64,000 nt of DNA from Acidobacteria bacterium Mor1 (GTDB taxonomy: Bacteria > Acidobacteriota > Polarisedimenticolia > Polarisedimenticolales > Polarisedimenticolaceae). The stretch lies in the NCBI GenBank assembly GCA_001664505.1, contig CP011806.1, forward strand, positions 1,216,400-1,280,399, written 5' to 3'. A program made the position numbers and the translations under genes. Of the stretch, positions 1 to 64,000 are shown piece by piece. Within the stretch, counting starts at the first letter, position 1; every line of letters starts with the position of its first letter. Below the pieces are notes generated by a model. That model saw only the letters and a program-made list of their open reading frames with translations. It searched no databases and had not been told where the DNA came from.

Positions 1-919
1 CAAGCGACGGTTCCTCGGCCCCCTCGGGATGGAAGGGACCGGCGGCCTCGGGCACCGCCAGCATCTCCCCGAGGCGAACCGCCTCGATGCCTCCCACGGC
101 GACGATCTCGCCGGCGAGCCCGGCCTCGGTCTCGCAGCGGTTGGTGCCCCGGTAGCCGAACACCTGGGCGACCTTGCCCGCCACCGGCTCTCCGTCGAAG
201 CGGTGATGCATCACCGTCTGACCGGCGTGGACGGTTCCGTTCTCGACCCGGCCGATGGCCACCCGGCCGAAGAACGGGTCGTAGTCGACGTGTGAGACCC
301 GCATTCGCAGCGGGCCCTCGGCATCTCCCTGGGGAGCGGGAACGTGCTCGAGGATCACGTCGAGCAGGGTTTCCATCGTGCCGTCGGGTCCGTCGGGACG
401 CAGCCGAACGATGCCCCGGCGGGCGTTGGTGAAGAGCGCCGGGAAGGCGCGCTGGGCCTCGGTCGCGCCGAGATCGGACAGCAGGCTGCGGACCTCGGTG
501 AGGACTTCGAGGGGCCGGGCGCCGGGCTGGTCGATCTTGTTGACCACCACGATCAACGCCAGACCCTGACGGATCGCGGCTCGCAGCGGGTAGCGGGTCG
601 GCGGAACGGGGCCCTCGCAGGCATCCACCACCAGGATCACCCCGTCGGACATCGACAGGGCCCGCTCGATCTCACCGCCGAAATAAGCGTGTTCCGGGGC
701 GTCGAGCAAGTGGATCCGGGTATCCCGATGGTGCGCACTTGCGACCTTTGGCATCAATGAAATGGCCTTGAGTCGATCCTCCTCGGCGTCGGTTTCGGTC
801 GGAGACTGACCGAGTTCGATCCGGGCGGACTGCCACAGCAGGCTGTCCAGCAGGGAGGTCTTCCCGTGGTCCACGTGGGCGAGGACCGCGAGGTTGCGAA
901 CGTTGCGGATTTGCGTCAT
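1..919 (-). CDS. TypA/BipA-like translational GTPase with altered switch regions (5' part, runs off left edge)
   Basis: About 306 residues are visible and the frame is open to the window edge. The N-terminus has the P-loop AHVDHGKT (residues 14-21) and NKID (127-130), followed by the start of a beta-barrel domain 2, in the order seen in TypA/BipA ribosome-binding GTPases. The usual switch I motif ERGITI is replaced by EDRLKAIS. The usual switch II motif DTPGH reads DAPEH (73-77), so the invariant glycine is glutamate while the histidine is kept. This suggests a divergent TypA or EF-G paralogue with altered or lost GTP hydrolysis rather than the housekeeping copy. The start ATG at 919 fits the family N-terminus. 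The C-terminal domains are not visible, so TypA versus an EF-G-like paralogue is not settled. Confidence 0.8.
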   Translation of the reverse strand, partial: MTQIRNVRNLAVLAHVDHGKTSLLDSLLWQSARIELGQSPTETDAEEDRLKAISLMPKVASAHHRDTRIHLLDAPEHAYFGGEIERALSMSDGVILVVDACEGPVPPTRYPLRAAIRQGLALIVVVNKIDQPGARPLEVLTEVRSLLSDLGATEAQRAFPALFTNARRGIVRLRPDGPDGTMETLLDVILEHVPAPQGDAEGPLRMRVSHVDYDPFFGRVAIGRVENGTVHAGQTVMHHRFDGEPVAGKVAQVFGYRGTNRCETEAGLAGEIVAVGGIEAVRLGEMLAVPEAAGPFHPEGAEEPSL

Positions 920-1164
920 CGGGAGGTCGGCTCCCTCCCGGCGGGCGCAACCGGGGCGTGCCGGGAAAGATTTACCTGAAGGCAGGTGCTGAGTTCGGAA
1001 AAGGCGAAGGTATCACGGAGGTTGCGACAAAAACAACCGGAGCGGGGAATGACGCGCGCCCTGATTCGGTTTGATTACAGATGAACGACGCATGCTCCGC
1101 CGCGATTCGGAGCGCGTCTGAATCCGGGCTGCGAACGCAGTCGAAAGACCCCGAGGGGCTCATA

Positions 1165-1911
1165 ATGGCGAGTCGGCAGGAACAGGCGGAAAGCACCACC
1201 CGGCGGGCCCTCGAGGTCTGCGAAGAGGGTGCGTCGCATATCCGCGGTGCCCTGGCCTACGTGCCCCACGTCGCCCGGCGCTACATGAGCTGCGGCCTCC
1301 CCTTCGACGAGCTGCTTGCCGCCGGCAACCTCGGCCTGGTCGAAGCGGCACTCCGCTTCAACCCCGACAAGCAGGTCAAGTTCGTCACCTACGCCGACTG
1401 GTGGATCCGCAAGTCGATCCTCAAGGCGGTCGAGGAGCAGACCGGCGCCGTCCGGCTCCCCCGCTACCGCCAGGAACAGCTGCGGGTACTGACCGAGGGC
1501 CGGCGCAGTTGGAGACGGCACCACGGAAGCGAGCCGGATCGAGACCAGCTATCCGAGGCCACCGGTTTCACCCCCGACGAGATCGACCGCTTGAGCCGCA
1601 TCGGCAACGGGTCGCTATCCCTCGAGGAACCGGTCGCACCCGGCGCCGAACGAGGGGTCGGTGACCTGCTCGCCGTCGAGCCCTCCGAGGGCCCCCACGA
1701 CCTGCTGTTGCGCGGCGACCTGCTGCGATTCCTGCGCAAGCAGCTGTTCCGCCTGGAGCAGAAGCAACGCACGGTGATCCTGCTGCGCTACGGCTTCGGC
1801 GACGAGGGCCCGATGACCCTGCGCCAGATCGGCCGCCGGATGGGCATCAGCCGCGAGCGGGTCCGTCAGCTCGAACGCCGGGCCCTGATCGAGCTGCGCA
1901 ACTTCCTCTAG
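1165..1911 (+). CDS. RNA polymerase sigma-70 family factor (RpoH/sigma-32-like size)
   Basis: This 248-residue protein has region 2 with FDELLAAGNLGLVEAALRF and FVTYADWWIRKSI (core binding and -10 recognition), a region 3-like helical part, and region 4 ending in a helix-turn-helix with GISRERVRQLERRAL. It lacks region 1.1 and the non-conserved insert of a primary sigma factor, so it is a group 3 alternative sigma, closest in layout to RpoH. The frame is open further upstream to an ATG at 1081. I chose the ATG at 1165 because GAGGGG lies 8 bases before it and the family N-terminus starts there. It is divergent from the GTPase gene. Its regulon cannot be read from the sequence. Confidence 0.9.
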   Translation: MASRQEQAESTTRRALEVCEEGASHIRGALAYVPHVARRYMSCGLPFDELLAAGNLGLVEAALRFNPDKQVKFVTYADWWIRKSILKAVEEQTGAVRLPRYRQEQLRVLTEGRRSWRRHHGSEPDRDQLSEATGFTPDEIDRLSRIGNGSLSLEEPVAPGAERGVGDLLAVEPSEGPHDLLLRGDLLRFLRKQLFRLEQKQRTVILLRYGFGDEGPMTLRQIGRRMGISRERVRQLERRALIELRNFL

Positions 1912-1965
1912 CCCGCCTTCCCCGCGACCTTGTGAGCCGCCCCCAGGGGTGCCACAATCTCGCCC

Positions 1966-2778
1966 GTGATCGACCAGGAACAACTCGACCGGGAACTCGA
2001 GGCAATCTACGACGCCCTCGACCGGGGCGACGCCCGGGCCGCGCTGGACCGTACCGTCCAGGTGCTGGCCCAGGAGGACGACCCGGTGCTGCGTCTACTG
2101 GCCGGAGTGGCGCTGCTGGAACTGGAGCGCCCCGCCGAGGCGGAACGGCATCTGCGCCGGGCGGTGGAGATGGACGGCGAGGACGCCGAGGCCCGGATCA
2201 AGCTGGCCTCTTCCCTGCACGCCCTCTGCCGCATCGACGAGGCCCGGGAGCAGGCGGAAAAGGGACTCGAGATCGAGGCCTCCCTGGCCGAGGGGCACGA
2301 CGTGATGGCGATGATCCTGGAGCTGCGCGGCCAGGTCGCCGAGGCGGATTTCCATCTGACCCGTGCCGCCGAGCTGGATCCCGAGATGTTCCCCGCCCCC
2401 CAGCGGATGAGTGTCGAGGAGTTCGAGCAGGTCGTCCGTGAAGCGGGCGAGGCGCTGCCCGAGACCTTCCGCCGGCATCTCGACGATGTGGCGCTCAGCG
2501 TCGAACCGGTGCCACCGCTGACATTGCTCGAGGCCGAGAACCCTCCCCTCGACCCACGGCTACTGGGGCTCTTCGTCGGGCACGCCCTGGACGAACGCAG
2601 CACCATGTCCCCCGGGGGTGAACTCCCGGCGCGGATCTACCTGTTCCAGCGCAACCTCGAACGCTTCGCCACAACCCGGGACGAGTTGCGGGAACAGATC
2701 GCGATCACCGTCTACCACGAGCTGGGCCACTACCTCGGCCTCGACGAAGACGAGCTGGAACAGATCGACCTGGCCTAG
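1966..2778 (+). CDS. TPR protein fused to a zincin-like metallopeptidase domain
   Basis: The protein has 270 residues from a GTG start. Residues 1-140 are helical repeats of tetratricopeptide type, with pairs such as LLAGVALLELERPAEAERHL. The C-terminal half, from about 145, follows the small Zincin_1 family (formerly DUF1025): MSVEEFEQVVREA, then an ITLF-like strand, then HELGHYLGLDEDELE with the HExxHxxG zinc site near the C-terminus. There is no signal peptide, so it is probably cytoplasmic. Zincin_1 proteins are usually about 120 residues and stand alone, so the TPR fusion suggests a partner-binding module. The peptidase substrate is unknown. It lies 54 bases after the sigma factor and may share its transcript. 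Confidence 0.8.
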   Translation: MIDQEQLDRELEAIYDALDRGDARAALDRTVQVLAQEDDPVLRLLAGVALLELERPAEAERHLRRAVEMDGEDAEARIKLASSLHALCRIDEAREQAEKGLEIEASLAEGHDVMAMILELRGQVAEADFHLTRAAELDPEMFPAPQRMSVEEFEQVVREAGEALPETFRRHLDDVALSVEPVPPLTLLEAENPPLDPRLLGLFVGHALDERSTMSPGGELPARIYLFQRNLERFATTRDELREQIAITVYHELGHYLGLDEDELEQIDLA

Positions 2779-2788
2779 GGCGGCCGGC

Positions 2789-3235
2789 CTAGCCGCGGAT
2801 CCGGTCCCCTTCGACCCAGGCCTCACCGTCCTCGAAGCGCTCCTTCTTCCAGATCGGCACCGACTCCTTGAGGGTGTCGATGGCGAACCGGCAGGCGTCG
2901 AAGGCCGCCCCGCGATGAGGCGCCACCACGGCGACCGCCACCGAGGCTTCACCGATGGCAACCACCCCCAGGCGGTGCACCAGGGAGATCGCGGTGATGG
3001 CGAACTGCGCGGCAGCCTGGTCGGCGACCTTCCGCAGCTCCCGGGCCGCCATCTCTTCGTAGGCGTGGTACTCGAGCCGCTCGACCCGGCGTCCCTGGTG
3101 ATGGTCCCGGGTCTTGCCGACGAACAGCGCCATGGCTCCGTCGGTGTCGTGCTGGAGCGGTTCCAGTAGGTCGTTCAGGTCGATCGGTTCCTGTTGCAGT
3201 CGGGAGGCGACCCGGGCGGATCCGCTCATGCTCAA
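2789..3235 (-). CDS. moaE: Molybdopterin synthase catalytic subunit MoaE
   Basis: MoaE converts precursor Z (cPMP) to molybdopterin using sulfur from the MoaD thiocarboxylate. The 148 residues match the full family length and include the HRLG and IGEASV segments, RGAAFDACR, and the C-terminal VPIWKKE with its active-site lysines. The ATG overlaps the moaD stop by four bases, a typical translational coupling. An internal ATG two codons later is an equally possible start. No other Mo-cofactor genes are in view. Confidence 0.95.
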   Translation of the reverse strand: MSMSGSARVASRLQQEPIDLNDLLEPLQHDTDGAMALFVGKTRDHHQGRRVERLEYHAYEEMAARELRKVADQAAAQFAITAISLVHRLGVVAIGEASVAVAVVAPHRGAAFDACRFAIDTLKESVPIWKKERFEDGEAWVEGDRIRG

Positions 3236-3477
3236 CCTCCGCTGACCGGCGGCAGGAAGGCCACCTCGCGAACACCCTCGAGGGAGGACTCCCAGCGGGC
3301 GTATTCGAGGTCGCAGGCCACCATCGGCCGATAGTCCAGGTCGCCCAGGGCCGGGTAGCGGCGGCCGAGCTCCTCCCAGAGCGACGAGACCGTGGCCGGC
3401 GCCGAGAGCTCGACCTCGTCCTCACGCCGGCCGGTCAGATCGGTCAGCGTGGCGAAGAATCGAACCTGGACCTTCAT
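3232..3477 (-). CDS. moaD: Molybdopterin synthase sulfur-carrier subunit MoaD
   Basis: MoaD is the ubiquitin-like sulfur carrier of molybdopterin synthase. The 81-residue protein starts with a beta strand (VQVRFFATLTDLTG) and ends in the required Gly-Gly (PPVSGG), which is adenylated and thiocarboxylated. Its ATG overlaps the TGA of the DHH phosphoesterase gene and its own stop overlaps moaE. The genes from 5038 down to 2789 therefore form a coupled operon. Confidence 0.93.
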   Translation of the reverse strand: MKVQVRFFATLTDLTGRREDEVELSAPATVSSLWEELGRRYPALGDLDYRPMVACDLEYARWESSLEGVREVAFLPPVSGG

Positions 3478-4487
3478 TCCATCGAGCCGGCGTCGGTCGC
3501 GGCCAACAGCTCCGTGGCCTTGCCGGTGACCAGATTCACCGCCTCGTCCATTCCGCCGTCGAGAACGATGCCCGAGGCGTTGCGATGGCCGCCACCACCG
3601 AACTGGGTGGCCAGGCTGTGGACGTTGACGTTGCCCTTGGAGCGCAGCGAGACCTTGATCTTGCCGTCAGGCAGGTCGCGGAACAGCACCGCGATGCGCA
3701 CCGAGCGCATGGCCAGCAGAGCCGTGGTCATCTCCGACGAGTCGACGTCGAAGGCACCGCAGCGGTCCTGCAGTTCCCGGGTCAAACGCACCGAGGCAAT
3801 GGCTCCGCCGGCGTCGAGGCGCAGGTCGGCCAGGGCGTGACCGAGCAGCCGGGTGTAGGCCTCGGAGTTGCCCTCGTAGATCTCCTGGTACGGCCGGGCC
3901 GGGTCGACTCCCGCGTCGAGCAGCCGGGAGGCGATGGCGTGAGCCTGGACCGTGGTGGAGTTGAAGCGGAAGAAACCGGTGTCGGTGGCGATGCCCACGT
4001 ACATGGCCAGGGCGGAAGCATCGTCGGCGACGAAGCCCTGCTTCGTGACCAGTTCGTAGACGATCGCCGCCGTGGCGCAGGCCGCGGTGTCGAGGATGTT
4101 GTACTTCCAGGGATTGCCCCGGGTGGGATGGTGGTCGATGCAGAACACCTTGTCGGCGACCTCGAGCATCGGCTGTTCCATCCGGCCCAGACGGTCCGAG
4201 GCGGAGTTATCGACCAGGACCACGAGATCGGCCTCGGCCAACCAGGCCCGATGCACGTCGGCGTCGTAGACCGGAATCTCCGCCGCCCCCTCGAGGAAGC
4301 GCAGGGTCTCGGGCGCAGGGTCGGAGTTGACCATCCGCACCTTCTTACCCTGTTCGCGCAAATAGCGGGCGACCACGAGCTGAGAACCCAGAGCATCGCC
4401 GTCGGGGTTCATGTGGGTGGTCACCACGATGTCCTGGTGGCGGTCCACCAGCTCGCGAAACCGTCCGTGCTCTTCACCACCGATCAT
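3474..4487 (-). CDS. DHH/DHHA1 phosphoesterase, NrnA-like nanoRNase/pAp phosphatase
   Basis: The 337-residue protein has the N-terminal DHH domain with THMNPDGDALGS (residues near 25-36), VLVDNS, and the signature IDHHPT. It ends with a DHHA1 domain carrying QFGGGGHRNASG. This is the layout of NrnA proteins, which degrade short oligonucleotides and 3',5'-pAp using manganese. Metal-binding Asp and His residues are present. It overlaps moaD downstream and the carbonic anhydrase gene upstream by four bases each. A c-di-AMP phosphodiesterase would normally have extra TM or PAS domains, which are absent. Confidence 0.9.
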   Translation of the reverse strand: MIGGEEHGRFRELVDRHQDIVVTTHMNPDGDALGSQLVVARYLREQGKKVRMVNSDPAPETLRFLEGAAEIPVYDADVHRAWLAEADLVVLVDNSASDRLGRMEQPMLEVADKVFCIDHHPTRGNPWKYNILDTAACATAAIVYELVTKQGFVADDASALAMYVGIATDTGFFRFNSTTVQAHAIASRLLDAGVDPARPYQEIYEGNSEAYTRLLGHALADLRLDAGGAIASVRLTRELQDRCGAFDVDSSEMTTALLAMRSVRIAVLFRDLPDGKIKVSLRSKGNVNVHSLATQFGGGGHRNASGIVLDGGMDEAVNLVTGKATELLAATDAGSME

Positions 4488-5038
4488 GCGCCGCCCCCAT
4501 GAGGCCCACCGCCGGCCTGCCCTTCGCGATAGGCCCGGGACAAGGAAACATACGACGCCGCGCCCGCCGCCGAGCGACGAACGTGCGATTCTTCAACCTC
4601 GCCCAGCAATCGGGCGGGTACGCCGGCGGCGATACGGCCCGCAGGCACCTCGAAACCCTCGCGGACCACGGCGCCGGCCGCGACCAGCGCCCCCTTGCCG
4701 ATGCGGCAACCACTGAGAAGAATCGCGCCCATACCGATCAACGCGTCATCCTCGACGATGCAGCCGTGGACCACCGCCCGGTGCCCCACCGTGACCCGGT
4801 TACCGAGTTCCACCGGGCAACCCCGGTCGACATGGACCACGGTCAGGTCCTGAATGTTGGTCTCCTCGCCGACCCGGATGGGGGCGATATCCCCCCGCAG
4901 CACGCAGCCGTACCAGATCGACGCCCGGGCACCCAGGGTCACGTCCCCGACGACGACGGCGTTGGGAGCGATCCAGGCCGATGAGTGAATTTCGAAACGG
5001 TTCCGGAAAGAACCGTCCCGGGAGTCGAGGGCGCACAT
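4484..5038 (-). CDS. Gamma-class carbonic anhydrase-like hexapeptide-repeat protein
   Basis: The 184 residues form a left-handed beta-helix of the PaaY/YrdA/CamH type. Visible landmarks are IWYGCVLRGD, the NIQD turn, HVD and GHRAVVHGC, which hold the zinc-binding histidines, and later GMGAILLSG. Relatives are zinc or iron carbonic anhydrases or acyl-chain-related homologues of unknown activity. The C-terminal part is helical as usual. The gene overlaps the DHH phosphoesterase start by four bases. Confidence 0.88.
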   Translation of the reverse strand: MCALDSRDGSFRNRFEIHSSAWIAPNAVVVGDVTLGARASIWYGCVLRGDIAPIRVGEETNIQDLTVVHVDRGCPVELGNRVTVGHRAVVHGCIVEDDALIGMGAILLSGCRIGKGALVAAGAVVREGFEVPAGRIAAGVPARLLGEVEESHVRRSAAGAASYVSLSRAYREGQAGGGPHGGGA

Positions 5039-5130
5039 CGTGGGTGTTCTCCCGATCCGCTGAAAAAGCTGGTCAGCCTAGCGTCGCAGGCTTCGGGTGT
5101 CAAGCGGCGCAGCGCCCGCCCCGCAAGGGT

Positions 5131-5694
5131 TCAGCCGCGACGGTCGTGATCGAGGAGAGCCTGCAGGATCAGTGCCTGATAGTGCGCGTCGTAGTCGGCG
5201 CGGTGCACCTGCGCGGGGTCTTGCTTGGGCAGGCCGAGCCGCTTTTCCAGGGACTCCTTGGAGGTCTCCGTCCACGGAATACCCAGGACGCCCATGGCCA
5301 GGCTCTTGGTGTCGATGCCCTTGTAACCGAAGGGGTTCTTCAGTTCGAAGTGCTCGTAGTAGTAGGAAATGTAAGCCCAGTCGAACACCGCGTTGTGGCC
5401 GACGAACACCGGCCGGTCGTTGCGCTTGGTCTGGGAGCGGCACCATTCGGTCAGGCGCTGCATCGCCTCCCGGGGCTCCAGCCCGTCCCGGGTGAGCATA
5501 TCGGCGTCGAGGCCGCAGACCTCCATCGCCTCGGGCAGGAAGCCAGGAAAGATCGGCTTGAGTTCGAGGTACATCGAATCGCCGAGGACGTGGGTGTCCC
5601 CCTGGCTGCGGACCACCGTGCACCCGATCGAGAGCAGGTTGTAGATCGGCGGAATCGGCCCGGAGGCTTCGCAGTCGAGACAGATATAGACCAT
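5131..5694 (-). CDS. DEDDh-type 3'-5' exonuclease
   Basis: The 187-residue protein is a stand-alone RNase T/DnaQ-fold exonuclease. Exo I is CLDCEASG (DxE), Exo II is VGHNAVFDWAYI, and Exo III is HRADYDAHYQ with the catalytic histidine. This gives the full set of acidic residues for two-metal hydrolysis of DNA or RNA ends. It is close in size to RNase T and oligoribonuclease, but its segments do not allow a firm choice. It starts 7 bases after the outer membrane protein gene. Confidence 0.88.
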   Translation of the reverse strand: MVYICLDCEASGPIPPIYNLLSIGCTVVRSQGDTHVLGDSMYLELKPIFPGFLPEAMEVCGLDADMLTRDGLEPREAMQRLTEWCRSQTKRNDRPVFVGHNAVFDWAYISYYYEHFELKNPFGYKGIDTKSLAMGVLGIPWTETSKESLEKRLGLPKQDPAQVHRADYDAHYQALILQALLDHDRRG

Positions 5695-5701
5695 GCTCTC
5701 C

Positions 5702-7408
5702 TCAGAAGGTTTCCTTCGTGGTCACCAGGAACTGCACGTCGTCGATCGAGGCGTCGCCATCCAGGGGAAAGGCCACGTCGATGTGAACCATCGCCGCACT
5801 CGCCGACCGACTCGAACCCACGCGCAGTCCCAACCCTACATCCTTTTTGAGTGAGAACCCACCCCCGTCGGCGAACCAGGCGTCGCCGGCATCGAAGAAC
5901 ACCGCCGCACCGATGTGGGCCAGCCGCGCCAGGTGCCAGTCGGTGTAGAAACGTTGCTCTACGGTGATCAGCAAACGGCGGTCCCCACGGAGAAAACGGA
6001 TCGGGTAGCCCCGCAGACCGGTGTCCCCGCCCAGCAACAACTGGTTCTGCCCGTCGAGCCGGGACGCGTAGTCCCCCGCCACCGAGAAGAACAGCTGATG
6101 CCTGCCGAAATCCCGGACGAAATAGCGCACCTGGGCACCGAGGGTCACGTTGCGCCCTTCCCCCTCCTCGTAGCGTCCTGAACCACGCGCCCGCAGCAGC
6201 ACGATCTGCCCGTCCCCCGGGCTGCTGCCGTAGCGGTAGTCGACCGACCACAGCGTCCGGTCCAGGTCGGACCCCATCGCGGTCGTCCCCCGCCCCAGGG
6301 TCGCATTCAGTTCATGCCCCAGGTTGAGGTCCTCGGTGCGCTGCAAACGGTCGAGCTGGCGCGCCCGGATGAAGCGGTCGTGGATCCACTGGAAGCCGAC
6401 CCAGGGATAGGCAAAGGTCTGATCGGCCGGCTGCACCGTCGGCTCCCCCTGCAGGGTCTCGAACACCCGGTCCTCGTAGACGAAGCCGACCAGGTAGCGC
6501 CGGGTGGTGCGTCGGCGCCGCCCCTCGGACAGCCCGAAGAAGCCGCTGACGTGCTCGGTCCGCTGGCGGAAACGGGCGAAGATCTCGCCGCGATCGTAGA
6601 GCGGCTCGATCCGGCGATCGTCGGCGGCCTCCATCCCCGCCGACCAGCGGGAGGCCAGGGAAAAGAACGGCCGCCGCACCGCGAGCCTCTCGGCCCCGCC
6701 GTCGCTGTTGTCGGCGAAGCGGGCCTCGAGGAAAACACGGCTCCCCAGCAGGTTCGGGTCGCGGTAGCGGAAGATCTGCTCATCCCGGTCGATCAGGTCG
6801 GTGCGACGGACCAGGATCGCTTTCCCGGTGCCGAGGAAGTTGGTGTCCTCGACGCCGATCCGTGTCTCTTCCCGGCCCCCGCTGCGGGAGAAGCCGAAGC
6901 CCACCTGAAGCGTCCAGACATCCCGGGTCCGGACCTCGATGTCGACCGTGTTGTCGTCGTAGAGCCGGAACGGGCGGATCGAAGCGTCGAACAGAAAGGG
7001 CATCCCGCGCAGCAGCCGTTCGGACTCGCGGAGTACGTCCGGATCGAAGGGATCCCCCCGCTCGAACAGCAGCAGGCGGCGGATGACCTGCTTGCGGGTG
7101 CGGACGTGGATCTTGTTGGCTGCGCGGAAGACGAAGTTGTTCTCGTCTTCGCGTTCGGTGTCGAAGACGTTGCCGTTCCGGATCAGGATCGCGCCGATGC
7201 TGGCCCCCTGGCGAACCAGGGTCGGCTCATCGACCATGGCCACCGCCGCCGGTAGCGCGGCGGCGGGTGCCCCGTTCAGCGTCGCCTCGGCAGTGACCGC
7301 CTCCGCCGTCTCGCTGCCGGCCCAGGCTCCCGCGACCGCGAGCCAGGCCAGCAGAAACGGGCCCGCCTTGCCGCCGGCGCGGATCTGCTTTGGACTGGGG
7401 AGGCTCAT
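5702..7408 (-). CDS. Omp85/BamA-family outer membrane protein with POTRA-like N-terminus
   Basis: The 568-residue protein starts with a signal peptide (ATG at 7408). A POTRA-like segment follows at about 60-165, with RLLLFERGDPFDPDVLRESE and VDIEVRTRDVWTL. The remaining two thirds consist of alternating beta strands. The barrel carries LLLGGDTGLRGYPIRFLRGD, the L6 loop with the conserved R-G-Y/F of Omp85 proteins, and ends in an aromatic F. One clear POTRA is fewer than BamA (five) or TamA (three), so this is a compact member, perhaps for export or assembly of a specific substrate. The frame extends upstream to 7585, but the chosen ATG gives the signal peptide. It diverges from the DUF1343 gene. 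Confidence 0.85.
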   Translation of the reverse strand: MSLPSPKQIRAGGKAGPFLLAWLAVAGAWAGSETAEAVTAEATLNGAPAAALPAAVAMVDEPTLVRQGASIGAILIRNGNVFDTEREDENNFVFRAANKIHVRTRKQVIRRLLLFERGDPFDPDVLRESERLLRGMPFLFDASIRPFRLYDDNTVDIEVRTRDVWTLQVGFGFSRSGGREETRIGVEDTNFLGTGKAILVRRTDLIDRDEQIFRYRDPNLLGSRVFLEARFADNSDGGAERLAVRRPFFSLASRWSAGMEAADDRRIEPLYDRGEIFARFRQRTEHVSGFFGLSEGRRRRTTRRYLVGFVYEDRVFETLQGEPTVQPADQTFAYPWVGFQWIHDRFIRARQLDRLQRTEDLNLGHELNATLGRGTTAMGSDLDRTLWSVDYRYGSSPGDGQIVLLRARGSGRYEEGEGRNVTLGAQVRYFVRDFGRHQLFFSVAGDYASRLDGQNQLLLGGDTGLRGYPIRFLRGDRRLLITVEQRFYTDWHLARLAHIGAAVFFDAGDAWFADGGGFSLKKDVGLGLRVGSSRSASAAMVHIDVAFPLDGDASIDDVQFLVTTKETF

Positions 7409-7509
7409 CGAGCAAAGGATACGTCCGGCTCCCCCCAGAAGCCCCCCGTCAATTCGGCGGGAAAGTGCAAGAATGCAATCGCCGCCGGAGAGCGGCGATA
7501 GGAGCCTCG

Positions 7510-8700
7510 ATGCAGCACGTTCGCAGCGGACTCGACCGATTTCTCGAACCGGGGTCGGAACTGGCCGGCTTGGGCACCGGCGCACGCGTCGGCCTGTTGG
7601 CCCACGCCGCCACCGTCGACTCCTCCGGCCGCCACGCCGTGGCCCTGTTCGACGCCGATCCCCGACTCGAGCTCGTCCGTCTGTTCGCTCCCGAACACGG
7701 CATCTTCGGTGAAGCCCAGGACATGGAGTCCGTCGACGATCGCCCGCTCGACCGGCGCGGCCGCGAGACGATCAGCCTCTACGGAGAGGACCCGGCGTCC
7801 CTGCGCCCCCGACCGGAGCATCTCGAGGGCCTGGATGCCGTGGTCTGCGACCTGCAGGATGTCGGCAGCCGCTACTACACCTTCGTCTACACCATCGCCT
7901 ACGTGATGGAGGCCTGCGGCGAGGCCGGCATCCCGGTGGTGGTTCTGGACCGCCCCAACCCGATCGGCGGCGAGACCCTCGAAGGGCCGATCCTCGACCC
8001 GGCCCTCGCCTCCTTCGTCGGGCGTTTTCCGCTACCGGTGCGCCACGCCATGACTCCCGGGGAGCTGGCCCGCTGGTTCGCCGCCGAGATCGGCATCGAG
8101 TGCGACCTCAGGGTGGTCCCGATGTCCGGCTGGAAGCGTTCGATGGATTTCGAGGCGACCGGACTACCCTGGATCCACCCCTCGCCCAACATGCCCACCG
8201 TCGATACCGCGTTCATCTACCCCGGCGGCTGCCTGATCGAGGGCACCCAGCTCTCCGAGGGCCGCGGCACCACCCGCCCCTTCGAACTGGTCGGCGCCCC
8301 CTGGCTGCCGGCCGCTGAACTGGCCGAGCGCATGAGCGCCCTGAATCTGCCCGGCCTGATGTTCGTCGACACCCGCTTCCGCCCGATGTTCCAGAAGCAC
8401 GCCGGGAAGTCCTGCGCCGGCGTCCAGATCGTCACCACCGACCGCAGCGCCGTCCGCTCCTTCACCGCCTACATCGCCCTCATCCGCGAAGCCCGCAACC
8501 TCGCCGGCGACCGGTTCGACTGGCGCCGCGAAGCCTACGAGTTCGAAACCGAGCGCCTGGCCATCGACCTGCTCCTCGGCCGCCACGACCTCCGCCCCCT
8601 CCTCGAATCCGACACCCCGATCCAGGACATCGAAGCAGGCTGGCACCCCTCCCTGGAAGCCTTCAACAAAGCCCGAAAGCCCCACCTGCTCTACGACTGA
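7510..8700 (+). CDS. DUF1343/NamZ-like family protein (exo-acting N-acetylmuramidase-related)
   Basis: The 396-residue protein matches the DUF1343 family throughout: LLAHAATVDSSG, VRLFAPEHGIFGEAQDMESVDD, LQDVGSRYYTFVYT and NPIGG. NamZ in this family removes terminal MurNAc from peptidoglycan fragments. The start ATG at 7510 has AGGAG eight bases upstream. No signal peptide is visible, so it may act on recycled muropeptides in the cytoplasm, unlike secreted NamZ. The exact substrate is inferred from the family only. Confidence 0.88.
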   Translation: MQHVRSGLDRFLEPGSELAGLGTGARVGLLAHAATVDSSGRHAVALFDADPRLELVRLFAPEHGIFGEAQDMESVDDRPLDRRGRETISLYGEDPASLRPRPEHLEGLDAVVCDLQDVGSRYYTFVYTIAYVMEACGEAGIPVVVLDRPNPIGGETLEGPILDPALASFVGRFPLPVRHAMTPGELARWFAAEIGIECDLRVVPMSGWKRSMDFEATGLPWIHPSPNMPTVDTAFIYPGGCLIEGTQLSEGRGTTRPFELVGAPWLPAAELAERMSALNLPGLMFVDTRFRPMFQKHAGKSCAGVQIVTTDRSAVRSFTAYIALIREARNLAGDRFDWRREAYEFETERLAIDLLLGRHDLRPLLESDTPIQDIEAGWHPSLEAFNKARKPHLLYD

Positions 8701-8958
8701 GCGAAACCACCTACCCCAAAGAGCAACCCACGCCCGCTTTCCCTTTGATGAGGCGCTGCTAACGTGCGCGCGAAGCAAAAGGCCCGGAGGGGGTGGGCGC
8801 CGGAGGGCGCCTTTGTGCCCGCCGCCCACAGCGACCGTGTGGTCGCGATCAGCTACGCCGCCCGCAAACCCCAGCCGCCGGCAACCACAGCACATCGAAG
8901 CCCGCAGACGACTACCCCCTCCGGGCCGCTGCTACATCGAAGTCAGAAGCTCCTGCAC
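8701..8958. other. Intergenic stretch between convergent genes, no gene seen
   Basis: This lies between the convergent DUF1343 and sppA genes. Short frames exist, but none has a ribosome-binding site or recognisable sequence. The strong hairpin that follows is listed separately, and 8998-9186 also holds nothing I can identify. Confidence 0.6.
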
Positions 8959-8997
8959 AAAAAAAGCTGGCGTGAGTCGCGACCTACTCACGCCAGC
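8959..8997 (-). terminator. Rho-independent terminator for sppA
   Basis: On the minus strand a perfect 12-bp stem (GCTGGCGTGAGT pairing with ACTCACGCCAGC, 8-base loop) is followed directly by seven T residues. It lies about 190 bases downstream of the sppA stop. It would act on the minus strand only, as no T-run follows on the plus strand. Confidence 0.9.
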
Positions 8998-9186
8998 CTA
9001 CGGTGCTCGGTCACAGCCGCGAGGGGGGATTCGCCGCTGCGGTAGCTCCTGGTCGAGATCGAGGAGTCGACGTTTAGGGGGGTTCGACTCATCGACCGTC
9101 GTCCTGTGTCTTGAGATTACGACGGGTCCCCTCCCCAGTCACCCGAGGAGGAACCCATTGTGCGGACGGTCCTGCAGCAGCCGACC

Positions 9187-10950
9187 CTATTGCGCCGTGG
9201 GCACGTCACGCATGCGAACGCCCGGCTGTTCGTTGACCAGACCGACACGTTCCGCCTCCCGCGCGAGGGACTGCATCCGGCGAATCGAACGCACGACCGA
9301 AGCCCGGGCATCGCTGCTCTCGGGTCGATCGAACAACAACTCCAGGGGAGTCTTCTCGGCAGGGAAGACCCGGACGCGGATATCCGCGTCCGGCTCGAGG
9401 CCGATCGCCTCCCGGGCCAGGCGCAGCGCCGTATCGATCCCACCCAGTTCGTCGACCAATCCGATCTCGAGGGCGTCCTCGCCACTCCAGATGCGCCCCT
9501 TGGCGACCTGCTGGACCTCCTCGATGGGCATGTCGCGGCCTTCGGCCACCTTGCCGGTGAAGTCCTCGTAGACCCGGTCGAGCCAGGCGTCGAGCCGCGC
9601 CCGGCCGGTCTCGCTGTAGCGGTAGGTTCCGGACCACATGTCGGCGTTGCGACCGGCCTGCACCGAGTCGAAGGCCATGCCGATCTTGTCCCACATCTCC
9701 TTGGTGTACATCTTGCCGCCGAGCACGCCGATGGACCCGGTGATCGTTCCCGGCTGGGCCACGATCTTCTCCGCCTCCATGGCGACGAAGTAACCGCCGG
9801 AGCCGGCCACGTTGCCCATGCTGACGATCACCGGCTTGCCCGCTTCGCGAGCCCGCACCGTCTCACGCCAGATCGCATCGGAAGCGACGTAGGAGCCGCC
9901 GGGACTGTCGACACGGAAGACGATCGCCTTGACCCGCTTGTTGTCGACAGCCGCCCGCAGGTTCGCGGCGACACTGTCGGAGCCCATGAACTGGCTCCCG
10001 GTGAGCGGATCGTAGCCGCTGGGTCCGCGGACCACCTGCCCCACGCCGTAGACCAACCCGATGGTGTCCCCCTTGCGGTAGGGAGAGCCGGCGCGATCGA
10101 CGTAGTGGTGCATGAACAGCAGGTCGGCCCGGTCCCCGACCTGTTCCCGCATCTTGGCGTAGACCTCGTCCCGGTAGGCCATGCCGTCGACCAGACCGGC
10201 GTCGAGCGCGGCACTACCCAGAAGCGGCGCCTCGTCGACCAACGCCCGCACCTGTTCCTCTTCGAGGTCCCGCTGTTCGGCGATGCCGCGCACCATCTGG
10301 CCGAACTGGGAGTACATCACCTTCGCCAGCGCCTCCTCGTGAGGCTCGGTGAAAGAGGTCTCGGTGTACATGTTCATCGCGTTCTTGTATTCGTGGCGCT
10401 GCCCCATCTCGGGCTCGACCGAGAGCTTCTCCATGACGCCGCCGAGGAACGGGGTCTCGTACATCAAGCCCGTCAGCCCGATGTCGCCGGACGGCTGCAG
10501 ATAGATCTCATCGAAAGCCGTGGCCAGGTAGTAGGCGGTGTTGCCGGGGCCGACCTCCCCGAAGGTCTCGGAGAAGACCACCGCAGGTTTCCCCGATTGG
10601 CGGAAGCGGAGGATCGCGTCCCGCAGTTCCTGGGCCTGGGCCATTCCAATCGGCGCGGCGCCGATATTGGCGATCACCCCCACGACACGCCTGTCGTCGG
10701 CGGCCCGGTCGAGTCCGTCGATCAGTTCGCGCAGAGTCGGGATCTCAACGTTCATGAACGCCGCGAAGGGATCCGGCGAGCGATACTCGATCATCCCCTG
10801 CTCGAGGTCGAGCTCGAGCAGCACCTTGCTCGGCACCGACTCTCCACTACCGGACAGGGCCGTCAACAGGGCGAGCCCGAGGAATCCGGCCATGGCGACC
10901 AGCATCAGTGCCACGATCACGGCCAACACCGTGACCACAAAGTTCTTCAT
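9187..10950 (-). CDS. sppA: Signal peptide peptidase SppA (long, two-domain form)
   Basis: This inner-membrane serine protease cuts leftover signal peptides. The 587 residues begin with one transmembrane anchor (residues 5-30) and contain two ClpP-like half domains, as in E. coli SppA. The general-base lysine lies in HEYKNAMNMY in the first half. The nucleophile serine lies in NVAGSGGYFVAMEA in the second half, with IVFRVDSPGGS forming the oxyanion region and TGSIGVLGGK after it. Length and order fit the 67K family. The ATG has GGAGGA upstream. A strong terminator follows. Confidence 0.95.
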   Translation of the reverse strand: MKNFVVTVLAVIVALMLVAMAGFLGLALLTALSGSGESVPSKVLLELDLEQGMIEYRSPDPFAAFMNVEIPTLRELIDGLDRAADDRRVVGVIANIGAAPIGMAQAQELRDAILRFRQSGKPAVVFSETFGEVGPGNTAYYLATAFDEIYLQPSGDIGLTGLMYETPFLGGVMEKLSVEPEMGQRHEYKNAMNMYTETSFTEPHEEALAKVMYSQFGQMVRGIAEQRDLEEEQVRALVDEAPLLGSAALDAGLVDGMAYRDEVYAKMREQVGDRADLLFMHHYVDRAGSPYRKGDTIGLVYGVGQVVRGPSGYDPLTGSQFMGSDSVAANLRAAVDNKRVKAIVFRVDSPGGSYVASDAIWRETVRAREAGKPVIVSMGNVAGSGGYFVAMEAEKIVAQPGTITGSIGVLGGKMYTKEMWDKIGMAFDSVQAGRNADMWSGTYRYSETGRARLDAWLDRVYEDFTGKVAEGRDMPIEEVQQVAKGRIWSGEDALEIGLVDELGGIDTALRLAREAIGLEPDADIRVRVFPAEKTPLELLFDRPESSDARASVVRSIRRMQSLAREAERVGLVNEQPGVRMRDVPTAQ

Positions 10951-11042
10951 CGTGTCCTCCTTCGGGGGATCCTACGCGGATGCCACATGTTAGTTCATGG
11001 CGCCCGAAGCCACGAGATGGGCACGACTGCTAGACTCGGCCC

Positions 11043-11318
11043 ATGAGCACTCAGCAGACCATCGAAACCCGGCTTACCGAGCGATTCTCGCCGGTTCATC
11101 TGGAGATCGTCGATGACAGCGCCCGGCACGCAGGCCATCCCGGTGCGGCCGGCGGGGGTGGGCACTTCCTGGTGACCCTCGTTTCCGCCGATTTCGAAGG
11201 AATGCCCCGGGTCCAGCGCCACCGGGCGGTCTACCAGGAGCTGGACGGGCTGATGGGAGGCGCGATCCACGCCCTGGGGCTCAAGACCTGGACCCCGGCC
11301 GAGTGGGAATCCCGCTGA
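11043..11318 (+). CDS. BolA/IbaG family protein
   Basis: The 91-residue protein begins with a helix (IETRLTERF) and the BolA signature region LEIVDDSARHAGHPG, then a beta strand (HFLVTLVSADFEGMPRVQRHR) and the C-terminal ALGLKTWTPAEW. BolA proteins bind monothiol glutaredoxins and [2Fe-2S] clusters through the conserved histidine, and some bind DNA. No glutaredoxin gene is adjacent. It is divergent from sppA. Confidence 0.92.
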   Translation: MSTQQTIETRLTERFSPVHLEIVDDSARHAGHPGAAGGGGHFLVTLVSADFEGMPRVQRHRAVYQELDGLMGGAIHALGLKTWTPAEWESR

Positions 11319-11372
11319 CCCGACGCCTGTTTCCCCTGGGGAAGGCCGGTTCCGCGGGCCCCCGGACCCGGC

Positions 11373-11402
11373 TTGGTCGATTCGATCGGAAAAGCGTATA
11401 TT
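11373..11402 (+). promoter_or_regulatory. Candidate sigma-70 promoter of the TlpA-like gene
   Basis: TTGGTC and TATATT are 18 bases apart in an otherwise GC-rich gap, about 75 bases before the ATG at 11478. GGAGG precedes that ATG. The AT-rich -10 stands out from its surroundings. Confidence 0.5.
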
Positions 11403-11477
11403 TGGGGGTCGAGAAAACACGTTTCCCCTGTCGGCGGTCCCGCACCGCAACCCGCAGATAACGGAGGCTGGTAACCC

Positions 11478-12269
11478 ATGTCCAAGCTTAGAGTTACGGC
11501 GATTGCCCTGCTGATCGCCTGCTGCATCCCGACGATGCTGTTCGCCGGGAAGAATGACGAACAGATCAAGGCACTGGAGGAGCGTGTGGCCGATCTCGAG
11601 GCCAAGATCGACGCCCAGCACGCCGAGATGAAGAAGCTGCTCGAGACCCATTTCGGCAAGATGGAAAAGACCATCGCCGAGTCCGCCCAGAGCGGCGAGC
11701 AGCGTGAGCGTCAGGCCCAGGTCCTGCTCGGACAGGTCAACCAGGCCGTCCGCGCCGGCAAGTACGACGAGGCCAAGACCAAGCTCGCCGACCTCAAGAA
11801 GAAGTTCGGTTCGACCCAGGCCGCCCGCCGGGCCGCCAGCGTCGAGCGTGAGCTCAACGTCATCGGCAAGAGCATGCCCGAGGACCTCGGCATCGAGAAG
11901 TGGTTCCAGGGCGAGTCGGAGTTCGACGCCACCAGCTCCGAGCCCACCCTGCTGGTGTTCTGGGAAACCTGGTGCCCGCACTGCAAGCGCGAGGTTCCGA
12001 AGCTCCAGACCATGTGGGACAAGTACAAGGACAAGGGCCTGCAGGTCGTCGGCCTGACCAAGCTGACCCGTTCCTCCACCGAGGAAGTGGTCACCAAGTT
12101 CATCGAAGACACCAAGATGACCTACCCGGTTGCCAAGGAAGACGGCAAGGCCAGCAGCTACTTCGGCGTGGCCGGCATCCCCGCCGCCGCGGTGGTCAAG
12201 GACGGCAAGGTGATCTGGCGCGGCCATCCCGCCAACATCTCCGACGCCATGCTCCAGGACTGGATGTAA
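11478..12269 (+). CDS. Exported TlpA-like thioredoxin-fold protein with coiled-coil N-terminus
   Basis: The 263 residues start with a signal peptide (to about residue 23). A long charged coiled coil follows (about 27-75), then a TPR-like helical pair (90-125). The last part is a thioredoxin fold from about 140, with WETWCPHCKREVP as the redox-active CxxC and a cis-proline region GIPAAAVVK. TlpA/ResA proteins reduce periplasmic disulfides, for example in cytochrome c maturation. The coiled coil may make it oligomeric. A GTCCCGGCG hairpin follows the gene. The partner protein is not evident, though c-type cytochromes occur 10 kb downstream. Confidence 0.85.
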   Translation: MSKLRVTAIALLIACCIPTMLFAGKNDEQIKALEERVADLEAKIDAQHAEMKKLLETHFGKMEKTIAESAQSGEQRERQAQVLLGQVNQAVRAGKYDEAKTKLADLKKKFGSTQAARRAASVERELNVIGKSMPEDLGIEKWFQGESEFDATSSEPTLLVFWETWCPHCKREVPKLQTMWDKYKDKGLQVVGLTKLTRSSTEEVVTKFIEDTKMTYPVAKEDGKASSYFGVAGIPAAAVVKDGKVIWRGHPANISDAMLQDWM

Positions 12270-12278
12270 GCGTTTGAC

Positions 12279-12311
12279 GTCCCGGCGGGGCCGAGGCGGC
12301 CTCGCCGGGAC
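12279..12311 (+). terminator. GC-rich hairpin after the thioredoxin-like gene (possible terminator, no T-tract)
   Basis: GTCCCGGCG at 12279 pairs with CGCCGGGAC at 12303 (9 bp), ten bases after the stop codon. There is no downstream T-run, so termination is uncertain. Confidence 0.4.
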
Positions 12312-12414
12312 AGCCGCTCACCCGGCACCCTCCCCGCCCCGGCCGGCATCCGCCGGCGATCCCTCTCCCACCCCCTTGTTAGAATCGGCGCTCCGTCGAG
12401 GAGGAGAACCCGTC

Positions 12415-14697
12415 GTGCCCACCAAGCTGTGCCTGGCCCTGTTCGTCCTGCTGCTCGCCCTGCCGGTCGCGGCCGACGAAACGAACTGCCCCCTGCCCCG
12501 GACCGCCCTGGGCGGCGGCGGGCCCGACCCGGATTTCCTGGCCCAGTACGGGTCGACCTACCGCTTCCGCATGGGCCAACCGCTGACCCGCTCGCTGCGC
12601 ATCACCCCCGACGGCGGCAAGGTGCTGTTCCTCCGCTCCGGTGGCCGCAACTTCGAGAACCGGCTCTACGAGATCGACGTGGCCGGCGGCAGCGAACGAG
12701 AGCTGCTGACCGCCGACGCGCTGCTCGGCGGAGGCAACCAGACGATGACCGCCGAGGAACGAGCCCGGCGGGAACGGATGCGCATGGTCTCCCGGGGCAT
12801 CACCTCTTTCGAGCTGGGGCCCGACGGGGAAACCTTGTTGGTGCCCCTTTCGGGCCGGGTGTTCCTGGTGGCCCGCAGAAACGGCGAGTTCCGGGAGCTG
12901 AAACTACCGACGCCCGCCGAGGATCCGCGGCTCTCCCCCGACGGCAAGAAGGTCGCATTCGTCCATCGCGGCGACCTCTACGTGATCACCGTCGGCTCGG
13001 GCGAGGTGCGCCGGCTGACCGACGATGCCGACGCCGCCACGACCAACGGCCTCGCCGAGTTCGTGGCCCAGGAAGAGATGTCCCGCTACCGGGGCTTCTG
13101 GTGGTCTCCAGATTCTCGCGAACTCGTCTACCAGAAGACCCGCACCACCGGCATGGAGACCCTCAACATCTCCGACCCGACCCACCCCGAAAAGGCTCCC
13201 GACGTGCGGCCCTACCCGCGCGCCGGCAAGGCCAACGCCCAGGTGCAGCTCGGCATCGTCCCGGCGACCGGCGGGGCCACCCGCTGGATCGAATGGGACC
13301 GGAATGCCTACCCCTACCTGGCGACGGTGACCTGGACTGAAGACGCGCCGCTGACCCTGCTGGTTCAGAACCGGCGCCAGACCGAAGAGCTGCTTCTGGC
13401 GGTTCACGGTCCCAGCGCCAAGGCGCGGGTGATCCACGCCGAGACCGACGATGCCTGGGTCGACCTGGACCAGAGCATGCCCCGCTGGTTCGCCAGGGGT
13501 AGCGGCTTCCTCTGGACCACCGAACGGGAAGGCTACCGGCAATTCGAAATCCGGAACCGCAACGGAATGCTGCGGCACTCGATCACCCCGCTGCATCCGG
13601 GGTATCGCCAACTGCACCACCTCGACGAGACCCGCGGCCTGGTCTACGTCTCGGCGAGCCCGGACCCGACCCAGGCACACCTGCACCGCTTCTCGATCCG
13701 CACCGACGGACCGGAACCGGTGCGGCTGACCCGGGGTTCCGGCGTCCACAGCGCCTACTTCGGCGCCAGCGACGAGGTGTTCGTGCAGCAGTCGCGCACG
13801 ATGCAGGGCACCCGTTTCACCATTCGGCACGTGGACGGCGAGGAGCTGGCGGAGATCGCATCGAAGGCGGAGGTCCCCTCCTTCGCCGGCGAGATGGAGC
13901 GCACGACCCGCTTCTCCCGGGTCGGTCCCAGGGAGCGCAGCATGCCGGTGGTGACCATCGTGCCCCGCTCCTACGATCCGAAGAAGACCTACCCGGTGAT
14001 CGTCCACGTCTACGGCGGACCGACCTCGGTGATGGTGCAGCAGTACCGCAGCCGCTACTACCTCGACCAGTGGATCGCCGATCACGGCTACGTGGTGGTC
14101 AGCATCGACGGACGGGGCACCCCCAACCGCAACCGGGCCTGGCAGCGTGCGGTCAAGCACGACCTGATCGAGCTGCCCCTCCAGGACCAGGCGGACGCTG
14201 TGGTCGAACTGGGCAAGCGCTGCGCCAACCTGGATATGCAACGGGTCGGCATCTACGGCTGGTCCTTCGGCGGGTACTTCTCCGCCATGGCGGCGATGCG
14301 GCGCCCCGACGTGTTTCACGCTGGGGTGGCCGGCGCACCGGTGACCGATTGGGCGGACTACGACACCCACTACACCGAGCGCTACATGGGGCTGCCCCAG
14401 GAGAACGTCGCGGGCTACCGTGCGGCCAACGTGCTGACCTACGCAGAGCAGTTGGAACGGCCGCTACTGATCATTCACGGCACGTCCGACGACAACGTGC
14501 TGTTCACCCACGCGCTCAAGATGGCCAACGCGTTGTTCCGTTCGGGCAAGCCCTTCGAGTTCCTGCCGCTTTCCGGGTTTACCCACATCGTGCCCGACCC
14601 GCTGGTCAGCCGGCGGCTCTACGGCAGGATGCTCGGCTTCTTCGAAACCCACGTGAAGGGGCGAGCGGTCGGCGAGATCGAAAAGCAGGGCTCGTAG
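12415..14697 (+). CDS. S9-family prolyl oligopeptidase / dipeptidyl peptidase IV-like, exported
   Basis: The 760-residue protein has an N-terminal beta-propeller and a C-terminal alpha/beta hydrolase domain. The catalytic serine is in YGWSFGGYFSA, the aspartate in HGTSDDNVLFTHA and the histidine in FTHIVPDP. This is the DPPIV/S9B layout, which removes dipeptides from protein N-termini after proline or alanine. I chose the GTG at 12415: it has GAGGAGGAG nine bases upstream and gives a clean signal peptide ending near AADE, although the frame is open from 12274. It is probably periplasmic and used in peptide scavenging. Confidence 0.9.
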   Translation: MPTKLCLALFVLLLALPVAADETNCPLPRTALGGGGPDPDFLAQYGSTYRFRMGQPLTRSLRITPDGGKVLFLRSGGRNFENRLYEIDVAGGSERELLTADALLGGGNQTMTAEERARRERMRMVSRGITSFELGPDGETLLVPLSGRVFLVARRNGEFRELKLPTPAEDPRLSPDGKKVAFVHRGDLYVITVGSGEVRRLTDDADAATTNGLAEFVAQEEMSRYRGFWWSPDSRELVYQKTRTTGMETLNISDPTHPEKAPDVRPYPRAGKANAQVQLGIVPATGGATRWIEWDRNAYPYLATVTWTEDAPLTLLVQNRRQTEELLLAVHGPSAKARVIHAETDDAWVDLDQSMPRWFARGSGFLWTTEREGYRQFEIRNRNGMLRHSITPLHPGYRQLHHLDETRGLVYVSASPDPTQAHLHRFSIRTDGPEPVRLTRGSGVHSAYFGASDEVFVQQSRTMQGTRFTIRHVDGEELAEIASKAEVPSFAGEMERTTRFSRVGPRERSMPVVTIVPRSYDPKKTYPVIVHVYGGPTSVMVQQYRSRYYLDQWIADHGYVVVSIDGRGTPNRNRAWQRAVKHDLIELPLQDQADAVVELGKRCANLDMQRVGIYGWSFGGYFSAMAAMRRPDVFHAGVAGAPVTDWADYDTHYTERYMGLPQENVAGYRAANVLTYAEQLERPLLIIHGTSDDNVLFTHALKMANALFRSGKPFEFLPLSGFTHIVPDPLVSRRLYGRMLGFFETHVKGRAVGEIEKQGS

Positions 14698-14708
14698 AGC
14701 GCCGACGG

Positions 14709-15008
14709 TCAGCCGAAGAAGTGCGGGTCGCAGGGCCGCGGCAACGGAGGAGGACTCACCGCGGGGGCACTGTCCCGCTCACTCGCCAGGTCGTCGAGCA
14801 CCTCTTCGACCGCTTCGAGCAGCGCGCCGAGCTGTTGCGGGTCGGCGCCGGCGGCATCGAGCACCGGCACCAACCGAGCGACCGCGTCGGCCGGACCCCT
14901 GGAGCCGGACCCGAGCGTGGCCGGCTCGGGAGCCAGGGCCTCGGCAAGGGTGGTGAGGAACCTTGATGCACGGGGGTCTCGGGCTCGATGGGACCGGGAC
15001 GGTTTCAT
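14709..15008 (-). CDS. Small hypothetical protein
   Basis: This 99-residue protein is not recognised. A basic N-terminus is followed by an acidic helical stretch (LLEAVEEVLDDLASERD) and a Pro-rich C-terminus. The strong AAGGAGGTG seven bases before the ATG and the high-GC codon use support translation. It is the second gene after the Rrf2 regulator on the minus strand, 65 bases downstream, and may be cotranscribed with it. Confidence 0.6.
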   Translation of the reverse strand: MKPSRSHRARDPRASRFLTTLAEALAPEPATLGSGSRGPADAVARLVPVLDAAGADPQQLGALLEAVEEVLDDLASERDSAPAVSPPPLPRPCDPHFFG

Positions 15009-15073
15009 GCGGCACCTCCTTCCCTCGATTATAGCCCGGTTCCCCCCGTGCGGTTTCGCCCCTCCCCGACCGT

Positions 15074-15586
15074 TCAGGTCTGCTCGACCGCCGTCTTCGC
15101 CGCAGGCGGTTCCCCGATGGTCAGGGGCGCCCGGTCGGCAACGGCTCCGCCGACGTAGTCCACCCGGCCGTGCCGGCGCGGGGCCGAGACGAGGTCTTCC
15201 AGGTTCGCGCTGCGCAGGGTCGTGGTGATCTGCGCCTGAATCGTGTGCCAGACCGCCTGGGCCGGGCAGTTGGATGCCTCGTTGCAGTCCTCCTCGTGGA
15301 TCGAGCAGGTGGCGAGGCGGATCGGTCCGTCGGTCGCCTCGACGATCTCGAGCATGTTGATCTCGCTTGCCGGCCGGGCGAGGGTGAAGCCCCCCTTGAC
15401 TCCGCGGGTCGACTTGAGCAGACCCGCGTGAACCAGCACACGCAGGATCTTGGCGGTGAAGCTCCGCGGAATGTTCTGGGACTCGGCGACCTCATTCTTC
15501 AAGATCGGCCGGTCCTCGGGAAGCGATGCGATGTACAGCATGCTCCGGATTGCGTAATCGGCGGCTTGCGTGATCTTGAGTGCCAT
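15074..15586 (-). CDS. Rrf2-family transcriptional regulator with cysteine cluster
   Basis: The 170-residue protein has the Rrf2 winged helix at its start (MALKITQAADYAIRSMLYIA, then SFTAKILRVLVHAGLLKSTRG). The C-x6-C-x5-C cluster (CSIHEEDCNEASNC) follows near residue 100; it binds an iron-sulfur cluster in IscR, NsrR and RsrR. It therefore probably senses iron-sulfur status, redox state or nitric oxide. The ATG at 15586 has AAGGAGGGA upstream. An excellent sigma-54 promoter lies about 50 bases before the gene, an unusual arrangement for this family. Confidence 0.92.
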   Translation of the reverse strand: MALKITQAADYAIRSMLYIASLPEDRPILKNEVAESQNIPRSFTAKILRVLVHAGLLKSTRGVKGGFTLARPASEINMLEIVEATDGPIRLATCSIHEEDCNEASNCPAQAVWHTIQAQITTTLRSANLEDLVSAPRRHGRVDYVGGAVADRAPLTIGEPPAAKTAVEQT

Positions 15587-15634
15587 GGGCTCCCTCCTTG
15601 TCCGGAGACTTGATGATCTCCACAAGGTCTAAGG

Positions 15635-15650
15635 AGCAACGACGGTGCCA
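15635..15650 (-). promoter_or_regulatory. Sigma-54 (-24/-12) promoter driving the Rrf2 gene
   Basis: On the minus strand the sequence TGGCACCGTCGTTGCT matches the consensus TGGCACGNNNNTTGCW at all but one position, with exact GG/GC spacing. Transcription would start near 15623, 37 bases before the Rrf2 ATG. The upstream gene encodes a sigma-54 activator. Confidence 0.85.
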
Positions 15651-15709
15651 ATAACCGTCCGCTAGTTCCCGCCGAAAACCGGACAACCGGAGGCGCCAAG
15701 GCCTCTAAG

Positions 15710-15746
15710 TGGGGAATATTCCCCAATCACTGCGGACTATTCCCCA
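15710..15746. promoter_or_regulatory. Two tandem dyads, likely enhancer sites for the NtrC-type regulator
   Basis: Site 1 (15710-15725) is a perfect 16-bp palindrome, TGGGGAATATTCCCCA. Site 2 (15731-15746) matches it at 14 of 16 positions. Their centres are 21 bases apart, two helical turns. They lie 60-95 bases upstream of the sigma-54 promoter and just after the stop of the NtrC-like gene, the usual place for an activator's upstream sequence. Confidence 0.75.
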
Positions 15747-15773
15747 AGGGGGGACGCGGACGGAACGCCGCGT

Positions 15774-17126
15774 TCAGTCGGTGAGGCCGAACTTCTCGAT
15801 CCGGTAGCGGATCTGGTCCCGGTTCATGCCCAGCAGCTTGGCCGCCTTGGTCTGGTTGCCACCCGAACGCTGCAGGGCCTGGATCACCAGTTGCTTCTCC
15901 AGCTGTTCGAAGTCGATTCCGGCGGGAGGCAGGCGGAAGTCGGTATCCATCGACGGAGCCAGGATCTGGAAATCGTCGGCGGAGAGGGTCTGCCCTTCCG
16001 CCAGCAGCATCGCCCGCTCGACGGCGTTCTTCAGTTCACGCACGTTGCCGGGCCAGCGCTGCGCGGTCAGCCGCTCGGCGGCCTCGGGATCGATCTGCTG
16101 AACGTCCCGACGGAACTCCCGGTTGAAGCGGTCGACGTAGTGCCGGGCCAGCAGCAGCACGTCCTCCCCCCGCTCCCGCATCGGCGGCATGCGCACCGGC
16201 ATCACGCTCAGGCGGTAGTAGAGGTCCTCACGGAACTCCCCTGCCTGAACGGCGCGATCCAGGTTGCGGTTGGTGGCGGCGACGATCCGCACGTCCACCG
16301 TCAGATCCCGGGTGCCTCCGACACGGCGAAACGATCGCTCCTCGAGGAACCGCAGCAGCTTGACCTGCAGGCTCTGGGGGATCTCGCCGACCTCATCCAG
16401 ATAGACCGTCCCCTGGTGGGCCAGCTCGAACAAGCCCTGCTTGCGCTTCTTGGCGTCGGTGAATGCCCCCTGCTCGTGTCCGAACAGCTCGCTTTCGAGC
16501 AGGGTCTCGGTCAGGGCCGAGCAGGTCACGTTCATGAACGGGCCGCCGGCCCGATCGGAGTTGTAGTGAATGACCTTGGCCGCCAGGTCCTTGCCCGTGC
16601 CGCTCTCTCCGGTCAACAGCACCGTGGTGGCCGGGCTGGCCGCGACCTTCCGCAACAGGCGCTTGATCGAGACCATCGCCGGCGATTCACCGATGATCGC
16701 GTCGAAGGCGTAGGGCTCCGATTCCCTGGCCCGCAGCGCCCGCACCTCCCGGCGCAGCCGGGTCGTTTCCAGCGCCTTGCCGACCAGCACCATCATGCGG
16801 TCCATGTCGAAGGGCTTGTCGGCGTAGTCGAAGGCCCCGGCCTTGATCGCCTGGACCGCGGTCTCGATGCTGGAGTAGGCGGTCATCAGGATGACCACGA
16901 TGTCCGGGTCCCGCTCCTTGATGTCCTTGAGGATCGACAGGCCGTCGGCGTCGGGAAGGCGCATGTCGAGCAGCACCAGGTCGACGCCGTCTTCACCCAG
17001 GTGCTGCCTGGCCTCGCGGCCGTCGGCGGCCTCGAGCACCGCGTAGCCCTCGTCGGACAGGGCTTCCCGCAGCGACCAGCGCAGCAGCTTTTCATCCTCG
17101 ACCACGAGGACGGTCGGTGACGTCAT
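15774..17126 (-). CDS. NtrC-family sigma-54 response regulator
   Basis: The 450-residue protein has a receiver domain (acidic pocket E10-D11, phosphoacceptor D54 in [10 protein letters not shown]104), an AAA+ domain and a Fis-type helix-turn-helix (about 410-445). In the AAA+ domain are Walker A GESGTGKD (173-180) and Walker B VYLDE (241-245). The sigma-54 contact loop reads GAFTDA (220-225) rather than GAFTGA, a natural variant of the last glycine. The partner kinase gene is divergent, and the sigma-54 promoter plus two dyads lie just downstream. The clear inference is that it activates the Rrf2 gene. Confidence 0.95.
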
Positions 17127-17193
17127 GAAGCCGTTATATCACCCGAACGCGACCGGCCCGCCGGCCGACCGGGCCTCACCGCAGACTGGTACG

Positions 17194-18654
17194 ATGGCCC
17201 CGGAGGTATCTGTGGAGACGCCAGACGGCCCGATGAGCTACTTCGACCGCACGGAGTTGATCGCCGTGGCTCTCGACCCGGAGCTCCGGGTCGAGTGGAT
17301 CAACCGCGCCGGCGCCGACTTCTTCGGCGTGGATCCTTCCCGGGCCCGCGGGCAGAGCTGGATCGAATCCTTCGTACCCGAAGAATGCCGCGAAGAGGCC
17401 CGGGTCACCCTGGACAAAGTGATCCAGGGCGGAAGCGAACCCGGAAAGCGCTTCCACTGCCCGCTGTTCTCACCCGACGGACAGCGCCGGGACTTCAGCT
17501 GGTTGGTCTCGGTGCTGAGCGATCCGGGCGGCCCGGGCAACGGCGTGCTGATTCTCGGCGAGGATCTTCGTGCCGACGACGACGCGGACCGCTCGCGAGC
17601 GCTGCTGGCCCAGCAGGACATCGCCTTTGCCCTGGATCAATCGACCATCGTGGCGATCACCGACCAGCGCGGGGTGATCACCCACGTCAACCAGCAGTTC
17701 TGCAACATCAGCGGCTACACCAGCGACGAGTTGCTGGGCAAAACCCACCGCGTCATCAACTCCGGACACCACCCCAAGTCGATGTTCCGGGAGATGTGGA
17801 CCACCATCGAACGGGGCGAGATCTGGCGGGGGGAACTGTGCAACAGGGCCAAGGACGGCAGCCTCTATTGGGTCGACACCACGATCGTCCCGTTCCTCGG
17901 CGCCGACGGAAAGCCGTACCAGTACATGGCCATCCGCAGCGACATCACCGAGCGCAAGGAAGCCCAGGAAACCCTGCGCCGGCAGAGCGGCCTGGCCGAG
18001 ATCGGCAAGATGGCCGCCGTGGTGGCCCACGAGGTCAAGAACCTGCTGGCCGGCATGGGCGGCGCCCTGCAGATCCTCTCGGGGCGCATGCCCCAGGAGA
18101 GCCCCGACCGGGAAGTCCTGGCCAGCATCCTCGAGCGGCTGGGCAACCTGGATCGCCGGGTTCGCGATCTGCTGCTCTACGCCCGGCCGCAACCTCCGCG
18201 GCCGCTGCCCCTCGAGCTCCGGGCGATGATGGAGGACATCGTCGGGCTCTTGCGTAGCGACCCGGACCATGCCGGCGTCGCCGTGGGTATCGAGGGGGAC
18301 TGCGCGGTGGTGCGCGGAGACGGCGGCCTGCTCCGCGACCTGTTTTCCAACCTGCTGATCAACGCCTGCCAGGCGGTGGGCTCCGGCGGCGAGGTGACCG
18401 TCGAACTGGGGAACGACGACGGCGCGTGCCGGGTGGTGATCCGGGACAACGGCCCCGGCATGGACGAAGCGACCCTGGCCCGGGCTCTCGAGCCCTTCTT
18501 CAGCACCAAACCTCTGGGCAGCGGCCTGGGGCTGGCCATCGTCGAACGCATCGTGCGGGACCACGACGGGACGATTCATCTGCGGAGCACCCCGGGCCAG
18601 GGGACCTCGGTGACCGTCCACCTGCCCTGTGCCGCGGAGAAGCCGGCAGATTAG
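17194..18654 (+). CDS. PAS-PAS sensor histidine kinase (NtrB-type), partner of the adjacent regulator
   Basis: The 486 residues contain two PAS domains (about 15-130 and 150-255, the second with GVITHVNQQFCNISGYTSDE and a PAC end DITERKEA). A HisKA domain follows with H279 in VVAHEVKNLLAGMGGAL, then HATPase_c with NLLINACQAVG, DNGPGMD and GSGLGLAIVERIV. No transmembrane segment is seen, so it senses a cytoplasmic signal. Starts at 17125, 17194 and 17233 are all possible. I prefer 17194 because 17125 overlaps the divergent regulator's start, but no ribosome-binding site decides it. Confidence 0.9.
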   Translation: MAPEVSVETPDGPMSYFDRTELIAVALDPELRVEWINRAGADFFGVDPSRARGQSWIESFVPEECREEARVTLDKVIQGGSEPGKRFHCPLFSPDGQRRDFSWLVSVLSDPGGPGNGVLILGEDLRADDDADRSRALLAQQDIAFALDQSTIVAITDQRGVITHVNQQFCNISGYTSDELLGKTHRVINSGHHPKSMFREMWTTIERGEIWRGELCNRAKDGSLYWVDTTIVPFLGADGKPYQYMAIRSDITERKEAQETLRRQSGLAEIGKMAAVVAHEVKNLLAGMGGALQILSGRMPQESPDREVLASILERLGNLDRRVRDLLLYARPQPPRPLPLELRAMMEDIVGLLRSDPDHAGVAVGIEGDCAVVRGDGGLLRDLFSNLLINACQAVGSGGEVTVELGNDDGACRVVIRDNGPGMDEATLARALEPFFSTKPLGSGLGLAIVERIVRDHDGTIHLRSTPGQGTSVTVHLPCAAEKPAD

Positions 18655-18664
18655 TTGCGGGCCA

Positions 18665-20536
18665 CTAGGCCCAGCCGCGCGGACGGCGTTCCGGTGCCAG
18701 CTTGAACCGGAGCGTCAGGTGGACCGTTCCCTGTTCGCGCACCGTCGAGACTTCCAGGCCGGACCCCTGGAACACCCGGATCATCGGCTTGTTGTCCGCC
18801 AGCACGTCGGCGGTGAATCCCCGCAGCCCGCGGGCCCGGGCGATCTCCGCCATCCGCGCCATCAACGCCGTGCCGAGCCCCTTGCCCTGCCAACGATCGA
18901 CCACGACGAAGGCGATGTCCGCCAGCCGGGTCGCCGGGTCGACGTCGTAACGGCACATGCCGAGAATCTCCTCCCGGCCACCCTCTTCGCGGACCGCCAG
19001 CAGCGCCATGTTCTGCTCGAAGTCCAGGTCGACCAGCTTCTCGATGTCCCGCCGCGGGTGGACCCGCTTGTGGGCGAGGAAGCGGCGGTAGATCGTCTCG
19101 TTGGAGAGCCGGTAGAGCACCTCCTGGAGCGGCTCCTGATCGGTGAGCCGCAGCGGACGCAGCAACACCCCCTCCCCTGAGCCGAGACGCAGCTTGCGGG
19201 ACTCGCTCCAGGGGTAGGACGCCCGGGGCACCTGCTGATCGGGGAACACGTAGTGCCGGGCCTTGGCCGCATCCATCAGTTCCCCACGAAAATCCGGATG
19301 GGCGATCTCCGTCAGGGCCAGGGCCCGCTCGCGGATCGACTTGCCCCACAGGTCGGCGACCCCGTACTCGGTCACCACGTAGTGCACATCCCCCCGGCTG
19401 GTGACCACGCCGGCGCCGGGCTCGAAGGCGGCCTGGATGCGGCTGACGGTGCCCCGCTTGGCCGTGGAGGGAAGCGCGATGATCGCCTTGCCGTCGATGC
19501 TGCGGGCCGCGCCCCGGACGAAGTCGACCTGGCCGCCGATCCCGGAGAAGAAGCGACCCTCGAGAGTGTCCGCCGCGACCTGGCCGGTCAGGTCCACCGC
19601 CAGCGCCGAGTTGATCGCCATCATCCGTTCGTTGCGGGCGATCACCTGGGGATCGTTGGTGAATCCGGTCGATCGCATCTCGATCATCGGATGGTCATGG
19701 ACCTTCTCGTACAGCCGCTCGGTGCCCATCACGAACGAGCTGACGACCTTGCCCGGAAGCAGGGTCTTCTTCCGCCCGGTGATCACCCCCTGCTCGATCA
19801 GGTCGACGACCCCGTCGGAGAACATCTCGGTGTGAACACCGAGGTCCTTCCGCCCGCTGAGGGCACGCAGAACCGCATCGGGGATCTTGCCGATGCCCAT
19901 CTGCAGCGTGGCCCCGTCGGGGATCAGGCCCGCCACCTGCCGGCCGATCTCCTCGGAGGTCTCATCCCCCGCCGGGAGCACCTCGGGTAGCGGCGTATCC
20001 ACCGGGACCAGGTACCGGATCTGGTCGACGTGGAGGAAGGAATCGCCCAGGGTCCGCGGCATGCGTGGATTGACCTCGGCAAGAATCAACTCGGCGGTGT
20101 CCACCGCGGCGCGGACGATATCGACGGAGACTCCCAGGCTGACGTAGCCGTGGGCATCGGGCGGACTGACCTGGATCAACGCCACGTCGATTCCGACCCG
20201 CCGGGAGCGGATCAGGCGGGGGATCTCCGAGAGGAAGACCGGCATGAAGTCGGCCCGGCCCTCGGCCACCGCCTGGCGAACATTCTGCCCGATGAAGAAG
20301 GCGGTGTGGCGGAAGCGGTCCTCGGTCCCGGGAGCGCAATAGGGCGCCGGGCCGAGGGTCATCAGATGCACGATGTCGTTGTCGGCCAGGTGGCGGCCGT
20401 GCTCGACCATCGCCTCCACCAGGCTCGCCGGCTCGGCGGCGCCGGACCCGATCAGGATCCGGCGGCCGGGTTCGATCGCCAGAATGGCCCCGGCGGCGTC
20501 CCGGACCTTGTCTCCGTATCGACGCTGCCAGTCCAT
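18665..20536 (-). CDS. Acetyl-CoA hydrolase/CoA-transferase fused to a C-terminal GNAT domain
   Basis: The 623-residue protein has a class I-type CoA-transferase/acetyl-CoA hydrolase domain (1-430). Its markers are GSGAAEPASLVEAM, LQMGIGKIPDAVL, GIGGQVDFVRGA and VTEYGVADLWGKS, similar to 4-hydroxybutyrate CoA-transferase. The C-terminal 170 residues are a GNAT acetyltransferase with DRWQGKGLGTALMARM, the acetyl-CoA-binding R/Q-x-x-G-x-G/A loop. The GNAT part could acetylate the transferase itself and adjust its activity, but that is inference. It is the last gene of a minus-strand run that begins with c-type cytochromes, 11 bases after the MtrB-like gene. Confidence 0.88.
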   Translation of the reverse strand: MDWQRRYGDKVRDAAGAILAIEPGRRILIGSGAAEPASLVEAMVEHGRHLADNDIVHLMTLGPAPYCAPGTEDRFRHTAFFIGQNVRQAVAEGRADFMPVFLSEIPRLIRSRRVGIDVALIQVSPPDAHGYVSLGVSVDIVRAAVDTAELILAEVNPRMPRTLGDSFLHVDQIRYLVPVDTPLPEVLPAGDETSEEIGRQVAGLIPDGATLQMGIGKIPDAVLRALSGRKDLGVHTEMFSDGVVDLIEQGVITGRKKTLLPGKVVSSFVMGTERLYEKVHDHPMIEMRSTGFTNDPQVIARNERMMAINSALAVDLTGQVAADTLEGRFFSGIGGQVDFVRGAARSIDGKAIIALPSTAKRGTVSRIQAAFEPGAGVVTSRGDVHYVVTEYGVADLWGKSIRERALALTEIAHPDFRGELMDAAKARHYVFPDQQVPRASYPWSESRKLRLGSGEGVLLRPLRLTDQEPLQEVLYRLSNETIYRRFLAHKRVHPRRDIEKLVDLDFEQNMALLAVREEGGREEILGMCRYDVDPATRLADIAFVVVDRWQGKGLGTALMARMAEIARARGLRGFTADVLADNKPMIRVFQGSGLEVSTVREQGTVHLTLRFKLAPERRPRGWA

Positions 20537-20547
20537 CGGCCCTCGAT

Positions 20548-22581
20548 TCAGAAGCGGGTCCCTCCGCGCAGCGTCAGGATCTCACCGCTGTAGTCCAGAA
20601 GACCGTTGCGATCTTCGTAGTCGAAACCCCGAATGCTCGCTCCGAGGTAGATACCGCTGGGCAGATGGTACTCCATGCCGAATTCGACATCCTCGTACTG
20701 CTGGCCGATCAACTCGTCGTTGACCAACCCGTTCACGTCCCCGATCAGCGGGTTGCTGCCGTCGGATTCGGTGAAGCTTCCCCGCAGGAAGCCGCGCCAG
20801 GCCTCGCCGCTCCGGAAGTTCATCTGCGCCACGATCTGGTCGTTGCGGTTGTCGAAGATCGAGCGCCCCGGCTCGACTCCGAAGAAGCCGGCGGTATCGA
20901 ACAGGACCGCGACATCGCTGCGCACGTCCTGCTCGGCGTAACGCACCAGGTACTGGACCTTCTCACCTGCCTGGTGCCACCAGCCCAGGGACCAGTTTGT
21001 TCCGTCGGACAGCGCGTCCCAGTTGCTGCCGGGGTCGCGAATGTCCGGCGCGGTGTTGCGCGTCTCGAAGTCGAGGAAGGAGAGATCGAAGCGCATGCCC
21101 TCGGCAGGCTGGAAGCTGGCCCGGGCCCGCAGCCGCTCGGACTCCCGCGGAGCCACCGCGTTGAACGGCTGGGTGAACTCCCCGTCCTCGTAGTCGACGT
21201 TGATCCGGCACCAATCGGAAGGCCGGGTGCTGACCCCGAACACCAGGGTCTGGTCGCCGTCGGACTCGAAGTCCACATCCCGCAGTCCGCCGAATCCGTC
21301 ACGGGTCAACTCTCGGTCAGCCTCGCGCACACCGATGCGAATCCGCGTGCGCTCCACCGGTATGAACTCGAGGGTTGCGGTCACGCTGCTGTTCTCGAAG
21401 TCCAGCATGGTGGACGTGCCCGGGGTGCCGTCACCGTCCACGTCCTCGACCACTCCGTCACCGTCCAGGTCCCGCCGGGCCTGGCCGGTCAGGTCCCGCT
21501 CCAGGCTGCGGTAGTCCAGCAGCAGGTTGACCCGGTCGGTGACACGAACGGCCAGATCCAGGTCGATCAGGGTCGTGTCCCCGCGCAGCCTGGCGGTGCT
21601 GGTGCCGGTCAACGTCACGCAGACGTCCCCGGTGCCGCCGGCGCAGTCGGCGTCGGAGGCACAGGTTGCCCCGCTGATGCTGCAGGTGCCGCCGAAGGGC
21701 AGCCCGTTGAAGCCGATTCCCAGTTGTTCCACCTCGATGTTGCTGTCGAGGCTCTCATCCTCGAGGAAAGTGCCCTGGACAGACGCGGTCAGGCGTACCC
21801 GTTCGGAGAGCGGAACGTTGAGCTTGACGCTGGTCAACGGGGTCGTGGAGTCGTCGAACTGGCGCCAGTCGTAGTGACGCAGGAAGCTCGTCTCCTCGAG
21901 TCCCTCCTGCCCCTCGGCCAGGTTGTTGAACTCGTTCTCGAAGCGGCGCAGGGAGTGGCGGAAGATCAGATCCGCCGAGCCGAGGCGCACGCTGGCGCCG
22001 ATCGAATAGCGCTCGGTGTCCTGGTCCAGCGGCGTTTCCAGCCGGAACAGGTCCCGGGAGATGTCCTTCATGAACAACGAACGTCCCCGGCGCTGCCCCT
22101 GCTCGAAGTTGAAGAACAGGTTGACCTTCTCGCTGGCCCGGAGCTTGAAATCCACCGTGGTGCGGGTACGGGTGCTGTCGAACAGCGCCCCGTCCTCGGC
22201 GGGGACCAGCTCGAACAGGTCGTAGAGGTAGACCTGCGAGGTGTGCTTGATCTTGAGATCGAACACGTTCCGCCGGCCGAGGCGGAACGACGACCGTTCG
22301 TAGGGATCGCCTCCCAGGTGGTTCAGCTCGAGGCTGGCGTAGTCCAACGCCTGGTCACCGTCGGAGATCCAATCCAGCGACAGGTTTGACAGGCGACCCC
22401 CGCTCTCCAGCCCGTCGAAGTCCTCCTCGTACTTGTTGCGGCTGCCGTCCTGGGACACGCTGCGGTAGAGCACCTCGACCGAGCCGGTCAGCTCCGGATC
22501 CTTCTCCTCGGCCTGCACCGGGAAGGACGGAACGAGCAGGAACAGCGCGATGGCGACGGATGAAAAGGCACGTAATCTCAT
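20548..22581 (-). CDS. MtrB/PioB-type outer membrane beta-barrel of a porin-cytochrome conduit
   Basis: The 677-residue protein has a signal peptide (ATG at 22581, with GGAGGAG upstream) and then strands of a large beta-barrel ending in aromatic F. Segments such as GGRLSNLSLDW near the start and long runs of alternating charged and hydrophobic residues fit the MtrB/PioB/DmsF family, which surrounds a decaheme cytochrome in the outer membrane. The CxxC found near the N-terminus of many MtrB proteins is absent. An unusual four-cysteine insert (TCSISGATCASDADC and VCV) lies near the middle. It starts two bases after the decaheme cytochrome gene, which strongly supports this assignment. Confidence 0.82.
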   Translation of the reverse strand: MRLRAFSSVAIALFLLVPSFPVQAEEKDPELTGSVEVLYRSVSQDGSRNKYEEDFDGLESGGRLSNLSLDWISDGDQALDYASLELNHLGGDPYERSSFRLGRRNVFDLKIKHTSQVYLYDLFELVPAEDGALFDSTRTRTTVDFKLRASEKVNLFFNFEQGQRRGRSLFMKDISRDLFRLETPLDQDTERYSIGASVRLGSADLIFRHSLRRFENEFNNLAEGQEGLEETSFLRHYDWRQFDDSTTPLTSVKLNVPLSERVRLTASVQGTFLEDESLDSNIEVEQLGIGFNGLPFGGTCSISGATCASDADCAGGTGDVCVTLTGTSTARLRGDTTLIDLDLAVRVTDRVNLLLDYRSLERDLTGQARRDLDGDGVVEDVDGDGTPGTSTMLDFENSSVTATLEFIPVERTRIRIGVREADRELTRDGFGGLRDVDFESDGDQTLVFGVSTRPSDWCRINVDYEDGEFTQPFNAVAPRESERLRARASFQPAEGMRFDLSFLDFETRNTAPDIRDPGSNWDALSDGTNWSLGWWHQAGEKVQYLVRYAEQDVRSDVAVLFDTAGFFGVEPGRSIFDNRNDQIVAQMNFRSGEAWRGFLRGSFTESDGSNPLIGDVNGLVNDELIGQQYEDVEFGMEYHLPSGIYLGASIRGFDYEDRNGLLDYSGEILTLRGGTRF

Positions 22582-22583
22582 CG

Positions 22584-23429
22584 CTACTCCTCCAGGAAAT
22601 ACGGACTGGTATTGGATCCGTGGATCGCGCTGTGACACGCGGTACATTTCTCGTTGAGGAACCGGGGCACGCTGTGCCAGCCCGGCGTCACGCTGGCGCT
22701 GTGGCACTGGTAGCAGAGGTTCACCTGGGGCTCGTGTTTGAGCAGGTGGCGGTTGGGCGAACCGTGGACCTCATGGCACGCTGCGCAACCGTCGACGGTC
22801 AGCGTGTCGTGGCCGAACAGGAACGGCCCCGCCTTCTCGAAGTGACAGTTGGAGCAACTCTCGTAGAGGCTCTTCTCCGTTCGCAGCGTGCGGGTGGCGT
22901 GAGGGTCATGGCAACTGGAGCATTCAGCTCCCCCCTCACCCATCGGGTGCGCCCGGGGCAGTTCGAACTGGGCCAGCACCTGCTGGTGGCACGACCCGCA
23001 GAGTTCGCTTCCGGTCCGCTCGAGCCCCTGGGGTGCCGTCGAATGAGGGTTGTGGCAGGCGGTGCAGGCCACGTCGTTCTGGGAGTGGATGCCGTGCGAG
23101 GCGTCGAACTGGGACTCGGTCCGGTTGTGACAGTCGAGGCAGATCTGTGACGACTCGCGACTGCTCAACAGACCGAAGCGAATGATCGAGTCGAGATCTC
23201 CTCCGGACTCGATGTGGTTCGCGGCGGAGCCGTGACAGGATTCACAGCCCGCCTCGGGGAAATCCGACGCCGAACCGTGCCCCGTATGCAACCAGTTCTC
23301 GGCGACCGGCTCGTGACAGGCGACGCAACTCTCGTCTCCCGCGTACTCCCCTTCGGCAGCCGCGGGGATCCATGCGGCGGCGAAGAAGACTACGAGCCCG
23401 ATCCACGTGACCAACCCGCGGTGTCCCAT
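22584..23429 (-). CDS. Periplasmic decaheme c-type cytochrome, MtrA/DmsE-like
   Basis: The 281-residue protein has a signal peptide and ten CxxCH haem motifs: CVACH, CESCH, CLDCH, CTACH, CGSCH, CSSCH, CSNCH, CAACH, CYQCH and a second CTACH. Ten haems and this length are typical of MtrA/DmsE/PioA, which pass electrons through the MtrB barrel across the outer membrane. GAGGGGGA precedes the ATG, and the MtrB-like gene follows at once. Whether electrons flow outward (metal or DMSO reduction) or inward cannot be told here. No extracellular MtrC-like cytochrome is in view. Confidence 0.93.
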   Translation of the reverse strand: MGHRGLVTWIGLVVFFAAAWIPAAAEGEYAGDESCVACHEPVAENWLHTGHGSASDFPEAGCESCHGSAANHIESGGDLDSIIRFGLLSSRESSQICLDCHNRTESQFDASHGIHSQNDVACTACHNPHSTAPQGLERTGSELCGSCHQQVLAQFELPRAHPMGEGGAECSSCHDPHATRTLRTEKSLYESCSNCHFEKAGPFLFGHDTLTVDGCAACHEVHGSPNRHLLKHEPQVNLCYQCHSASVTPGWHSVPRFLNEKCTACHSAIHGSNTSPYFLEE

Positions 23430-23569
23430 GGTGTCCCCCTCTCGACTCGGATCGTTCCGGTGAGCGATGTCCGAGGAGATAGAAACACCGAGAGCCGTCG
23501 CGACACAAGGCCGCGAGCGGACCGATCGGGTTCACAATTGGCGGCGCGGCGCCCTTTTGAAGTGCGGGA

Positions 23570-23926
23570 CTACGGTTGCGCTTCGAGCCAGGTGACGATC
23601 TTCCGTAGTTCGTCTTCCTTACCCTCGAATGCCTTGACGTGCTTCTTGCCGTCGAGGTCCGCTTCTTTCCGCAGGTAGCGTTCGAGCCACCCTTCCTCGT
23701 ACTCGGCGGCGAGTCCCTTGAGGTCCGGCCCGGTCATCTTTCCCTTCATCTTGGCCTCGATACCGGCCGAGGAGACGGCGTGGCAGAGGTTGCATTTGGC
23801 GGCGATGAAGGCGGTTTCACCGGGATCGCGCTCGGCGGCGACGACGGTCTGATGAGGCACGGCGAGTTGCGCGACGATCAACGCCGTCGCGATCAGGATG
23901 AATGCGGCTGCCAGTACTCTCTTCAT
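23570..23926 (-). CDS. Small monoheme cytochrome c, exported
   Basis: The 118-residue protein has a signal peptide (1-25) and one haem motif, CNLCH, followed by a short class I cytochrome c fold ending in a helix (DELRKIVTWLEAQ). The usual distal methionine is not obvious: the region before the last helix reads KKHVKAFEG. The axial ligand may therefore differ, or come from the earlier KMTGPDL methionine. It lies 140 bases upstream of the decaheme gene on the same strand and could be its periplasmic electron partner. Confidence 0.85.
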   Translation of the reverse strand: MKRVLAAAFILIATALIVAQLAVPHQTVVAAERDPGETAFIAAKCNLCHAVSSAGIEAKMKGKMTGPDLKGLAAEYEEGWLERYLRKEADLDGKKHVKAFEGKEDELRKIVTWLEAQP

Positions 23927-24016
23927 CGGATCACCTCCTGAAGAGGACTGTAGCAGTCGGCGGAGCCGCGAAAGCGGACTCGATCGCTCGTCAATGGAGC
24001 CCGCCCGCCGGGCGGG

Positions 24017-26242
24017 TCAACCGGCGGCGATGCGCCAGATCTGGGCCACCAGAAAGCAGAGCACGAAACCCATGACCAGCGGCAGGAGCGCAGAGACCGC
24101 GGTCCAGCGAGCGCTCTTGGTCTCCTTCCAGATCGTATAGATCGTGGTCGAGCAGGGGTTGTGCACGAGGCTGAACAACATCAGGTTCACGCCCATCAGC
24201 AGCGTCCAGCCGCCGTCGCGCAGCACGCCCCCCATGGCGCTTACGCTGTCGAGTTCGAACATCACCCCGGCGCCCTCTCCCACGTCACTCATCCCCGAGG
24301 TCAACACCGTGAGCATCAGGACGGTGGGGATCACGATCTCGTTGGCCGGGATGGCCAAGACGTAGGCCACCAGGATCACGCCGCTGAGTCCGATCAACAT
24401 CCCGAAGGGGTCGAGGCTCTGAACCAGATGTTGGGCCAGGGAAGCGTCGCCGGCATGGACGTTGGACAGCGTCCAGATCAGGGCGCCGGCGGGGATGGCG
24501 AACAGCACCGCCCGGCCCAGAACGATCAAGGTGCGATCGATCAGCGAGGTGTAGAGGGTCTGCAGCAGGCGCGGCGGCCGGTACGGCGGCAGCTCCAGAC
24601 TGAAGGTCGACACCTCGCCGCGCAGCACCGTGCGTGACAGTCCCCAGGAAACCAGGAAGGTCAACAGGATCCCCAGCACGGCGACGGAGACCACCGCCGC
24701 GGCCGAGACGAACCCCGCCAGGTACGGAGGCGCCAGGGAACCGATGAAGATCGTGGCGATCATGATCTGCGTCGGCCAGCGGCCGTTGCACAGGGCGAAG
24801 TTGTTGGTGATGATCGCGATCAGGCGCTCCCGCGGGCTGTCGATGATGCGGGTCGCGACCACCCCGGCGGCGTTGCAGCCGAAGCCCATCGCCATGGTCA
24901 ACGCCTGGCGGCCGTGGGCCCCGACCCGCTGGAACATCTTGTCCAGGTTGAAGGCGACCCTGGGTAGGTAGCCGAGATCCTCGAGCAGGGTGAAGATCGG
25001 GAAGAAGATCGCCATCGGCGGCAGCATCACCGCGATGACCCACGCGGTACCGAGGTAGATCCCGTCGAGCAGCAGGCCGTCGAGCCACCAGGGCAAACCG
25101 GCCGAGGCGGACAGCCCCTTGAGGAAGGGGTGGATCGTGTCGAGCAGCAGCGTGGCCAGCATGCTCGACGGCACGTTGGCGCCGGCGATGGTGGCCCAGA
25201 AGACCACCGCCAGCATCAACAGCATCAGCGGGAAGCCGAAGATCCGGCTGGTGATCAGCCGGTCGATCATCTGCTCGAAGTGCAGCGCCCGGGTACGCCC
25301 CTCGCGGGCGCTGACCCGGTCGGCGATACGCGCCGCCTCGGCGTAGATCGTCTCGACCAGCGCCTGGTGCGAGCCGGAACCGATCTGCCAGCGCAGCCGC
25401 GAGGCCTCGTCGAGCAGGGTCCCCGCCGCGTCGGCGGGTGCTTCGCCGCCGGCCTCGGCTGCATCCGGCGGACGTAGCCCCGCGAGTTCGCCGCCGCGCA
25501 CCGCCTCGACGATCCGCTCGTCTCCGTCCAGAAGCCGGAGCGCGATCCACTGGGCGTTGGGCAAACCGGGCGCGGCCACCGCCACCAACTCCGACAAACG
25601 CTCCACCGCGCGGCGTAGCGGGCGCGGCCGGCCGCCGACCCGGCGCGGGCGGCAGACGAACTCACCGCTGGCGACCTGCGCGATGGCCTGATTCAGCTCC
25701 TGCAGGCCCTGGCCGAAGCGGGCCGAGGTGGCCACCACCGGGACGCCGAGTTCGCGGGACAGGCTGCGCACGTCGATCTCGATGCCGTGACGCCGCGCCT
25801 CGTCCATCAGGTTGAGGCAGACCACCGCGCGATCGGTGATTTCCAACACCTGGAGCGCCAGGTTGAGGTTGCGCTCGAGCCGGGTGGCGTCGACGACGAT
25901 GACCGTGACGTCGGGACTGCCGAACAGGATGAAGTCCCGTGCGATCTCCTCGTCGTAGGACGAAGAAAGCAACGAGTAGGTTCCGGGCAGGTCGATCAGT
26001 TTGAAGCGGGAGTCCCCGAACTCGAAGCCGCCTTCGGCCCGGGTCACCGTCTTGCCCGGCCAGTTGCCGGTGTGCTGCCGCAACCCGGTCAGCGCGTTGA
26101 ACACGGTGCTCTTGCCGGTGTTGGGGTTGCCGGCCAGGGCGACGACGTAGTCCCAGCTGTCCATCTCGACACCGAGACGAACCAGATGCGCCCGGTTGTG
26201 AGCGGGACAGCTCGCGCAGTTTTCGGGACTGGGTGCGCTCAC
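24017..26242 (-). CDS. feoB: Ferrous iron transporter FeoB
   Basis: FeoB brings Fe2+ into the cell. The 741 residues comprise a G domain with GNPNTGKST, the DLPGTYSL switch II and NLMDEA, then a helical GDI region, then a membrane part with the two Gate repeats and about eight or more helices. One Gate is visible around GFGCNAAGVVATRI. The N-terminus has an extra short ENCASCPAH segment with two cysteines and a histidine. The gene overlaps the FeoA-domain regulator by four bases. Confidence 0.96.
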   Translation of the reverse strand: MSAPSPENCASCPAHNRAHLVRLGVEMDSWDYVVALAGNPNTGKSTVFNALTGLRQHTGNWPGKTVTRAEGGFEFGDSRFKLIDLPGTYSLLSSSYDEEIARDFILFGSPDVTVIVVDATRLERNLNLALQVLEITDRAVVCLNLMDEARRHGIEIDVRSLSRELGVPVVATSARFGQGLQELNQAIAQVASGEFVCRPRRVGGRPRPLRRAVERLSELVAVAAPGLPNAQWIALRLLDGDERIVEAVRGGELAGLRPPDAAEAGGEAPADAAGTLLDEASRLRWQIGSGSHQALVETIYAEAARIADRVSAREGRTRALHFEQMIDRLITSRIFGFPLMLLMLAVVFWATIAGANVPSSMLATLLLDTIHPFLKGLSASAGLPWWLDGLLLDGIYLGTAWVIAVMLPPMAIFFPIFTLLEDLGYLPRVAFNLDKMFQRVGAHGRQALTMAMGFGCNAAGVVATRIIDSPRERLIAIITNNFALCNGRWPTQIMIATIFIGSLAPPYLAGFVSAAAVVSVAVLGILLTFLVSWGLSRTVLRGEVSTFSLELPPYRPPRLLQTLYTSLIDRTLIVLGRAVLFAIPAGALIWTLSNVHAGDASLAQHLVQSLDPFGMLIGLSGVILVAYVLAIPANEIVIPTVLMLTVLTSGMSDVGEGAGVMFELDSVSAMGGVLRDGGWTLLMGVNLMLFSLVHNPCSTTIYTIWKETKSARWTAVSALLPLVMGFVLCFLVAQIWRIAAG

Positions 26243-27258
26243 GCCACCCTCCGTTCGATACGGACCATGTCCGCCTGGGCCTGACGCAAGGCGATCAGTG
26301 CGCCCCGCACCCGGAAGGCGATCGGATCGCCGCCGGGTCCGGTCAACTCACGCTCGACGACGGTGCCGGGAACGAAACCGAGGTCGAGCAGCCGCCTGCG
26401 TTCGATGGCGCGGCAGGACGCGGCCAGGCCGACCACCCGGGCGCTCTCGCCTCCTTCGAGCTCGGAGAGGCGGTCACTGGCAACGGGCTCGGTCTCGCCG
26501 GCGCCTTGAACCACCCAGAGGTTCGCGGCCAGCACCGGGGTCAGTTCGAGCAGACGGCCGCCGGCGTCGACTCGGATGTAGCGGCCGGTGCTGTCGAGCA
26601 TGCGCAGCACCTGCCCCGGATGCAGACCGAGCGAGGTCAATTCGGCGTAGACCGCCTCGGGCTCATCCTCGACGTGAACCACCTCGGCGATGCCGTCGCC
26701 GTCGTAGTCGGTCAGCGGCACGCCGCGCCGTGGCGCGAGTTCACCGCTGGAGGTCGGGATCGGGTCGCCGTGGGGGTCGTAGCGGGGATGGCCCATGCGG
26801 GCGGCCATGGCGTCCGCCTCCCGCGGGGTGGTCTGGTGCTCCCGCCGCTCGGCTTCCTTGTGCCACAGGGACGGCGGCAGGCCGGTCTCGTCGGAAAAAT
26901 AGCGTTCCCAGAGCCGATGGCTGCGAATGATCCGCCGGGCGTAGGCCCGCCCCTCGTCGGTCAGGCTGAATACGCCGCCGGACCCCGAGGCCAGCGCCAT
27001 CCGCTCGAGCCGGGAGAGCAACTCCCCGGCCCGGCGCCCATGGATCTCGAGGGCCCCCGAGAGGCTGTTCATCGTCGCCGGATGGCCCCGGTACTCACAG
27101 TCGTGGAGGTGCTTGAGGGCGTCCTCGACCAGCACCCGCTCGTTGAGCCGCAGGCGGCGGCCCAGGGAGGCGAGCATGCCCCGCCCCGGCCACAGGGCCA
27201 GGATGGTGAGCAATGCGAGGCCCCCGGCGACCGCCAGTGCCCAGACCGGATCGACCAT
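26239..27258 (-). CDS. Membrane-anchored DtxR-type regulator with FeoA domains
   Basis: The 339-residue protein begins with one transmembrane helix (about 4-24). A DtxR/MntR-like winged helix follows (about 40-115, with RAGELLSRLERMALA), then a dimerisation region with metal-binding-type residues (HRLWERYFSDE and WHKEAERREH), and two FeoA/SH3-like domains at the C-terminus. The last one (LLDLGFVPGTVVEREL) resembles FeoA. The start at 27258 is fixed by GGAGGA. Iron-dependent repression of feoB is the likely job, but a membrane anchor is unusual for a DtxR protein. The dyad at 27287-27304 is a good operator candidate. Confidence 0.8.
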   Translation of the reverse strand: MVDPVWALAVAGGLALLTILALWPGRGMLASLGRRLRLNERVLVEDALKHLHDCEYRGHPATMNSLSGALEIHGRRAGELLSRLERMALASGSGGVFSLTDEGRAYARRIIRSHRLWERYFSDETGLPPSLWHKEAERREHQTTPREADAMAARMGHPRYDPHGDPIPTSSGELAPRRGVPLTDYDGDGIAEVVHVEDEPEAVYAELTSLGLHPGQVLRMLDSTGRYIRVDAGGRLLELTPVLAANLWVVQGAGETEPVASDRLSELEGGESARVVGLAASCRAIERRRLLDLGFVPGTVVERELTGPGGDPIAFRVRGALIALRQAQADMVRIERRVA

Positions 27259-27286
27259 GTTCGCTTTTTCCTCCGGAACCGACCGA

Positions 27287-27304
27287 TTTTTGATTAACCA
27301 AAAA
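27287..27304. promoter_or_regulatory. Candidate DtxR-type operator between feo genes and ferritin
   Basis: TTTTTGATTAACCAAAAA is an 18-bp dyad with 16 symmetric positions, AT-rich in a GC-rich gap and 29 bases upstream of the DtxR-FeoA start. Its TTAA core and CAAAAA arms recall DtxR/MntR-family sites. It lies between the iron-uptake genes and the divergent ferritin gene. Confidence 0.6.
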
Positions 27305-27442
27305 CCAGGATCTACGATAATACAACCGCCCCGGTTTGCAAGCCTTCTGCGCCCCGGCCATTGCCCCGGCTCGCGGCCCTGTCTATCCTCCCCGGGGTCG
27401 GGACGTCCCCGACGGGAACACGCGCACACGGAGAAAAACGCC

Positions 27443-27967
27443 ATGCCTCAGCTTTCGCCGCGGCTCTGCGAAGCGATCAACGAACAGATCAAGAACGAGA
27501 TCTCCTCCGCCTACCTCTACCTGGCGATGTCGACCGAATGCTCGGCCCGCAGCCTCAACGGCGCCGCCCACTGGCTCCGCCGCCAGTGGGATGAGGAACT
27601 GGCCCACGCGACCAAGCTGATCGACTACATGGACGAGCGGGGGGTCAAATCGGAGTTCCAGTCGATCCCTGCGCCCGAGTTCAAGTTCGAAGGGCTGCTG
27701 GCGCTGTTCGAGCAGGCCCTGGCCCACGAACAGAAGGTGACCCTCTCGATCAACGGTCTGATGGAGAAGGCGATCCAGGAACAGGATCACGCCGCCCAGA
27801 TCTTCCTGCAGTGGTTCGTCACCGAACAGATCGAGGAAGAGAACAGCACCGAAGAGGTCGTCGAGATGCTGCGGCTCGCCGGCGACGACGGCTCGGCGCT
27901 ACTGATCATCGACCAGCGCCTGGGCGCACGCACCGCGGAAGCCAACGCCGAAGAAGCCGAAGCCTAG
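27443..27967 (+). CDS. ftnA: Bacterial ferritin (FtnA type)
   Basis: The 174-residue four-helix protein starts LSPRLCEAINEQIKNEISSA, and its ferroxidase residues are visible: the glutamate in the first helix (NEISSAYLYL), E-x-x-H in DEELAHATKL, and a later glutamate/glutamine pair (EQIEEEN). It stores iron as a ferrihydrite core. The last residues are Ala/Glu-rich. The ATG at 27443 has GGAG upstream. It is divergent from the feo genes across the putative iron operator. Confidence 0.93.
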   Translation: MPQLSPRLCEAINEQIKNEISSAYLYLAMSTECSARSLNGAAHWLRRQWDEELAHATKLIDYMDERGVKSEFQSIPAPEFKFEGLLALFEQALAHEQKVTLSINGLMEKAIQEQDHAAQIFLQWFVTEQIEEENSTEEVVEMLRLAGDDGSALLIIDQRLGARTAEANAEEAEA

Positions 27968-28173
27968 AGAGCCCTGGTCCCTGCCGGGACCTCAGCTCCC
28001 GAACGGGACATTCAGACAGGACCGCCCCGGTGGGCTATGCCCCTCCCGGTGCGGTCCCCCGCGCAGTACCATGATCTGCGCGACCCCCGTCAGGCAAACC
28101 CGCCGGCGGGGCGAGACGCGCGGCCCGGTCACGGAGGGCCGCCCCTCCGTCGAACCGGAATGGAGGTGCGGTC

Positions 28174-28632
28174 ATGAAAACTCCCAAGAAGATCCTGCTC
28201 ACCACGGATTTCTCCGATTGCTCCCGGGAGGCCTTCGACGCCGCGAAATCGCTGGCGGAGAAGTTCGACGCCGAGATCCTGCTGCTCTACGTCGACGATG
28301 ACCGGCTGCCACCGCTGGTCGGTGAGTTCCCGACCCAGGGGGACCAACTGGCCGAGATCGTGCTCAGCCACCGCAGGCGGGCCTCCGCCGAGCTGGTCAA
28401 ACTGGCCGGCGCATTGGCCGGCACGGTCAAGGTCAAGGAGCAGATGCTCTGCGGCACGCCCCATCGCGAGATCGTGCGTTGCGCCGAGGAGGAAGGGGTC
28501 GACCTGATCGTGATGGCAACCCACGGACGAGGCTTCCTGGCCCACGCCCTGCTGGGTTCCACCGTCGAACGGGTGCTGCGCCACGCTCCTTGCCCGGTGC
28601 TCTCGGTGCGCGCACACGCGGCAGCGGCCTAG
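28174..28632 (+). CDS. Universal stress protein, UspA family, single domain
   Basis: The 152-residue protein begins KKILLTTDFSDCSREAF. It ends with the nucleotide-binding motif GRGFLAHALLGST and VLRHAPCPVLSVR, so it is probably an ATP-binding UspA protein. GGAGGTG precedes the ATG. It stands alone after ferritin and may respond to stress or energy state. Confidence 0.93.
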   Translation: MKTPKKILLTTDFSDCSREAFDAAKSLAEKFDAEILLLYVDDDRLPPLVGEFPTQGDQLAEIVLSHRRRASAELVKLAGALAGTVKVKEQMLCGTPHREIVRCAEEEGVDLIVMATHGRGFLAHALLGSTVERVLRHAPCPVLSVRAHAAAA

Positions 28633-28667
28633 CCTCCAGCCGCAGCGCCGTTCGAAGCGGCTGAACG

Positions 28668-28708
28668 AAAAAGAGCCGGCGCCAGGCAAGATTGCCCAGC
28701 GCCGGCTC
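28668..28708 (-). terminator. Rho-independent terminator for the FN3-IPT gene
   Basis: Read on the minus strand, GAGCCGGCGC and GCGCCGGCTC form a perfect 10-bp stem around a 16-base loop, followed by TTTTT. It is placed 22 bases after the stop of the minus-strand gene. Confidence 0.85.
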
Positions 28709-28729
28709 AGGCCGGGGGGTGTCGAGTTG

Positions 28730-29338
28730 TTACTGTGCCTGGAGTCCGCTGGGCGGATCGGGCACACCGGCGGAGGGTTCGACGACGGAGAAGACTCCGG
28801 CACCGGAACCCGCCACACCGTTGGGGTTCGTGACGGTCACACTGCGGTTGTTGGCCGCGGCGCCGCCGGCGATGGTGATGTTGGCCGTGATCTGCCCGCA
28901 GGCATTTCGGGTGACGCTGTTGACGGTGATCCCGCTACCGCCGAACTGCACACCGGCTCCGTTCTGGTAGTTGGTGCCGGTGATCACCACGTTCAGAGTC
29001 TGCCCCTGCTCGCCCGAAGAGGGACTTGCCTGGGACACGACCGGCCGCGGCCAGCTCTGGATCTCATTGGAGAATCCGGATTCGCCCGCCGCGTTGGACG
29101 CGGTCACGGCGAAGTAGTAGTTGGTGCAGTCCTGCAGCGTACTGATCGACGTCTGCAGTGAGTTTCCAGCGTTCTGGTTACTCGTGTAGTTGCCCGACTG
29201 AGTGCCCCAGTAAGCCCGGTAACTGGTGGCATCCGCCGAAGCATCCCATAACAGCGTGATGTCGCCGGCCGACACGGAGCCGACCGTCAGACATACAGCG
29301 CACAACACCCCGGCCGCGTTCCGTAGCAAGTTCGACAT
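28730..29338 (-). CDS. Secreted protein with FN3 and IPT/TIG domains
   Basis: The 202-residue protein has a signal peptide. A fibronectin type III domain (about 26-105) follows, with LLWDASADATSYRAYWG and YYFAVTASNAAGESGFSNE. An IPT/TIG Ig-like domain (about 110-185) has ASPSSGEQGQTLNVVITGTN and VTVTNPNG. Such two-domain proteins bind polysaccharide or act at the cell surface. The ATG at 29338 has GGAGGAGG upstream. Its function is unknown. Confidence 0.82.
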   Translation of the reverse strand: MSNLLRNAAGVLCAVCLTVGSVSAGDITLLWDASADATSYRAYWGTQSGNYTSNQNAGNSLQTSISTLQDCTNYYFAVTASNAAGESGFSNEIQSWPRPVVSQASPSSGEQGQTLNVVITGTNYQNGAGVQFGGSGITVNSVTRNACGQITANITIAGGAAANNRSVTVTNPNGVAGSGAGVFSVVEPSAGVPDPPSGLQAQ

Positions 29339-29401
29339 GACCTCCTCCTCGTTGCGTGTCGAATCGCGGTCCGCCCCCATGGATTGCCGGTTTCGTGCCA
29401 A

Positions 29402-29702
29402 CGCGCAGACGAACAGGTTGCGCTCGCGACCCGGGCCGCTAAGTCACGCACCTTTCAGCACTTGGAGAAACCTGCGACAGCAGGTGACGATCGGGTTACG
29501 CCGGCGTAATCGAGGACTTCCGGTAATTGTGGGAGTCCCGGTTACGGAGTCGTGGAGAAATTGCGGGTGAGATTGGGGCGGGTGGGAATTGGGCGGGCGG
29601 GGTTTGGCCCTACAGGAGCCGGACGGCCTGCCTGGGCTGCGGGAACGCGGATAGGGAGGACCCGGGGGAGGCACATACCCTCCCCCGGCAATTGCCTGTC
29701 GA
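29402..29702. other. Intergenic stretch, no gene seen
   Basis: The sequence is G-rich on the plus strand, with runs such as GGGCGGGCGGGG and a short GGGAGG/CCTCCC pairing near 29655-29692 that could act as a weak hairpin. I see no coding signal. Confidence 0.5.
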
Positions 29703-30032
29703 TCAGGTCAGGTCGGAGAGCTTGGCGCCCTTGGCGTTCTTGATCACCGAGTTGATGCCGTTGTTGCGGCCGGAGGTCGAAGCGTACATCTCGCTGCGCC
29801 CGATGACCTCGCCGTTGCCGGCCTTCAGCCTGAAGTAGGGCTGGCCGTTCTTCGCCGTCAGGCGCTCGAACATCTTGTCCTTGGCGTTGCTCTTTACCGA
29901 CTTGATGCCGTTCTCGGCACTCGCCTTGGTCTTGTAGCGCTCGCTGGTCAGGATTACCTGGCCGTTGCTCGCCTTGAGGTTGAACATGAACTGGCCGCCT
30001 TTGCTCTTCTTCAGCTCGAACTTACCCGGCAT
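29703..30032 (-). CDS. YegP/DUF1508 family protein (two tandem repeats)
   Basis: The 109-residue protein is made of two copies of the DUF1508 unit: GKFELKKSKGGQFMFNLKAS with ILTSERYKTKASAENGIKSV, then QPYFRLKAGNGEVIGRSEMY with NNGINSVIKNA. The family is small, basic and widespread, without an assigned biochemical role. AAGGAG lies eight bases before the ATG at 30032. Confidence 0.93.
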   Translation of the reverse strand: MPGKFELKKSKGGQFMFNLKASNGQVILTSERYKTKASAENGIKSVKSNAKDKMFERLTAKNGQPYFRLKAGNGEVIGRSEMYASTSGRNNGINSVIKNAKGAKLSDLT

Positions 30033-30279
30033 GACAACTCCTTTCCCCTTCATGGGGTTGCGACGGGATCATAACCCGAGGCGGGGGTTGGAACAAAAAG
30101 ACGGTCGGCACAAAAAGGAGAGAGAGCCTGACGCGGCCCTCCGACGCTCGCTACGCGAGCATTGGAGGGCACCATCCTTCGCGCGCACCAGCGTAGTGCA
30201 CGGGTTATTGTGCACGGGTTACGGAAGTGGCTGTTTGAGGGATGGCCTGTCATCCGAAGCGCCAGAAGGGCGCGAAGGA

Positions 30280-30355
30280 TGGTGGAGCTGAGGGGGATCG
30301 AACCCCTGACCTCGTGACTGCCAGTCACGCGCTCTCCCAGCTGAGCTACAGCCCC
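30280..30355 (-). tRNA. tRNA-Ala (anticodon GGC)
   Basis: The 76-nt gene with encoded CCA has all cloverleaf stems. The acceptor has G3-U70, the alanine identity pair. The anticodon loop is CTGGCAG and the T-loop is TTCGATC. Its 5' half is duplicated at 35696-35735, so this copy was rebuilt by an insertion on its 5' side. Confidence 0.97.
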
Positions 30356-30356
30356 A
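30317..30356. repeat. attachment repeat (40 bp) inside tRNA-Ala, element side
   Basis: Forty bases identical to 35696-35735, spanning the anticodon loop to one base before the tRNA 5' end. It marks one end of the 5.4-kb insertion. Confidence 0.9.
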
Positions 30357-30394
30357 AAGTGCTCTGGAGAAAAGCTTTGGGAACTTAGCAAGGC

Positions 30395-31130
30395 TTGGGG
30401 AGCAAGTCAACTCAAGTCGCTCAATTTGAACCCTTCTACGGAGAATCTCTGACATCAGCTATCGGAAGGCCGAAAGCGGAATTCTTACCAATATCTCAGT
30501 GTTTGTGGCTCCCAGCCTTCCAGGGCTGGACCATCACCCCGATCCAGGAAGAGGACATTGAACGGGTACTTGATTCAAACGTGGCCAAGAAGGATCTCAA
30601 GCCCGCTTCTCGGAACAACATGCTCCGGCAACTCTCCGGGTTCTTCAGCTACGCATTGAAGCGTAGGTGGATCAAAGAGAACCCCACCCAGCACATTCCC
30701 CTTCTCAAGGTCAGGAACCACCGAACCAGATGGCTGAGACCCCATGACGTTGGAGCCATCCTCAGGCACTGTGATCCTGGCTACGGGATCTGGTGCTGTT
30801 CTCAGTGAAGACGGGGTGCCGCCTCAGTGAAACCACCAGCATCACCCCAGAAGATGTCCATGAGGATCACATCATCCTCAGAGATACCAAGAACGGCTCC
30901 GTGAGAGCCATTCCCCTGGTGGGTGACGTTCACTCCCTGATTCGTCGAGGGCTCCTCACAGGCTCACACAGGCTCTTCTCAGGTCCGAGGAGTGGGAACC
31001 GCAAGGCATCCATCAGACGGTGGTCTGGGAGGCTGTAGAGACAGCTGGCCTCCAATACGGTGAAGCCTCAGATCAAATTACTTGGCACTCCCTGAGACCA
31101 CTAAATGGAGACTGGTTGCCAGCAACAAAC
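30395..31130 (+). pseudogene. Tyrosine recombinase (integrase) remnant with frameshifts
   Basis: The N-terminal core-binding part is seen (NNMLRQLSGFFSYALKRRWI). The frame then shifts near 30780 into WLRDLVLFSVKTGCRLSE, which holds the first catalytic arginine, and DTKNGSVRAIPL, which holds the lysine. It shifts again near 30985 into WEAVETAGLQYG and TWHSLR (HxxR). After that the frame is lost and no catalytic tyrosine is found. It starts 39 bases from the attachment repeat, as expected for the element's own integrase. Confidence 0.85.
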
Positions 31131-31277
31131 TTCAGGCGGCCAGTAGGGTCAAGCAAATCCATAGTGTCGATGAGATCAAGCAGTGGGCTAGTGACTTCAA
31201 GAATCTAGGCGAAGGGGCTTTTCTGAAGAAGTACAAGATGAAGGGGGCCGCCAGGAAGGCCCGCGCCAAGACCACCG

Positions 31278-31403
31278 ATGACCATTACCAACATCATCAC
31301 CGAACTGGAGACCGAACGGGACCTGCTTCAGGCACAGATTATTGACATAAAGGAGAAGATAGCAAAGAACGAGAAGGCCCTGGAAGCCCTCAAGGAATCC
31401 TGA
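31278..31403 (+). CDS. Small coiled-coil protein, 41 residues
   Basis: The predicted peptide starts MTITNIITELETERDLLQAQ and continues as one heptad-patterned charged helix ending EALEALKES. Spacing of leucines and isoleucines suggests a coiled coil. There is no clear ribosome-binding site, and it follows the broken integrase. Its function is unknown; element genomes often have such short helical proteins. Confidence 0.4.
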   Translation: MTITNIITELETERDLLQAQIIDIKEKIAKNEKALEALKES

Positions 31404-31431
31404 CCCGAGGTCTCGCCAACTCACCCGATAG

Positions 31432-31460
31432 AAAAATAGGGAGCCCCGAGAGGCTCCCTA
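31432..31460 (-). terminator. Rho-independent terminator, minus strand
   Basis: On the minus strand TAGGGAGCC and GGCTCCCTA form a 9-bp stem with a 6-base loop, followed by TTTTT. It ends 10 bases after the stop of the small membrane protein gene at 31470. Confidence 0.85.
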
Positions 31461-31469
31461 TGAGGTTGT

Positions 31470-31622
31470 CTAAAGTGCGGCCGTCAAGATGTAAGTCGCG
31501 AGAGCCGACACGAGGGCTGAAGCAATCGCAAGCCACACCTGCGACCGCTGCTCCTGTCCAGCCTCTAGCTGCTGGACCCGATGTTCGAGAACGATTAGCT
31601 TAGCGCGTAGCCGAGCATTCAA
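31470..31622 (-). CDS. Small single-pass membrane protein with coiled coil (50 aa, TTG start)
   Basis: From a TTG preceded by GGAGGGG, the 50-residue product has a charged helix (LRAKLIVLEHRVQQLEAGQE) and a C-terminal transmembrane helix (VWLAIASALVSALATYILTA). A strong terminator follows at once, which supports a real gene. The helix-then-membrane layout resembles XhlA-type or other small phage membrane proteins, and the 52-residue protein at 31887 has the same plan. The function is not known. Confidence 0.55.
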   Translation of the reverse strand: MNARLRAKLIVLEHRVQQLEAGQEQRSQVWLAIASALVSALATYILTAAL

Positions 31623-31644
31623 GACCCCTCCGGAAGGTCGTTAC

Positions 31645-31833
31645 CTAAACCCCTGACCCGCTCCGATCGCGGGCATCCAGCCCGGAGAACGGCGCAAGGC
31701 GCACTACACCCCTCTGATTACCGTTTCGATATCCAGGTGTATGCAACAGTTGCACTGATTCTCCGTCAACAAACCACAACGTGGCTTGTCCGTTTACTGG
31801 CCGATCCCCTTGACACCAAATCCTATACACCAC
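31645..31833 (-). CDS. Hypothetical short protein (62 aa, GTG start)
   Basis: The product begins with VYRIWCQGD and contains ATLWFVDGESVQLLHT, which looks like a beta-strand pair. No ribosome-binding site is clear and no family is recognised. Its position between two small membrane protein genes on the same strand is the only support. Confidence 0.3.
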   Translation of the reverse strand: MVYRIWCQGDRPVNGQATLWFVDGESVQLLHTPGYRNGNQRGVVRLAPFSGLDARDRSGSGV

Positions 31834-31886
31834 GAAAGCGAATCCGTCAAATCAGACAAAAGAACTGCGAGATGTCGCCTCGAACG

Positions 31887-32045
31887 TCAGATCAGCCCGG
31901 CAATCACCGCCGTAATCGCCGAACTGACCACTGCCACAATCACCGAACTCAGCATCTGCCTACGCCAACGGTAATGACTCTCAAGCAAGCTCAATCGCTG
32001 CTCGTGACCTTGAATCTGAACCTCTAGCTTGTTTCGTTTTCCCAT
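31887..32045 (-). CDS. Small single-pass membrane protein with coiled coil (52 aa)
   Basis: The product has a basic start (MGKRNKLEV), a helix with heptads (IQGHEQRLSLLESHY) and a C-terminal membrane helix (MLSSVIVAVVSSAITAVIAG). It shares the plan of the 50-residue protein at 31470-31622: helix, Q/R-rich joint, then one membrane span. Only a weak AGG lies upstream of the ATG. Confidence 0.45.
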   Translation of the reverse strand: MGKRNKLEVQIQGHEQRLSLLESHYRWRRQMLSSVIVAVVSSAITAVIAGLI

Positions 32046-32564
32046 CTGACTTCGACCTATCAGTTGCGGCCAACAAGGTGGACGTTGCTGACCGTGCCTA
32101 CGCGATTCACGGTACACCAGGCTCAGCGAATAAAACCGCAACCAGTGATGAAGGCGTTTTCTACGGACAACAAATACCTACCAGCCACAACCGAACTTGC
32201 CCAGCACTCGGGTTGTTACCCGTACTTTCCCAACACTAACCCGGGGTTTCGTGCAGACACGACACCCTCACTCAGCTCAACTCTTGACGGGAATTACTCG
32301 TAACGTGTGCGATGGCCCTGAAAGGCCATCCCATAGTATGCACAACAGGGTCTAGACCAGTTGATTCTTAACTACCAATAAACAGGACCTAGATAGCAGC
32401 GTCAAACACCCCCTGAGAGGCCAGAGAATCCCCAAGGTCAGGCAAACTAAGTCGAACCATCTATGCTATTGAGTGTAGAGCCACGGATGTGGCTGTTCAT
32501 TACCTCTTTTAGCCTCACCCGAGATCGGCTGCCCTAACCTCCTGGGGCAGCCTTTCCTTGGGAC
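32046..32564. other. Gene-free stretch with several hairpins
   Basis: No convincing gene is seen. GATGGCC/GGCCATC (near 32310) and AGCCAC/GTGGCT (near 32480) can pair. The 8-bp GGCTGCCC/GGGCAGCC hairpin at 32527-32552 lies just past the stop of the 288-residue gene and may end its transcript, though it lacks a T-tract. Confidence 0.4.
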
Positions 32565-33431
32565 TTACTCGTAGCAAGAGCACACGGCAAGGGGCCGCTT
32601 GCCCTGCTGATCGAACACGTACCAGTAGAGGGCGCTCTTCGCTCCTTCAGCCTGTGTTTCGGCTTCCGCTCTGACTGCCGAGGTCGGACGATCCTCGTAG
32701 CAGATCCCGTCAGCGACGACTTCGATGATCTGTGCGTTTACACCGATGGACCCGGGGATGCACCGGTCTAAGGGAGGACCGACGCCCACTGCCCTGTCCT
32801 CATCGGCTGGCCCTCCAGCTACTTCGTCTTGCTTCGGAAACCACGGAAGATCGCTAAGGTGGGGCAAGTTCAATGAAACCGTCCAGGCGCCGATATTGAA
32901 GGACAGAATCCATGAGCCAACGAGAAGACCAAACAGCTTCCGTATCTGACCAACAGACAGTTGTCGAATCCACCAGTGCAGTGGCTTCCCTGCCAAGCCG
33001 GCCGGCTCCGGAACTGGCTCTGATTGCGCTGCGTCCACTTCCCTATTCATGGGAGGTTCAGGTCGTCCTTCATTCGACTGTTCCGGCTCGTCAGACGGCC
33101 TTTCGGAAACGAGCCCCAATTGCCTATCACGTTTCACGTTCTGCAACAGGATCTCTAGATGGTCCTTGTATGCCCTTATCAGATCCGGAATGGTGTGCCG
33201 ATGCCCGACTCGCTGCTGTGCGTATCCGCGCCATGCTCGATGAAACCAAGTACGTTCGCGGTCACCGACGGCGGTGGTCAGTCGTATCGCGGTGGCTTCT
33301 TGCCACTGTCGAACTGCTTCACGAAGACGCCGAGGATCATTGGCAAGATCCTGTGAACCCGAGATCTCGGTCAGAGCTTGCAGCCGCTCAACAATGACCT
33401 GCTCTTGCTTGGATACGTTCTCTTCGGGCAT
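32565..33431 (-). CDS. Hypothetical protein with one membrane segment, last gene of PadR-led operon
   Basis: The 288-residue protein is not recognised. Residues 1-100 are charged and helical. A Pro/Glu-rich linker (about 108-150) precedes a hydrophobic segment (LFGLLVGSWILSFNIGAWTV, near 168-187) with WIRQLSVGQIRK just before it. The C-terminal part (about 200-288) has four cysteines and ends in CSCYE; it could be a small extracytoplasmic domain. It begins 42 bases after the 155-residue gene on the same strand. A signalling or sensor role is possible, but nothing in the sequence proves it. Confidence 0.6.
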   Translation of the reverse strand: MPEENVSKQEQVIVERLQALTEISGSQDLANDPRRLREAVRQWQEATAIRLTTAVGDRERTWFHRAWRGYAQQRVGHRHTIPDLIRAYKDHLEILLQNVKRDRQLGLVSERPSDEPEQSNEGRPEPPMNREVDAAQSEPVPEPAGLAGKPLHWWIRQLSVGQIRKLFGLLVGSWILSFNIGAWTVSLNLPHLSDLPWFPKQDEVAGGPADEDRAVGVGPPLDRCIPGSIGVNAQIIEVVADGICYEDRPTSAVRAEAETQAEGAKSALYWYVFDQQGKRPLAVCSCYE

Positions 33432-33473
33432 GAGGGAAGTGCAGCCGGGCTGTTGATTTTGGAGGTACCTTCT

Positions 33474-33941
33474 TTACGACGCAGACTTCCAGGCAGAGAC
33501 TACGAGGTTCTTGAGGGATTCCACTAGGTGTTCCACGATGGTCTCGCACAAGACGAAGTAGCCACGAAGGCGAACAAGCCGGGCCTTCCCCTTCCCATGC
33601 TGTTCGAGAGCTTCACGGTACTCGTAGTCGATGTCCACGATGGTCGGCTTGAACACATTCTCAACGGTTCGTGGTGAGGTTAGGAACTCGACAAAGGCGA
33701 GAAAGCGGGCTCTTCCCGTCAGCTCTGACCTTGCCGGAACATGTCGCCTCCGGTTGTCTTCCCGAAACTTGGCAAGCAGCTCAGCAACTTTCCAGCTGCG
33801 TGAGAATTCCGGTTTGCTCTCGAGCTGGAACGTAATCGTGGCTTCACCAGTAGCTGACCGGAGGAATTCGTTCAGTTCGTCCGCACCCTTGATGGAGCCA
33901 TCCTTTGCGATGGACACGACGAATTCGCGTTCGAATCCCAT
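33474..33941 (-). CDS. Hypothetical protein sharing a C-terminal domain with its neighbour
   Basis: The 155-residue protein has an N-terminal alpha/beta part (FEREFVVSIAKDGSIKGADE) and a helical C-terminus (about 85-155) with TIVDIDYEYREALEQHGKGK, RLVRLRGYF and a final NLVVSAWKSAS. The same C-terminal pattern is present in the protein encoded just upstream (AILDMRHEHFEALHEGKKWK, LLRGYW, VVQLWKAAS). It starts directly after the stop of that gene. No known family is recognised with confidence. Confidence 0.65.
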   Translation of the reverse strand: MGFEREFVVSIAKDGSIKGADELNEFLRSATGEATITFQLESKPEFSRSWKVAELLAKFREDNRRRHVPARSELTGRARFLAFVEFLTSPRTVENVFKPTIVDIDYEYREALEQHGKGKARLVRLRGYFVLCETIVEHLVESLKNLVVSAWKSAS

Positions 33942-34448
33942 CTACGAAGCCGCCTTCCAAAGCTGAACCACAAGCTTGACCACGGAGATGGGAAGCTGAG
34001 CGACAACGGCAGACCAGAAGGACCAGTAGCCACGAAGAAGGGTGAACCGGGCCTTCCACTTCTTGCCCTCGTGTAGGGCTTCGAAGTGCTCATGGCGCAT
34101 ATCCAGAATGGCGGGCTCCAGTATCTTGTCGAACGTGCCCTTGGAAAATAAGCAGCATGCGAAACGAAGCAGAGCAGAGCCAGGCACGGCAAGAATCACT
34201 TTCTTCCGCCCGCCACCAGACGAACTCGCGGGTCGGTGATGGTCGGGCTGCACGCGGAACGCAGGGTACCTTGACACGATGTACTCAACGACTTGGGACG
34301 CTGTGTCCTCTGGTGGAATGCCAGCACCAAGCGAGTGCCTGATCAGAACAAAGACTTGGCGACGCTCCTCTTTGCTTAGGGCTAACCCGATGCGATGTAG
34401 TCGCTCGTAAACGTATTGCTCCAACTCAACGTCCAGCGACTCGTACAT
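33942..34448 (-). CDS. Hypothetical protein coupled to PadR gene, paralogous C-terminus
   Basis: The 168-residue protein starts at the ATG at 34448, which overlaps the PadR stop (TGATG) and has GGAGGGG upstream. Its N-terminal 60 residues are helical (LEQYVYERLHRIGLALSKEE). The C-terminal 70 residues share a domain with the next protein, ending in an amphipathic or membrane-associated helix (LPISVVKLVVQLWKAAS). The D-x-x-x-E-x-x-x-A-L and L-R-G-Y pattern loosely recalls linker domains near PadR-associated membrane proteins, but I cannot name it. Confidence 0.65.
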   Translation of the reverse strand: MYESLDVELEQYVYERLHRIGLALSKEERRQVFVLIRHSLGAGIPPEDTASQVVEYIVSRYPAFRVQPDHHRPASSSGGGRKKVILAVPGSALLRFACCLFSKGTFDKILEPAILDMRHEHFEALHEGKKWKARFTLLRGYWSFWSAVVAQLPISVVKLVVQLWKAAS

Positions 34449-34741
34449 CAGCACCCCTCCGGCAAGAGGGAGGCACCACGAAGCTGCCAAGCAGCAAGCA
34501 CCTGCTGACCAAGACCCGTGATGGTGAAGAGACGCCGGGGCATCCCTGCCTCACCAGGGTCCTTCTCAAGCCGAGACTCAACGTAGCCCTTGTCAGCCAT
34601 CCGGCTCAGGGTCACGTAAACAGTCCCCCGCTTCAGCTTGTCAGGGGCAGCCTTGACCATCTCAAGCCCGTACATATCCCGCTTGTTCACGAGGAGTTCG
34701 AGGATTAGGGCTTCTTTCGGAGAGAGATTCAGTGAGTTCAT
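34448..34741 (-). CDS. PadR-family transcriptional regulator
   Basis: The 97-residue protein is a short PadR: LSPKEALILELLVNKRDMYGLEMV, then a winged helix with RGTVYVTLSRMADKGYVESR and the wing MPRRLFTITGLGQQVL. It lacks the long C-terminal dimerisation helix of larger PadR proteins, so it belongs to the short PadR-s2 type. A perfect dyad overlaps its start codon, suggesting autorepression of the four-gene operon it leads. Confidence 0.92.
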   Translation of the reverse strand: MNSLNLSPKEALILELLVNKRDMYGLEMVKAAPDKLKRGTVYVTLSRMADKGYVESRLEKDPGEAGMPRRLFTITGLGQQVLAAWQLRGASLLPEGC

Positions 34742-34756
34742 ACAGGGAGTATGAAC
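34736..34756. promoter_or_regulatory. Perfect inverted repeat overlapping padR start, likely operator
   Basis: GTTCATAC and GTATGAAC are exact 8-bp arms separated by 5 bases. The left arm contains the start codon of the PadR gene. PadR regulators bind dyads of this size, often in their own promoter. Confidence 0.65.
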
Positions 34757-35079
34757 GAGTCTTACAAACCTGTCAACCCACCCGGAAATGCGTCAGAAAT
34801 TGGGATAAATACAGCATGTCGAAATTTCTGTTTTTTTTGAAAGGGGCGAGCGGGTTTTCGGGAAGAGCCCACGTGGCCATCCAGGACGCAAGAGCGCCCA
34901 ACACTGCGCTCAGGACGAGCATGAGAAGCTGGAGAAGGAGTTCTCCCATACTTCGACTGTACCCCGAGGCATGGCCACGGGCAAATCAGCCCCCTCCCAA
35001 ATACGGGAATCCGACTAAACGTCTCAAGTCCCTTAGGAAATATCAACAGTGAGACACCACATCAGGAAGGGACTCGAAG
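34757..35079. other. Promoter gap between padR and the HNH gene, no gene seen
   Basis: It includes an eight-T run near 34830-34840 and GC-skewed sequence. The frames present on either strand have no ribosome-binding site and no recognisable product. It must hold the padR promoter. Confidence 0.4.
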
Positions 35080-35613
35080 ATGAAGGAACAGTGGCAGACA
35101 CTACCGGCCAACAGCCAGTACGAAGTATCAGATCAGGGTAGGGTTTGGAACAGGGAGACGGGGCATCTACTCAGTCCTGGCAAACAATCCAAAGGCTACC
35201 TGTCCGTCAACCTCTACATCAGACAACCCAAAGGAAAACCCAAGAAGCGGAAATGCCACCTGGTTCACAGGCTGGTTGCATCAGCTTTCCTTGGTCCCTG
35301 CCCCAAGAACCTAAGCGTCAACCACAAGGACGGAAACAAGACCAACAACCAGGTCTCCAACCTGGAGTACCTGACCCTCTCAGACAACATCCGCCATGCA
35401 ATGCAAACAGGGTTGATTGGTGTTCACGGTGAGAAGAACAACCGGGCCACCATCAGCAGAAGCAAGGCTTTCAGGATCCTGATCTGTTGTTGGTACGGAG
35501 CCAAAGACAGGAAGATCTCTGAGAGCTACAAGGTCAAGAAACACATCGTCTCGACATCAGGAACGGGCGTACCTAGAAGTGCTTCGACTGGTACCGAGAC
35601 AGAGAGGGATTGA
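35080..35613 (+). CDS. HNH homing endonuclease (NUMOD4 + HNH), C-terminus frameshifted
   Basis: Residues 1-60 are a NUMOD4 domain (WQTLPANSQYEVSDQGRVWN). HNH_3 follows with LVHRLVASAFLG and VNHKDGNKTNNQVSNLEYLT, whose His-Asn-His residues are intact. The C-terminus should be a DNA-binding HTH ending in D-I-R-N-G-R-T. That sequence is present in the +1 frame just after KKHIV (near 35551), so one base has been lost and the visible tail is wrong. Free-standing HNH genes of this type are common in phages and elements. Confidence 0.85.
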   Translation: MKEQWQTLPANSQYEVSDQGRVWNRETGHLLSPGKQSKGYLSVNLYIRQPKGKPKKRKCHLVHRLVASAFLGPCPKNLSVNHKDGNKTNNQVSNLEYLTLSDNIRHAMQTGLIGVHGEKNNRATISRSKAFRILICCWYGAKDRKISESYKVKKHIVSTSGTGVPRSASTGTETERD

Positions 35614-35695
35614 GGAAGACCGGCTAGATCGCTTGATTCTGGGTTGTTGTAGCCGTAAGTAGCTGGCCGGAGGTGCGCTATGACTGTTCGAAAGA

Positions 35696-35735
35696 ACTGC
35701 CAGTCACGCGCTCTCCCAGCTGAGCTACAGCCCCA
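35696..35735. repeat. attachment repeat (40 bp), distal copy, tRNA-Ala 5' half
   Basis: It is identical to 30317-30356 and is the original 5' half of the tRNA-Ala gene. The stop codon of the minus-strand kinase gene (TAG) is formed by tRNA bases 8-10 within it. Confidence 0.9.
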
Positions 35736-37476
35736 CATGCGCGGAAGATCGGGCATTCTGGCACGCCGTCCCCTGGGGGTCAAGGAACGGCGCATGGTCT
35801 TTCCATTCGGGCCCATCCCGGCGCCCCGGGCGGCGAATCCTGCGGGGCGCCGCCTTGCCCACAAGGACGATATCCCGGGCGCTCAGCTCCACCCCGTCGA
35901 CCCGGCTGTCCCCCGGAATCCGGGTCCAGGCGGCCAGATCCACCGCCGGAAGCTCGAGCATGCCGACGAAGATCTCCGCGGGCCAGCAGGCGTGGCGGCC
36001 GGCGACCCAGAGGCGCTCACGGGGATCCTGCAGGCTGCCGGGTTCGAACGCGGCCGCCTGGATCTCCAGACCGGCAGGCCCCCAGACACGGCGCGGGCCG
36101 AGGTTTCCGAGAACGGGGTCGCCCCCTGCGTCGTCGAGCAACACGATGGCGGATTCGTCCTCTTCCGGGCTGTACCAGAGCGAGACCACCGGGGTGCGAT
36201 CTCCGGACCGCCGCAAGGCGAACAGCCGAACAGGCTCGCTGTCCGGCGGCAAGGCAAGGGGCCGCAATCCACGGCCGGCACAGGCCTCACGCAGACAGTC
36301 GACGCCGAAGGCACGGATGGTTGCCGAGCCGCGGCCCTCGGCGCCCCTCGCCACCAACAGCGTGGGCGATCCCTCCCGGTCCACCAGCAGCGCGTCGGTC
36401 ACCGGCGCGTCCCCCATCAGGCTCGCGACCTGCCGGCCCCAGACGTTGACCACCCGTACCGTGGCACCCTCGACCTCGAGGCCCCAGGCGCGATCGTTCA
36501 TCTTCCAGGCCCAGCCTGCCGGCAGGAACAGCATGAGCAACGCCGCCAGGACCATGGGCAGCCAGACCTGGCCGAAGTCCGATGGGATCCTGCGCCCGGC
36601 TCGCCCGATCCGGAGATGCCCTCCGCTGCGATAGAGGCTGAATCGATCGGGATGGCGCTCGATCGATTCCAGGGCCTGCTGCATCTTGCCTGCGCTCTGG
36701 AAACGGTGGGCCGGGTCCGGAGACAACGCCTGGAGCAGCACGCCCCGCACCGACGGCGGCAGCGACTCCGAGACTCCCTCGGGCCCCGCGGGAGGTTCGC
36801 CGGCCAACGCCTCGTGGCAAAGCGCCGCGCAGGAGTAGAGGTCGGCGCGATGATCGACCGCCTCCCCTGCCGCGACCTCCGGCGCCATGTACTCCCGAGT
36901 CCCCTCGGCGGTCGCCCCCGCGTCGGGAATTCCCATCCGCCGGGCCAGGCCGTAGTCGACGACCCGTACCCCCTCGTCGGTCAGCATGACGTTGTGCGGC
37001 TTGATGTCCCGGTGAGTCACCCCTCGGCCATGGAGGTACTCGAGGGCCGATAGCACCGGCACGACCACCGAAAGCGCCGCGGCGAAATCCATCGGGCCGT
37101 CCCGGCGCAGCCGTTCCGCCAGGCTCTCCCCCTCGAGGTATTCGCTGACCAGGTAGGGCTGCCCCGACTCCTCCCCCAGGTCGAGGTTGCGTACCAGGGC
37201 CGGGTGGTCGAGGTGCAGCAGCAGCTCGGGACGCTGCTCGAAGGATTCGCCGCTGTCCGGCGCCGGCTCCGCGATGACCTTGAGGGCGACGACCCGCGAC
37301 AACCACTGATCGGCCGCCCGGTAGACCTGGCCCATGCCGCCGCGCCCGATACGCTCGACGATCTTGTAGCGGCCGGCGAACAGGGCTCCCGGCCGCAACT
37401 CCTGTTCTTCGAGAGCCGCCCGGCGCCGCTCTGGATCGACCCTTCCGGTCGGGCGACTGTCGCCCTTGTGGGTCAA
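35725..37476 (-). CDS. Ser/Thr protein kinase (PknB-like) with C-terminal extracytoplasmic domain
   Basis: The 583-residue protein has a Hanks-type kinase domain (about 35-290) with the glycine loop GRGGMGQVY, VALKVI, HRDIKPHN, DYG in place of DFG, and APE. A transmembrane helix (about 310-330, VLAALLMLFLPAGWAW) is followed by a beta-rich domain of about 220 residues with WSPEEDESAIVLLD-like repeats, probably a propeller-like sensor in the periplasm. The start overlaps the stop of the FHA gene by four bases, so the two proteins are made together. The last residues lie in the tRNA-Ala fragment. Confidence 0.92.
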   Translation of the reverse strand: MTHKGDSRPTGRVDPERRRAALEEQELRPGALFAGRYKIVERIGRGGMGQVYRAADQWLSRVVALKVIAEPAPDSGESFEQRPELLLHLDHPALVRNLDLGEESGQPYLVSEYLEGESLAERLRRDGPMDFAAALSVVVPVLSALEYLHGRGVTHRDIKPHNVMLTDEGVRVVDYGLARRMGIPDAGATAEGTREYMAPEVAAGEAVDHRADLYSCAALCHEALAGEPPAGPEGVSESLPPSVRGVLLQALSPDPAHRFQSAGKMQQALESIERHPDRFSLYRSGGHLRIGRAGRRIPSDFGQVWLPMVLAALLMLFLPAGWAWKMNDRAWGLEVEGATVRVVNVWGRQVASLMGDAPVTDALLVDREGSPTLLVARGAEGRGSATIRAFGVDCLREACAGRGLRPLALPPDSEPVRLFALRRSGDRTPVVSLWYSPEEDESAIVLLDDAGGDPVLGNLGPRRVWGPAGLEIQAAAFEPGSLQDPRERLWVAGRHACWPAEIFVGMLELPAVDLAAWTRIPGDSRVDGVELSARDIVLVGKAAPRRIRRPGRRDGPEWKDHAPFLDPQGTACQNARSSAHVGL

Positions 37477-39290
37477 GGGCGGCGGGTACCTTCGCCGAAC
37501 TTCTTGACCTTCTGCACCAGGTTCTTGCGGGCGATCCCGGCGTCGACGGCAGCAGAAGTGTAGTTGTCGTTGTGCTTGCGCATCAGCCGCTCGAAGTACA
37601 TCAACTGGAACATGCTCTTGGCCTCGCGCCAGCGGCAGCTCAGGGCGTGGACCAGCTGGTCCATGGGCGAATGCCGTTCTTCCTGGACCCGGGCCAACGG
37701 CGTCGCGTCCCGGTCGAGAATCGAGTCGACGGCATGCAGCACCGCCTGATGCATCATGCTGCGCAGTTCAGCGATGTTGCCCGGCCAGGCATGCTGGCGC
37801 AGCGAATCGCAGAGTTCACTGGAGAGCCCGCGGAAGTGCTTGTGCGCGCCGTAACCGAATGCCCGCACGAAATGCCAGGCCAGGGGCACGATGTCCTCGG
37901 GGCGTTCCCGTAGCGGGGGCAGCACGATCGGCTGATCGAGGATCCGCTCCAGCAGCACCGGGGCGACGAATCCCCGCTCCTGCAGCACCTCCGGTTTGCG
38001 GCGGCTGGCCAACACGAGATGAGGATCCCGGCGCCCCTCTTCGATCCAGCGGGCCAGCAGGATCTGGTCCGCTGCGCTCAGATCCGCCACCTCGTCGAAG
38101 AACAGGGTGCCGCCGCGGGCCAGGCCGGCCCATCCGTCCTGCCGCTCGATCGAGAGCTGGGCCTCCAGTTCGTTTTCCGCCAGCTCGCCGCAGCGCACCA
38201 CCAGGTGCGGACCGGCCGAACGGACGCCACGCCCATGGAGATAGCGGGACACCTGGTCCGCTCCGGTTCCGGTCTCACCGCAGATCAGCGTGACCGGCCC
38301 GGTGGACTCCACGGCCGACGCCACCTGGGCGCGCAAGCGGCACATGACCTCGCTATGGCCGAGCAGGGCGCCACAGTCGGCGGGCTGATCGCCGAAGCCC
38401 GGGAAGGACGCACCCTGCGACAGCGCCTGGCGAGTCCGCTCGGCTTCGGCGCGATGGCTCTCGTTTTCCAGCACGATACCCAGGGCCTGAAGCACCGGCC
38501 GGTGGGTCCGCAGGCTTGCCCGCAACATACCGACCCGGTCGGGCGGGCACTCGAACGAAAGGCAAAGCGGCCGGGGCGCCCGGGTGAGCTCGGACACGAC
38601 CATCACGGTACCGGGGAAACCCTCGATGTCCCGCACGCGAATCTCGTCACCCTCGGTCTGTAGCAACGCATCGGCCGCTTCGTTCAGCGGGATCGACAGA
38701 TCGCCGGAACGGGTTCGCACGTTCCAGCGGCCGAGCACCGGCTCGAAGGCCCAGAGTCGAATCCCGTCGGCGCCGATGGCCTGGCGCACCCGCTCGAGGG
38801 AACCGTCGAGATCGGGGCCCCCGCCGTCACCGCGATCACGAGACGCCGCCATCAGTTCCGACGCCAGCCCCAGCACATCCCCGTCGCCGCGCTCTCGCTC
38901 GCCGGTCAGCAGGCGAAAGACCCGCTCTCCGATCTGCTCCCCTGTCGGGATCGCGCGCTGGGGTCTTGCCGGCGCGGAAGCCAGGACCAACACCCGGTCG
39001 CTGACCGCATCGGCCAGGTAGACCATGACCGTGCCGAGCAGGATCCGGTCGCCGGGTTCCAGCAGCGCATCGGTGACCCGGCTGCCGTTGACCCAGGTGC
39101 CGTTGGCCGAGCCGAGATCGAGGATGCGCACGCCGGAACGGTCCAGACGGACCTCGGCGTGGATCGCCGAGACACCGTAGCCGTTGAGCCGGAGGTCGCT
39201 GTCCTCGGCGCTTCCGATGCGAATGGAACCAGGGCACAGCGGTACCCGCTTTTCAGACGCAGCCGCACCTTTGACGTGCAGGTAGAACAA
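37473..39290 (-). CDS. FHA protein with GAF-like region, degenerate AAA+ domain and Fis-type HTH
   Basis: The 605 residues contain an FHA domain (1-100, with RIGSAEDSDLRL, SAIHAEV and NGTWVNG) that binds phosphothreonine, a GAF-like region (about 160-285), an AAA+ domain like sigma-54 activators (310-520) and a Fis-like C-terminal helix. The Walker A reads GETGTGAD (338-345), with the lysine replaced by alanine, and the GAFTGA loop is missing entirely. Walker B (LFFDE) is kept. It is therefore very unlikely to drive sigma-54. It may be a phosphorylation-controlled DNA-binding protein regulated by the coupled kinase. Confidence 0.85.
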   Translation of the reverse strand: MFYLHVKGAAASEKRVPLCPGSIRIGSAEDSDLRLNGYGVSAIHAEVRLDRSGVRILDLGSANGTWVNGSRVTDALLEPGDRILLGTVMVYLADAVSDRVLVLASAPARPQRAIPTGEQIGERVFRLLTGERERGDGDVLGLASELMAASRDRGDGGGPDLDGSLERVRQAIGADGIRLWAFEPVLGRWNVRTRSGDLSIPLNEAADALLQTEGDEIRVRDIEGFPGTVMVVSELTRAPRPLCLSFECPPDRVGMLRASLRTHRPVLQALGIVLENESHRAEAERTRQALSQGASFPGFGDQPADCGALLGHSEVMCRLRAQVASAVESTGPVTLICGETGTGADQVSRYLHGRGVRSAGPHLVVRCGELAENELEAQLSIERQDGWAGLARGGTLFFDEVADLSAADQILLARWIEEGRRDPHLVLASRRKPEVLQERGFVAPVLLERILDQPIVLPPLRERPEDIVPLAWHFVRAFGYGAHKHFRGLSSELCDSLRQHAWPGNIAELRSMMHQAVLHAVDSILDRDATPLARVQEERHSPMDQLVHALSCRWREAKSMFQLMYFERLMRKHNDNYTSAAVDAGIARKNLVQKVKKFGEGTRRP

Positions 39291-39343
39291 ATGCCGACTC
39301 CTGTCCGGGGACGCCCCTGAGTGCTCGACCGGCCGATGGGATT

Positions 39344-41779
39344 ATGGCACAGCCGAGACCTTCATTTACGCCCATACGGCGCCGAAAGCTCACCGCACTA
39401 TTGCGAGAGCGGGAATTCGGTTCCGGGCCCGTGGGTTACAATCCGCATGGTGAACAGGCCACTTCCCCCGACCGCCGACCGGCCCTGCTTCTCGGCGCCC
39501 TGAGAGCCTCGGTGCTGAACTCCCTCGGAGCGCATCTCGCGGGTCAGATCGTCGGCCCCTTGCGTTGGGTCGGACTCGCCGTCGTGGCCGCGGTCACGGC
39601 TCTGCTCTGCGGCCCGGCGCTCAACGTGGAACTCGACTGGAGCAACCGGTCGATGAACGCTCTCAGCGCCGATGAGGGAGCCTTCTATCGGGACTTCCAG
39701 AGCACCTTCGGCAGTGACGAGGTGCTGGTCGCCACCCTTACCCGGAACGATCTCCTCAGTAGCCCGGGACTCGCCGAACTGGATCGACTGACCCGTCACA
39801 TCGAACAGTTCGACGGCGTGCGGCGGGTGATGAGCCTGACCAACGCCACCCGTCTCGCCGCGGGAGACTACGGCGCCGAGGAACGTCCGCTGGTCGATCT
39901 CGAGCGGCCGGTCGATACCGCATCCATCGAAGGCTTCCTCCAGGGTTCGCCGTGGAGTTCGATGCTGATCTCCGCCGACCGGCGCACCGCCGGCATCGCC
40001 GTCGAGATCCACGAGCGGCAGGGAGACGATCTCTATCGCGGCCGACTGGTCGAGGACCTGCGCGGTTTGAAGCGCGGAGCGGAACCGGGCAGCGCGATCC
40101 ACCTGACGGGAATCACCGCTCAGAAGTACGACACGACCCGCTTCATTCAGCGGGACCAACGGGTGGTGCTCCCGCTATCGATCCTCGTCATGGCCTTCTG
40201 CCTCGCCGTGGCGACCCGCCGCATCTCCGGCGTGCTGTTGCCGCTGGCGGTCACCGGCATCAGCCTGCTCTGGACCGTCGGCATCTACCATCTGCTCGGC
40301 TTCAAGCTGAACGTGATCACCTCGCTCTTGCCTCCGGTGGTGCTGGTGCTTTCCGTCACCACCGGACTCCACCTGCTCCAGGAATGGAGAGACCGGGCGG
40401 TCGACGCCGCCTCTCCCCGGGAGGCGGTGCTGGAGGTGCTGCGCAGGCTGGGCATGCCGGTCCTGCTCACCGGGATCACCACGGCCATCGGACTCGCAGC
40501 CCTCGGCACCAGCGACGTCCCCGCGGTACGCCAGTTCGGTCTGTTCGCGGCCCTCGGGGTCACCGTCAGCCTGTTCCTGAACCTCACGGTGCTTCCCGCC
40601 GTGCTGGTCTGGATCCCGCTGCCCCGCTCGGCCCCCCGCAGCGTCGGACTGATCGTCAGCGGCTTGATCCAGGTCGCCAACTGGAGCGTGACCCGCCCGC
40701 GTGGGGTGATGCTGCTGGCCGCCGCGGGCACCCTGCTGCTGGCAGCCGGTATCGGCCGCATCCACAACAACACCGATCTGATCCGCTTCCTGTCCCCCGA
40801 CGCCGAGTTGGTCAAGGACACCATGTTCATCGATGAGCGGCTCGTCGGCGCGAACTCGCTGGAGCTGGTGGTCTCCCGGCGGGACGCCGCCCCCCTTACC
40901 GCCCTCGACGACATGAATCGGATCGAGCGGTGGATGGAGCGGATCGGCGAGCTCGAACCGGTGACCCACGTGCTCGGCATTCCGGCGGTCATCGCCGAAC
41001 TCCATCGTGCCGAGTCCGGCGCGGAGACCACCGCGCTTCCCGACGATCCCGAGGACCTGCTGTATTGCTTCGACCTGCTCGAAGCCTCGGACCGCCAGGC
41101 GGAACTGCGCCGTTTCATCACGCCGGAGTTCGATCGAGCCCGGATCAACGTGCGGCTCCACGCCATCGGCACCCACGAGGCGACCGGGGTGTTGGAGCAG
41201 ATCGAGCGGCTCTCCGGTGAGATCCTCGGCGCCGGCTACACGGTGCACCCCACCGGCAGCTTCTACCTGGTGACCCTGGACTCCAACCGGCTGGTATCGA
41301 CCCAGCTGCGCAGCTTCGGCCTGGCGCTGGCGGTGATCCTCGGCATCATGGGGCTCTGGTTCCGCTCGCTGACCCTGCTCGCCGCGGCGCTGATCCCCAA
41401 CCTGGTGCCGATCGTCTGGCTCCTGGGGCTGATGGGCTGGCTCGGGATCGACCTTTCCACCGCCACGGCCATGGTCGCCTCGGTGGTGCTGGGCATCGCC
41501 GTCGACGGCACGATCCACTATCTGGCCCGCTACTGCCGGGAAAGCTCCTGCGGCTGCTCGGCCAGCGCAATTCGGCAGACTACCCGGGGAACCGGGCGGG
41601 TGCTGGTCACCGCATCCCTGGTGATTGCCCTCGGTTTCTGGGTCGGGGCGAGCGGCAGTTTTCGCCCGACCCTATATTTCTCGGTGTTGAGTGGGGCGAC
41701 GATCCTTGGCGCCCTCCTTTGCGATCTTCTAATTCTTCCAGCATGCTTGATGCTGGTTCGGCCGGAGCCCCGGAGCTGA
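39344..41779 (+). CDS. RND-superfamily (MMPL/HpnN-type) exporter
   Basis: The 811 residues show two halves, each with one TM helix, a large loop and a five-helix bundle. SSD/MMPL signatures include TGITTAIGLAALGTSDVPAVR and, in the second half, AVDGTIHYLARYCRE. Family members export lipids or hydrophobic products across the inner membrane. The first TM begins at about residue 75, so a GTG start at 39512, giving a short N-terminus, is likely the true one; neither start has a strong ribosome-binding site. It is the first gene of the polyketide operon and the natural candidate to export its product. Confidence 0.85.
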   Translation: MAQPRPSFTPIRRRKLTALLREREFGSGPVGYNPHGEQATSPDRRPALLLGALRASVLNSLGAHLAGQIVGPLRWVGLAVVAAVTALLCGPALNVELDWSNRSMNALSADEGAFYRDFQSTFGSDEVLVATLTRNDLLSSPGLAELDRLTRHIEQFDGVRRVMSLTNATRLAAGDYGAEERPLVDLERPVDTASIEGFLQGSPWSSMLISADRRTAGIAVEIHERQGDDLYRGRLVEDLRGLKRGAEPGSAIHLTGITAQKYDTTRFIQRDQRVVLPLSILVMAFCLAVATRRISGVLLPLAVTGISLLWTVGIYHLLGFKLNVITSLLPPVVLVLSVTTGLHLLQEWRDRAVDAASPREAVLEVLRRLGMPVLLTGITTAIGLAALGTSDVPAVRQFGLFAALGVTVSLFLNLTVLPAVLVWIPLPRSAPRSVGLIVSGLIQVANWSVTRPRGVMLLAAAGTLLLAAGIGRIHNNTDLIRFLSPDAELVKDTMFIDERLVGANSLELVVSRRDAAPLTALDDMNRIERWMERIGELEPVTHVLGIPAVIAELHRAESGAETTALPDDPEDLLYCFDLLEASDRQAELRRFITPEFDRARINVRLHAIGTHEATGVLEQIERLSGEILGAGYTVHPTGSFYLVTLDSNRLVSTQLRSFGLALAVILGIMGLWFRSLTLLAAALIPNLVPIVWLLGLMGWLGIDLSTATAMVASVVLGIAVDGTIHYLARYCRESSCGCSASAIRQTTRGTGRVLVTASLVIALGFWVGASGSFRPTLYFSVLSGATILGALLCDLLILPACLMLVRPEPRS

Positions 41780-41780
41780 C

Positions 41781-42377
41781 ATGCGCCCTCTGAAGAACCT
41801 CTCGCTGATCCTGATCGCTCTCCTGCTCGCGACGCCGGGCGCCGCCGATAACATGTTCGACCCGAGCAACGGGACGATCGTCGAACGGTCCACGGTGCCC
41901 CCTGGAGAGAAACGCATTCAGGGGGAGGTTCGCCTGGTCGACCGGGACGGCCACCTGGTCGTCCAGACGGTGCTCTACTCCAAGGTGCTCAAGCGAGTCC
42001 TCGGCAGCATCGTGGAGAAAGAAGAAGGCAACTGGCCGGCGGCCCACGACGACTCCATCGCCTATCGCAACTCCCTGAACGAGACGGTCACCATGGTGGT
42101 CGATGCCCCGCGGGGGGTCGGCAACTCCCGTCAGCGGGCGGTGCTGATCGAGTTCTTCGTGTGGAACGAGAAGGGCTTCGTCGTCCTCTCGGGCGCATCG
42201 ATCGACGAACGATCCGATGAGTTCCTGCGGGTGCGGCGACTGGCGGCCCCGACCAACACTCTCGAACTGAACGTGGACTACGTGCAGGAGAACATGGCGC
42301 TGATCCTCGCCGACTCCTTCGAGCTCTCCCGGGAAGCGGCCGACGCGATGATCGAGCGGCACCGGAGGAAACCGTGA
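41781..42377 (+). CDS. Exported hypothetical protein in polyketide operon
   Basis: The 198-residue protein has a signal peptide (to about 22) and a beta-rich body (GEVRLVDRDGHLVVQTVLYS, then RAVLIEFFVW). The C-terminal helix ends REAADAMIERHRR. No family is recognised. It starts two bases after the exporter and its stop overlaps the GTG of the polyketide synthase, so it is part of the operon. A periplasmic partner of the exporter is possible. Confidence 0.75.
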   Translation: MRPLKNLSLILIALLLATPGAADNMFDPSNGTIVERSTVPPGEKRIQGEVRLVDRDGHLVVQTVLYSKVLKRVLGSIVEKEEGNWPAAHDDSIAYRNSLNETVTMVVDAPRGVGNSRQRAVLIEFFVWNEKGFVVLSGASIDERSDEFLRVRRLAAPTNTLELNVDYVQENMALILADSFELSREAADAMIERHRRKP

Positions 42378-43423
42378 GAGTCGCCGCGGTCGGCTCCGCC
42401 CTCCCCCCGCACTACTACGATCAGGAAGCTCTTCTCGGCGCCCTGCGCAAGGCCTGGGCCGAACGCCATCACAACGTCGGGCGGCTCGAAGCGCTGCACC
42501 GCAACGTGCTCGTCGGCGGCCGGCATCTGGCGTTGCCGATGGAAGACTACGACGGCCTGACGAACTGGGGCGCGGCCAACGACGCCTGGATCCGGGTGGC
42601 CCAGGAGGTCGGCGAACAGGCGGTGCGCGACGGCCTGAAGAAGGCCGGACTTCCGGCCAGCCGCATCGACGCCCTGATCTTCGTCACCGTCACCGGGGTG
42701 GCGACCCCCTCGATCGACGCGCGGCTTTGCAACCGGATGGATCTGCGCAGCGACGTCAAACGCATGCCGATCTTCGGCCTCGGCTGCGTCGCCGGTGCCG
42801 CCGGTATCGCCCGGGCCGCCGACTACGTGCGGGCCTACCCCGACCAGATCGCCGTGCTGCTCTCGGTGGAGCTCTGCTCGTTGACGCTCCAGCGGGAAGA
42901 CCTCTCGATCCCCAACCTGATCGCCAGCGGCCTGTTCGGCGACGGTGCGGCGGCGGCGATCGTCGCCGGCTCCGAGGTCGACCTGCCAGGGCCGGAGATC
43001 GTGGCCACCCGCTCGGTCTTCTATCCGGACTCGGAACGGGTCATGGGCTGGGACATCAGCGAGCGGGGCTTCGGCATCGTGCTCTCCGCCGACGTACCCC
43101 AGGTCGCCGAGCAGCATCTGGGACACGATGTCGACGCCTTCCTCGAGGACCAGGGACTGAAGCGAGGCGACATCGCCCACTGGATCTCCCATCCCGGCGG
43201 ACCCAAGGTGCTCGAGGCGATGCAGCGGGCCCTGGGCCTCGGCGAGGAGGCCATGGCCGAGAGCTGGAAGACTCTGCGGGAGGTGGGCAACCTCTCCTCG
43301 ACCTCGGTCCTGCTGGTGCTCGAGGCGACCATGGAACAACATCGGCCCGAACCCGGTTCTTACGGTCTGATGCTGGCGATGGGGCCCGGATTCTGCTCGG
43401 AGCTGGTGCTGCTGCGATTCTGA
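42374..43423 (+). CDS. Type III polyketide synthase
   Basis: The 349-residue protein is a chalcone-synthase-like enzyme. The catalytic cysteine is in FGLGCVAGAAG, the histidine in ISHPGGPKV and the asparagine in VGNLSSTSV, all in the right order and spacing. It condenses an acyl starter with malonyl-CoA units without an integrated ACP. The GTG overlaps the previous stop. In this operon the starter is probably a fatty acyl group loaded by the ligase/ACP pair, giving an alkyl-resorcinol or alkylpyrone-like product. That product is inferred, not proven. Confidence 0.95.
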   Translation: MRVAAVGSALPPHYYDQEALLGALRKAWAERHHNVGRLEALHRNVLVGGRHLALPMEDYDGLTNWGAANDAWIRVAQEVGEQAVRDGLKKAGLPASRIDALIFVTVTGVATPSIDARLCNRMDLRSDVKRMPIFGLGCVAGAAGIARAADYVRAYPDQIAVLLSVELCSLTLQREDLSIPNLIASGLFGDGAAAAIVAGSEVDLPGPEIVATRSVFYPDSERVMGWDISERGFGIVLSADVPQVAEQHLGHDVDAFLEDQGLKRGDIAHWISHPGGPKVLEAMQRALGLGEEAMAESWKTLREVGNLSSTSVLLVLEATMEQHRPEPGSYGLMLAMGPGFCSELVLLRF

Positions 43424-43504
43424 CGCGGCGACCCGGGAAACCTTGGCCCCCTAGCGCGGCTGGTGCACAATGGAACCGCACCTGCGAAAGGGTATCCAGG
43501 GTCC

Positions 43505-44050
43505 GTGAACACACCTCTGCTCTATCTCGGATTGATCCTGCTGGTCGCGGCCGAGCGGTTGCTCGAGCTCTGGATCTCCAACCGCAACGCCCGGCGGCTG
43601 CTGCTCCGCGGCGCCGTGGAAGAGGGCGCGTCCCACTACCCGGCGATGGTGCTGGTTCATACCGGCTTCCTCTTCGCCTGCCCGCTGGAAGTCTTCCTGC
43701 TCGACCGGCCGTTCATCCCGGCGCTCGGCTACCCGGCGCTGGGGGTGGTCGTGGCGACCATGGCCCTGCGCTACTGGGTCATCGCCACCCTGGGCGAACG
43801 CTGGAACACCCGGGTGATCTGCCTGCCGGCCAAACCCCTGGTGGTGGCCGGCCCCTTCCGCTTCATCAAGCATCCCAACTACGTCGCCGTGGTGTTCGAA
43901 CTACTGGCGCTGCCGTTGGTCCACTCGGCATGGATCACCGCAATCCTGTTCGGCATCGCCAACGCCTTCGTGCTGCGCACCCGCATTCGCGTGGAAGACG
44001 CCGCCCTGGCCCGCCACTCCCGTTCGGGACTGGCCGCAGGAGCGTCCTGA
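43505..44050 (+). CDS. ICMT-like membrane methyltransferase (isoprenylcysteine carboxyl methyltransferase family)
   Basis: The 181-residue protein has about five membrane helices and the family's C-terminal motif GPFRFIKHPNYVAVVFELLALPL, shared by ICMT/PEMT enzymes, then RTRIRVEDAAL. Type III PKS clusters in other bacteria often pair with such a gene, which O-methylates the lipid phenol. The start is a GTG at 43505. Its TGA overlaps the next ATG (TGATG). Confidence 0.88.
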   Translation: MNTPLLYLGLILLVAAERLLELWISNRNARRLLLRGAVEEGASHYPAMVLVHTGFLFACPLEVFLLDRPFIPALGYPALGVVVATMALRYWVIATLGERWNTRVICLPAKPLVVAGPFRFIKHPNYVAVVFELLALPLVHSAWITAILFGIANAFVLRTRIRVEDAALARHSRSGLAAGAS

Positions 44051-44334
44051 TGGGCGGGGGCGCGGCGCCGGAAGCGCTGGACCCGATGATCCTCGCGGGC
44101 ATCGAGAAGATCGCCCGGGAGCATCTGCGCTTCGAAGGCACGATTCGCGGCGACGAGCAGCTGGTCGAGGTATTGGAGCTGGACTCGCTGCGCAAGCTGA
44201 CCCTGGTGGTCGAGGTCGAAAACCACTTCAAGATCTGCCTCGACGAGGGAAGCGAGGACGAGATCGTCACCACCCGAGACCTGGTGCAGCTGATCGGGAG
44301 GAAACTTGGCCCAGACGCCGACCACGCTGATTGA
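44050..44334 (+). CDS. Acyl carrier protein
   Basis: The 94-residue protein is acidic with the 4'-phosphopantetheine site ELDSLRKL (serine in the DSL motif). The helix VVEVENHFKICLDE follows, as in stand-alone ACPs. ATG and the preceding stop overlap. It likely carries the acyl chain activated by the next gene's ligase. Confidence 0.9.
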   Translation: MGGGAAPEALDPMILAGIEKIAREHLRFEGTIRGDEQLVEVLELDSLRKLTLVVEVENHFKICLDEGSEDEIVTTRDLVQLIGRKLGPDADHAD

Positions 44335-46048
44335 GCTGCTGGAACGGGTCGCAGGCGAGGAACAAACCGGCCTGCGCTTCGTCGACCGGCGGGAGCGGGA
44401 GCGTTTCTGTTCCTGGCGGGAGATCCGCGAACGGGCCATGTCGGTGGCCGGCGGGCTGCAGCGCCTTGGAATCGGCTCCGGCGACCGGGTGGCCCTGGTC
44501 TACCCCACCGGCCCCGAGTTCTTCGACGCCTTCTTCGGCACCCTGCTGACCGGCGGCGTTCCGGTGCCACTCTACCCGCCGGTGCGGCTCGGCCGACTCG
44601 AGGAATACCACCGGCAGACCGCCGGCATGCTGCGGGCTTCGGGCGCCCGTCTGGTACTGGCCGACAACCGGGTTCGCCGCATTCTGGGCAGCACCGTCGA
44701 ACGGGCCCGGCCGGAACTCGGTTGCCGCACCCTGGAATCCCTGGACGCCGGAAGCTTCCGTCCCGTCGACGTCGACCCTGAAGACCTAGGCCTGGTGCAG
44801 TTCTCATCGGGCACCACCGTGGATCCCAAACCGGTGGCGCTGAGTCACCGGGCGTTCGTGACCCAGGCGGCGTTGATCAACAGTTTCTGGCCGGAGAACG
44901 AAGGGGTCCATCACACCGGCGTCAGCTGGTTGCCGCTCTATCACGACATGGGCCTGATCGGCTGCGTCGGACCTGCGCTGGAACGGCCCGGCGTGCTGAC
45001 CCTGCTGCCTCCCGAGGCGTTCATCGCCCGGCCGGCGCTCTGGCTGCGGGCGATCTCCCGCCACCGCGGGACGATCTCCCCCGCCCCCAACTTCGCCTAC
45101 GCGCTGTGCGTCGACCGGATTCGCGACGAAGATCTAGAAGGGGTAGATCTGAGTTGCTGGCGGGTGGCGCTCAACGGCGCCGAGACCGTCGTTCCCGGCG
45201 TGATGCGCGCCTTCGCCGAACGGTTCGCCCCCTTCGGCTTTCGCGAGTCGGCGATGACGCCGGTCTACGGCCTGTCGGAAGCGGCGCTGGCCGTGACCTT
45301 CAGCAACCTGGCGACGCCGCCGACGGTCTCCCGCTTCGATCGCGAAGCGCTGTGCCGTCGACAGGCCCAACCCGACGACTCCGGCCGGGAGCTCACCGCC
45401 GTCGGCCGCCCGCTGCCCGGCTTCGAGCTGCGGATCGAGGACGATCACGGCGCCCGGCTGGAAGCGGGGCGCATCGGGCGGGTCAAGATCGCCGGGCCGT
45501 CGCTGATGAGCGGCTACCTGGGCAAGCCGGAACTGACCGAGAAGATGTTCGACGGCACCTGGCTCGACACCGGCGACCTCGGCTTCGTCTGGGACGGAGA
45601 ACTGTTCCTGACCGGCCGGGCCAAGGACATGCTGTTGCTCCGCGGCCGCAACCACGCTCCCGACGAGGTCGAGCGGGCGGTCGACGAGGTCGAGGGAGTG
45701 CGCACCGGCTGCGCGGTGGCGGCCAGCTACCTGCCCGACGGCGCCAGCGGTGAAGAGCTGCTTGTGCTTGTCGAGGCGCGCAAGGAGGTCCCCGCCGGTT
45801 CCTACGAGGACATCGCGACCGAGTGCCGGGCCGCGGTGCTGGCCGGTGCCGGACTGGCGGCGCACCAGGTGATCGTGGTCGCTCCCGGCACCCTGCCCCG
45901 GACCTCGTCGGGCAAGCTGCGCCGTCAGGAAGCGCTGAACCGGTTCCTCGCCGGCACGTTGACTCCGCCGGAGAAGGTCACGGCGCTGCGCATCGCCAAG
46001 GAGATGGCCCGTTCGACCCTGGCCTACACCCGGGCGGGACGTTCGTGA
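44306..46048 (+). CDS. Fatty acyl-AMP ligase (FAAL)
   Basis: The 580-residue ANL enzyme begins at a TTG with GGGAGGA in front, overlapping the ACP gene by 29 bases. Motifs are LVQFSSGTTVDPKPVALSH (P-loop-like), WLPLYHDMGLIG (typical of FAAL), VYGLSEAALAVTFS, and TGDLGFVWDGELFLTGRAKDM near the C-terminal hinge. FAALs adenylate fatty acids and pass them to an ACP, not to CoA. Placed next to an ACP and a type III PKS, it should load the starter. Confidence 0.93.
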   Translation: MAQTPTTLIELLERVAGEEQTGLRFVDRRERERFCSWREIRERAMSVAGGLQRLGIGSGDRVALVYPTGPEFFDAFFGTLLTGGVPVPLYPPVRLGRLEEYHRQTAGMLRASGARLVLADNRVRRILGSTVERARPELGCRTLESLDAGSFRPVDVDPEDLGLVQFSSGTTVDPKPVALSHRAFVTQAALINSFWPENEGVHHTGVSWLPLYHDMGLIGCVGPALERPGVLTLLPPEAFIARPALWLRAISRHRGTISPAPNFAYALCVDRIRDEDLEGVDLSCWRVALNGAETVVPGVMRAFAERFAPFGFRESAMTPVYGLSEAALAVTFSNLATPPTVSRFDREALCRRQAQPDDSGRELTAVGRPLPGFELRIEDDHGARLEAGRIGRVKIAGPSLMSGYLGKPELTEKMFDGTWLDTGDLGFVWDGELFLTGRAKDMLLLRGRNHAPDEVERAVDEVEGVRTGCAVAASYLPDGASGEELLVLVEARKEVPAGSYEDIATECRAAVLAGAGLAAHQVIVVAPGTLPRTSSGKLRRQEALNRFLAGTLTPPEKVTALRIAKEMARSTLAYTRAGRS

Positions 46049-47193
46049 AGACTCGCGAGCTGCTGGTCGTCGGCGGAGGCCCCGCGGGGCTGGCCGTGGC
46101 GATCCGCGCTCGACAGCGGGACGTTTCCGTCACCGTGATCGATGCCCGCAAGCCTCCCATCGACAAGGCCTGCGGCGAGGGGTTGATGCCCGACGGTGTG
46201 GCGCTCTTGCAGGAACTGGGAGTGGAGTTGACGGCAGGAGATCGGCGTGACTTCGTCGGCATCCGCTATCTCGACGGCGCGACCCGGGCCGAGGCCCGCT
46301 TTCCCACCCGGCCCGGATGGGGCGTGCGGCGCCGGACGCTGCACCAGGCGATGGTGCGCCGGGCGGAAGACTGTGGGGTCGATCTGCGCTGGGGGGTCAC
46401 CGCGACCGGATACCGGGATGGGGTCGTGGAGACCCGGGAGGGTTCCTTCGAGGCGCGCTACGTGGTTGCCGCCGACGGCCTGCGTTCGCCGATGCGACGA
46501 CTCGCCGGGCTCGAGGGTGCGCCGGCCAAGCGCCGACGGTTCGGCCACCGGCGTCACTACCGGATCGCTCCCTGGAGCGAACATGTCGAGGTCTACTGGC
46601 AGGAGGGCTGCGAGGCCTACGTCACTCCGGTGGCCGAGGACCAGGTCGGGATCGCTGTGCTCTCCGACGACCCGGGCCGGGCCGAGGGATCCTGGCTCGA
46701 TCTGTTCCCTGCGCTTGCCGAACGGGTCGCGGGAGCGGAGTGCGTTTCCAGGAACCGGGGCGCCGGCCCGTTGCGCCAGCGCGCAAGCCGGGTCTGCAGC
46801 GGCCGCCTGGCCCTCGTCGGCGACGCCGGCGGCTATCTCGACGCGATCACCGGCGAAGGGCTCTCGGTTGCCTTCCATCAGGCCTTCGCGGTGGTGGATG
46901 CCATCGAGGCGAACGACCTGCCGCGCTACGCCCGGGAGCACCGCCGCATTCTTCGCCTGCCCGACGCTATGACCGGTCTGCTATTGGCCATCGAACGCCG
47001 CCCCCGGCTTCGGCGCCGGGTTGTGGCGGCCCTCGCCGCCGAGCCCGACGTTTTCGCGCGCTTCCTTGCGGTGCACGCCCGGGAGGCAGCTCCGATGTCG
47101 ATCGGCGCCGGCGGACTCGCCCGGTTGCTTCGACGGGTGATCGCGGGCACTCCGGCGTCCGGATCCCGCTCGGTTGCGCGGCCGGTTGCGTGA
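46045..47193 (+). CDS. FAD-dependent oxidoreductase (geranylgeranyl reductase/halogenase-like)
   Basis: The 382-residue flavoprotein has the dinucleotide motif VVGGGPAGLAVAIRARQ, CGEGLMPDGV (the substrate side), VVAADGLRSPMRR, and GDAGGYLDAITGEGLSVAFH (second FAD motif). The GTG at 46045 overlaps the ligase stop. It may reduce or hydroxylate the polyketide product, by analogy with flavin monooxygenases that tailor alkylresorcinols. It is the last gene of the operon. Confidence 0.88.
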   Translation: MKTRELLVVGGGPAGLAVAIRARQRDVSVTVIDARKPPIDKACGEGLMPDGVALLQELGVELTAGDRRDFVGIRYLDGATRAEARFPTRPGWGVRRRTLHQAMVRRAEDCGVDLRWGVTATGYRDGVVETREGSFEARYVVAADGLRSPMRRLAGLEGAPAKRRRFGHRRHYRIAPWSEHVEVYWQEGCEAYVTPVAEDQVGIAVLSDDPGRAEGSWLDLFPALAERVAGAECVSRNRGAGPLRQRASRVCSGRLALVGDAGGYLDAITGEGLSVAFHQAFAVVDAIEANDLPRYAREHRRILRLPDAMTGLLLAIERRPRLRRRVVAALAAEPDVFARFLAVHAREAAPMSIGAGGLARLLRRVIAGTPASGSRSVARPVA

Positions 47194-47215
47194 TAGGCTT
47201 CGCGATCTTGTCTGA

Positions 47216-47256
47216 GGAAGCGCATGGCGACCGGTGTCCCCCGCGGTCTTCAAAAC
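47216..47256 (+). repeat. attachment remnant: 5' half of tRNA-Sec (41 bp)
   Basis: It matches 59449-59489, the first 41 bases of tRNA-Sec, with one mismatch (C for G at base 13). The mismatch breaks a D-stem pair. It ends in the anticodon loop and continues into island sequence. This is the displaced original 5' half or an old attachment copy. Confidence 0.9.
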
Positions 47257-47445
47257 GCAGCCAGCGAAAGCGTCAGGATTGCGCAAGCCTTTTCATGAGA
47301 GCGCTTTAGTCCCTCATGCCGCCCACCGGCTTTCGCCACACTTCGTCAGGAAACGTCTTGACTGCGCCTCACCCTGCGCTCACGGTGCGAGCAGCGATCA
47401 TTCGAACCTGGCGGGCGCCTGACTACCTCACGTTCCCGCCGGATC

Positions 47446-48732
47446 CTACACATGACGGCAAGCGGAAATGGTGAGACCCCTCGGCAGCCGGGTCCGCTCG
47501 GGATCTCCGCATGCCTCATCGAGCTGTCCCTGTTCCACTATTGCATTCGTTAGGTTCGCGCCGCTGAGCGTCGCGCCGCTCAGCATCGCCTTGGTCAAGT
47601 CCGCGCCGATTAGTGTCGCGCTGTGCAGCTGCGCCCGGCTCAGGTCCGCGCCCACGAGGTCCGTGTAGCGCAGGTCCGCGCCAATAAGGCTCGCGCCACT
47701 CAGGTCCGCGCCCATAAGGCTCGCGCCACTCAGGTTCGCCGCCTCGCTCGGCGTAGGTCCTCCTAGGAACGCACCCCCAAGTTTTGCCCTGCGCAGATCC
47801 GAATCGAGTAGCTTCGCCGATCTCAAGTCCGCAAGGGCTAGATTTGCCCGGCCCAGGTCCGCCCCAACCAGATCTGCCCCGCGCAGGTCCGCCCCCCTCA
47901 GGTCCGCGTCGGTCAGGTTCGCCTTGCTCAGGCTTGCTCCGCCCAGGTCGGCACCACTGAAATCTGCACGAACCAGGCCCGCTTCGATCAACCGCGCTTG
48001 GCTCATGTTCACACCGCTCGACCGAAGATCGTAGAGAGTCTCGGAGGACAAGTCGATTCCCCCGAAATCCATGCCGACTGGCAGTTCCGCCCGGATAGAC
48101 CAGAGTGTCCAAAACAACTGCTCCCGCTCAGGCGCGGTAGCGAGTTCGCTCAGTTCGCCATTGACCTGAACGTATCGGTGTGGCCGGAGGGACTTCGAGA
48201 TAGAGATGAGCTGAGCAGCCAGTGGGCCAGACAGCACAAACCACCCTTCGTTGTCCTGTCGTCCTTCCAAGTGCTCCTGCCCCACCCGCTTCAGAGCATC
48301 CAAGAGCATCGGGACTTGAGCTTGCCGGTTCGCTCCCTCAAGCAGATACGTTTGTTTCTCGATCTTCTTGTTCTGAAGTTCGACTAGCGTGTTTTGCTTC
48401 TTGATTAGCTGCCCATGCCAAAACAACAGCATCGTAGGTAAGCTCGCCAGCAAAAGGGCCAACACACCTACTCGAACGTAGCGCCTAACGATTGCGGCGA
48501 TTAGATCTCCGGTTTCCTTGCTCGAGAGCTTCCCTGCCTTGATCGACTCGACCCAATCGTGGGCGGCGACGACGAGGTTCGTTCCTAGTGTGAGTTTGAC
48601 AGCATTGCGACCAATGAAACCGAGCAGCTCGTTTCTTGTCGACAACTCCGCGCGGAGCCGTCGATTCTCCTCGGCGAGCTCGACGTTCTTGTCAGCCAGC
48701 TCCCTAAGTTGCGTATGTTGGTTTTCTTGCAA
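47446..48732 (-). CDS. Membrane-anchored pentapeptide-repeat protein with coiled coil
   Basis: From a TTG at 48732 with GGGAG upstream, the 428-residue product starts with a coiled coil (ADKNVELAEENRRLRAEL). A conserved helix block (AIVRRYVRVGVLALLLASLP, about 95-115) provides a transmembrane helix, and a second coil follows. From about 245 to 410 come pentapeptide repeats (A-D/N-L-x-x), forming a quadrilateral beta-helix. The frame is open further upstream to 48879, but the coil start and ribosome-binding site favour 48732. It is related to the protein at 56892-57920 in its N-terminal half. The function is unknown; it may scaffold TIR proteins through the repeats. Confidence 0.8.
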   Translation of the reverse strand: MQENQHTQLRELADKNVELAEENRRLRAELSTRNELLGFIGRNAVKLTLGTNLVVAAHDWVESIKAGKLSSKETGDLIAAIVRRYVRVGVLALLLASLPTMLLFWHGQLIKKQNTLVELQNKKIEKQTYLLEGANRQAQVPMLLDALKRVGQEHLEGRQDNEGWFVLSGPLAAQLISISKSLRPHRYVQVNGELSELATAPEREQLFWTLWSIRAELPVGMDFGGIDLSSETLYDLRSSGVNMSQARLIEAGLVRADFSGADLGGASLSKANLTDADLRGADLRGADLVGADLGRANLALADLRSAKLLDSDLRRAKLGGAFLGGPTPSEAANLSGASLMGADLSGASLIGADLRYTDLVGADLSRAQLHSATLIGADLTKAMLSGATLSGANLTNAIVEQGQLDEACGDPERTRLPRGLTISACRHV

Positions 48733-49526
48733 GGCATGCTCCCTTAGCAGGGGAACCGCAGGCGGCCAAGCAACTTGAAGGCTCGAGGCCCGATCAGTTG
48801 CCGACTTCACTCCGCGGCTTCGTCCACTTGAAAAGCCCCGCTTGCCAGGAGAGTGCCAGCAGCTTGAGGGCACCGTCAAGTTCGGAAGTCGGTAGGCATG
48901 CGACCGTTCGTGTGATTACCTCGGTTTCCATCCACCAAGGATGCGGATGAATGGCTCAACCGCCCATGCCGAAGAGGACCAGCTGGGTTGACGAAGCGAC
49001 CCCAAAACTGACGCTCCGACAATCTCTGAAAGGGAACCCAATTCGATCAAGGTCCGGCGACTTTGGTTGACAAAGAAGTCCCCGAACCCAATGTGCCGGC
49101 ACCCCCAGAGGTAAGGTCGTCCCCCCGATTCTCCAGACGGCTTCTCTCTCAGCCGAAACTACGCTCCGATCGCTTCCGCCTCCGTAGCGTCCGGGGATCC
49201 ATATCTCCGAGTCTCTCGACGCCTCGTTGCAGATCTGAAACGAGGCATTGAGCGCGGCACGCCGACCAGAAAGAGCAACTGAGGCAGTCGACGATATCGC
49301 CGTCGCCAGCGCTTGCTCCGACCTCGGGAGTTCTTGCGGGGAACTGAAGCACGTCCCCCCCGCCGCCAGCCTTTCGAGAACTCTATTTCTTGACTCCGTC
49401 CAGGGACGCGCAATACCATCCGCATTAGTTCCTAGGTGGGATGGCCTTCCCTCGGCCACGGTTCGGGGGAGCGCCAAGGTCGCGGTATCTCCTGGTTGTA
49501 GTGCATTTTTGTGACGGGGGGAACGC
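48733..49526. other. Divergent gap of about 790 bases, no gene seen
   Basis: It separates the minus-strand pentapeptide gene from the XRE-TPR gene. A long minus-strand frame (48956-49678) has unnatural composition and runs across the XRE start, so I reject it. The promoters of both flanking genes must lie here, but no clear -10/-35 pair was found. Confidence 0.4.
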
Positions 49527-50720
49527 TTGCCGTCAAAATCGCTACCGCATCGGCGGCAAACTGGTACCGGATTTCCGGTGGCCTCCTCGGCCAGCGTAGG
49601 CCGACTCTTCCGTAGCGCTCGTCGCCTCCAAGGAATGACACAGGAGGAAGCCGCGTCGGCAGCATCACGCGTTGGCAACGAGATCTCTCAGTCAGCCATC
49701 AGCGATATCGAACGAGGCAGGAACCTCCCATCTCTCACGGGGATGTCAGCTCTCTGCCGCGCCCTCCACATCGATCCAACTGAAGTCTTGGAGCGCCTCG
49801 AGTTCACGACTCTCTCTCGCGGCATTGAAATCGCAGATGTCGATGACGAGTTAGAGAACGCCAAATCGCTTTTTCGAAGTGGCAACTTTCGGGGCGCGCT
49901 CGCGATCTACGACTCCATCATGGACGTTCTCACAGCTAACTCAGTTGAGCGGCCAAAACTAGCTCGCGTAGAGATCAATCGGTCGACCACACTCCGACGC
50001 TGCGGGGAACTCCGTGCCGCCGACGCGTCGGCACGCCGCGCGACGGAACTCGCAGCAGGCAACTCGGCCTTGAGCGCGGAAGCTTTCATGCTCCTCGCAT
50101 CGATCAACGCCTTCGAGGGACACAGTACGCTCGCCAAGCTATTTGCCGCGCGAGCGGTTGATCTCTCAACATCGGCAAGCGATGCGGTGCGATGCCAGGC
50201 CCTGACGCAACGCGGCGCGGTTCTCGCGAGAGACGGGGCCTTCGAGCGGGCGCGCCAAGACTTTCTCTCTGCGAGACGCATCTCCGTGAAGCTGCAGAAT
50301 CATGCCACTCTGGCGAGAATCGAGGGCAATATTGGCGCCTGCTACCTCGAGACTGGGAGGCTCTCTCTAGCAGCTCGACGTTTCCGCTCAGCCATCGAAA
50401 TAGCTCACGCCCATTCCGAGCCATCGATCGTTGCGTCTTGGACGATCGAACTAGGGCGCACGAGACTCATGTCAAGAGACACGGAGGGAGCATCCCAACT
50501 CGCGCGCAGGGCCCTAGCTCTCTGCGACTCCCGCACCCAACCACTAAACGTCTTTCGCGCCGAGTGGCTGCTCCACAAGGCCAAACCAGCGGAACACCGT
50601 GCCCGTCGCAGGAGACGCCTTGACCGTCTCTACCCGCGAGTTCGTACCCACCGCTCAATACCCGCAGTCATCGAGTTCGAAGCCGAGTTCAGAGGACCAT
50701 CGGGGGTGGAAGATGCGTAG
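49527..50720 (+). CDS. XRE-type HTH regulator with C-terminal TPR domain
   Basis: The 397-residue protein begins at a TTG preceded by GGGGGGAA. An N-terminal Cro/CI-type HTH (about 24-90) has VGRLFRSARRLQGMTQEEAA and QSAISDIERGRNLPSLTG. About 250 residues of TPR-like helical pairs follow (for example NFRGALAIYDSIMDVLTA and IEGNIGACYLETGRLSLAAR). This is the layout of RRNPP-type or related regulators that sense peptides or other ligands through the TPR. It is first in a run of closely spaced genes with the TIR proteins and overlaps the secreted protein gene by 8 bases. Confidence 0.85.
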   Translation: MPSKSLPHRRQTGTGFPVASSASVGRLFRSARRLQGMTQEEAASAASRVGNEISQSAISDIERGRNLPSLTGMSALCRALHIDPTEVLERLEFTTLSRGIEIADVDDELENAKSLFRSGNFRGALAIYDSIMDVLTANSVERPKLARVEINRSTTLRRCGELRAADASARRATELAAGNSALSAEAFMLLASINAFEGHSTLAKLFAARAVDLSTSASDAVRCQALTQRGAVLARDGAFERARQDFLSARRISVKLQNHATLARIEGNIGACYLETGRLSLAARRFRSAIEIAHAHSEPSIVASWTIELGRTRLMSRDTEGASQLARRALALCDSRTQPLNVFRAEWLLHKAKPAEHRARRRRRLDRLYPRVRTHRSIPAVIEFEAEFRGPSGVEDA

Positions 50721-51534
50721 CGCCATCCTTTTCGCTCACCTATTCGTGTCATCAGCACCTTGCATGGCGGAGGTTGGGCTTCAGCAACAAAGCCGGCCGG
50801 ACGTGCTGTCTCTCGGCACCGTGGTCGAAGATCCAGACCCGATCGGCATCTGGATCCAGTACCGTGCGCACCTCCCCTCCGGAAACACCCTCAACGCCAG
50901 CGGGGACGCTCGAGGCGACGGAACGCCCCACATCGTCCACTACGGCGGCAACCCGCTTGTGGCCTGGGCTTGGAACAACGGCCCGGACCACGACATCGCC
51001 TTCTCGGAGTGGGACGGCTCCCAATGGATGGTCCACCCACAGCTATTCGTCGAAGCCGACGGCACCCTCCATGCGACCTGGTGCGAATTCGGCCCCCAGG
51101 ACCGCGTCTGGATGTCGACTCGATCGAGCACCACTCAGATCTGGTCGAACCCGACGAAGGTGACCGACGCCGGAGAATCAGGCTGCAGGCCGAGCGTGGC
51201 GGTGTTTGGCGACGACCTCTACGTTGCCTACGAACGGGATTCGACCGAGCCAGGCATGGCTCAAGACATCGTGGTGGCCAAGTCGGTGCCCGGCGGACCG
51301 TTTACGAAGGAGTTGGTGGCCTCAACGCCCCGCACCGACCGACTCGACCCGGTGCTCCATGTGCAGGGATCCTTCTTCTGGGTCGACTGGATGCAGGGGG
51401 CTGGGATGTTCGGCTGCTCGGAAGACGATTCCGGGACCTGGACCACTGCGGAGCAGATCGCCTGGACGGACGAGAGCTGCATCGGGGTAGAGAGCGTGCG
51501 CCGGGAGATTCGGCGGATGGTGGTGCTGCCCTAG
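50713..51534 (+). CDS. Secreted beta-rich protein (possible propeller/sialidase-like fold), unknown
   Basis: The start at 50713 overlaps the end of the XRE-TPR gene by 8 bases. The 273-residue protein has a signal peptide ending near CMAEV. It then repeats blocks such as HIVHYGGNPLVAWAWNNG, AFSEWDGSQWMVHP and SVAVFGDDLYVAYERD, which resemble blades of a beta-propeller. The C-terminus (RREIRRMVVLP) ends abruptly and may be truncated. A secreted product coded with an intracellular TPR sensor and TIR genes is unusual. No enzyme motif is clear. Confidence 0.65.
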   Translation: MRSAILFAHLFVSSAPCMAEVGLQQQSRPDVLSLGTVVEDPDPIGIWIQYRAHLPSGNTLNASGDARGDGTPHIVHYGGNPLVAWAWNNGPDHDIAFSEWDGSQWMVHPQLFVEADGTLHATWCEFGPQDRVWMSTRSSTTQIWSNPTKVTDAGESGCRPSVAVFGDDLYVAYERDSTEPGMAQDIVVAKSVPGGPFTKELVASTPRTDRLDPVLHVQGSFFWVDWMQGAGMFGCSEDDSGTWTTAEQIAWTDESCIGVESVRREIRRMVVLP

Positions 51535-51574
51535 GCTCAGCGTCCCAAACTTCTCATTGATTCGAATCGCAACG

Positions 51575-52840
51575 ATGGCCAACAGTTATCAAGTAGAGCT
51601 GCTGTTGAGGAGTGTCCAGGAATGGAACTCCGAGAGAAGGAGAGAGTCTTCCGAGATTGATCTGCGCGAAGCGGACCTCGGTGGGGAGAACTTGAGCGAG
51701 GCGGATCTCAGCGGGGCGGACCTCAGCGATGCGCACCTCTTCAGAGTGGACCTCACCGATGCGCAGCTCTTGCGAGCGGACTTCACCGAAGCGAACCTCA
51801 ACGAGGCGGATCTCAGCGGGGCGAACCTCAACGACGCCCATCTCGTCAGGGCGGACCTGATCGAAGCGGACCTCAGCCAGGCGGGCCTCAGCGCAGCGAA
51901 CCTCAACGACGCAGACCTCAGGGCAGCGGACCTCCGCCAAGCGGACCTCAGCGGGGCGAACCTCGGCGAAGCGGACCTCAGCGGGGCGAACCTTAGCGAG
52001 GCGGACCTTGGCGGGGCGGACCTTAGCGAAGCGGACCTCAGCGGGACGAACCTTAGCGGGGCGAATCTTCGCGGGTCGGACCTTAGCTGGACGAATCTCA
52101 GCAGGGCGAACCTCAGCGAGGCGGACCTGCGTGAGGCAGAGGCCTTAGCGACGCTCTTCTGCAACGCGGATCTATCGAGATCCGTCGGCCTCGATGAGCT
52201 CCGCCACAACGGTCCAAGTACCGTAGACCACCTCACCCTCGCCCGCTCCGGCCCTCTGCCCGAGTCCTTCCTCCGCGGAGTCGGATTCTCCGACGAGTAC
52301 ATCGCCTACATCCCAACGCTCTTCGGAGGCAACGCCATCAACCTCTACTCCTGCTTCATCTCTTACAGCAGCAGCGACCGAGACTTCGCTAAGCGCCTCC
52401 ACGACAGCCTCCAAGGTCGCGGCGTCCGTTGCTGGCTCGACGAGCATCAGATCCTCCCAGGCGAAGACATCCGCACCGAGATCGACCTTGGGATCCGCGT
52501 CTGGGACAAGGTCTTGCTCTGCTGCTCGAAGACCTCGCTCACCGAAAGCAACTGGGTGGACGATGAGATCGAGAAGGCGCTGCAGAAGGAGCAGAAGCTA
52601 CGCAAGGACACCGAAAAAAAACTCGGCGCCCTTATCCCCCTCAACCTCGACAACTACCTCTTCAGCGAGGAATACCAGAGCGGCGTCAAGAGCGAGATCA
52701 TTCGTAGAAACGCGGCCGACTTCACGCAATGGAAGAACCACGATGCGTTCGAGGCGGCGTTGGAGAAAGTGATCAAGGCGCTGCGTCTCGACGGCGGGAA
52801 ACCGCCGGCGCCGGAGCCGCGGTTGGGGAAGGAATCATAG
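51575..52840 (+). CDS. Pentapeptide-repeat TIR-domain protein
   Basis: The 421-residue protein starts MANSYQVELLLRSVQEWNSE, with a WN-x-x-R cap, followed by about 33 pentapeptide units of the A-D/N-L type (about 28-195). A linker with SGPLPESFLRGVGFSDEYI follows, then a TIR domain from about 255 (SCFISYSSSDRDFAKRL, CWLDEHQILPGEDI, SNWVDDEIEKAL). E331 in WVDDE matches the catalytic glutamate of NAD-cleaving TIRs. The tail is DGGKPPAPEPRLG. It probably hydrolyses NAD or makes a cADPR-like signal when the scaffold is engaged. The start could also be the TTG at 51557, but the ATG fits the family. Confidence 0.9.
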   Translation: MANSYQVELLLRSVQEWNSERRRESSEIDLREADLGGENLSEADLSGADLSDAHLFRVDLTDAQLLRADFTEANLNEADLSGANLNDAHLVRADLIEADLSQAGLSAANLNDADLRAADLRQADLSGANLGEADLSGANLSEADLGGADLSEADLSGTNLSGANLRGSDLSWTNLSRANLSEADLREAEALATLFCNADLSRSVGLDELRHNGPSTVDHLTLARSGPLPESFLRGVGFSDEYIAYIPTLFGGNAINLYSCFISYSSSDRDFAKRLHDSLQGRGVRCWLDEHQILPGEDIRTEIDLGIRVWDKVLLCCSKTSLTESNWVDDEIEKALQKEQKLRKDTEKKLGALIPLNLDNYLFSEEYQSGVKSEIIRRNAADFTQWKNHDAFEAALEKVIKALRLDGGKPPAPEPRLGKES

Positions 52841-52864
52841 TCTTGGCGAGGAGAGCTAGCTAAA

Positions 52865-53482
52865 ATGGCCTACGAGTACGACATATTCTTGAGCTACAAG
52901 CGGCATCCGAGATGGGAGAAGTGGATTGATCGACACTTCTTGCCGATGTTGACACAGTACCTTGGCGAAGAACTCCCGCGCGAGCCGAAGATCTTCAAGG
53001 ATACCTCCACAATTCAGACTGGCGATTCCTGGCCACTGAGACTGGCGCGAGGTGTGAGTCAAAGTCGCGTCATGATCTCCCTCTGGTCCCCGCGTTACTT
53101 CCGAAGTCGCTGGTGCCGATCAGAGCTTGGTCTCATGCTCTGCCGCGAAGAACAGTGCGGGCTCCGGACCCCCGAAAAGCCGCACGGCTTGGTACTCCCA
53201 GTCGCGCTGCATGACTGCGAAGGGGATTCCCTTCCTCCCCGGGTGCGATCACTCGCGGCCCAGATGGAATGCTATCAATCACTGTCCGGCGCGAGCATGG
53301 GAGAGGACACGCCCGGAGCTGAGGAGCTTGAACGCAGGATACGAGAATGGGCTCCGTCCGTCGCAAGAGCAATTCAGAGGGCGCCGGAACACGATGCAGC
53401 CTGGCTGGGCCAATCAGCGGAGGAACTACAACAACAACTCGAAGCCCAGATACGCGGGACGAAGTTTGTGGGACTGAGGTAA
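52865..53482 (+). CDS. Stand-alone TIR-domain protein (FxsC-like)
   Basis: The 205-residue protein is a TIR domain of the prokaryotic type: YDIFLSYKRHPRWEKWIDRH, then a helix, FKDTSTIQTGDSWPLRLARG, VMISLWSPRYFRSRWCRSEL (E87 is the candidate catalytic glutamate) and VLPVALHD. A short C-terminal helical extension (about 155-205) follows. It differs from the pentapeptide-linked TIRs and resembles TIRs encoded beside KGGVGRT NTPases. It lies 24 bases after one TIR gene and 2 bases before the NTPase fusion gene, so it is likely cotranslated with them. Confidence 0.88.
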   Translation: MAYEYDIFLSYKRHPRWEKWIDRHFLPMLTQYLGEELPREPKIFKDTSTIQTGDSWPLRLARGVSQSRVMISLWSPRYFRSRWCRSELGLMLCREEQCGLRTPEKPHGLVLPVALHDCEGDSLPPRVRSLAAQMECYQSLSGASMGEDTPGAEELERRIREWAPSVARAIQRAPEHDAAWLGQSAEELQQQLEAQIRGTKFVGLR

Positions 53483-53484
53483 TC

Positions 53485-55695
53485 ATGGGGACCATAGTGA
53501 CCTTCTACTCCTACAAAGGCGGCGTCGGCAGGACGATGGCTATGGCAAACGTAGCTGCCGCTTTGGCGCAACAAGGCAAGCGCGTTCTTGCGATCGACTG
53601 GGACCTAGAGGCTCCTGGGCTCGACCGCTATTTTGAGACCGTCGGCCATGTAGACAAACGACGAGTCGGCCTGCTAGACCTACTTCAGGACAGCGTTGGC
53701 TTGAAGGGCAGGATGCCGAACTGGCGAGCCTTCACGACGAGCGTGACTCTCGAAGGTAGCGGCGAACTGAACCTCCTCAGCAGTGGCCACTTGGGCGAGA
53801 ACTATGCAGGTCGCGTGCTCGACTTCAACTGGCAGGAGTTCTTCGAGAGACACGGTGGCAACAAGACGGTGGAGTCGCTCCGGGATGAGTGGATGTCGCA
53901 CTTCGACGTAACTCTCATCGACAGCCGAACTGGACTCACCGACTCCGGTGGAGTGTGCACGATCTACATGCCCGACGTTCTCGCGGTGGTATTCACCGCG
54001 AACCGCCAAAGCGTAGAAGGCGCACGAGACGTTGTGGAGAAGGCACAAAAGGCGCGGCAACGCCTGACAGAGGACAGGGCACCGTTGACCGTGCTGCCAA
54101 TCCCTTCACGTTTCGACGGTCGCTCTGAGTTTGAAGAGTCCCGTCAATGGCTTGGAGTTTTCGCAGACGTCTTCCGAGATTGCTACTCGGGCTGGCTACC
54201 GAAGTCGCTGCGCCCGATCGACGCGTTGGAAAGGACGAAGCTCCCGCATATCGCATACTTCAGCTTTGGCGAGAAGATGCCGGTGCTGGACATCGGCAGA
54301 TCTGACAGAGAAGGGCTGGGCTTCGTCTACCGCGGCCTCGCAAGCCTGATTGGATCTGACTTTTCTGACCTTACGTTCCTCCTCGACAGTGTCCCGAAGA
54401 GTGAGCTTGGAGCACCCGACATCGCCGTGGATGAGCCGCCGCCTTCCTACTTGATCCGTAGCCGCGACACCTGGAACCGGTTCCGAGCCAACAACCGTCG
54501 GACCATCCCGTCTCTAGCCGGGACCAACCTCGAGGGTGCTGACCTCTCTGGCTTTAACCTCTCAGATCTTACGCTAAGCCATAGCAGACTGGCGGCAGCA
54601 AGACTCTTCGAGGCTGACCTTTCTGGAAGTGCGCTGGCGCACTGTGATCTGACGGGTGCCAACCTGCAGCGCGCCCGCCTCGCCGGCGCGGACCTCTCGA
54701 ACGCGAAACTAGTGGATGCGCACCTCGACGACACAGACTTGGCAGGCGCCGAACTCCGAGATGTTACCGCCCCCGGGGTGTCCATGCGCAACGGAAATCT
54801 CGCCCGCGCCGACCTGCGAGGTGCCAATCTGTATAGGGCAAAGCTGAGTGGATCCAGCTTCCGGGGGGCACTTCTTGTCCGAGCCAACCTCCAGGAAGCC
54901 GACCTCACCAATTGCGACATCTCCTCTGCCGATCTTGTCGCGACGAACTTCATGAAGTCAGAACTACTGGGCGCAGATTTCGCCGGATCGACATTCGCGG
55001 GAACGATACTTGCCGACCTGAACCTCTCGGGAACCAAAGGCCTAGACAAAGTGCGGCACACCGGGCGCATCGTTCTTGACTCGGCAACCCTCGAGCAATC
55101 CGGACCATTGCCCGATACATTTCTACGTGGCGCCGGCCTGTCCGACGATTACATCGACTACATCCCAGCCATGTTTGGTGAGCCCGCGATCCAGTTCTAT
55201 TCTTGCTTCCTGTCGCACAGCCACTCAGACCGAGATTTCGCAAGACGTCTTTACGAGGGCCTCCAAGGCCGAGGTATTCGCTGCTGGCTCGACGAGAAAC
55301 AAGTGTTGCCTGGCGAGAATATCTACGACGAGATCGACCGTGGCATCCGACTTTGGGACAAGATCCTACTCTGCTGCTCTGAGCAATCGTTGACTGCGAG
55401 CAATTGGGTCAACGATGAGGTTGAGAAGGCTCTTCAAAAGGAGCGACACCTGCGAAAAGAAACCGATCGAGAGACCGTAGTGCTGTTGCCACTCAACCTA
55501 GACAACTTCCTCTTCAGTGACGACTACCAGAGCGACTTCAAGAGTGAGATCTTGCGAAGAGTTGCCGCCGACTTCACAAACTGGAAGGACCACGACGCGT
55601 TCAAGGCGACCCTGGAGAAGGTGATCAAGGCGCTTCGCACCGACGGTGGGAAGCCTCCGGCACCTGAGCCTCGCATAGGGCGGAAATCACCATGA
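53485..55695 (+). CDS. KGGVGRT NTPase fused to pentapeptide repeats and TIR domain
   Basis: The 736-residue protein begins at 53485 (GAGG upstream). A MinD/ParA-like NTPase occupies 1-300, with the deviant Walker A YKGGVGRT (10-17), DWDLEAPGLD and Walker B LIDSRTGLTD. A WNRFR cap leads into pentapeptide repeats (about 345-510). The linker SGPLPDTFLRGAGLSDDYI precedes the TIR domain (about 570-715), with SCFLSHSHSDRDFARRL and E645 in WVNDE, and the tail DGGKPPAPEPRIG. All parts look intact. It links ATP-driven switching to a TIR effector on a repeat scaffold. The stop overlaps the integrase start by four bases. Confidence 0.9.
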   Translation: MGTIVTFYSYKGGVGRTMAMANVAAALAQQGKRVLAIDWDLEAPGLDRYFETVGHVDKRRVGLLDLLQDSVGLKGRMPNWRAFTTSVTLEGSGELNLLSSGHLGENYAGRVLDFNWQEFFERHGGNKTVESLRDEWMSHFDVTLIDSRTGLTDSGGVCTIYMPDVLAVVFTANRQSVEGARDVVEKAQKARQRLTEDRAPLTVLPIPSRFDGRSEFEESRQWLGVFADVFRDCYSGWLPKSLRPIDALERTKLPHIAYFSFGEKMPVLDIGRSDREGLGFVYRGLASLIGSDFSDLTFLLDSVPKSELGAPDIAVDEPPPSYLIRSRDTWNRFRANNRRTIPSLAGTNLEGADLSGFNLSDLTLSHSRLAAARLFEADLSGSALAHCDLTGANLQRARLAGADLSNAKLVDAHLDDTDLAGAELRDVTAPGVSMRNGNLARADLRGANLYRAKLSGSSFRGALLVRANLQEADLTNCDISSADLVATNFMKSELLGADFAGSTFAGTILADLNLSGTKGLDKVRHTGRIVLDSATLEQSGPLPDTFLRGAGLSDDYIDYIPAMFGEPAIQFYSCFLSHSHSDRDFARRLYEGLQGRGIRCWLDEKQVLPGENIYDEIDRGIRLWDKILLCCSEQSLTASNWVNDEVEKALQKERHLRKETDRETVVLLPLNLDNFLFSDDYQSDFKSEILRRVAADFTNWKDHDAFKATLEKVIKALRTDGGKPPAPEPRIGRKSP

Positions 55696-56782
55696 GGTAC
55701 CGCCTCGGCTCCTACATACGCCACCGCGACGGAGTCCAGTACCGGGCCTTCATCGAGATCCTTGGCCGGCGCCGCTCCCAGGTGGTCCCCAACGCGGAGA
55801 CCGCGAAGCGGCTGCTGCGCACCTGGTCGGAGGAGAAGGTGCTGATCGAGAACCGGGGCCACGCGGTGCGCCGGGCGGCGCAGCCGGACGTGACCTACGC
55901 CGAGATGGGCAAGCACCTCGAGGCCTTCTGGGCCTCAGGAGTGGACCGGGTTCGGACGGGGACGACGCTCCGCGGCTACCGGCTGGAGCTCCAGAAGGTG
56001 CTCAAGGTCTGGGGCACCCGCCGCGTGGCAGAGACCCGGCCGATCGACATCCAGCGCTACGCCGATCGGCTCCGGATGAGCGGCCTCTCGACATCCACGG
56101 TTCGGCACTTCCTGGACAAGCTCTCAGCGATGCACCGCCTGGCCGTCGACCTGGAGTTGCTTCTCGAGGAGCCCTGCCCCGTCCCCCGGCCCCGACTGAT
56201 CCAGCGATCGGAGCGACCGGCGATTTCAGAGCCGGCCCTCGAGCGCCTGGTCGCAGCAGCCCGGGAGCACCCCGACTGGCGGGTGCTGGCGGCGATCCTG
56301 CTGGCGGCCGACGCCGGCCTGCGCCGGGGAGAGCTGATCCGGCTCCGCCGGCGGGACCTGCGGCTGGACGGCGACCGGCCGTTCATCCACGTGGCCGTGC
56401 GGTCTGAGGCGGATCGGACCAAGGCGGGGCGGGCACGGGACGTCCCGGTGCTGACCCCTGAGCTGCTCGAGGCGTTGAAGGCGGCCCCGCTGGGGCCGGC
56501 GGAACAGGCGCTCTTCGGGAGCCGGGATCAGGACTACCGGTTCGACTTCCTGCAGAGTTTCTGGAAGTCCGTCCTGGATCAGCCGGCGCAGTTGCACCAG
56601 CTGCGGCATCGGTGGGTGACGCGGCTGCTCTCCGGCGGGACGCCGACGGCGGTAGTGCAGCGGTGGGCTGGCATGCGAACTCGGCAACGACGGATCGGTA
56701 TGCGCACGTAGATGGGCGGGAGGTGCCAGTGGCGGCGCGGGCGGCGCTGCGGCGGCGGAGATGCTCCGAGGCCGGCGGATAG
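55692..56782 (+). pseudogene. Tyrosine recombinase (integrase) with a frameshift before the catalytic tyrosine
   Basis: Catalytic residues seen are the arginine in AGLRRGELIRL, the lysine in DRTKAGRARDV and HQLRHRW (HxxR). After QRWAG the frame continues as non-homologous residues to a stop at 56711. If one base is restored at about 56671 the sequence becomes HANSATTDRYAHVDG, which carries the expected tyrosine, and runs to a stop at 56780. A one-base deletion, or an assembly error, has therefore broken it. It lies inside the tRNA-Sec island and probably once inserted it. Confidence 0.9.
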
Positions 56783-56891
56783 ATGACCGAACTGCTCGGA
56801 GCTCCTCTGGCCGGTCACAACTCTATGCATAAGGAGCGCGACCACCAGAGGTTCAGGTCGCCCTTCTGGAGAGCGATCTTCGGAGATCCGA

Positions 56892-57920
56892 ATGGACGAA
56901 CCAACCAAGTTGTGCGTTGCCCCCATCGCGATTCTGACGATCGCAGCTATAGCGTGGTGGGCCAAGACCATCCTGACGCAGACCGAAGCTCCGAAGAGTC
57001 AGAACACCCCGATGACCAGGAACAAGGACAGGCACATCAGCCCAGCCTCCCTTAGGCAGGAGAACGCCCGGCTGAGGATGGAAGTTGCGGCCCAGCGTGC
57101 CACCACAGATCTCTCCGCGAAGCTGGCCGTGCTGGTCACGGTTGGCCCGTCGCTCGTGAGAGCGATTGAGAACTGGATTCGCGTAGTCCAACGTGACCAG
57201 CGCCTTCCGGAACGCGAAACAGCTGAAGTGCTCGCAGGGATAGTCAGGCGCCTTGTGCGCGTGGGAATCGTCGCGGCGGCGGTGGGCTCAGCCCCACTCA
57301 TTGTGCTCGGAACCCAGTCATGCATCATGTCACAGCAGGTCGCGATCCAGCGGCAGGTCGTGGCACATGACCTAGTTGAGCGATATCTAGCTGACCTTGC
57401 CGACCCCCAGGCGCCACAGTTCAAGCGACAGAGAGCATTTGACGGGCTCCTCGCCATCGAAAAGGAGTCGCGTTCGGAAATTGTAAATCTGAACGAAGCC
57501 AACCTATCTGGACTGAATCTTCGGGCGCTAGGTACTTTCCCAAAACCGGTGTCATTGCGCGGAGCAACACTCCTGCTGGCACAAGTTGTAGGTGTGAGAG
57601 TTAAAGAGGTTGATTTCGAACATGCGAAGTTGGAAGGTGCGAATTTCAGCGACTCAACGTTCTACAAATGTAACTTTAGCGACTGCGATTTCCTGGGGGT
57701 AGACCTGGGCAATACCCGATTCTCCTCCACTACACTCGAGCGTGCGAATTTTTCGAACAGCAAGTGGAGTGGCGACGAGTACACGTTCTTGCGACCTTTC
57801 GTACAGTACTGTCCGCATTGCGAGAGCGTGGTGTGGCCAAGCGAGTTCGCCCTCGACAACCCTAAGCACTTCACGGAATTGCGGGAGATTCCACAGCTGC
57901 GACACGGCGGTGGAATCTAG
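56892..57920 (+). CDS. Membrane-anchored pentapeptide-repeat protein, relative of the one at 47446
   Basis: The 342-residue protein starts with a TM helix (APIAILTIAAIAWWAKTIL), then a coil (SLRQENARLRMEVAAQR). It has the block VLAGIVRRLVRVGIVAAAVG, which matches AIVRRYVRVGVLALLLA in the other protein, and a second coil. The C-terminal third has degenerate pentapeptides (LNEANLSGLNLRALG, AKLEGANFSDSTFY). A C-x-x-C-x-x-C-like cluster (YCPHCESV) lies near the end. GGAG lies 8 bases before the ATG at 56892. The function is unknown. Confidence 0.7.
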   Translation: MDEPTKLCVAPIAILTIAAIAWWAKTILTQTEAPKSQNTPMTRNKDRHISPASLRQENARLRMEVAAQRATTDLSAKLAVLVTVGPSLVRAIENWIRVVQRDQRLPERETAEVLAGIVRRLVRVGIVAAAVGSAPLIVLGTQSCIMSQQVAIQRQVVAHDLVERYLADLADPQAPQFKRQRAFDGLLAIEKESRSEIVNLNEANLSGLNLRALGTFPKPVSLRGATLLLAQVVGVRVKEVDFEHAKLEGANFSDSTFYKCNFSDCDFLGVDLGNTRFSSTTLERANFSNSKWSGDEYTFLRPFVQYCPHCESVVWPSEFALDNPKHFTELREIPQLRHGGGI

Positions 57921-58220
57921 CCAGGGAGGCCGGTACGGAGCAACAAAATGGACCATGCCTCCAGCCCAAGGGCCGTCTCTGGGTGGGTTCGATCTTGGCG
58001 GCGGCAGTGCGGCTGACCGAGCGCATCGAGGGCGCGTTCGGTGGGGCTAGCAAGGCGGTCGCCAAACGGTGCATCGAATACCTGATGGCGCCGCCGGGTT
58101 CTGCAGAGCGGGCCATTCCACCTGGGTTTACGGGCGAGTCAGGTTCGCCGGTGGTGGATGCTGCGAGCAAGGCTATTCAGACCCTAAGGGGCAAGGAAGA
58201 CCAACGTCGAGCCCAGAGTG
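57921..58220. other. Gap of 300 bases, no convincing gene
   Basis: A 133-codon plus-strand frame starts at 57983. Its second half lies antisense to the minus-strand gene at 58221, it has no ribosome-binding site, and no family is recognised. I do not call it a gene. Confidence 0.4.
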
Positions 58221-58823
58221 TCAGGCTGCTTGGGAATAAACCTCGGCTGAACAATATGCGTCCGCCTCCAATTCATCGACGTACGGCACGTGAGTCGCAG
58301 TTTCCACGAATAGCGCTCGGACCGAAACTCGAAGCGCGTGAATCGACATACTCGAGATTCTTCGCAGCACGAGCCATTGAGTAACCACGATAGCGAACGC
58401 GATCCCCAAGACCGACGTGGTGATCATGTACTTGGCTACGACGAAGTGGATTCTCGATTGGCAGGCAGCGAAGAACTCTCTCGCTTCGTCGTCTGGCAAG
58501 TCGTCGATCGCCTTGCTCAGGCGCTCGGTGTAGACCGACTCACCCTTCGGCCCGCATATCGCGACAAGAATCGCTGTCCAGAATGACGTCCGGTCCGCGT
58601 TGTGGATGAGTCCGTTGAGCGTCGTTCGCATCACCCCATACGCAGGATGCGAGTGGGGAATTTCTCGCTCCATGCAGTAGTCGAAGAGAGCGTCTCTAGC
58701 TTCGAACAACTCCTGGCGATACAGATCCCGGCGACACATTTTGTGCGGGCCGAACCAGAAAAAGATCCAGCCCGCGAGACTCAGCCAAGAGCAAATTGCG
58801 ATGACAGCGTCATGTTCGCTCAT
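58221..58823 (-). CDS. Hypothetical membrane protein
   Basis: The 200-residue protein has a TM helix near the N-terminus (AICSWLSLAGWIFFWFG), a soluble part (about 30-120) with HPAYGVMRTTLNGLIH, and a TM helix near 135-155 (MITTSVLGIAFAIVVTQW). No family is recognised. Its start overlaps the stop of the 138-residue membrane protein by four bases, so they form a pair. In this island they may be partners or effectors of the TIR system, but that is only a guess from position. Confidence 0.65.
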   Translation of the reverse strand: MSEHDAVIAICSWLSLAGWIFFWFGPHKMCRRDLYRQELFEARDALFDYCMEREIPHSHPAYGVMRTTLNGLIHNADRTSFWTAILVAICGPKGESVYTERLSKAIDDLPDDEAREFFAACQSRIHFVVAKYMITTSVLGIAFAIVVTQWLVLRRISSMSIHALRVSVRALFVETATHVPYVDELEADAYCSAEVYSQAA

Positions 58824-59236
58824 GGTAGATCCTCCGGAGGTGTATCCCCTCGTGCAGTCAACCGGCTGGAAGTTCTCCCCTTGTCGAGTTGCCTCTCCAA
58901 AGTCGTGATTCTTCCATGCTCACGCTCAACGAAACTTCGGCGGCGCCTTCTCTCAACCCACCAAGTCAGGACCGCGCACGCCGTCAAAGACCAAGAAATA
59001 GCGAATCCGATCGGGACCTTCTTAAGAAAGTATACTCCGAAGCCAATATCGGCGAGGGTGGTCTTGCCTGCAAGGTGAGCGACAATTTCGCTAATCCGAC
59101 CGAGGCAAAACCAGATGCCGCCGAAAGCGATCACGAGCCGAATGGCGCCACTAAGTTGGCGCAGCACCTCGAAGCGGAATAATTCGGGGGGAGGCCCTTT
59201 CCGCCGCTTTCCTTGATTTGATTTTCCCTTTGGCAA
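58820..59236 (-). CDS. Small two-TM membrane protein with C-terminal coil
   Basis: The 138-residue product starts at a TTG, with a basic N-terminus and two hydrophobic segments (AIRLVIAFGGIWFCLGRI, VPIGFAISWSLTACAVLTWW). A basic coil follows (RRRRSFVEREHGRITTLERQ), ending SSRLTARGDTPPEDLP. The start codon is uncertain because no strong ribosome-binding site is seen. It is translationally coupled to the next gene. Confidence 0.6.
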   Translation of the reverse strand: MPKGKSNQGKRRKGPPPELFRFEVLRQLSGAIRLVIAFGGIWFCLGRISEIVAHLAGKTTLADIGFGVYFLKKVPIGFAISWSLTACAVLTWWVERRRRRSFVEREHGRITTLERQLDKGRTSSRLTARGDTPPEDLP

Positions 59237-59448
59237 CTTGCCCGGGATACTACCAGCGTGTGGATTACTCGGTCAACGAAGCTGTTTCCGATTTCGTTCG
59301 CACGCTAGAATGGCCAGTCTGGAGGGTGCTGAGACACTCGATCGAAACGCCTTCGGGCCTGAAGCGACTACGACCAGCGCTCACGCAGCGCTCAAACTTC
59401 AGACAAAGCGCCTGGGCCCCGCCCTCAAGTGACAGAAAACAAAGGCCT

Positions 59449-59546
59449 GGAAGCGCATGGGGACCGGTGTCCCCCGCGGTCTTCAAAACCGTTTGTCGGG
59501 CGGTCGACCCGTCCGGGGTGGGTTCGACTCCCACACGCTTCCGCCA
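59449..59546 (+). tRNA. selC: tRNA-Sec (selenocysteine, anticodon UCA)
   Basis: The 98-nt gene has the long tRNA-Sec shape. The acceptor begins GGAAGCGC. A 6-bp D-stem is GGGGAC/GTCCCC with loop CGGT, and the anticodon loop is CTTCAAA. A long variable arm pairs GGGCGG with CCGTCC, the T-loop is TTCGACT, and CCA is encoded. Base 8 of the acceptor gives a C-A mismatch. Its first 41 bases repeat at 47216. Confidence 0.95.
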
Positions 59547-59709
59547 CCGCCTCCTGGGAGCCGAACAGACGGACGACTAGAGCACTCCACGGCGGTGAAT
59601 CGTGCTCGCCGAAGCAATACGGTGGCGCGACTCGCACAGCTTGCCTTGGCGCGACGGCCACTCATGCACCTTACGCCGCTCGGGACAGAGAGCAGGAAGG
59701 GGGCCAGGC

Positions 59710-60900
59710 TTGGCGAACGAAGAACATCTGCGAATCTTGTGCAGCGGTGTCAAGACTTGGAACCAGTGGCGCCGAGGTGAAGTACGAGATCTTCTTCGCG
59801 CCCACTTCGCAAAGAACACCGACTCGGTGAACCTCCGCGACCGGTTGCTCCGCATCGATGACGTTCCAGTAGCTGAGATCTCCGCTGCGGACTTCAGAGG
59901 GGCGGACCTACGTGGAGCAGACCTCCAAAGGGCGGATCTAAGTGGTGCTGACCTTCGTGGAGCGAGACTCACCGGAGCAAACCTCATCGGCGCAAAACTC
60001 AGCAGAACGAACCTAGGCGAGGCAGAACTAGACGAGGCAGACCTCAGTGGAGGACGTCTTTCTTACGCGAACCTCTCTGCAGCAGACCTAAGCAGGGCCA
60101 ACCTCACTGACGCGAACCTCTCCGGGGCTGACCTCACCGAGGCGATGCTCGTCAGGACAATCCTCTACCGGGCATACCTCGGTGGCGCGAACCTCAAAGA
60201 GGCGGGCGCACTAAGGACGCTCTTTGTCGACACGAACCTCGCCGGAGCTTCCAACCTCGATCAATTGGAACACCATGGACCTAGTTCCGTCGACCACCTC
60301 ACGTTGAAGCGCTCGGGCCCCCTACCGGCATCGTTCCTCCGAGGAGTAGGTTTCTCCGACGAATACATCGCCTACATCCCTGTCCTATTCGGCGGCCCTG
60401 CGTTTACGTTCTACTCCTGCTTCATCTCTTACAACAGAGACGACCGAGACTTCGCCAAACACCTTCACGACAAACTGCAGGGCAAGGGCATTCGCTGCTG
60501 GTTGGACGAGCACCTGATCAACCCAGGCGACAACATCCGCGACGAGATCGACAACGGTATCCGCATCTGGGACAAGGTCCTACTCTGCTGCTCGCGCAAG
60601 GCGCTCACCGAGAGCCGCTGGGTCAAGGACGAGATCGAGAAGGCATTGATCAAGGAAAGTGAGTTGCTGGACGAAACAGGAGAGGAGCATCGAGCGCTGA
60701 TTCCCCTCGATCTGGACGGTTTCGTATTGAGTCCCGAATACCAAGGGGGACAAAAGAGCGAGATTATCTCCAGGAGCGTCGCCGACTTCATCGACTGGAA
60801 GAAACATGATTCTTTCGAAGCGGCCCTAAGGGGCGTGATTCGCGCCCTACGACCCGACGGCGGGAAGCCGCCTGCTCCGAAGCCACTCCTCGGACGGTAG
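59710..60900 (+). CDS. Pentapeptide-repeat TIR-domain protein, outside the island boundary
   Basis: The best start is the TTG at 59710, with AGGAAGGGGG upstream. It gives MANEEHLRILCSGVKTWNQW, a common N-terminus of pentapeptide proteins with the WN-x-x-R cap. The 396-residue product has about 27 pentapeptides (55-190), the shared linker (SGPLPASFLRGVGFSDEYI) and a TIR domain (SCFISYNRDDRDFAKHL, E308 in WVKDE), and ends DGGKPPAPKPLLG. It is closely related to the TIR at 51575. It lies 163 bases past tRNA-Sec, so it may belong to an older insertion. Confidence 0.9.
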   Translation: MANEEHLRILCSGVKTWNQWRRGEVRDLLRAHFAKNTDSVNLRDRLLRIDDVPVAEISAADFRGADLRGADLQRADLSGADLRGARLTGANLIGAKLSRTNLGEAELDEADLSGGRLSYANLSAADLSRANLTDANLSGADLTEAMLVRTILYRAYLGGANLKEAGALRTLFVDTNLAGASNLDQLEHHGPSSVDHLTLKRSGPLPASFLRGVGFSDEYIAYIPVLFGGPAFTFYSCFISYNRDDRDFAKHLHDKLQGKGIRCWLDEHLINPGDNIRDEIDNGIRIWDKVLLCCSRKALTESRWVKDEIEKALIKESELLDETGEEHRALIPLDLDGFVLSPEYQGGQKSEIISRSVADFIDWKKHDSFEAALRGVIRALRPDGGKPPAPKPLLGR

Positions 60901-60943
60901 GAGCTCCGCTACCCCCTTCTCGACAGCGATCAGACCCAGCCCC

Positions 60944-63181
60944 CTACAAACGGTTGTGGATCCGTAGGTCGATCAGATCGCTTGCCGTCAGGTCGTTGCC
61001 GTAGCGCTCCTGAGCCCGCCGCACGAAGTCCGGGGTCACCCCGTGGATCCGGAACTGGACCAGGCGAGACGGCGAGAGCCGGTCGAATCCGACCTCGCCA
61101 AGGGCGCGCACGAATTTCGGGGTCACGCCGTGGATCCGGAACTCCACCAGGCGAGCAGGCGACAGATCTTCGAGTCCCGCGTCGACCAGTCCGCGCACGA
61201 ATTCTCCGCTCACGCCGTGAATGCGGAACTCGACCAACCGCGACGGTGACAGATCCTTGAGCCCGGATCGCGTCATCGCAGCCACGAACTCGGGGCTCAC
61301 GCCGTGAATTCGGAACTCGACCAGCCGGCCTTGTGACAGTTCGCTCAGACCTGCATCGGCCAGTCCCTGGACGAACTCCGGGGACACCCCGTGGATTCGG
61401 AACTCCACCAGCCGCCCCGGCGAAAGGTCTCTCAGGCCCGCATCGGTCATCCCCTGAACGAACTCCGGGGACACCCCGTGAATCCGGAACTCCACCAGGC
61501 GCGAGGGTTCCAGGTCTTCGTACCCGGCATCGGCCATCCCCTGAATGAACTCCGACTTCACGCCGTGAATCCGGAACTCGATCAGGCGATTGGTCGAGAT
61601 GTTGCCGTAGCCCACATCGACGATGCCGCGAGTGAAGTCGAGGGAGACGTCGAGGGCGGCCATCTCGAACAGCTTTTCAGGATCGTCGGACACCTTGAAG
61701 CCGATCGCCTGCATGTCGGAGACGTAGGACGGGTTCGGGTGGAACACGAAACGGCCGCGGTGCTTGTCCTCTCCGAGACGCTCGCTGAAGCGGAAGGTAC
61801 CGGCATCGCGGACCAGAAGGAAACCGGATACGCCACCCTCGCGGCTCATCGACAGGTCATCCCGGTCGACGCTGATACCCATGTGCGAACGGCCCCAGCC
61901 GCCCTCGAGACGCAGCTGCAGGTGCACGCCGAAGCGTCCGGGTTCGGCGGTGTACCGCCCCTCGATCCCTTCGGCGCCTTGCTGACCAGGCGCAATCGAC
62001 ATCACGGGCGTGGCCGACGCTTCCGGCGCAGCCGATTGCAAAGGCGCGCTCGACACTGCCGGCGTGATGGACGCCTGCGGCTCGGTCGAAGATTGCGGCG
62101 CGGCGGCCGCTTGAGCCACGAAGAACAGCACCGCGAGAGCGGCAGCGGCGACGCCGAAGACCCAGCGGGCGTCGGCGACATTGTTTCGAGAGGGAGAATC
62201 GGTCAGGCGTCGAATGCGTTCCACCAGTGAACCTCCATGGGCCGAGACGGCCAAGGGTGCGGTGTCGCGGATGCGTAGTCGTTCCATATCGACGAGCGCC
62301 CGCACGTAGTCGTGACGGCGGCGACAAAGGCTCACCGCCAGATCATCGCAGCAGTGCTCGCGCTCATCGCGCACCTGGCGGGAAACCCACCAGACTGCCG
62401 GGTGATAGAACAGCAGCGACTCCGCCGCTGCCTGGAGCAGATTGACGAGGTAGTCGTGGCGCCGCACATGGGCCAGCTCGTGAAGCAGCAGGGCTTCCAG
62501 CATCTGGGGCGGCATGCCGAGCAGCGCCGAAGCCGGCAGCAACACTACCGGCCGCAACGCCCCCACCACCGCGGGCACATCGACCTCGCGAGATGCGAGC
62601 ACCTGGACCGCGTGGCGGATGCCGACCCGATCGCACAGTTCGCGCACTCGTTGCAGCAGCGCCGCATCGTCGACCGGCGACGCCGTGAGCCGAATACGCC
62701 GCAGTTTCCACCAACCACCGGTGTTCATCAGCGCAAGCGCGATCACGCCGACCCACCATCCGCCGACCAGCGCGTTGCGGATCAACGGATTGTCGAGCTT
62801 TGCGGCCAGGGAGGCGAAGGCTGCGCGTAGCGCCAAGATCGACGCCTGCCCGCTGCCGGCAGTGCCGGCTGCGGTCTCCCCGCCCTCGGATTGGGTTGTG
62901 TCCGATGGGCCGGCCGGCGACGGCTGCGTGGAGGACGCGTCCGCGAACCGCGGTTGTTCGATCCCCTGCCCGGCCGGCGCGGGTGAATTCAATACGTAGA
63001 CGAAGGTGATCACCGGCATCGCGCACATCAGGGCCAACGCGACGACGCCGGCGGTGTAGCGGAGGTTCGCCGAGCGCGAACGCGCCAACTGCAGGAACAG
63101 GGCGAGAAGGACTGCGATCAGGCAGCCCTGCCAGAGGAAGTGCACCAGGGCCAGGCTCCAGGCGCCGATGATCTCGTTCAT
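60944..63181 (-). CDS. BlaR1-like M56 membrane peptidase with RIHGV repeats
   Basis: The 745-residue protein has four TM helices in the N-terminal 350 residues and the M56 zinc site HELAHVRRHD with LLLHELAH. After a TM helix and Ala/Ser/Pro linker, the C-terminus has seven 29-residue repeats of the pattern R-L-V-E-F-R-I-H-G-V, plus a partial eighth. These replace the beta-lactam sensor of true BlaR1. Such M56 proteins cleave their BlaI partner after a signal. The gene overlaps blaI by four bases. Confidence 0.9.
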   Translation of the reverse strand: MNEIIGAWSLALVHFLWQGCLIAVLLALFLQLARSRSANLRYTAGVVALALMCAMPVITFVYVLNSPAPAGQGIEQPRFADASSTQPSPAGPSDTTQSEGGETAAGTAGSGQASILALRAAFASLAAKLDNPLIRNALVGGWWVGVIALALMNTGGWWKLRRIRLTASPVDDAALLQRVRELCDRVGIRHAVQVLASREVDVPAVVGALRPVVLLPASALLGMPPQMLEALLLHELAHVRRHDYLVNLLQAAAESLLFYHPAVWWVSRQVRDEREHCCDDLAVSLCRRRHDYVRALVDMERLRIRDTAPLAVSAHGGSLVERIRRLTDSPSRNNVADARWVFGVAAAALAVLFFVAQAAAAPQSSTEPQASITPAVSSAPLQSAAPEASATPVMSIAPGQQGAEGIEGRYTAEPGRFGVHLQLRLEGGWGRSHMGISVDRDDLSMSREGGVSGFLLVRDAGTFRFSERLGEDKHRGRFVFHPNPSYVSDMQAIGFKVSDDPEKLFEMAALDVSLDFTRGIVDVGYGNISTNRLIEFRIHGVKSEFIQGMADAGYEDLEPSRLVEFRIHGVSPEFVQGMTDAGLRDLSPGRLVEFRIHGVSPEFVQGLADAGLSELSQGRLVEFRIHGVSPEFVAAMTRSGLKDLSPSRLVEFRIHGVSGEFVRGLVDAGLEDLSPARLVEFRIHGVTPKFVRALGEVGFDRLSPSRLVQFRIHGVTPDFVRRAQERYGNDLTASDLIDLRIHNRL
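60947..61589. repeat. Tandem 87-bp repeats encoding RIHGV units
   Basis: Seven copies of a 29-codon unit plus a partial one, encoding the C-terminus of the M56 protein on the minus strand. Copies differ mostly at third positions, which indicates selection on the protein. Confidence 0.8.
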
Positions 63182-63579
63182 TCGGCTCCCCCCTCTCCGT
63201 CTTGGGACCGGAACCGTTCAAGAAGTGCCTCGATCTCGGCCAACTCCTCAGGCGACGAAGGTCGCGTGGCCAGGGCGCGCATCGCCAGACGGGCCGCCGA
63301 CCCGCCGAACGCGCGATCCACCAGGTGCGTGGTGAGCTGGTCCTGCACCCGGTCCTCGGAACAGGTCGCCTGGAACACGTGGGCCCGCGCGGAGGCATCC
63401 CGCTGCACCAAACCCTTGCCTTCCATGATCTGGAGGAGCTTCAGAACCGAGGCGCCCGAAACACCGCTGCCTGCGGAAAGAGCGCTCTGGATCTGTTTCA
63501 CCGTGGCGGCGCCGCGGTCCCAGAGGATCCGCAGAATCTCGAGTTCAGCGCCCGTGGGGCGTGGTGTCGAAGGGTCCAT
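63178..63579 (-). CDS. BlaI/MecI-family repressor
   Basis: The 133-residue winged-helix protein begins TPRPTGAELEILRILWDRGA, has VKQIQSALSAGSGVSGASVLKLLQIM as the recognition part and a C-terminal dimerisation helix. It is the repressor partner of the M56 peptidase next to it, overlapping by four bases. The ATG at 63579 follows GAAGGGGG. Confidence 0.92.
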   Translation of the reverse strand: MDPSTPRPTGAELEILRILWDRGAATVKQIQSALSAGSGVSGASVLKLLQIMEGKGLVQRDASARAHVFQATCSEDRVQDQLTTHLVDRAFGGSAARLAMRALATRPSSPEELAEIEALLERFRSQDGEGGAE

Positions 63580-63607
63580 GCCCCCTTCAACGCCACAAAG
63601 TCGGAAA

Positions 63608-63633
63608 GGTTTCACACTTCAGGGTGAAAAACC
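63608..63633. promoter_or_regulatory. Candidate BlaI operator
   Basis: TTTCAC (63610-63615) and GTGAAA (63624-63629) are inverted copies inside GGTTTCAC and GTGAAAAACC, about 30 bases upstream of the repressor start. BlaI-type regulators bind such dyads in their own promoter. Confidence 0.5.
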
Positions 63634-63813
63634 TCACACACTTTCGTTAAGCTGCTGTCCTGCAGATACTTACAGCGGTTCACCCACCTCTCGACCGTCG
63701 AGTTGGCGTCTATCGTGCGCCGTCACGCCCTTGTGGGTGTCCGGAAGCGACCGGCAGAGCGCAGCGAAGCCGCGAGAAGCGCCGTGGCGCGAGCGAGGCC
63801 CGCTGGATGCGAT

Positions 63814-64000
63814 TCACGAGCGAACCGATCCGGCGATGTCCTGACAGATTTCGGCAAGCCTCTCATGGTCGGCCTCCCTGCAGTCGTCGTAGTGCATCGC
63901 CTCGAAGAAACTCGGAATCTGCGTGTCGCGATAGAAGATGGGATACAGCAACCTCTTTTCCGCCTTTAGCTGCCGTACGTAGGCGGCGGACAACTCATCG
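63814..64000 (-). CDS. C-terminal part of a possible TIR-domain protein (runs off right edge)
   Basis: 61 residues are visible. They include LSAAYVRQLKAEKRLLYPIF, then YRDTQIPSFFEAMHYDDC and a final helix ending AGSVRS. The pattern of an edge strand (LLYPIF), an I-P-x-F loop and a Y-D-D strand fits the C-terminal third of TIR_2-type domains. The catalytic part lies outside the window, so this is tentative. It would be the fifth TIR gene in this area. Confidence 0.45.
   Translation of the reverse strand, partial: DELSAAYVRQLKAEKRLLYPIFYRDTQIPSFFEAMHYDDCREADHERLAEICQDIAGSVRS

What the first reader, a model, noticed from the sequence alone, without database searches (positions are those of the whole stretch)
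39344..47193. Polyketide operon: type III PKS with FAAL, ACP, ICMT-like, FAD enzyme and RND exporter
Seven genes, mostly overlapping or closely spaced, contain all the parts to activate a fatty acid, extend it with a type III PKS, tailor it and export it. Using a FAAL/ACP pair to feed a type III PKS, which normally takes acyl-CoA, is less common and suggests direct transfer from ACP, giving a membrane phenolic lipid.
Basis: partly seen in the sequence, partly recalled or inferred. Interest (0 to 1): 0.65.

Follow-up and report, generated by a model that had tools for sequence, protein, structure and literature searches.

The report
Known-type phenolic-lipid (alkylresorcinol) gene cluster
This is a real seven-gene cluster for making a fatty, phenol-headed membrane lipid, but this same gene cluster was published in 2016 and its fatty-acid-loading trick was worked out in Myxococcus xanthus in 2011, so it is ordinary.

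Summary
In detail: 39344-47193 holds seven co-directional, mostly overlapping genes: MMPL/RND transporter, a secreted-looking 198-aa orphan protein, type III PKS, ICMT-like methyltransferase, ACP, FAAL and FAD oxidoreductase.

The window lies in the 5.985 Mb acidobacterial genome Mor1. Cummings et al. 2016 (PMC5006271) reported this very locus: its antiSMASH interval, 1238773-1279822, is exactly this PKS gene plus and minus 20 kb. They noted it matches the M. xanthus alkylresorcylic-acid cluster, whose FAAL-fed type III PKS was characterised by Hayashi et al. 2011.

My own comparison agrees. PKS, ICMT, ACP, FAAL and FAD occur in this order in many Acidobacteriota and Myxococcota loci, and every FAAL found beside the PKS has an ACP gene just upstream. 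The PKS keeps Cys-His-Asn and the resorcinol-type Trp226. The FAAL carries the insertion that separates FAALs from acyl-CoA ligases. Close relatives with the same PKS but no FAAL in the genome show that FAAL loading is an option, not a rule.

Only the RND transporter and orphan protein are peculiar to this genome; their export role is inferred. Direct acyl-ACP transfer cannot be shown from sequence. Verdict: already known, low interest.

The parts
39344..41779 (+). MMPL/RND-family transporter, 811 aa (first gene of the operon; a later start is possible)
   Evidence: Pfam MMPL 2.7e-38; NCBIfam best HAE3 215 bits, below cut-off; HpnN and MmpL models weaker
41781..42377 (+). 198-aa protein with signal-peptide-like N-terminus, orphan
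   Evidence: No Pfam/NCBIfam match; no homologue in 40 other genomes of the class; coding-type GC3; AlphaFold single-sequence model pLDDT 38, uninformative
42374..43423 (+). Type III polyketide synthase, 349 aa; C138-H273-N306 triad and W226
   Evidence: Pfam Chal_sti_synt N and C; nearest solved structure M. tuberculosis PKS11, E 5.8e-101; triad and Trp226 invariant in 94 aligned sequences
43505..44050 (+). ICMT-like membrane methyltransferase (GTG start 43505; 43463 possible)
   Evidence: Pfam ICMT 2.9e-26
44050..44334 (+). Acyl carrier protein with phosphopantetheine Ser in LELDSL
   Evidence: NCBIfam acyl carrier protein 8e-7; conserved D-S in all 40 related ACPs
44306..46048 (+). Fatty acyl-AMP ligase, 580 aa
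   Evidence: Best NCBIfam model is fatty acyl-AMP ligase, 426 bits (below cut-off 600); best solved structures are FAALs; about 24-residue insertion absent from the genome's own acyl-CoA synthetase-like proteins
46045..47193 (+). FAD-dependent oxidoreductase/monooxygenase, geranylgeranyl-reductase/UbiH-like
   Evidence: Pfam FAD_binding_3 7e-15; NCBIfam GG-red-SF 108 bits
37473..39290 (-). Divergent FHA + NtrC-like AAA protein (possible regulator, not part of the pathway)
   Evidence: Pfam FHA and Sigma54_activ; no GAFTGA and no Walker A GxxxxGK[ST]

Best explanation
An FtpA-type alkylresorcylic acid/alkylresorcinol pathway. The FAAL adenylates a long-chain fatty acid and loads it on the holo-ACP encoded next to it. 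The type III PKS takes the acyl chain (most likely from that ACP) and extends it with malonyl-CoA. It closes the ring by aldol condensation to an alkylresorcylic acid/alkylresorcinol. The ICMT-like enzyme methylates the ring product and the FAD enzyme hydroxylates it, giving a methoxylated hydroquinone/quinone phenolic lipid. The RND transporter and the 198-aa secreted protein may move the lipid to the outer envelope. Shown here: gene content, catalytic residues, FAAL insertion, conserved order. Shown in the literature for the relative: FAAL involvement in alkylresorcylic acid synthesis in M. xanthus. Inferred: starter source in this organism, tailoring positions, export.
For: This very locus is published as matching the M. 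xanthus alkylresorcylic-acid cluster (PKS 58%, methyltransferase 54%, AMP-dependent synthetase 54%, monooxygenase 47% identity; interval equals this PKS gene +/-20 kb). PKS-ICMT-ACP-FAAL order in 33 compared loci, two more PKS-ACP-FAAL and one PKS-ACP-FAAL-FAD; ACP directly upstream of FAAL in 36 of 36. Myxococcus, Corallococcus, Archangium and Pyxidicoccus carry the same order. Cys-His-Asn and Trp226 conserved in all 94; Trp226 aligns with PKS11 residue 230, the position called the resorcinol-specific Trp in MMAR_2474/ArsB/FtpA. FAAL insertion present. An AcpS-family PPTase is in the genome. M. xanthus FAAL-ACP acyl transfer shown in vitro; C18:0 in vitro entry for alkylresorcylic acid in a FAAL review.
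Against: Alkylresorcylic acid was looked for in extracts of the Moorea-Mor1 consortium and not found. Same-family genomes keep PKS, ICMT and FAD but have no FAAL in the genome, so the PKS family can work without it. The genome also has acyl-CoA synthetase-like proteins that could supply acyl-CoA. Profile scores for the FAAL and PKS are below the NCBIfam equivalog or subfamily cut-offs.
Confidence: 0.85

Rival explanations
1. Same pathway, but the PKS takes its starter as acyl-CoA (or from the fatty-acid-synthesis ACP); the FAAL/ACP pair is an accessory for scavenged fatty acids.
For: Close PKS relatives (65% identity) in same-family genomes without any FAAL; a large FAAL-free group; triad and Trp identical in both groups; characterised acyl-CoA-using relatives such as ArsB/ArsC.
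Against: ACP is directly upstream of FAAL in all 36 FAAL loci beside the PKS and the pair sits inside the operon; the M. xanthus counterpart is reported as FAAL-dependent (title of Hayashi 2011).
Confidence: 0.25
2. The PKS makes alkylpyrones rather than resorcinols/resorcylic acids.
For: Nearest solved structure is PKS11, described as making methyl-branched alkylpyrones.
Against: Trp at the ArsB-281 position favours aldol closure; FtpA, SrsA, PKS10 and PKS11 that share it are listed as resorcinol-forming.
Confidence: 0.1
3. The RND transporter and 198-aa protein are an unrelated transport unit that happens to be co-transcribed.
For: Closest RND homologues in the class lie in genomes without a PKS match; RND/198-aa pair absent from all other compared PKS loci.
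Against: The 198-aa gene overlaps the PKS start by 4 nt; other, non-orthologous RND genes lie near the PKS in L031, L056, L133 and L134; RND genes are reported in cyanobacterial type III PKS clusters.
Confidence: 0.4

Closest known systems
Myxococcus xanthus FtpA alkylresorcylic acid cluster (Hayashi et al. 2011)
   Same: Type III PKS, methyltransferase, FAAL and monooxygenase with 47-58% identity and the same organisation (published comparison of this very locus); related Myxococcaceae loci show PKS-ICMT-ACP-FAAL-FAD
   Different: Here preceded by an MMPL/RND transporter and an orphan secreted-looking protein
Streptomyces griseus srsABC phenolic-lipid operon
   Same: Type III PKS plus methyltransferase plus hydroxylase logic
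   Different: No FAAL/ACP pair described for it (own knowledge)
Cyanobacterial hidABC (hierridin) and planctomycetal three-gene operons
   Same: PKS + methyltransferase + FAD oxidoreductase making alkylresorcinols
   Different: Gene order differs (PKS last) and no FAAL/ACP in the three-gene operon
Cylindrocyclophane CylA/CylB/CylI
   Same: Stand-alone FAAL loads an ACP in a pathway ending in a type III PKS
   Different: Type I PKSs lie between FAAL/ACP and the type III PKS
Azotobacter vinelandii ArsA/ArsB/ArsC
   Same: Type III PKS takes acyl chains from an ACP
   Different: Carrier is the ACP domain of a type I FAS, not a FAAL-loaded ACP

Membership tests
FtpA-type FAAL-linked alkylresorcylic acid cluster | PKS, ICMT-like, ACP, FAAL and FAD genes adjacent and co-directional | tested here: met
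   published match to M. xanthus
FtpA-type FAAL-linked alkylresorcylic acid cluster | FAAL loads the clustered ACP, which feeds the PKS | not testable with these tools
   Needs biochemistry; genomic linkage 36 of 36 only
FtpA-type FAAL-linked alkylresorcylic acid cluster | Product is alkylresorcylic acid | not testable with these tools
   Not detected in consortium extract by the authors
Type III PKS | Cys-His-Asn triad and chalcone/stilbene synthase family | tested here: met
Resorcinol-forming type III PKS | Trp at the ArsB Trp281 position | tested here: met
   W226 aligns with PKS11 residue 230; invariant in 94
FAAL (not acyl-CoA ligase) | FAAL-specific insertion after the GLSE motif | tested here: met
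   About 24 extra residues against four acyl-CoA synthetase-like proteins of the same genome; top structural relatives are FAALs
Acyl carrier protein | D-S phosphopantetheine site | tested here: met
   PPTase present
Hopanoid transporter HpnN / HAE3 / MmpL subfamilies | Score above the NCBIfam cut-off | tested here: not met
   HpnN 95 of 752 bits; HAE3 215 of 352 bits

The most novel reading that the evidence does not exclude
The RND transporter and the lineage-specific 198-aa secreted protein form a dedicated export pair that delivers the phenolic lipid or quinone to the outer envelope, a feature not described for FtpA-type clusters.
Probability: 0.3. Interest if true: 0.3.

Novelty: already known. 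Interest (0 to 1): 0.12.

Why it matters
Little new by itself. The comparison does give a ready test set: PKSs about 65% identical, with the same tailoring genes, some with a FAAL/ACP pair and some with no FAAL in the whole genome. That allows a clean test of what makes a type III PKS prefer acyl-ACP or acyl-CoA.

Tried and rejected
Novel FAAL-type III PKS coupling: rejected, published for M. xanthus and for this locus. Membership of the RND protein in the HpnN/MmpL/HAE3 families: rejected on score. DpgA identity of the PKS: 204 bits against a cut-off of 425, not met. A sigma-54 promoter upstream of the operon: no match near 39300; the two window hits are elsewhere and at chance level. Sigma-70 promoters and terminators in the region: no excess over shuffles. 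Fold of the 198-aa protein: single-sequence AlphaFold pLDDT 38, uninformative, so no fold search was run. Homologues of the 198-aa protein in the class: none in 40 other genomes. The Hayashi 2011 paper itself is not in the library; its content is cited through citing papers.

Full report
Observation. The seven genes are present as described on the + strand at 39344-47193. Pfam and NCBIfam give: MMPL/RND transporter; no match for the 198-aa second gene; chalcone/stilbene-type PKS; ICMT; ACP; AMP-binding/FAAL; FAD-binding oxidoreductase of the geranylgeranyl-reductase/UbiH type. Gene boundaries mostly overlap, and all seven genes, including the unannotated one, show coding-type third-position GC.

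Identity of the locus. The window is bases 1216400-1280399 of a 5,985,000-base single-contig genome. Cummings et al. 2016 (PMC5006271) describe the 5.99 Mb acidobacterium Mor1, associated with the cyanobacterium Moorea producens JHB. They report one type III PKS cluster at 1238773-1279822. The PKS gene here is 1258773-1259822 with its stop codon, and adding 20 kb on each side gives exactly that interval. They state that the cluster matches the M. xanthus alkylresorcylic acid cluster (PKS 58%, methyltransferase 54%, AMP-dependent synthetase 54%, monooxygenase 47% identity). They did not detect the product in extracts of the consortium.

FAAL-type III PKS coupling is established. The M. [quoted passage not shown] The paper itself is not held in the library. 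A FAAL review lists alkylresorcylic acid with C18:0 and in vitro data, and describes the cylindrocyclophane FAAL pathway that also reaches a type III PKS. A M. xanthus FAAL-ACP pair was shown to transfer acyl chains to holo-ACP. A type III PKS review documents acyl-ACP use by ArsB/ArsC and germicidin synthase.

Enzyme features. The PKS is nearest, among solved structures, to M. tuberculosis PKS11. The Cys138-His273-Asn306 triad and Trp226 are invariant in 94 aligned sequences. Trp226 aligns with PKS11 residue 230, the position that literature on MMAR_2474, FtpA, SrsA and ArsB ties to resorcinol formation. The FAAL carries about 24 residues after the GLSE motif that four acyl-CoA synthetase-like proteins of the same genome lack, and its best structural relatives are FAALs. 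The ACP has the D-S site, as do 40 of 40 related ACPs; eight of those read DSV rather than DSL/DSM/DSI. One AcpS-family phosphopantetheinyl transferase is found in the genome.

Conservation. PKS relatives were gathered from genome contigs (80 named loci) and unnamed relatives. The order PKS-ICMT-ACP-FAAL-FAD is found in 20 loci and PKS-ICMT-ACP-FAAL, some cut by contig ends, in 13 more. Two further loci read PKS-ACP-FAAL and one PKS-ACP-FAAL-FAD. All 36 FAAL loci have the ACP directly upstream of the FAAL. They include Corallococcus, Myxococcus, Archangium and Pyxidicoccus and many Acidobacteriota. On a quick PKS tree the FAAL label is clustered but needs at least a few gains or losses (7 by parsimony, 2 forced by well-supported branches), and a 38-row group, mostly Terriglobia-type acidobacteria, has no FAAL next to the PKS. 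Deep branches of this tree are poorly resolved. Two genomes of the window's own family keep PKS, ICMT and FAD together without FAAL or ACP, and neither has a FAAL elsewhere at E below 1e-40; one of them is rated 100% complete. So FAAL supply is a common but dispensable feature of this PKS family.

The transporter and the orphan gene. The RND protein scores below the cut-offs for HpnN, HAE3 and MmpL-type models. Its closest homologues in the class (35-46% identity) lie in genomes without a PKS match. The 198-aa protein has no homologue in 40 other genomes of the class and no usable structure model. Both are translationally close to the PKS gene (stop-start spacing of 1 nt, then a 4-nt overlap). 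Other RND genes occur near the PKS in a few loci, and RND genes are reported in cyanobacterial type III PKS clusters. Export of the lipid by this pair is plausible but unproven.

Verdict. Direct acyl-ACP transfer, the tailoring positions and the export step remain untested in this organism.

Noticed in passing
window 37473-39290 (-): FHA + NtrC-like AAA protein divergent from the operon lacks both the GAFTGA loop and a Walker A motif, so it is probably not a classical sigma-54 activator; it overlaps a Ser/Thr kinase gene (35725-37476).
   Followed up: partly
window 41781-42377 (+): 198-aa secreted-looking protein with no detectable homologue in the class and no family match, embedded between RND and PKS.
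   Followed up: partly
L127 8037-8855 (-) (related genome G054): A class I methyltransferase gene (Pfam Methyltransf_12/25) is inserted between ICMT and ACP of the same cluster.
   Followed up: partly
L021 9691-14166 (+): About 4.5 kb between ICMT and ACP, including a polyketide-cyclase/SRPBCC-like protein, in an otherwise conserved cluster.
   Followed up: partly
L129 and L128 (genomes G001, G005, same family): PKS, ICMT and FAD kept without ACP/FAAL, and no FAAL elsewhere in the genome: a natural comparison for starter choice.
   Followed up: partly
window 30000-36000: Stretch of about 55-57% GC against 65-69% on either side, with few long ORFs and an HNH-endonuclease-like ORF at 35080-35613 (by eye); may be a mobile or recently acquired segment.
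   Followed up: no
window 47446-48879 (-): Pentapeptide-repeat protein next to the operon on the opposite strand.
   Followed up: no
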